The notes below the pieces were generated by a model. That model saw only the letters and a program-made list of their open reading frames with translations. It searched no databases and was not told the origin of the DNA. A stretch of DNA of 18,609 nt from Candidatus Zixiibacteriota bacterium. Lineage in GTDB: Bacteria > RBG-13-66-14 > B26-G2 > WVWN01. Location: assembly GCA_030613505.1 (NCBI GenBank), contig JAUWLW010000050.1, positions 1 to 18,609 of the forward strand, in the 5' to 3' direction. The translations under genes were made by a program, and so were the position numbers. Positions 1 through 18,609 of the stretch are shown here, piece by piece (position 1 is the stretch's first letter; each line of letters begins with the position of its first letter).

Positions 1-116
1 GCGGGCGTCGTCGGCTCGAGGCGGTCCGGCACCCGCGGCGTCGCGCCCTCCTCCTCGCCGCCGCAGGCCAACGTCAACAAAGCAACGGCTACGGATGCGA
101 TTATTACCTTTTTCAT
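1..116 (-). CDS. Tandem-array lipoprotein L12 (N-terminal fragment, cut by window edge)
   Basis: This is a partial gene: only the first 38 codons lie in the window and the gene runs off the left edge. It starts with ATG at 116, preceded by AGAGGT in the 12-nt spacer after L11. The fragment has a Lys-Lys n-region, a hydrophobic core and a lipobox-like LTLAC ending at Cys18. A short acidic linker (GGEEEGA) and the PRVPDRLEPTTPA segment seen in L7-L11 follow. At the DNA level it resembles the 5' end of L8 most closely, apart from an extra GAG codon and a few substitutions. It shows that the array continues beyond the window. The role is unknown. Confidence 0.85.
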   Translation of the reverse strand, partial: MKKVIIASVAVALLTLACGGEEEGATPRVPDRLEPTTP

Positions 117-128
117 GGGGTGACCTCT

Positions 129-737
129 CTATCGATAAAGAACCAACACTTTTCCGAGCGACACAGGTTCAACGCCGGGATACTCGTCGAAGAACTCGCT
201 CGTCCGGTCCCACCATCCCGTAAGGCGCCAGTACTTCTTGCCGCCGGCGCTCTCGTAGCGCTCGAACTCGAAGTTGCAGTAACCGCCGTCGGCGATGAAG
301 CCGTTGAGCTCGTCAATCATCACGAGTAAAGAGAGCGATATGTTATCCGCTCTGTACGTGGTCTCATTCTCGCCGGGGGTGCCGACGCGGCCTGTGGGAA
401 TAGAGAGGTTTATCGCGTAGGCCTTATCGAACATATTTTTTGCGGCCTGTAAGAATTCGGTGCGCGACCACGACTCTGGGATTAGGTAGGTTTTACCCGG
501 CGGCCTTTGACCCACGTCGCGCGGGTCGAAGTAGAAGACGAAGCTGGGGCCGAGCATGGCCTTGAGGAGGTTGACGTCCCGTTGGTTGAACGATATCGCG
601 ACGTTCTTGAGGACGTTGGCGGGCGTCGTCGGCTCGACGCGGTCCGGCGCGCGCGGCGTCACGCCCTCCTCCTCGCCGCAGGCGAACATCAACAATAATA
701 AGGTAACGGCTACCGATGCGATTGTTGCCTTCTTCAC
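129..737 (-). CDS. Tandem-array lipoprotein L11, probable NTF2-like fold
   Basis: This 202-residue predicted exported lipoprotein has a GTG start directly after GGAGGTAACGAC. The signal peptide ends at Cys20 and is one of the less canonical lipoboxes of the set (MFAC). After a Glu-rich linker (residues 21-40) comes a domain opening with a helix (SFNQRDVNLLKAML, 49-62), then FVFYFDPRDVG (66-76), IPESWS (86-91), a central Cys154 in GGYCNFEFE, and WRLTGWWD (170-177) near the end. A helix-then-sheet order closing on an aromatic strand fits the NTF2/SnoaL superfamily, but that is inference. The gene shares long near-identical patches with L6 (for example 238-297 with 3328-3387). The ligand or partner is unknown. 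Confidence 0.88.
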   Translation of the reverse strand: MKKATIASVAVTLLLLMFACGEEEGVTPRAPDRVEPTTPANVLKNVAISFNQRDVNLLKAMLGPSFVFYFDPRDVGQRPPGKTYLIPESWSRTEFLQAAKNMFDKAYAINLSIPTGRVGTPGENETTYRADNISLSLLVMIDELNGFIADGGYCNFEFERYESAGGKKYWRLTGWWDRTSEFFDEYPGVEPVSLGKVLVLYR

Positions 738-749
738 GTCGTTACCTCC
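738..749 (-). promoter_or_regulatory. 12-nt stop-to-start spacer made of the Shine-Dalgarno site (representative)
   Basis: Read on the minus strand, the L10 stop TAG is followed at once by GGAGGTAACGAC and then the GTG start of L11. The same 12-nt spacing recurs at 117-128, 1353-1364, 1971-1982, 2589-2600 and 3207-3218, with only small changes in sequence. The arrangement predicts translational coupling along one polycistronic message and leaves no room for internal promoters or terminators between these copies. Confidence 0.85.
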
Positions 750-1352
750 CTAGTTAAAAAGCGCTAAGATTTTACCTAGCGACTCCCCGCCAGCGCCCGG
801 GTTTTCGTCGTGACCCTGGCTCGTCCGGTCCCACCAGCCGGTAAGGCGCCAGTACTTCTTGCCGCCGGCCGATTCGTAGCGCTCGAACTCGAAGTTGCAG
901 TAACCCCCTTCGGCGATAAAGCCGTTGAGGGAGTCTATCATTACGAGGAAAGAGATATTTATGTTATTGGCTTTGTACGTGGTCTCGTTTTCGCCGGGGG
1001 TCCCGACGCGGCCTGTGGGTATAGCGAGGTTTATCGAGTAGGCCTTGTCGAACATATTATTTAGGGCCTGCCAGAATTCCGTGTAGGACCACGATTCCGG
1101 GATAACGTATTCGCTGCCCGGCGGGCTTCGGCCCACGTCCCGCGGGTCGAAGTAGAAGACGAAGCTCTCGCTCAGCATGGCCTTGAGGAGGTTTATGTCG
1201 CGTTCGTTGAACGCTATCTCGACGTTCTTGAGGACGTAGGCCGGCGTCGTCGGCTCGACGCGATCCGGCACGCGCGGCGTCACGCCCTCCTCGCCGCCGC
1301 AGGCCAACGTCAATACGGCGACGGCTACGGATGCGATTATTACCTTCTTCAC
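750..1352 (-). CDS. Tandem-array lipoprotein L10, probable NTF2-like fold
   Basis: This 200-residue lipoprotein has a GTG start after GGAGGTAACGAC. The signal peptide ends at Cys18 (LTLAC) and Gly is at +2. It carries FNERDINLLKAML, FVFYFDPRDVG, IPESWS, GGYCNFEFE and WRLTGWWD like its neighbours. It has one residue fewer than L7-L9 in the loop after PPG (PPGSEYVIP). Its C-terminal variable loop (SQGHDENPGAGGES) is close to L7 and L8, whereas the central YSINLAIPTGRVG segment matches L6, so the copy looks mosaic. The 3' end is only 12 nt from L11. Role unknown. Confidence 0.88.
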   Translation of the reverse strand: MKKVIIASVAVAVLTLACGGEEGVTPRVPDRVEPTTPAYVLKNVEIAFNERDINLLKAMLSESFVFYFDPRDVGRSPPGSEYVIPESWSYTEFWQALNNMFDKAYSINLAIPTGRVGTPGENETTYKANNINISFLVMIDSLNGFIAEGGYCNFEFERYESAGGKKYWRLTGWWDRTSQGHDENPGAGGESLGKILALFN

Positions 1353-1364
1353 GTCGTTACCTCC

Positions 1365-1970
1365 CTATCTAAATAGCGCTAGTATCCTACCCAGCGACGT
1401 AGGGTTTATACCGGGGCTTTCATCGAAGAACTCGCTCGTCCGGTCCCACCACTTAGTGAGGCGCCAGAATTTTTTACCCGAGGCCGCCTCGTACCTCTCG
1501 AACTCGAAGTTGCAATATCCCCGTTCGACGATGATACCATCCCGCTCGTTTATCATCACGAGTAACGAGATTTTTACGTTGTCGGCTTTGTGCGTGGTCT
1601 CATTCTCGCCGGGGGTCCCGACGCGGCCGGTCGGTATTGACAGCGAAATCCTATACGCCTTCCTGAACATATTATTCGCGGCCGATAAGAATTCGGTGCG
1701 CGACCACGACTCCGGGATTTTATATTCAGGTTTCCCCGGCGGGTTCCGCCCTACGTCGCGGGGGTCGAAGTAAAAGACAAAGTTCTCGCTGAGCATGGCC
1801 TTGAGGAGGTTGATGTCGCGCTGGTTGAACGATATTGCGACGTTCTTCAGGACGTTGGCGGGGGTCGTGGCCTCAACGCGGTCCGGCACGCGCGGCGTCA
1901 CGCCTTCCTCCTCGCCGCAGGCCAACGTCAATACGGCGACGGCTACGGATGCGATTATTACCTTCTTCAC
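1365..1970 (-). CDS. Tandem-array lipoprotein L9, probable NTF2-like fold
   Basis: This 201-residue lipoprotein has a GTG start after GGAGGTTACGAC. Its signal peptide is identical to that of L10 over the first 18 residues. The body keeps the FYFDPRDVG, IPESWSRTEF, GYCNFEFERYE and WWD motifs but is the most altered of the distal copies in its middle: MINERDGIIVERGYC replaces the usual MIDELNGFIADGGYC, and WRLTKWWD has Lys where most copies have Gly. The C-terminal loop (SEFFDESPGINPTS) pairs with L11. This is a functional-looking divergent copy with no frameshift or stop. Confidence 0.88.
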   Translation of the reverse strand: MKKVIIASVAVAVLTLACGEEEGVTPRVPDRVEATTPANVLKNVAISFNQRDINLLKAMLSENFVFYFDPRDVGRNPPGKPEYKIPESWSRTEFLSAANNMFRKAYRISLSIPTGRVGTPGENETTHKADNVKISLLVMINERDGIIVERGYCNFEFERYEAASGKKFWRLTKWWDRTSEFFDESPGINPTSLGRILALFR

Positions 1971-1982
1971 GTCGTAACCTCC

Positions 1983-2588
1983 CTAGTTGAATAGCGCGAG
2001 TATTTCACCGAGCGACACCCCGCCGGCGCCCGGGTGTTCGTCAAAGGACTGGCTCGTCCGGTCCCACCAGCCGGTAAGGCGCCAGTACTTCTTGCCGCCG
2101 GCCGACTCGTACCGCTCGAACTCGAAGTTGCAATACCCTTTATCGGCGATGAAGCCGTTGAGCTCGGTTATCATAACGAGCAACGAAATATTTACGTTAT
2201 CGGCTTTGTACGTAGTCTCGTTCTCGCCGGGGGTCCCGACGCGGTTGGTAGGTATGGAGAGCGAAATGGAGTAGGCTTGACCAAACATATTGCCCACGGC
2301 GTTCCAGAATTCTACGTAGGCCCACGACTCCGGGATTCTATATTCAGGTTTCCCCGGCGGGCTACTACCGACATCGCGCGGGTCGAAGTAGAAGACGAAG
2401 TTCGTGCTCAGCATGGCCTTGAGGAGGTTTATATCCCGTTCGTTGAACGATATCGCGACGTTCTTGAGGACGTTAGCGGGCGTCGTAGGCTCGAGGCGGT
2501 CCGGCACCCGCGGCGTCACGCCCTCCTCGCCGCCGCAGGCCAACGTCAATACGGCGACGTTTAAGGATGCGATTATTACTTTCTTCAC
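1983..2588 (-). CDS. Tandem-array lipoprotein L8, probable NTF2-like fold
   Basis: This 201-residue lipoprotein has a GTG start after GGAGGTTACTAC. The signal peptide ends at Cys18 and has an unusual Asn10 in the hydrophobic core (ASLNVAVLTLAC). Two blocks are virtually identical in DNA to L7: 1974-2094 (120 of 121 bases) and 2236-2318 (83 of 83). The sequence between them differs at many positions and instead resembles L10 (FEFERYESAGGKKYW). This alternation is the clearest sign of gene conversion or unequal crossing-over in the array. All core motifs (FYFDPRDVG, GYC, WRLTGWWD) are intact. Confidence 0.88.
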   Translation of the reverse strand: MKKVIIASLNVAVLTLACGGEEGVTPRVPDRLEPTTPANVLKNVAISFNERDINLLKAMLSTNFVFYFDPRDVGSSPPGKPEYRIPESWAYVEFWNAVGNMFGQAYSISLSIPTNRVGTPGENETTYKADNVNISLLVMITELNGFIADKGYCNFEFERYESAGGKKYWRLTGWWDRTSQSFDEHPGAGGVSLGEILALFN

Positions 2589-2600
2589 GTAGTAACCTCC

Positions 2601-3206
2601 CTAGTTGAATAGCGCGAGTATTTCACCGAGCGACACCCCGCCGGCGCCCGGGTGTTCGTCAAAGGACTGGCTCGTCCGGTCCCACCACCCGGTAAGGCGC
2701 CAGTACTTCTTGTCTTCTTTAGTGGTGTACTTCTCGAACGCGAAGTTGCAGTAACCGCCGTCGGCGATGAAGCCGTTGAGCTCGTCTATCATTACCAGAA
2801 GCGATATCGATATGTTCTCCGCCTTATAGTTGGTCTCGTTCTCGCCGGGGGTACCGACGCGGTTGGTAGGTATGGAGAGCGAAATGGAGTAGGCTTGACC
2901 AAACATATTGCCCACGGCGTTCCAGAATTCTACGTACGACCACGACTCCGGGATTTTATATTCAGGTTTCCCGGGCGGGCTTTGGCCCACGTCGCGCGGG
3001 TCGAAGTAGAAGACGAAATTCTCGCTTAGCATGGCCTTGAGGAGGTTGATGTCGCGACTGTTGAACGCTATCTCGACGTTCTTGAGGACCGCGGCCGGGG
3101 ACGTCGGCTCGAGGCGGTCCGGCACCCGCGGCGTCACGCCCTCCTCCTCGCCGCAGGCCAACAATAACATCGCGGCAGCTATGGTAAAGATTATTACTTT
3201 CTTCAC
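2601..3206 (-). CDS. Tandem-array lipoprotein L7, probable NTF2-like fold
   Basis: This 201-residue lipoprotein has a GTG start after GGAGGTAACGCC. The signal peptide ends LLLAC at Cys18, a good lipobox. The start of the mature protein (GEEEGVTPRVPDRLEP) is of the L8-L12 type. The segment FAFEKYTTKEDKKYWRL differs from the YESAGGKKYW of L6, L8, L10 and L11 and is closer to the YPTKEGKKHW of L1. The C-terminal 23 residues are identical to L8. The gene sits one 618-bp period upstream of L8. Confidence 0.88.
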   Translation of the reverse strand: MKKVIIFTIAAAMLLLACGEEEGVTPRVPDRLEPTSPAAVLKNVEIAFNSRDINLLKAMLSENFVFYFDPRDVGQSPPGKPEYKIPESWSYVEFWNAVGNMFGQAYSISLSIPTNRVGTPGENETNYKAENISISLLVMIDELNGFIADGGYCNFAFEKYTTKEDKKYWRLTGWWDRTSQSFDEHPGAGGVSLGEILALFN

Positions 3207-3218
3207 GGCGTTACCTCC

Positions 3219-3818
3219 CTATCTAAATAACGACAGTATCCTACCGAGCGACGTAGGAGCAATGCCGGGATATTCGTCGTAACCCTGGCTCGTGCGGTCC
3301 CACCACGCGGTAAGACGCCAGTACTTTTTGCCGCCGGCGCTCTCGTAGCGCTCGAACTCGAAGTCGCAGTAACCGCCGTCGGCGATGTAGCCTTCGAGGT
3401 AGGTTATCATTACGACGAGGGAAATACTTATTTCTTCGGCCTTGTACGTGGTTTCATTCTCGGCCGGCGCGCCAACGCGGCCCGTGGGTATAGCGAGGTT
3501 TATAGAATACGCCTTGTCGGACATTTTTTTTGCGGCCTGTAAGAACTCGTCGCGCGACCACGACTCCGGGATAATATATTGTCTCCCCGGCGGCCTTTGC
3601 CCCACGTCGTGAGGGTCGAAGTAAAAGACGAAGTTCTCGCTCAAGGCCGAAGCGAGAACTTTAATATCCCGTTGGTTAAAGGAAAGCGCGACGGCCTCGA
3701 GCGCTTCCGCCGGCGACTCGGCGCCGGTGGGTTCGGGCGTGGGGCCTTGGGTGCCGTCGTCGCAGCCGAACGCCGCGACGAGCGTAAGGACGCCGCACAA
3801 CGTTATTGACCGTTTCAT
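3219..3818 (-). CDS. Tandem-array lipoprotein L6, probable NTF2-like fold
   Basis: This 199-residue lipoprotein starts at ATG 3818, set by GGGAGGT just upstream. The frame stays open further upstream to 4166, but that extension lies inside L5 in another frame and is not coding. The signal peptide ends at Cys19 (AAFGC) and Asp is at +2, unlike the Gly of L7-L12. The first ~60 residues are divergent (ALEAVALSFNQRDIKVLASAL), whereas the second half carries the common YSINLAIPTGRVG, FEFERYESAGGKKYWRLT and WWD segments. The mix suggests a junction between an older N-terminal half and a sequence shared with L10 and L11. Confidence 0.88.
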   Translation of the reverse strand: MKRSITLCGVLTLVAAFGCDDGTQGPTPEPTGAESPAEALEAVALSFNQRDIKVLASALSENFVFYFDPHDVGQRPPGRQYIIPESWSRDEFLQAAKKMSDKAYSINLAIPTGRVGAPAENETTYKAEEISISLVVMITYLEGYIADGGYCDFEFERYESAGGKKYWRLTAWWDRTSQGYDEYPGIAPTSLGRILSLFR

Positions 3819-3841
3819 TTCGAAACCTCCCTGAAACGTAT

Positions 3842-4444
3842 TTACCTGAACGACGCTATAATCCGGCCCAGCGACGCGGCCTCGGCGCCCGGATGCCCGT
3901 CGTAGGTCACGCCCGTATGGTCCCACCACCCGGTAAGGCGCCAGTGCTTTTTGCCTTCCTTGCCGGCGTAACTCTCGAACTCGTAGTCGCAGTACCCTTC
4001 GTCGGAGACGTAGCCGTTGAGCTCGTCGACCATTACGCGGAGCGATAACGATACGTTCTCCGCCCGGTACGTTGTCTCGCTCTCGGCCGGCGTCCCGACG
4101 CCTTTGGTGGGGATGGCCAGCGAGATGGAGTACGCCAGGATGAACATATTGTCCGTAGCCGTCCAAAATTCGTCGTAATACCAGTACTCCGGGATGACGT
4201 ACTTGCGCCCGGGCGGCTTTTGTCCCACGTCCGCCGGGTCGAAGTGGAAGAAGAAATCGGCGCTCAGCATGTTCTTTAAGAGGTCGATATTTCGCCGATT
4301 GAACGCCATCTCGACGTTACGCAGGACGTGGGCGGGGGACGTGGGCTCGAGGCGCTCCGGCGCCCGCGGCGCCACGCTCTCCTCCAGGGTGCAGGCCAGT
4401 AATGCCGTCGCGACGGCCGCGAAAACGAAAACTGCCTTCTTCAT
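3842..4444 (-). CDS. Tandem-array lipoprotein L5, probable NTF2-like fold
   Basis: This 200-residue lipoprotein starts at ATG 4444, with GAGGT upstream. The signal peptide has a lipobox ending LLAC at Cys18; +2 is Thr followed by LEES, unlike its neighbours. Core motifs are altered but recognisable: FFFHFDPADVG replaces FVFYFDPRDVG, IPEYWYYDEF replaces IPESWS, GYCDYEFESY and WRLTGWWDHT follow. The spacer to L6 is 23 nt, so this copy and those upstream of it lie outside the strict 618-bp repeat. The reading frame is intact. Role unknown. Confidence 0.88.
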   Translation of the reverse strand: MKKAVFVFAAVATALLACTLEESVAPRAPERLEPTSPAHVLRNVEMAFNRRNIDLLKNMLSADFFFHFDPADVGQKPPGRKYVIPEYWYYDEFWTATDNMFILAYSISLAIPTKGVGTPAESETTYRAENVSLSLRVMVDELNGYVSDEGYCDYEFESYAGKEGKKHWRLTGWWDHTGVTYDGHPGAEAASLGRIIASFR

Positions 4445-4455
4445 ATCATACCTCG

Positions 4456-5052
4456 TTATTTATACATCGCCAGTATCTTGCCGAGCGACGTGGGGATTAA
4501 GGCCGGCGCCCGGTCGAAGTAATCGCTCGTGAAGTCCCACCATCCCGTGAGCCGCCACGACTTTTCCTTTTTCTCGTTGTAGTACGTCTCGAACGCGAAA
4601 TTGCAATAGCCGCCGTCGGCGATGAAGCCGTTGACCTCGTCGACCATCACCAGCAGCGATATCCGTACGTTCTCGGCCTTGTACCGGGTCTCTTTTTCAC
4701 CCGGTGTCCCGATGCCGCTCGTGGATATGTATAGGTTAATGGAATAGGCTTTGGCGAACAGGTTGCTCAACGCCCGCCAAAACTCCGTATACGACCACGA
4801 CGTCGGGATCTCATAACCGGGTTTGCCCGGCGGGTTCTGCCCCACGTCGTCGGGGTCGAAGTAGAAGACGAAGTCCGGGCTCAGGCATTTTTTCAGGACG
4901 TCTATGTTTCTTTGGTTGAAAGATAATTCGACGCCGTCTATCACGTCCGCCGGCAGATATTCAAGCGGCGGTCTCGTAATCCCCTCCTCCTCTCCGCAGC
5001 TGAGCGCCAGCAGCGCCGTGACGACTATAACGCCAACTATTACTTTCTTCAT
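4456..5052 (-). CDS. Tandem-array lipoprotein L4, probable NTF2-like fold
   Basis: This 198-residue lipoprotein starts at ATG 5052 with GGGAGGT upstream. The signal peptide ends LALSC at Cys19, with Gly at +2. It has FNQRNIDVLKKCLSPDF (an extra Cys compared with other copies), FYFDPDDVG, IPTSWSYTEF, GGYCNFAFETYYNEKKEKSWRLTGWWDFT and SLGKILAMYK. The YYNE(K/Q)KEK segment and WWDFTS pair it with L2 rather than with adjacent L3 or L5. The mature N-terminus is shorter, with no TPR-PDR motif. The spacer to L5 is 11 nt. Confidence 0.87.
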   Translation of the reverse strand: MKKVIVGVIVVTALLALSCGEEEGITRPPLEYLPADVIDGVELSFNQRNIDVLKKCLSPDFVFYFDPDDVGQNPPGKPGYEIPTSWSYTEFWRALSNLFAKAYSINLYISTSGIGTPGEKETRYKAENVRISLLVMVDEVNGFIADGGYCNFAFETYYNEKKEKSWRLTGWWDFTSDYFDRAPALIPTSLGKILAMYK

Positions 5053-5073
5053 CTCGTAACCTCCCTGAGTCGG

Positions 5074-5667
5074 CTATTCGTACAACGATAGTATGTACCA
5101 GAGCGGCACGTGCTCAATACCCGGCGGCTCCTCGCCGCCGCCCTCGGTATTGTCCCACCAATTAGTTAGCCGCCACACGTCCTGGCCTTGCTCGTTCTTG
5201 TATTTTTCGAACTCGAAGTGGCAGTACCCCTCGTCGGCGAGGTAGCCGCGGTTCTCGTCGACCATCACGAGGAGGGACACGTTAACGTCGCCGGCTCGGA
5301 ACGTAGTCTCTTCCGGCCCCGGCTCGCCGACGCCGCCCGTGGATATGGAGAGGTTAATCGCGTACGCGCTGTTGAACATATTATACGCGATATGCCAAAA
5401 CTCCGTAAAGCTATAAATGGGAGGCGGGCGGCACGGCGTCCCTTCCGGTCGGGGGCGGCCTATTTCGCCGGGGTCCGTGTAGTAAACGAAGTTGGGGCTT
5501 AGTGATCTCTTTAAGAGGTCAATATTCCTTTGGTTGAAGGATACTTCTATATATGTTAAAACTCCTACCGGCGTATTCACCGGCGGCGGCGGTGGCGGCG
5601 GTTCCTCCTCGCCGCAGGCGAGGGGCAGGAGGGCCAAGGCCAAGGCCAAAGATATAGTCCTGTTCAT
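5074..5667 (-). CDS. Tandem-array lipoprotein L3, divergent member with Pro-rich linker
   Basis: This 197-residue lipoprotein starts at ATG 5667 behind GGAGG. The signal peptide ends LPLAC at Cys18, and a run of seven prolines (CGEEEPPPPPPP) links it to the domain. It is the most divergent member: FVYYTDPGEIGRPRPEGTPCRPPP replaces the FYFDPRDVG-PPG-IPESW block and brings an extra Cys, and the C-terminus is HVPLWYILSLYE. The central Cys (GYCHFEFEKY) and WRLTNWWD are kept. The conserved core with a rebuilt loop suggests different binding specificity on a common scaffold, which is inference. Confidence 0.86.
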   Translation of the reverse strand: MNRTISLALALALLPLACGEEEPPPPPPPVNTPVGVLTYIEVSFNQRNIDLLKRSLSPNFVYYTDPGEIGRPRPEGTPCRPPPIYSFTEFWHIAYNMFNSAYAINLSISTGGVGEPGPEETTFRAGDVNVSLLVMVDENRGYLADEGYCHFEFEKYKNEQGQDVWRLTNWWDNTEGGGEEPPGIEHVPLWYILSLYE

Positions 5668-5682
5668 ACTAAGGCCTCCGAT

Positions 5683-6297
5683 TTATTCCCGATAATATAG
5701 AGCTAATAACTTCCCCAGCGACCCGGGCGCAACCGCCGCACTTTCGTCGTAACCCCCGCTCGTGAAGTCCCACCACCCGGTGAGCCGCCACCGCTTTTCC
5801 TTTTGCTCGTTGTAGTAAGCCTCGAACGCGAAGTCGCAGAAGCCTTTGTCTATCATAAAGCCGTTTACCTCGTCGACCATTACGAGCAGGGATATCGTAA
5901 CATTCTCCGCTTTATACGTGGTCTCGTTTTCGCCCGGCTCGTGCAGGGGCCCCACCCGCACGAAGAGCGAAATCGAATACGCCATATTGAGCATTCCGTT
6001 CGCGGCTTTCGTGAAGTCGTCGTGCGACCACGACTCGGGGATTTTATAACCAGGCTTCCCGGGCGGGCTCGCGCCCACGTCGCGCGGGTCGAAGTAAAAG
6101 ATGAATTCGGGGCTGAGGGATTTTTTCAGGTAGTCAATATAGCGCTGGTTGAAGGATATCTGTACCGCTTTTAGGACCGTCGCCGGCGACGTGTATTCGG
6201 GCTTAGGCGGTTCGCCGTTGATAACCCTCTCGTCGCAGCCGGCGAACGCCAACACCGCCGCCGTGACGGCCGTCGTTAAGGTTATTGTGCGTTTCAC
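5683..6297 (-). CDS. Tandem-array lipoprotein L2, probable NTF2-like fold
   Basis: This 204-residue lipoprotein has a GTG start at 6297 with GGGAGGT upstream. The signal peptide ends FAGC at Cys21 with Asp at +2. The domain has SFNQRYIDYLKKSLSPEFIFYFDPRDVG, IPESWSHDDF, a changed strand (SLFVRVGPLHEPGENETTY), GFCDFAFEAYYNEQKEKRWRLTGWWDFT and a C-terminal YYRE extension. GFC replaces the GYC found in every other full copy. It resembles L4 in the YYNE segment. Spacers are 19 nt on the L1 side and 15 nt on the L3 side. Confidence 0.87.
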   Translation of the reverse strand: MKRTITLTTAVTAAVLAFAGCDERVINGEPPKPEYTSPATVLKAVQISFNQRYIDYLKKSLSPEFIFYFDPRDVGASPPGKPGYKIPESWSHDDFTKAANGMLNMAYSISLFVRVGPLHEPGENETTYKAENVTISLLVMVDEVNGFMIDKGFCDFAFEAYYNEQKEKRWRLTGWWDFTSGGYDESAAVAPGSLGKLLALYYRE

Positions 6298-6316
6298 AAT
6301 AAGACCTCCCGCATAT

Positions 6317-6940
6317 TTAACGGTACATCGCCAGGATTCGCCCCAGCGACGACGGTGTCAAGCCGTTAGGCTTACCGTTAAGCTCGCTCGTACGGTCCCA
6401 CCAATTGGTAATCCGCCAGTGCTTTTTGCCTTCTTTTGTCGGATACGACTCGAACTCGAAATTGCAATAACCGTCGGCGACGTAGCCGTTGAGCTCGTCG
6501 ACCATTACGAGCAGCGCCAGGTCGATATTGTCCGCCCGGTACGTGTTTTCTTCCGGCTCCGCCTCGCCTACGCCGTTCGTGGATATCGATAGGTCGATCG
6601 TATAAGCCTTGTTGAACATATTGTGCGCGGCGTTCCAGAACCATTCATCAGGCCAGGATCCCGAGATTACGTAGTTATTCGGCGGCGTCTGCCCGACGTC
6701 GCGCGGGTCGAAGTAGAAGACGAAGTTGGTGCTTATTGATTTTATTAATAGGTCTATGTCGCGGTAATTGAAAGACGCTTCGACGGTTCTTAAGACGTTC
6801 GCGGGTGACGTTAAATCGGGCCAACGGGGCGGCGGCGGCGGGGGCGGCGGGTCGTACATTTCGTCGCAAGCCGTCGCGGCGATGAGCAATGCCGCAACGA
6901 TCGCCGGTATTAGTTTCCGTATGTCTTGACTCCCCAACAC
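6317..6940 (-). CDS. Tandem-array lipoprotein L1, first array gene, Pro-rich linker
   Basis: This 207-residue lipoprotein is given from GTG 6940. The signal sequence would then be MLGSQDIRKLIP through a hydrophobic core to Cys25 (ATAC), with Asp at +2 and an eight-proline run (DPPPPPPPP) as linker. An AGGT lies upstream of the GTG. However, GGGGAGTCAAGAC sits inside this leader exactly where other copies have GGGAGGTAACGAC, followed by ATA CGG AAA where they have GTG/ATG AAG AAG, so the true start is uncertain. The domain is complete: FVFYFDPRDVG, DGYCNFEFESYPTKEGKKHWRITNWWD, SLGRILAMYR. The gene lies 23 nt downstream of the barrel gene, so it is probably cotranscribed with it. Confidence 0.85.
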   Translation of the reverse strand: MLGSQDIRKLIPAIVAALLIAATACDEMYDPPPPPPPPRWPDLTSPANVLRTVEASFNYRDIDLLIKSISTNFVFYFDPRDVGQTPPNNYVISGSWPDEWFWNAAHNMFNKAYTIDLSISTNGVGEAEPEENTYRADNIDLALLVMVDELNGYVADGYCNFEFESYPTKEGKKHWRITNWWDRTSELNGKPNGLTPSSLGRILAMYR

Positions 6941-6963
6941 TAACTTTTACCTGTGTTGTCGTT

Positions 6964-7746
6964 TTAAAAAATGAAGATCGGATTCACGGCGGCGAAAAAG
7001 CGATTGTCGTCGTCGTGCGGGTACCGGTCGCGGGACTCGCCGAGTTTAGTTATCCCCGCCACTGATAGAAGAAGGCCGAAGCGGCCTGCCAAGGGTAAAG
7101 CAAACTCGGCAATGTAGTGGAGCTCGACGATGCGGTCCTTATAACCTATAGGGTTCACCGCGGTCCCGACGTACGTTTGGCGCACGAAAGACTCGCCGTT
7201 CCGCCGGGCGATTTTTAACCCCGGGCCCACGGCGAGGTCCGCCTGCAACCAGTCCCAGGGGTTAAGTCTCGGCCCCAACGTCGCCGCCAGCGAGTAAAGG
7301 TCGCACGTGTACCGCGTCGTAGCGGTGCGGTGGGGCGTCGCGCCGGGGGCGGGGCCCATATCGTAGTTAATTTTGGCCCGGCCGTATTCTGCCCTCAAGG
7401 CCGCGTTCAAGGGCGGCGCGCTGTGGATATATTTAAAATTCGCCGTCGCGCGCCAACCCGTTTCTTTAAGGTCCTCGACCGAGAACTCGTCGTGCCGCCC
7501 TTCGGCGACCGAAAAATAACCGGCCCCGGCTGAGACTTCGAACGGAGCGAACTCCGCCCCGCCGCTAAGGCCGTACGTGAAATCGCGGCTGACTTCCCAC
7601 ACCTTGTGGCCGGGCCAGGCTACCTGCGCAAGCGCTCGGTCCTCCACCGGCGTGCCGTAACCCACCGCCGGCCCAACGGCGACATCGACCGCGCCCGCCG
7701 CGCAGGCCGAGAACGCCAATAACCCTATTATTCCCCTCGTCACCAT
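6964..7746 (-). CDS. Predicted outer-membrane beta-barrel protein
   Basis: This 260-residue protein starts at ATG 7746 with GGAGG five bases upstream. A short signal peptide (MVTRGIIGLLAFSACAAGA) has a likely signal-peptidase I site near residue 19. The mature part alternates polar and hydrophobic residues in segments rich in Gly, Tyr and Phe (for example FEVSAGAGYFSVAEG, WRATANFKYIHS, RIVELHYIAEFALPL) and ends in Phe (NPIFIF), the usual sign of a barrel strand inserted by the BAM machinery. The size would suit roughly 8-12 strands. I recognise no specific family. It lies between the PPC-domain gene and the lipoprotein array, with short gaps, and may be the membrane partner of those lipoproteins (inference). 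Confidence 0.75.
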   Translation of the reverse strand: MVTRGIIGLLAFSACAAGAVDVAVGPAVGYGTPVEDRALAQVAWPGHKVWEVSRDFTYGLSGGAEFAPFEVSAGAGYFSVAEGRHDEFSVEDLKETGWRATANFKYIHSAPPLNAALRAEYGRAKINYDMGPAPGATPHRTATTRYTCDLYSLAATLGPRLNPWDWLQADLAVGPGLKIARRNGESFVRQTYVGTAVNPIGYKDRIVELHYIAEFALPLAGRFGLLLSVAGITKLGESRDRYPHDDDNRFFAAVNPIFIF

Positions 7747-7773
7747 ACAGCCTCCTACCTTCCGTAAGAAAAT

Positions 7774-8217
7774 CTATTCCGTCCCGATATTCTCCGCGGC
7801 CCAGAGCGCCAGGCCGCCGCAATCCGCTTGCGGGCAGCGCTCGAGCCGGGCCCCCTCGAATTCCCACAGGATTACCTCGGCGACGAATATCTCGCACCCG
7901 GGCATCAGGTGGCCGCCGAAGCCGCGCCCCTCCCGGTCCGAGAGCGACAGGTGCGCGTGGACGAACGGCTCGCCCTCCTTGAGCGAGACGTTGCCGGTGA
8001 GCGCGCAGATCTCCATCTCCTCGTCGAACTCGTTAACTTTATATTCGCGCTTCTCGAGGTCGAAGATGCCGACCGCGGCCTTCCGGAGCGCCCCTATCCC
8101 CGACAGCGCGCCCAGTTCGATACCTTCAACCTTGACCAGTTTATTCAATTCCTCGAGCAGGTCCGCCCCCGGCACCAGCCGCCGCACGACGACCCGCTTG
8201 ACGTTTATGGCGTTCAT
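7774..8217 (-). CDS. PPC/DUF296 domain protein
   Basis: This 147-residue protein consists of one PPC (DUF296) domain, the family found alone in bacteria and archaea and fused to AT-hooks in plants. Diagnostic segments are GALSGIGALRKAAVGIFD (about 36-53), GNVSLKEGEPFVHAHLSL (75-92) and GRGFGGHLMPGC (97-108). His87, His89 and His103 match the trio thought to bind metal in prokaryotic members. It has no signal peptide, so it should be cytoplasmic. The start at ATG 8217 has AGGAG upstream. It is the first gene after the divergent promoter and thus probably leads the barrel-lipoprotein operon. Bacterial members have no settled function. A regulatory role is possible but unsupported here. Confidence 0.88.
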   Translation of the reverse strand: MNAINVKRVVVRRLVPGADLLEELNKLVKVEGIELGALSGIGALRKAAVGIFDLEKREYKVNEFDEEMEICALTGNVSLKEGEPFVHAHLSLSDREGRGFGGHLMPGCEIFVAEVILWEFEGARLERCPQADCGGLALWAAENIGTE

Positions 8218-8231
8218 GCCGTCTCCTTTTC

Positions 8232-8266
8232 GCGCCGTTAATATATCATACTAATTATATCGGCGC
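8232..8266. repeat. Inverted repeat around the divergent promoter
   Basis: GCGCCG at 8232-8237 and CGGCGC at 8261-8266 are perfect inverted 6-mers separated by 23 AT-rich bases that contain the minus-strand TATAAT. The geometry could be an operator for a dimeric regulator or a chance pairing in GC-rich DNA. Confidence 0.35.
8254..8259 (-). promoter_or_regulatory. -10 promoter element for the PPC-barrel-lipoprotein operon
   Basis: On the minus strand TATAAT lies about 36 bases upstream of the ATG at 8217, within an AT-rich island in an otherwise GC-rich region. No convincing -35 hexamer is visible at the expected distance. The predicted leader is about 30 nt and contains the AGGAG site. Confidence 0.5.
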
Positions 8267-8316
8267 AAAGAAAAGGCGTTGGCCCGTTTTCCCTTTTTGG
8301 CCTATATATTTTGTAT

Positions 8317-8322
8317 TATAAT
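8317..8322 (+). promoter_or_regulatory. -10 promoter element for the glycan operon
   Basis: TATAAT on the plus strand lies 26 bases before the ATG at 8349. A -35 element is not obvious (TTGGCC at 8297-8302 is only 14 bases away). The resulting leader would be about 20 nt and shows no Shine-Dalgarno sequence. Confidence 0.5.
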
Positions 8323-8348
8323 CGCTCGAGCCGTTACTTATCGTAAAC

Positions 8349-9338
8349 ATGCCCAAAGACTTCGACGTAGAGGAAGTGCCGCCGGACGGCCTCGCGCGGT
8401 TCGACGATTTTCTGGCCGCGTCGCCGCAGGGTACGCTCTTCGCCGGCGCGGCGTGGCTTTCGCTTTTGGCGGGGCAGCTGCCCGGCCGCGTCGTCGCGCT
8501 GGCCTTCGCCGCCGGCGGCGAGACGCGCGCGCTCGTGCCGGTATGGGAGCGCCGCGAGCCATTTTTGGGCGCGACGGCCGAGATTCCGCCGCTCACGCCG
8601 TACTGGGGGCCGTGCTTGCCGCCCGCCGGCGACCTTCGCGCCGAGCGCGTGAAGGCGCGCGACCACGACGTCCTGGCCGCCGTCGCGGCCGAAATTAAGC
8701 GCCGCTGGCGCTACGCCCGCCTTGCTTGCCACCCAACGCTGGCCGACGTGCGGCCGCTCACGTGGGCCGGCTTCCGCGGCGACGCCCGCTACACGTCTAT
8801 ATTACCGCCTGTGCCGGAGGACGAGTTCCTGGCGTCGCTCTCGTCGTCGCTGCGGAACAAATTGAAGCAGGGCGAGGGGCTGGCCGTCGAGGAGAGCGGG
8901 GACGCGGAGCCCTTCGTCGCGATGTACGCCGAGACCTTCGGCCGCCGCGGGATGGCGCCGCCGGTAGCCCCGTCTTTCTTGCGCGCGTTGGCGGCCGAAT
9001 TCTGCGGCTCGGCCGGGGCCATTTTTTATTTGAAGAAAGAAAACGGCGAGGCCGTGGCCGGCCGCCTGGTCCTGTGGGGCCGGCTGGCCGCGTACGATCT
9101 GCTGGCCGCATCATTTGAAGAGGGGCGCGGCCCGCTGGGCGCGTACTTGCTGTGGCGCGAGGTCCGGGCGGTATGGGATAGAGATTTGCCGCTCGATATG
9201 GTGGGCGTCAACGTCGAGGCCATCGCGCGCTTCAAGGAGTCGTTCGGCGGCCTGCTCACGCCGTATTACCAGCTCGCGGCGTACCGCTCGCCGTTGGTTC
9301 GGTTGCTGGCCGCCGCCCGCCGGAGGTTTCGGCGGTGA
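8349..9338 (+). CDS. FemAB/GNAT-like acyl- or aminoacyl-transferase of a glycan cluster
   Basis: This 329-residue cytoplasmic protein has the double-GNAT layout of the Acetyltransf_6/FemAB group. A first half contains ...ASPQGTLFAGAAWLSLL (about 24-40) and PPLTPYWGPCLP (80-91). SSSLRNKLKQG (165-175) matches the usual R-N-K/R segment between the halves. The second GNAT domain ends in the typical MVGVNVEAIARFKESFGG (284-301). Relatives in exopolysaccharide clusters transfer acyl or aminoacyl groups to sugars or lipid-linked intermediates. The start at ATG 8349 follows a TATAAT box but has no clear ribosome site. It overlaps the next gene by 4 bases (GTGA). Substrate unknown. Confidence 0.78.
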   Translation: MPKDFDVEEVPPDGLARFDDFLAASPQGTLFAGAAWLSLLAGQLPGRVVALAFAAGGETRALVPVWERREPFLGATAEIPPLTPYWGPCLPPAGDLRAERVKARDHDVLAAVAAEIKRRWRYARLACHPTLADVRPLTWAGFRGDARYTSILPPVPEDEFLASLSSSLRNKLKQGEGLAVEESGDAEPFVAMYAETFGRRGMAPPVAPSFLRALAAEFCGSAGAIFYLKKENGEAVAGRLVLWGRLAAYDLLAASFEEGRGPLGAYLLWREVRAVWDRDLPLDMVGVNVEAIARFKESFGGLLTPYYQLAAYRSPLVRLLAAARRRFRR

Positions 9339-10939
9339 TAGGCATCCACGTCGGCGAGTGCGGGTTGGGCGCGGCGCGGGCGCGCCACGTGCTGGCGGAG
9401 CTCGCGGTTATGGCGGGCTTGCCGCGCGCCGAAGGCCCGCCGGCGGTGACGCTGGCGCACGGCCGCGGCGGGTTCCCTCCCGGGCCCAAGGTCGTGATAC
9501 CGTGCGAGGCGGAGCACGTCGCGCGCGAGACGCCGCCCGACGCGTGGCGCGACGGCGACGTGGAGGTGCCGATATTGTACCGGGCGCCGGCGCCGAAGGG
9601 GGAGGTCGTTGCCCGGGCCGCGGGCGGCGAACCGCTGGTAGTGCGGAAGGGGGAGGAGGTCCACGTAGCGTTCGACGTCGTGGCCGCGGCGGACTACTAC
9701 CTCGACGGCCGCGGCGAGGTCGGTTGGCCGCGGGACCGGTGCGGCCGGCCGGACCTGCGCGGCGCGCCCCCCTGGCGCCGCGAGTCGGTGGGCGTGGCGG
9801 TCGTCAACCGCTACGCGCGCTTGCTCGCCCGGGCGGCCGAGGCCGCCTGCGAGGCGGCGGGAACGCCGTTGCTCCGCTTCCGATATTGGCCCGACGGCGC
9901 GCCGTTCGCCGCGGCGCTGAGTCACGACGTCGACCGGCTGCGGGCGCCGACGCGGCGGGAAGTGCTGAGGTCGTGGCTGCGCCCCGGTATGGGGGGCGCC
10001 CGGGCCCGCCATAAGCTGCGGGATTTCGTTCGCGGGTCCGTTGCGCTCGAGCCGCTGCCGGCCATCTGGGAGGCGGAAGAGCCGGCGGGAGGCGCGTCGA
10101 CGTTCTTCGTCGGGGCCGTACGGCGCGGCCCGATGGATTTCGCGTACGACCTCGGCGAAGCCGCCGAACTTATAGGCGAGATTAAAGGGACCGGCCGCGA
10201 GGTCGGCCTTCACGGCAGTTATTACGCCTGCGCCGAGGACGCGGCTATGGCCGGGGAGAGGAAGCTCCTCGCCGACGCGGTAGGGCGGGAGGTAGCCGGC
10301 GTACGCGGTCATTATTTAAAGCTGGGCCCCGAGCAGGGGTGGCGTGCCGTGGCGGCGGCCGGTTTCGAGTACGACGCCACGTTCGGATTCGCGAGCGAGG
10401 CGGGCTGGCGGGCCGGCGCCGCGTCGCCGTACCGGCCTTTCGACGGCGACGTAGCTAGGCCATACGACTTCGTCGAGATACCGCCCGCCGTGATGGACGG
10501 CGCGCTGTTTCAATACAAGCGGCTCGGCCCGCGGCAGGCGCTGGCGGCGGCGTTGGCGGTCGTCGACGAGGCCGCGGCGTGCGGCGGCCTGTGCTCCCTC
10601 ATCTGGCACTACCGCGCTTTCCCGGGCGGCACCTTCCCGGAATGGGGCGCCGTATTCCGGGACGTAGTTTCGCATATAGTAGAGGCCGGCGGCCGCGCCT
10701 TAACTCACCGCGAGATAGCGGCCCGTTACCGGCTAAACGCCGCCCTCAAGGTAAAGGCGCCCGCCGCGGACGGCTCGTGCGAGATCGTACTACCGGCCGA
10801 CGTCCCCGGCGACGTCGTCTTCGAAGTCCCGGAAGGTTGGAAGTTGGCGCGGGGCGACGTGCGCGCGCTATCGCCGCGAGCCTTCGCCGTCCCGGCCGGG
10901 GTGCGCGCCGCGGCGGTAGCTTTCACCCGTGAGAGGTAG
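9335..10939 (+). CDS. NodB-type polysaccharide deacetylase-like protein with N-terminal extension
   Basis: This 534-residue protein has a GTG start with GGAGG eight bases upstream, overlapping the previous stop. Residues 1-190 form an N-terminal domain typical of long deacetylase-like proteins in O-antigen clusters (I suspect DUF7033, unverified). The NodB-like part begins at SHDVDRL (196-202), where His-Asp-x-Asp corresponds to catalytic motif 1. It continues through EVGLHGSYY (289-297), VRGHYL (323-328) and IWHYRAF (423-429). The C-terminal ~80 residues form a small beta-rich tail. It has no signal peptide, so it probably acts in the cytoplasm on nucleotide- or lipid-linked sugars. Deacetylase activity is inferred; motif 2 is not the classical HxxxH. 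Confidence 0.75.
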   Translation: MIGIHVGECGLGAARARHVLAELAVMAGLPRAEGPPAVTLAHGRGGFPPGPKVVIPCEAEHVARETPPDAWRDGDVEVPILYRAPAPKGEVVARAAGGEPLVVRKGEEVHVAFDVVAAADYYLDGRGEVGWPRDRCGRPDLRGAPPWRRESVGVAVVNRYARLLARAAEAACEAAGTPLLRFRYWPDGAPFAAALSHDVDRLRAPTRREVLRSWLRPGMGGARARHKLRDFVRGSVALEPLPAIWEAEEPAGGASTFFVGAVRRGPMDFAYDLGEAAELIGEIKGTGREVGLHGSYYACAEDAAMAGERKLLADAVGREVAGVRGHYLKLGPEQGWRAVAAAGFEYDATFGFASEAGWRAGAASPYRPFDGDVARPYDFVEIPPAVMDGALFQYKRLGPRQALAAALAVVDEAAACGGLCSLIWHYRAFPGGTFPEWGAVFRDVVSHIVEAGGRALTHREIAARYRLNAALKVKAPAADGSCEIVLPADVPGDVVFEVPEGWKLARGDVRALSPRAFAVPAGVRAAAVAFTRER

Positions 10940-12290
10940 CGTCCTGTTCGTACCGAGACTCAAGCCGTTCGTCGATTACGCCGCGTTGGCCGAGCTTCTG
11001 GCCGCGGCCGGCGTTGACCTGGCGCGGGAGGCCGTGGCGTACGAGGAGGAATTGCGGTCGTACTTCGGCGCCGCGGCGGTTTACCCCCTCTCCTCCGGCC
11101 GGGGCGCCATAGCCCTGGGGTTGCGGGCGCTGGGCATAGGCCGGGGCGACGACGTCGCCATCCCGGCCTTCACCTGTCCCGCCGTGGCCGACGCCGTGCT
11201 CTCTCTGGGCGCTATCCCGCACCTTGTCGACATATCGCCGCGCCACTTCGGCCTGGAGCCCCGTAGTCTGCGACGGGTCCTCGCCCGCGGCCGGACCCGC
11301 GCCGCGGTGGTAGCACCGATCTTCGGCGCGGTCCCACCCCAGGACGAAGTACGGGAACTCCTCTCCGAACGCGGCGTCCCCTGGCTCGAGGATGTCGCGC
11401 AGGCCTTCGGCTCGAGTCGGGGCGGCCGCCCAGCCGGCTCGACGGCGCCGCTGGCCGTACTCTCCACCAACTTCGACAAACCCTACACCACCGGCCGCGG
11501 CGGCGTTCTGGTGGTCAACGACGCCGCGCTGGCGCCCGAGGTGGAGAAGTTGGTGGATTCGCTGCCGGCCCAGACGAGGGCGGAGGCCGAGACGATATTG
11601 AAAGGGCTCGTTGTCTCGGATTACCTCTTCGACGCCGAAAGTTACGAGCCGTTCGTCTCGGTGGACCTGGGGTACCTGTACGCCGCCGCCGAGGGGGACG
11701 CGTACGACCTCGCCAACCTCGTCGCCAGGGGCGCAACCGTCGCGGCGCGCCACGCCGTCGCCGCCAAGGGTGGGTTAATGCCGACCCGCAAGCCGCCTTT
11801 GTCCTGGAGGTTGGTTCGGTGGTTCTTCCCCAGCTCCGCGGTCCCGTCGTTGGGGGCGGTGAAGCGGCTCGAGCTGTTGCTGACCGCGCTGGGCAAACGT
11901 CACCTGGCGGCGGCTCGGTCGGACGGCGAACGGCGGCGGAAGCTCGCCGCGCTGTTCGACGACGCCTTTGCCGGGAGCACGTCCTTCCGGAGCCCTAATT
12001 GGGGCGCCGCGGGCGACGAGCCGTGGCCCATACGCTACCCGTTGTTCGTGCGGGATTGGGCCCGCCGGCCGGAAGTCATTAAAAGGTTGGCGAACGCCGG
12101 ATACGAGGCCGGGCCGTTCATATATCCGCGGCCGCTCTCGGGAATGTTCCCGTACTATAAACTTTCGCGAACTACGGGCCGATATCTGCGCGGGGCCTGG
12201 CGCGCCGCGGCCGCGGTCGTGAACCTCCCGCTGCACGCCGGCGTAGACGAGGACGACGTGCGTAAGATGGCGGAGGCGGTGCGCGGATGA
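10929..12290 (+). CDS. DegT/DnrJ/EryC1-type PLP aminotransferase
   Basis: This 453-residue fold-type-I PLP enzyme likely aminates a keto-sugar nucleotide in surface-glycan synthesis. Visible signatures are YPLSSGRGAI (52-61, cofactor phosphate loop), DVAIPAFTCPA (75-85), the PLP-ring Asp in LEDVAQAFG (153-161, Asp155), and Lys184 in STNFDKPYTTGRGG, the Schiff-base lysine followed by the usual Gly-Gly. The C-terminus has IYPRPLSGM and VNLPLHAGVDEDDV, as in the family. A segment of roughly 80 residues (about 205-285) between the Lys motif and the dimer-helix region looks longer than in typical members (400 residues or fewer). GTG start; it overlaps the preceding gene by 11 bases and the next by 4. 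Confidence 0.85.
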   Translation: MRGSVLFVPRLKPFVDYAALAELLAAAGVDLAREAVAYEEELRSYFGAAAVYPLSSGRGAIALGLRALGIGRGDDVAIPAFTCPAVADAVLSLGAIPHLVDISPRHFGLEPRSLRRVLARGRTRAAVVAPIFGAVPPQDEVRELLSERGVPWLEDVAQAFGSSRGGRPAGSTAPLAVLSTNFDKPYTTGRGGVLVVNDAALAPEVEKLVDSLPAQTRAEAETILKGLVVSDYLFDAESYEPFVSVDLGYLYAAAEGDAYDLANLVARGATVAARHAVAAKGGLMPTRKPPLSWRLVRWFFPSSAVPSLGAVKRLELLLTALGKRHLAAARSDGERRRKLAALFDDAFAGSTSFRSPNWGAAGDEPWPIRYPLFVRDWARRPEVIKRLANAGYEAGPFIYPRPLSGMFPYYKLSRTTGRYLRGAWRAAAAVVNLPLHAGVDEDDVRKMAEAVRG

Positions 12291-13243
12291 ACGGCGCGAG
12301 AAGCGTATCTTTGATAATCCCGACGTTGTCTCGTTTAAACGACCTCGAGATAACGCTTGAAGCGGTACAGGCGGGGACCGTTTTGCCGGATGAGATCATT
12401 ATCGTGGATGCGAGCCCGGACGATCGGACGGAGCGATTCATCGGCGAGTTAGCGTTGAGAACCCGCGCCGTCGAGTTTGTTTATATCCGCGCGGAGCGGC
12501 CCGGCGTCCCCGGCCAACGCAACGCCGGCCTGACGCGGGCGCAGGGGGATTTTATCCTTTTCGTGGATAACGACGTTACGGTCGCGTCCAATTTTATCGA
12601 GGAACTGCTCAAAGCCTTCGATAATCCGAAAGTTGGCGCCGCTTGCGGCCTGATATCCAACCAATTCCTACCGGGCGGTTATACCCGTTTTTTGCAATGG
12701 TTATTCCGGCAAACACGGTACGCCGGTCGCTCGCACTATCAGCGTTCGGGTTTCCCGACGTTCCTTTACCGGCCGCGAAAGCCTTCCGTAGTGGGCGCCT
12801 TGACGGGCGGCCTTACTATGTTCAGGAGCGAGGCTATCGGCGATTTCCGATTCGACGAACGCATCCTTTTCATCGACGACGATAGCTATTCGCTGGACCT
12901 TCGGGCCCGCGGCTGGGAGTTAATGCAGTGGTCGGCGGCGCGCGCCGAGCACCGGGAGGCGGGCGAAGGAAGGAGCTTCGCCGGCCGGGTGCGAAGTAAC
13001 GTCGTAGGTCGTCGCCTTTTACACAAACGCTACTTCCCGCAAAACATACTTAACGTTTCAAGTTACTATTACGGCGTACTGGGAGGCGCGGCCGTGGCGG
13101 CGTTGCGGCTTAAACCGCGCCTCATGCTGGGGAACGTTTTGGGCCTGTGGGATGTACTCCGGACCGGGCGCGTCGCGTCGAAGCCGAGCCGGGAGGCAAT
13201 CTCGCCCCAAAATCCGAATGACGGCGGAAGCGGCAAAACTTAA
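12287..13243 (+). CDS. Glycosyltransferase family 2 (GT-A)
   Basis: This 318-residue GT-A enzyme transfers a sugar from a nucleotide donor. It opens with SVSLIIPTLSRLNDLEITLEA (6-26) and has IIIVDAS with Asp41, PGVPGQRNAGLTRAQGD (72-88), the metal-binding FVDNDV (92-97), GGLTMFRSEA (174-183) and an acidic FIDDDSYSLDLRARGW (195-210) with His222 after it, which together match GT2 acceptor and catalytic regions. The C-terminal ~90 residues are basic with short hydrophobic stretches (YYYGVLGGAAVAAL) and may touch the membrane. The start is at ATG 12287 (ATGA overlap) with GGAGG 10 bases upstream. Base composition is visibly lower in GC than both neighbours. Acceptor unknown. Confidence 0.9.
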   Translation: MNGARSVSLIIPTLSRLNDLEITLEAVQAGTVLPDEIIIVDASPDDRTERFIGELALRTRAVEFVYIRAERPGVPGQRNAGLTRAQGDFILFVDNDVTVASNFIEELLKAFDNPKVGAACGLISNQFLPGGYTRFLQWLFRQTRYAGRSHYQRSGFPTFLYRPRKPSVVGALTGGLTMFRSEAIGDFRFDERILFIDDDSYSLDLRARGWELMQWSAARAEHREAGEGRSFAGRVRSNVVGRRLLHKRYFPQNILNVSSYYYGVLGGAAVAALRLKPRLMLGNVLGLWDVLRTGRVASKPSREAISPQNPNDGGSGKT

Positions 13244-14111
13244 GATCGCCCTGGTGGGAATGGAGGAGCTGCCGGCGCTCACGGCGCTCCGGCTGCGCCG
13301 GGCCGGGTACGCCGGCGCGCGGGCGCTGGAGGGCGCGCGGGGCTTCGGCCTTTTGCGCGCCGTCCGGCCGTACGACGTCTTTCACGCCGTGTACCCGGTA
13401 TACTATTTTAAGTGGGTTCCGGCGCTGAAGGCCGCCGGCAAGAAGGTCGTCTTCCACTGGATAGGTTCCGATTGGTATGAATGCCGCCGCAGGCCGGCGC
13501 TGCGGGCGCTGTTCGGCGCGGTGCGGCGCGGCGTCGACCTCCACATAGCCGACGCGCCGTGGCTGGTGGACGACATGGCCGCGGCCGGCGTCGACGCGCA
13601 CCCCGTGCCGACCATCTCGGAGAAGATGACCGGCGCGCTCGAGCCCTTGCCCGGACTTTTCAAGGTGATGGCGTACGTGCCGGACCGGCGGCGCCGTTTC
13701 TACGGGTGGCCCGTCGTCAAACTGGTCGCCGAGCGGTTCCCCGACGTGGAGGTAATAGCGGTGGGCGGCGGCGCGGAGGGGAACGCGCCGCGCAACGTCC
13801 GCTTCACCGGCCTGGTGGACGGCGACGCGATGGGCCGCCTATATCGGGAGATTTCGGCGCTCGTTCGCCCCACGGCGCACGACGGCCTTTCGCAAATGGT
13901 GCTCGAAGCGCTGCTGCGCGGCCGGCAAGTGGTGTGGAGCCGCGAGTTCCCCTTTTGCGTCCGCGCGACGGCGCCGGAGGAGTTCGTCGCCGCGGTAGGC
14001 CGGCTGGCGTCGTCCTGTCCGCCGAACGTCGACGGCTCGCGCTACGTCGCCGAAAACTATTCCGCCCAGGCGGCGTCGCGGGCGCTGGCCGCGGCGTACG
14101 ACGATTTATAA
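13218..14111 (+). CDS. GT-B glycosyltransferase (group 1/GT4-like)
   Basis: This 297-residue protein is given from ATG 13218; the frame is open to 13152, but the extra residues are basic and non-homologous in appearance and lie inside the GT2 gene. LKIALVGMEELPAL (8-21) starts the N-terminal Rossmann domain, and HWIGSDWYE (80-88) and VDLHIADAPWLVDDM (106-120) follow. The C-terminal donor domain has ERFPDVEVIAVGGG (172-185), NVRFTGLVDG (193-202) and LVRPTAHDGLSQMVLEALLRG (215-235), which corresponds to the GT4 region where an acidic residue binds the nucleotide sugar. It is shorter than usual (350-400). It overlaps GT2 by 26 bases, has no good ribosome site, and is followed by a terminator. 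Confidence 0.83.
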   Translation: MTAEAAKLKIALVGMEELPALTALRLRRAGYAGARALEGARGFGLLRAVRPYDVFHAVYPVYYFKWVPALKAAGKKVVFHWIGSDWYECRRRPALRALFGAVRRGVDLHIADAPWLVDDMAAAGVDAHPVPTISEKMTGALEPLPGLFKVMAYVPDRRRRFYGWPVVKLVAERFPDVEVIAVGGGAEGNAPRNVRFTGLVDGDAMGRLYREISALVRPTAHDGLSQMVLEALLRGRQVVWSREFPFCVRATAPEEFVAAVGRLASSCPPNVDGSRYVAENYSAQAASRALAAAYDDL

Positions 14112-14140
14112 ACGCGGGGGCGCTGGCCCTATAATAAAAT

Positions 14141-14161
14141 GGGGAGCCGCGACGGCTCCCC
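14141..14161. terminator. Bidirectional rho-independent terminator
   Basis: GGGGAGCC (14141-14148) and GGCTCCCC (14154-14161) form a perfect 8-bp stem with loop GCGAC. On the plus strand it is followed by TTGATATTT, and on the minus strand by ATTTTATTAT, so it can end both the glycan operon (stop at 14111) and the convergent signalling operon (stop at 14191). Confidence 0.85.
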
Positions 14162-14190
14162 TTGATATTTCGCGGTGCGGGAGGCGTTCG

Positions 14191-15351
14191 CTACGGGATG
14201 GGGAACTCGTCTTCCGTATATGTGCCGGCGAGCTCGTAATCCCACATGTCGTCGGTGACGGGCCGCCCCTCCAATATGCGTGCGAAGAGCCAGAGGGGTG
14301 TGTGCCAATAGATGCCGTAGCGGCGCAGGTAATAGGGCGACGTCTCTATCGAGTTCGCGCCCGGGAGAACGGTCAATAGGCCCTCGTAGCCGGCGTGGAT
14401 GGCGACGCTGACGCCGTAAGAGTTGAACGAGCCGTACGGCCAGGCGAAGGTTCGCACCGGCCTGCCGGTCGCGGCCTCCAGCCGGTATTTGGGATACTTT
14501 ACTTCGCGCTCGAGCCAATAGGGGTAGGCGGCGCCCGTCTTCTTGGCGCTGGCGAGGTTGGCGTGGCTGATGGAGTGGGCGCCGACGGTCACGAGGTCGT
14601 CCGCGGCCAGCTCGCTCAGCTCGTACCACGTCATGGATTTCCCGCCGACGTCGACGTAGTCGGTGTAGATGTAGACGGCGAAGGGGAAGCCGTATTCGGC
14701 GAGCACCGGCCAGGCGAAGTCGTAGACCGAGCGGTAGCCGTCGTCCACCGTTATCACCACCGAGCGGCGCGGCAGCAGGTCCGGTTCCTGCGTTTGGAGC
14801 GCCTCGACGAGCTGGCCTATAGGTATGACCTCGTACCGGTTGCGCGCGATGTACTCGAGCTGCGCCCGGAAGTCGGCGTGGGATACCTCGTACTTGTTGG
14901 CCGGGGATAGCCGGAAGCGGTGGTACATTAAAATGACGCAACGCTTTTCGCCCGGGCCGTAGCCGCCGGCGAACAGGCTCGCGCGGCCGTAGCGCTCGAG
15001 CTCGTCGCCGGACACCGACAGCGCGTCGAACGTGCCGCCCGGTTCTTCGGGTTCGAGCGGCAGCCACAGCGATTTGTCGCCCGCCCGGGCCCAGGCGTCG
15101 AAGACCGCGTCGGCGGCGGGGAACGGGATGTATTCCGAGCCGCGGGCGAAGCTGTCCAACGTGAGCAGGGATGCGTCGCCGACGGCGGGAGCCCGTTCGG
15201 CCGCGGTGGCGTAGGCGTCGATGGGCTCGTCCGCCTGGCCCCAGGCCGGCGCGTACAACGCGGCCCCGCAGAGCGAGGCGGCGACGACGATTACGATATT
15301 TACCCGGGGGAAGGAAGCCGGCCGGCGCCGGCTGGACCTATTCGATCGCAT
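14191..15351 (-). CDS. Exported polysaccharide deacetylase (CE4/NodB)
   Basis: This 386-residue envelope enzyme is of the carbohydrate esterase 4 type. The N-terminus is basic (RSNRSSRRRPASFPR) followed by a hydrophobic segment (about 17-37) that is a signal peptide or anchor. Residues 38-135 are a linker region of unknown fold. The catalytic domain has ILMYHRF (140-146), VITVDDGYRS (199-208, Asp203-Asp204 as catalytic base and metal ligand), VGAHSISHANL (256-266, metal-binding His259 and His263) and TFAWPYGSF (301-309). This arrangement is close to PgaB-type N-deacetylases. The likely substrate is a cell-wall or extracellular poly-N-acetylated glycan. The start overlaps the TPR gene stop by 14 bases, so it is translationally coupled to the signalling operon. 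Confidence 0.87.
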   Translation of the reverse strand: MRSNRSSRRRPASFPRVNIVIVVAASLCGAALYAPAWGQADEPIDAYATAAERAPAVGDASLLTLDSFARGSEYIPFPAADAVFDAWARAGDKSLWLPLEPEEPGGTFDALSVSGDELERYGRASLFAGGYGPGEKRCVILMYHRFRLSPANKYEVSHADFRAQLEYIARNRYEVIPIGQLVEALQTQEPDLLPRRSVVITVDDGYRSVYDFAWPVLAEYGFPFAVYIYTDYVDVGGKSMTWYELSELAADDLVTVGAHSISHANLASAKKTGAAYPYWLEREVKYPKYRLEAATGRPVRTFAWPYGSFNSYGVSVAIHAGYEGLLTVLPGANSIETSPYYLRRYGIYWHTPLWLFARILEGRPVTDDMWDYELAGTYTEDEFPIP

Positions 15352-15964
15352 TGACGGCGTCTTCTCCGTACGTGGTTACCTCTGCTTCGGGCGCAGTTTC
15401 CTCCGGCTTGGCCGAGAGGTCGTCGACGTGTTGTTGCGCCAGCCCGACGTACGCCGGGGAGTCCGACAGCTCCGCGAACTTCCGGAAATGCCTTATGGCC
15501 CGCGTCTTCTCGCCCTTCTTCTCGTACGCCAGCGCCAAATTCCAGTGGGCGTCGGCGAAGTTGGGTTTTATGGCCAGGCACTTGTTGTAGTACTTGACGG
15601 CGTCGTCGTAGTATTCGCGTTCGAAGTAGACGTTGGCCAGGTTGTTGTAGGCCTTGAAGTAGTTGGGGAGGCCGTCGAGCGCGGCCTGGAACTCCTCGAC
15701 CGCGGAGATGTATAAGCCCTTGCGCTTGTAGACTATGCCCAGGTTGTTGTGGGCCAGCGCGTTGCCGTCGTCGATTTTTAACACTTTTTCGTATTCGGTC
15801 ATCGCGCCGTCGTAGTCCCCTTCCTCGGCGAGCTCGTTGCCGCGCTCCAGGTGACGCTCGATTTCGTCCTTGTCCTCGTCGGCTACGGGCCGTCCCGGAA
15901 AGGAGAAGGTGACCAGCACCAGGAGGGCTATAATCGAGACTACGACCGCGAGTTTCTTCGGCAT
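15338..15964 (-). CDS. TPR-repeat protein with N-terminal signal/anchor
   Basis: This 208-residue protein starts at ATG 15964 with GAGGT inside the end of the HD-GYP gene. A Lys-Lys n-region and hydrophobic stretch (5-22) would export or anchor it. Four tetratricopeptide repeats follow at about 35-68, 69-102, 103-136 and 137-168, with typical W/Y-LG-A-Y-A-P spacing (for example NALAHNNLGIVYKRKGLY, ADAHWNLALAYEKKGE). The last 40 residues are acidic and probably disordered. TPRs are protein-docking scaffolds. Its position between a cytoplasmic signalling protein and an exported deacetylase suggests an envelope assembly factor, which is inference. Confidence 0.87.
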   Translation of the reverse strand: MPKKLAVVVSIIALLVLVTFSFPGRPVADEDKDEIERHLERGNELAEEGDYDGAMTEYEKVLKIDDGNALAHNNLGIVYKRKGLYISAVEEFQAALDGLPNYFKAYNNLANVYFEREYYDDAVKYYNKCLAIKPNFADAHWNLALAYEKKGEKTRAIRHFRKFAELSDSPAYVGLAQQHVDDLSAKPEETAPEAEVTTYGEDAVNAIE

Positions 15965-15966
15965 AG

Positions 15967-18012
15967 CTAGACCTCTTGCTTGCGGCGTTTGGTTGGGATG
16001 ACGTCCAGGCGGCCGCTCTCGAGCAGCCGCACGAACGCGTCGGCGACGGCGGGGTCGAATTGGGCCCCGCGAGCGGCGTGTATCTCTTGGGCGGCGTCCT
16101 CTTTCGATTTGCCTTTGCGGTAGCGGCGGTCGGAGGTCATGGCGTCGAAGGAGTCCGCCACGGCGATGACGCGCGCGATGAGCGGAATGTCCTCGCCGGC
16201 GAGGCCGTCGGGGTAGCCGGAGCCGTCGTAGTTCTCGTGGTGGTAGCGGACGCCGTCGAGGGCGTTGCGGAGCAGCGGGATGCCGCGGAGGATGTCGGCC
16301 CCTATCAGCGGGTGGCGTCGGAGCTCGGCCAGCTGCTCCTCGGTGATGCCGTTGGGCTTACGCAGGACTTCCTCCGGGACGCCGAGGTACCCCACGTCGT
16401 GGAGCACCGCGCCGAACAATAGGTCCTGCCGTTGGTCTTCCCGAAGGCCGATCTCATCGGCGAGGGCCGAGGCGTAGAGGGTTACGCGCTCGGTGTGGCC
16501 GCGGGTGTATTTATCTTTGGCCTCGATGGCGGAGACGAGGGCGCGCACCAGGCCGCCGTAGTTTTTCTTCGTCTTCTCGAGGAGGCGAGCGGTCTCGATG
16601 CTGACGGCGGCGAGGTTCACCAGCGCCGCCAACAGGCGGAGCTCGTCGGCGTCGAAGTCGCGCCCCGTTATCTTGGCCCCCAACCCCACGATGCCGATCA
16701 AACGGTTTTTAAAGCGGATGGGCGCGAGGGCGGCGATGCCTTGTTCTACGAAGGGCTCGAGCTGACGCCGGTCGCGCTCCTCGAGCTCCTCCTCGAGCGC
16801 GCTCACGAGGGTGGGGCCGGCGTGGCCGTCGACGACGTCGGCCAATCCCAGGGGCGGGAGGGTCAGTTCGTGGAGCGCTTCGGCGTCGAGGCCGCGGGCG
16901 GCGCCGACCTCCAGGCCGCCGTCGGCGGCGCATAGCAGGACCACCGCCCGGTCGGTGCTGAATTGCCCGGTCGCCATCATGAGGAGGGTGGCCAGCATCT
17001 TCTCGGTCTCGAGGGCCTCGGCCAAACTTTGGGAGATCGAGAAGAGCGTCTCCATCTCCATGGCCTTGCGACCTATTTCCCGTTTCGCCCCCGGCGAGGG
17101 GTCGGGAGCGCGACTCGCCGCCAGGTGTTTGTCCAGGGCCAGGTTGAGGGACGTCCCCAGGTACCGGAGGAGACGTCGCTCTTCGGTGGTGACGGCGCCG
17201 CCGTTTTTCTTTTCACCTACCACCAAGACGGCGATGACTTCGTCGGCGGCGCTGAACGGCAGCACGAATTGGGTGCGGTTTTTGGCGGCCCACTTGCCCA
17301 GCGTCCTGCCGTACGAGGCGAGCTCTTCGGCGCCGACTATTCCCTGGGCGGGCAGGTTGTCCCCCAGGGCCGATTTTACGGCGTCGTCGACGGCGGGGTA
17401 GTTGTCCCGCGCCGCGGCGGCGGCGAGGCCGGCGTCATCCGCCAGCGGCACGAACGCGCATTGGTTCAGCGCCAGGTAGTTGCCGGTCACGTCGACTATC
17501 TGCGATAATTTACGGTTGATTTCGCGGTCGCCCCCCAGGATGTCGGAGTAGGCCGCCAGCAGCGAGAACAGTGCTTGGGTGACGCGGGGTGCCGCCGCGA
17601 ACGCCTCGGCCGCGCCGGCGGTGAGCTCTTCTAAGCTGGGGGGCTTGGGGAGCTTCCCGGCCCGGAACCTTTCCACCGCCTGGTCGACGTCGTCGGCGAC
17701 GATGAAGTAGTCGAGGACGTCGAGCGTTTTGAAGACGGTCAATATTTTATTCTGCATCTTGACGAAGATGATGTCGCCGCCGTTTTTGCGCATTTCGCCG
17801 ACGGCGGACAGGAAAGCTCCCATCCCGGCGCTGGAGATGAAGTCCACTCCTTGGAGGTCGAGTACGATGCGGTAGGCCTTTTGTTTGAGGCAAGCGTCCA
17901 GTAGGCCCTGTATGCCCGCCGAACCCTCCACGCCTAAAGTGCCCGAGACCCTGAATACGCGGATGCCGTCGGGCGTTTTGCTGGTACTTTTAATGGAGAG
18001 TTCTTTGACCAT
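15967..18012 (-). CDS. STAS-GAF-GAF-HD-GYP signalling protein
   Basis: This 681-residue soluble fusion combines several domains. Residues 1-118 are a STAS domain of the anti-sigma-factor-antagonist type, with VLDLQGVDFISSAGMGAF (50-67); Ser60 or Ser61 would be the phosphorylated residue. Residues ~145-295 and ~320-478 look like two GAF sensor domains; the second has TDRAVVLL and APIRFKNRLIGIVGLG. Residues ~485-675 form an HD-GYP domain with GHTERV (505-510), the HD pair in VLHDVG (His538-Asp539) and the complete HHENYDGSGYP (591-601), so cyclic-di-GMP hydrolysis is expected. The start is at ATG 18012 with GAGG upstream. It lies 8 nt after the RsbW-like kinase, its probable partner, and 2 nt before the TPR gene. 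Confidence 0.92.
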   Translation of the reverse strand: MVKELSIKSTSKTPDGIRVFRVSGTLGVEGSAGIQGLLDACLKQKAYRIVLDLQGVDFISSAGMGAFLSAVGEMRKNGGDIIFVKMQNKILTVFKTLDVLDYFIVADDVDQAVERFRAGKLPKPPSLEELTAGAAEAFAAAPRVTQALFSLLAAYSDILGGDREINRKLSQIVDVTGNYLALNQCAFVPLADDAGLAAAAARDNYPAVDDAVKSALGDNLPAQGIVGAEELASYGRTLGKWAAKNRTQFVLPFSAADEVIAVLVVGEKKNGGAVTTEERRLLRYLGTSLNLALDKHLAASRAPDPSPGAKREIGRKAMEMETLFSISQSLAEALETEKMLATLLMMATGQFSTDRAVVLLCAADGGLEVGAARGLDAEALHELTLPPLGLADVVDGHAGPTLVSALEEELEERDRRQLEPFVEQGIAALAPIRFKNRLIGIVGLGAKITGRDFDADELRLLAALVNLAAVSIETARLLEKTKKNYGGLVRALVSAIEAKDKYTRGHTERVTLYASALADEIGLREDQRQDLLFGAVLHDVGYLGVPEEVLRKPNGITEEQLAELRRHPLIGADILRGIPLLRNALDGVRYHHENYDGSGYPDGLAGEDIPLIARVIAVADSFDAMTSDRRYRKGKSKEDAAQEIHAARGAQFDPAVADAFVRLLESGRLDVIPTKRRKQEV

Positions 18013-18020
18013 GGGGTCCT

Positions 18021-18458
18021 CTAGGAGGAAGTCGGCGCGCGGGGCAGGTATTTAATAAGCTCGAGGATGTTTTCCCTTCCGTGGCGTCGATAGAGGATCT
18101 CGTCCATGCAAGCTTCTATGATGTGCATGCCGAGGCCGCCGTCTTGTTCGGTCTCGATTATTTTCGCGATATCTTTGTCTTTCAGCGACGAGGCCTCGAA
18201 GGCGCCCCCTTCGTCCCGAATGGTGACGACGAGTTTGTCGAGCTCCACCGCCAGCTTAACGTCGATGTAGTTGTTGGGGTTGTTGGCGTAGGCGTGTTCG
18301 ATGACGTTGGCGCACGCCTCGTATACCGACAGCTCGATTTCGAAGACGGCGCGGTCGCCGAAGCCCAGCGCCCGCGCGATGTACGAGGCCCACTTCCGCA
18401 CCTTCTCGAGTTGCGGAACGGCGCTTATAATACGGAACTGGTATTCCCTTTCGGCCAT
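18021..18458 (-). CDS. RsbW-like anti-sigma/serine kinase (HATPase_c_2)
   Basis: This 145-residue GHKL-type ATPase domain protein resembles RsbW/SpoIIAB. It has the N-box FEIELSVYEACANVIEHAY (39-57, with Glu47, Asn51 and His55), the G1 motif IRDEGGAF (80-87) and G2 GGLGMHII (107-114). Such kinases phosphorylate a STAS-domain antagonist and, when free, bind a sigma factor or another target. The following gene encodes a STAS domain and the preceding fragment looks like the matching phosphatase, so this is probably the switch kinase of that set. No sigma factor gene is visible in the window. The start at ATG 18458 lacks a clear Shine-Dalgarno; translation may be coupled to the gene ending 15 nt upstream. 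Confidence 0.88.
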   Translation of the reverse strand: MAEREYQFRIISAVPQLEKVRKWASYIARALGFGDRAVFEIELSVYEACANVIEHAYANNPNNYIDVKLAVELDKLVVTIRDEGGAFEASSLKDKDIAKIIETEQDGGLGMHIIEACMDEILYRRHGRENILELIKYLPRAPTSS

Positions 18459-18473
18459 GTTATTTGGAGCGCG

Positions 18474-18609
18474 TCAGGCCGCGGTTTCGTCGCCTTCGAG
18501 CGAGGCCGCGGCCGCCGCGGCCCCCGGCTCCACTGCCGCCGCGCCGCGGGGTTTGTGCGTAAAGGCCCACATGGTCATGTCGTGTTGTTGCGGGCGGGCG
18601 GCCCCGCAC
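18474..18609 (-). CDS. C-terminal fragment of a probable PP2C/SpoIIE-type phosphatase
   Basis: An open frame enters from the right edge and ends with TGA at 18474-18476, giving 45 codons. The visible part contains QQHDMTMWAFTHKPRG, which resembles the closing DDMTLWxF strand of SpoIIE/RsbU-type serine phosphatases. An Ala-rich, probably disordered tail of about 28 residues ends in LEGDETAA. The gene ends 15 nt before the RsbW-like kinase, as expected for a phosphatase-kinase-antagonist cassette. Only a short fragment is visible, so the assignment rests on one motif plus context. Confidence 0.6.
   Translation of the reverse strand, partial: CGAARPQQHDMTMWAFTHKPRGAAAVEPGAAAAAASLEGDETAA

Follow-up and report, generated by a model that had tools for sequence, protein, structure and literature searches.

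The vSaalpha Lpl genes of Staphylococcus aureus are about ten tandem, same-strand lipoprotein paralogues that probably constitute an operon (PMC4470592). Lpl copy number varies from strain to strain, and the conserved core is thought to drive shuffling and duplication (PMC4470592). We have investigated a tandem lipoprotein array in a window of 18,609 bases, the entire contig C13 of a 2.86 Mb, 100-contig MAG from the phylum Candidatus Coatesbacteria, as judged by named relatives. LptD/LptE, a barrel-lipoprotein pair, provides a further point of comparison. The literature was searched for lipoprotein arrays of the NTF2-like or SnoaL-like kind, with no relevant result.

Eleven complete, open genes encoding 197–207 aa each are arranged head to tail on the minus strand between positions 129 and 6940, uninterrupted by any other gene, and a twelfth copy (w0), starting at position 116, is cut by the contig end, exactly the arrangement given in the original prediction. 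Neighbouring genes are separated by gaps of 11–23 nt after the stop codons, and a GGAGG-type ribosome site is observed ahead of nearly every start codon. The true start of the sixth copy is the ATG at 3818, the listed ORF (3219–4166) being over-long. The features of the array and its upstream neighbours are as follows.

3–116, minus strand: w0, partial and running off the contig; start codon and N-terminal 38 aa with signal peptide and lipobox
129–737, minus strand: w1, NTF2-like lipoprotein, 202 aa
750–1352, minus strand: w2, 200 aa, query of the first AlphaFold model
1365–1970, minus strand: w3, 201 aa
1983–2588, minus strand: w4, 201 aa, 85% identity to w5
2601–3206, minus strand: w5, 201 aa, 3' end common to w4 and probably converted
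3219–3818, minus strand: w6, 199 aa, ATG at 3818; the start at 4166 in the ORF list is spurious
3842–4444, minus strand: w7, 200 aa
4456–5052, minus strand: w8, 198 aa, with a one-to-one orthologue in G001
5074–5667, minus strand: w9, 197 aa, diverged, with a one-to-one orthologue in G001; second AlphaFold query; sole imperfect lipobox
5683–6297, minus strand: w10, 204 aa, with a one-to-one orthologue in G001
6317–6940, minus strand: w11, 207 aa, first gene of the array
6964–7746, minus strand: exported protein of 260 aa with a signal peptide, strand-rich and barrel-like by eye, no Pfam match
7774–8217, minus strand: PCC (DUF296) domain protein, which also adjoins the array in G002

The gene for the 260-aa exported protein lies 23 nt upstream of the array on the same strand and is probably on the same transcript, with the PCC (DUF296) gene as the probable opening gene of the transcription unit. 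Co-transcription is proposed from the tight same-strand spacing of the genes, as a scan upstream of the array found no promoter-like site. A plus-strand cluster at 8349–14111, coding for a FemAB/GNAT-like acyltransferase, a DegT aminotransferase and two glycosyltransferases, is probably a surface-polysaccharide locus and is kept beside the array in G001 and G003. The minus-strand genes at 14191–18458, coding for a polysaccharide deacetylase, a TPR protein, a STAS-GAF-HD domain protein and an anti-sigma-type ATPase, stand in a row and are also kept in both genomes. A tRNA scan found none.

The array extends beyond the window. Searching the same genome located three additional complete copies in the same orientation at one end of contig C89, together with a C-terminal fragment, as well as three isolated relatives on C15, C63 and C80. 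Eleven copies plus one partial in the window and three plus one partial on C89 constitute a tandem paralogous lipoprotein array of at least 15 genes; the earlier count of at least twelve is an underestimate. The C89 fragment and the cut C13 copy may be one gene or two. An end overlap between C13 and C89 was looked for and none was found, their adjacency being deduced from strand, gene order and synteny with G001. On C89, the array is bordered on its far side by nfeD; cbiM and additional cobalt-transport-like genes come next (nfeD-cbiMQO), the last two of which were named by eye. In G000 and G003, two species, the final array copy and nfeD overlap by ATGA, suggesting that translation of the last copy and nfeD is probably coupled.

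A search of related genomes detected smaller arrays at the same locus in congeners, copy number ranging from three to at least 15 within the genus. G001 has the same array flanks, and its two contigs share 37 identical bases within a copy, which joins them into an array of four; the G003 assembly is broken at the same place. G002 and G004, each a single-contig genome, contain arrays of three and five, respectively, plus further copies elsewhere. That chimeric or collapsed repeats in a MAG produced the array as an assembly artefact is extremely improbable: contig ends do break the array in three draft genomes of the genus, but copies differ by 15–57% in sequence, congeners have the same flanks and the single-contig genomes G002 and G004 have arrays too. 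The smaller arrays at the same place in relatives indicate that the gene family is real and has been repeatedly amplified, and the array itself accounts for the breaks at this locus in draft assemblies of the genus.

As expected for exported lipoproteins, a PROSITE-type lipobox pattern matched in 14 of the 15 copies, the exception being w9, with Pro at −3. Asp is present directly after the lipobox cysteine (+2) in w6, w10 and w11. Asp at +2 retains lipoproteins in the inner membrane in E. coli, a rule that may not be that of the host phylum. Pairwise identity between copies is 43–85%, with 33 invariant columns, far past chance. Near-invariant residues of the family (w2 numbering) include Asp72, Gly74, Trp88, Cys152, Phe156, Trp168, Trp173, Asp175 and Thr177, of which Asp72, Cys152, Trp168, Asp175 and Thr177 are candidate catalytic residues. 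The equivalent of w2 Cys152 is a lone conserved cysteine on strand 4 in 29 of 31 family members, without an obvious disulfide partner, and the protein bearing it is probably periplasmic. Pfam and NCBIfam searches with array members, the family alignment and ten diverged relatives gave no match above threshold. The array proteins do not match the Pfam SnoaL/DUF4440 sequence families at the curated cut-off, only sub-threshold hints being observed in single members (MecA_N, E 0.011; DUF4440, E 0.031; SnoaL_2, E 0.042; SnoaL_3, E 0.35). A profile search of solved-structure sequences returned chance-level matches only (best E 0.039).

The predicted fold agrees with the original suggestion of an NTF2/SnoaL-like domain. 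AlphaFold modelling gave pLDDT values of 90.6 for w2 and 89.9 for the diverged w9, and both models are NTF2-like in structure searches. With w2, 3rob came first (Foldseek E 2.9e-6; VIA Z 14.2, rmsd 2.2 over 124 residues); next in rank were SnoaL-like proteins, ketosteroid isomerases, scytalone dehydratase-like proteins, LinA and epoxide hydrolases. The Foldseek searches also matched 8uqf (E 3.5e-5). The family is assigned to the NTF2-like superfamily by predicted fold and to none of the sequence families searched, and the order of strands and loops suggests that the array proteins share a conserved pocket. The NTF2 fold alone shows no function, many members merely dimerising or acting as scaffolds.

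The view that the copies are maintained rather than decaying is supported by pairwise dN/dS values of 0.2–0.43, even for copies only 43–55% identical, indicative of purifying selection. In a segment-by-segment comparison of close copies, dN/dS never exceeded 1. The lowest values include those of the last strand and of the loop preceding strand 3 (0.06–0.11), the highest belong to the signal peptide, the linker and three turns or loops (0.27–0.66), and within the folded parts dN/dS peaks in turns and the loop after the last strand (0.34–0.57). Eight pairs of copies share tracts longer than those in all 1000 permutations of the polymorphic sites, examples being the 3' ends of w4/w5 and the 5' ends of w2/w3, indicating that gene conversion or unequal crossing-over has been active and that this is a gene-converting multigene family. 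In the tree, w8, w9 and w10 are each the one-to-one orthologue of a G001 gene, the three following one another as in G001 (support 100/99 to 100/100), and the fourth G001 gene groups with w1–w6 at an open fork (support 85/91), which points to amplification of the array from one ancestor in the host lineage. G004 copies form their own clade and most G005 and G008 copies cluster by genome, suggesting that arrays arose several times.

The family is present in all 14 sampled genomes of the host phylum and, outside it, in one to three copies in 27 of 323 genomes at E 1e-6. A second phylum contains the family in 20 of 20 genomes at E 1e-5, with runs of three or four; tandem organisation is frequent in both phyla. 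These runs (L070–L074) lie close to a PorV-like gene (Pfam match, L070); their other neighbours, YjbQ-like, TPR-like and a sigma factor, were named by eye only. A search of viral contigs for family relatives detected none, and there is therefore no sign of a phage origin. Two distant members, at L060 (G005) and L014 (C80), are immediately upstream of a cvpA-like gene, perhaps the ancestral setting. In four genomes, some out-of-array members that are tail-less, lacking SLGxILAxF, directly follow a gene for a conserved ~640-aa outer-membrane beta-barrel protein, barrel identity being 53–62% inside the genus and 22% (E 4e-25) when compared with another order of the class. The same-strand pairing of this gene with a tail-less single member is observed at L012:4047-6773, L033, L034, L038 and L076, and in another phylum a gene for a 643-aa exported protein lies ~25 nt upstream of a family gene. 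The barrel neighbours support an outer-membrane setting for the family, without tying the array itself to a barrel.

We favour, with belief and doubt about evenly balanced, the explanation that the array encodes outer-membrane-anchored periplasmic lipoproteins that bind ligands or process small molecules, multiplied for dose and modest specialisation. In each paralogue a single NTF2-like cone domain would be joined through a short linker, acidic or rich in proline, to a lipidated N-terminal cysteine, and the protein would probably be anchored on the periplasmic side of the outer membrane, with a minority having Asp at +2. The pocket of each cone would most likely bind a small ligand of hydrophobic or aromatic character, or process it chemically. 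In this view a short ancestral run was amplified in the host lineage by unequal crossing-over, with gene conversion keeping the array mosaic. One long message probably carries all copies and continues into nfeD, so that the main effect would be high dose, with individual copies modestly specialised. The analysis shows directly the number, orientation and spacing of the genes, their lipoboxes, predicted fold, purifying selection and mosaicism, the lineage-specific amplification and the conserved locus, whereas we infer co-transcription, outer-membrane location, ligand binding and a dose effect. Of the surface display or ligand-binding repertoire in the original prediction, ligand binding is plausible from the fold, but the case for a diversified repertoire is weaker, since the core and the last strand are nearly constant between copies and no segment has dN/dS above 1.

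The most serious rival is that these are accessory lipoproteins that bind or plug outer-membrane beta-barrels in the manner of LptE and LptD, the array being a family of partners. The location of tail-less singles directly downstream of the ~640-aa barrel gene in two orders of the class, the 643-aa exported protein preceding a family gene in another phylum and the barrel-like 260-aa protein encoded next to the array are all consistent with such a role. Nevertheless we consider it doubtful, as the 260-aa protein has no relative at other loci, no matching set of barrel genes is present near the array and the C-terminal tail of the array members is absent from the barrel-linked ones. A recombining repertoire of variable lipoproteins that alters the exposed surface against phages, predators or competitors is unlikely. 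Conversion between copies is clear, close relatives differ in copy number and dN/dS in the folded parts is highest in turns and the loop after the last strand, as such a repertoire would lead one to expect; dN/dS above 1 was not observed in any segment, though, folded cores are kept across copies and genera, and instead of a layout of silent cassettes and an expressed site, copies have their own start and ribosome site. Hypervariability is made less likely in particular because the cores are nearly alike.

Neutral drift in copy number, in which tandem copies form readily and are retained with little selection on how many there are, would account for the range of three to at least 15 copies at one locus in one genus. 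It is quite improbable, given that all copies are open, with ribosome sites present and a lipobox in nearly all, that the low dN/dS holds even between the most diverged copies, and that independent arrays occur across several lineages and two phyla. Repeated tandem amplification together with purifying selection suggests that protein dose or fine specialisation matters to the host bacteria, and the barrel and NfeD neighbours, both conserved, are concrete handles on function. More speculatively, and we would not expect it to hold as a whole, NTF2-fold outer-membrane lipoproteins may have been expanded independently in several candidate phyla into tandem operons that recombine, yielding ligand-binding proteins or barrel partners as a tunable set. 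If true, this would be an envelope system without a studied equivalent, built on a widespread, undescribed family. Missing from Pfam and NCBIfam yet present in all sampled genomes of two phyla, the family deserves a name.

Compared with known systems, the array proteins resemble members of the NTF2-like superfamily (SnoaL-like proteins, ketosteroid isomerase, scytalone dehydratase, LinA and limonene epoxide hydrolase) in their predicted cone of N-terminal helices and a curved sheet, the nearest solved structure, 3rob, being a conserved protein of Planctomyces limnophilus. In contrast, sequence identity to these proteins is only 5–16%, the array proteins are lipid-anchored with an extra linker and a C-terminal SLGxILAxF tail, and no known catalytic set was identified in them. 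As in LptD/LptE, an outer-membrane beta-barrel gene accompanies some out-of-array members, although the ~640-aa barrel has no LptD match in Pfam and the link concerns out-of-array members. The array shares with S. aureus Lpl (DUF576, PF04507) the organisation of tandem same-strand lipoprotein paralogues, variable copy number and a probable operon. The array is not a member of the Lpl family, the two having no sequence relation (best PF04507 E 0.21, in only one of the 31 array-family members). They also differ in phylum and envelope and in the predicted NTF2-like core of the array proteins, and whereas Lpl is located on a genomic island, the array occupies a locus with conserved flanks within its genus.
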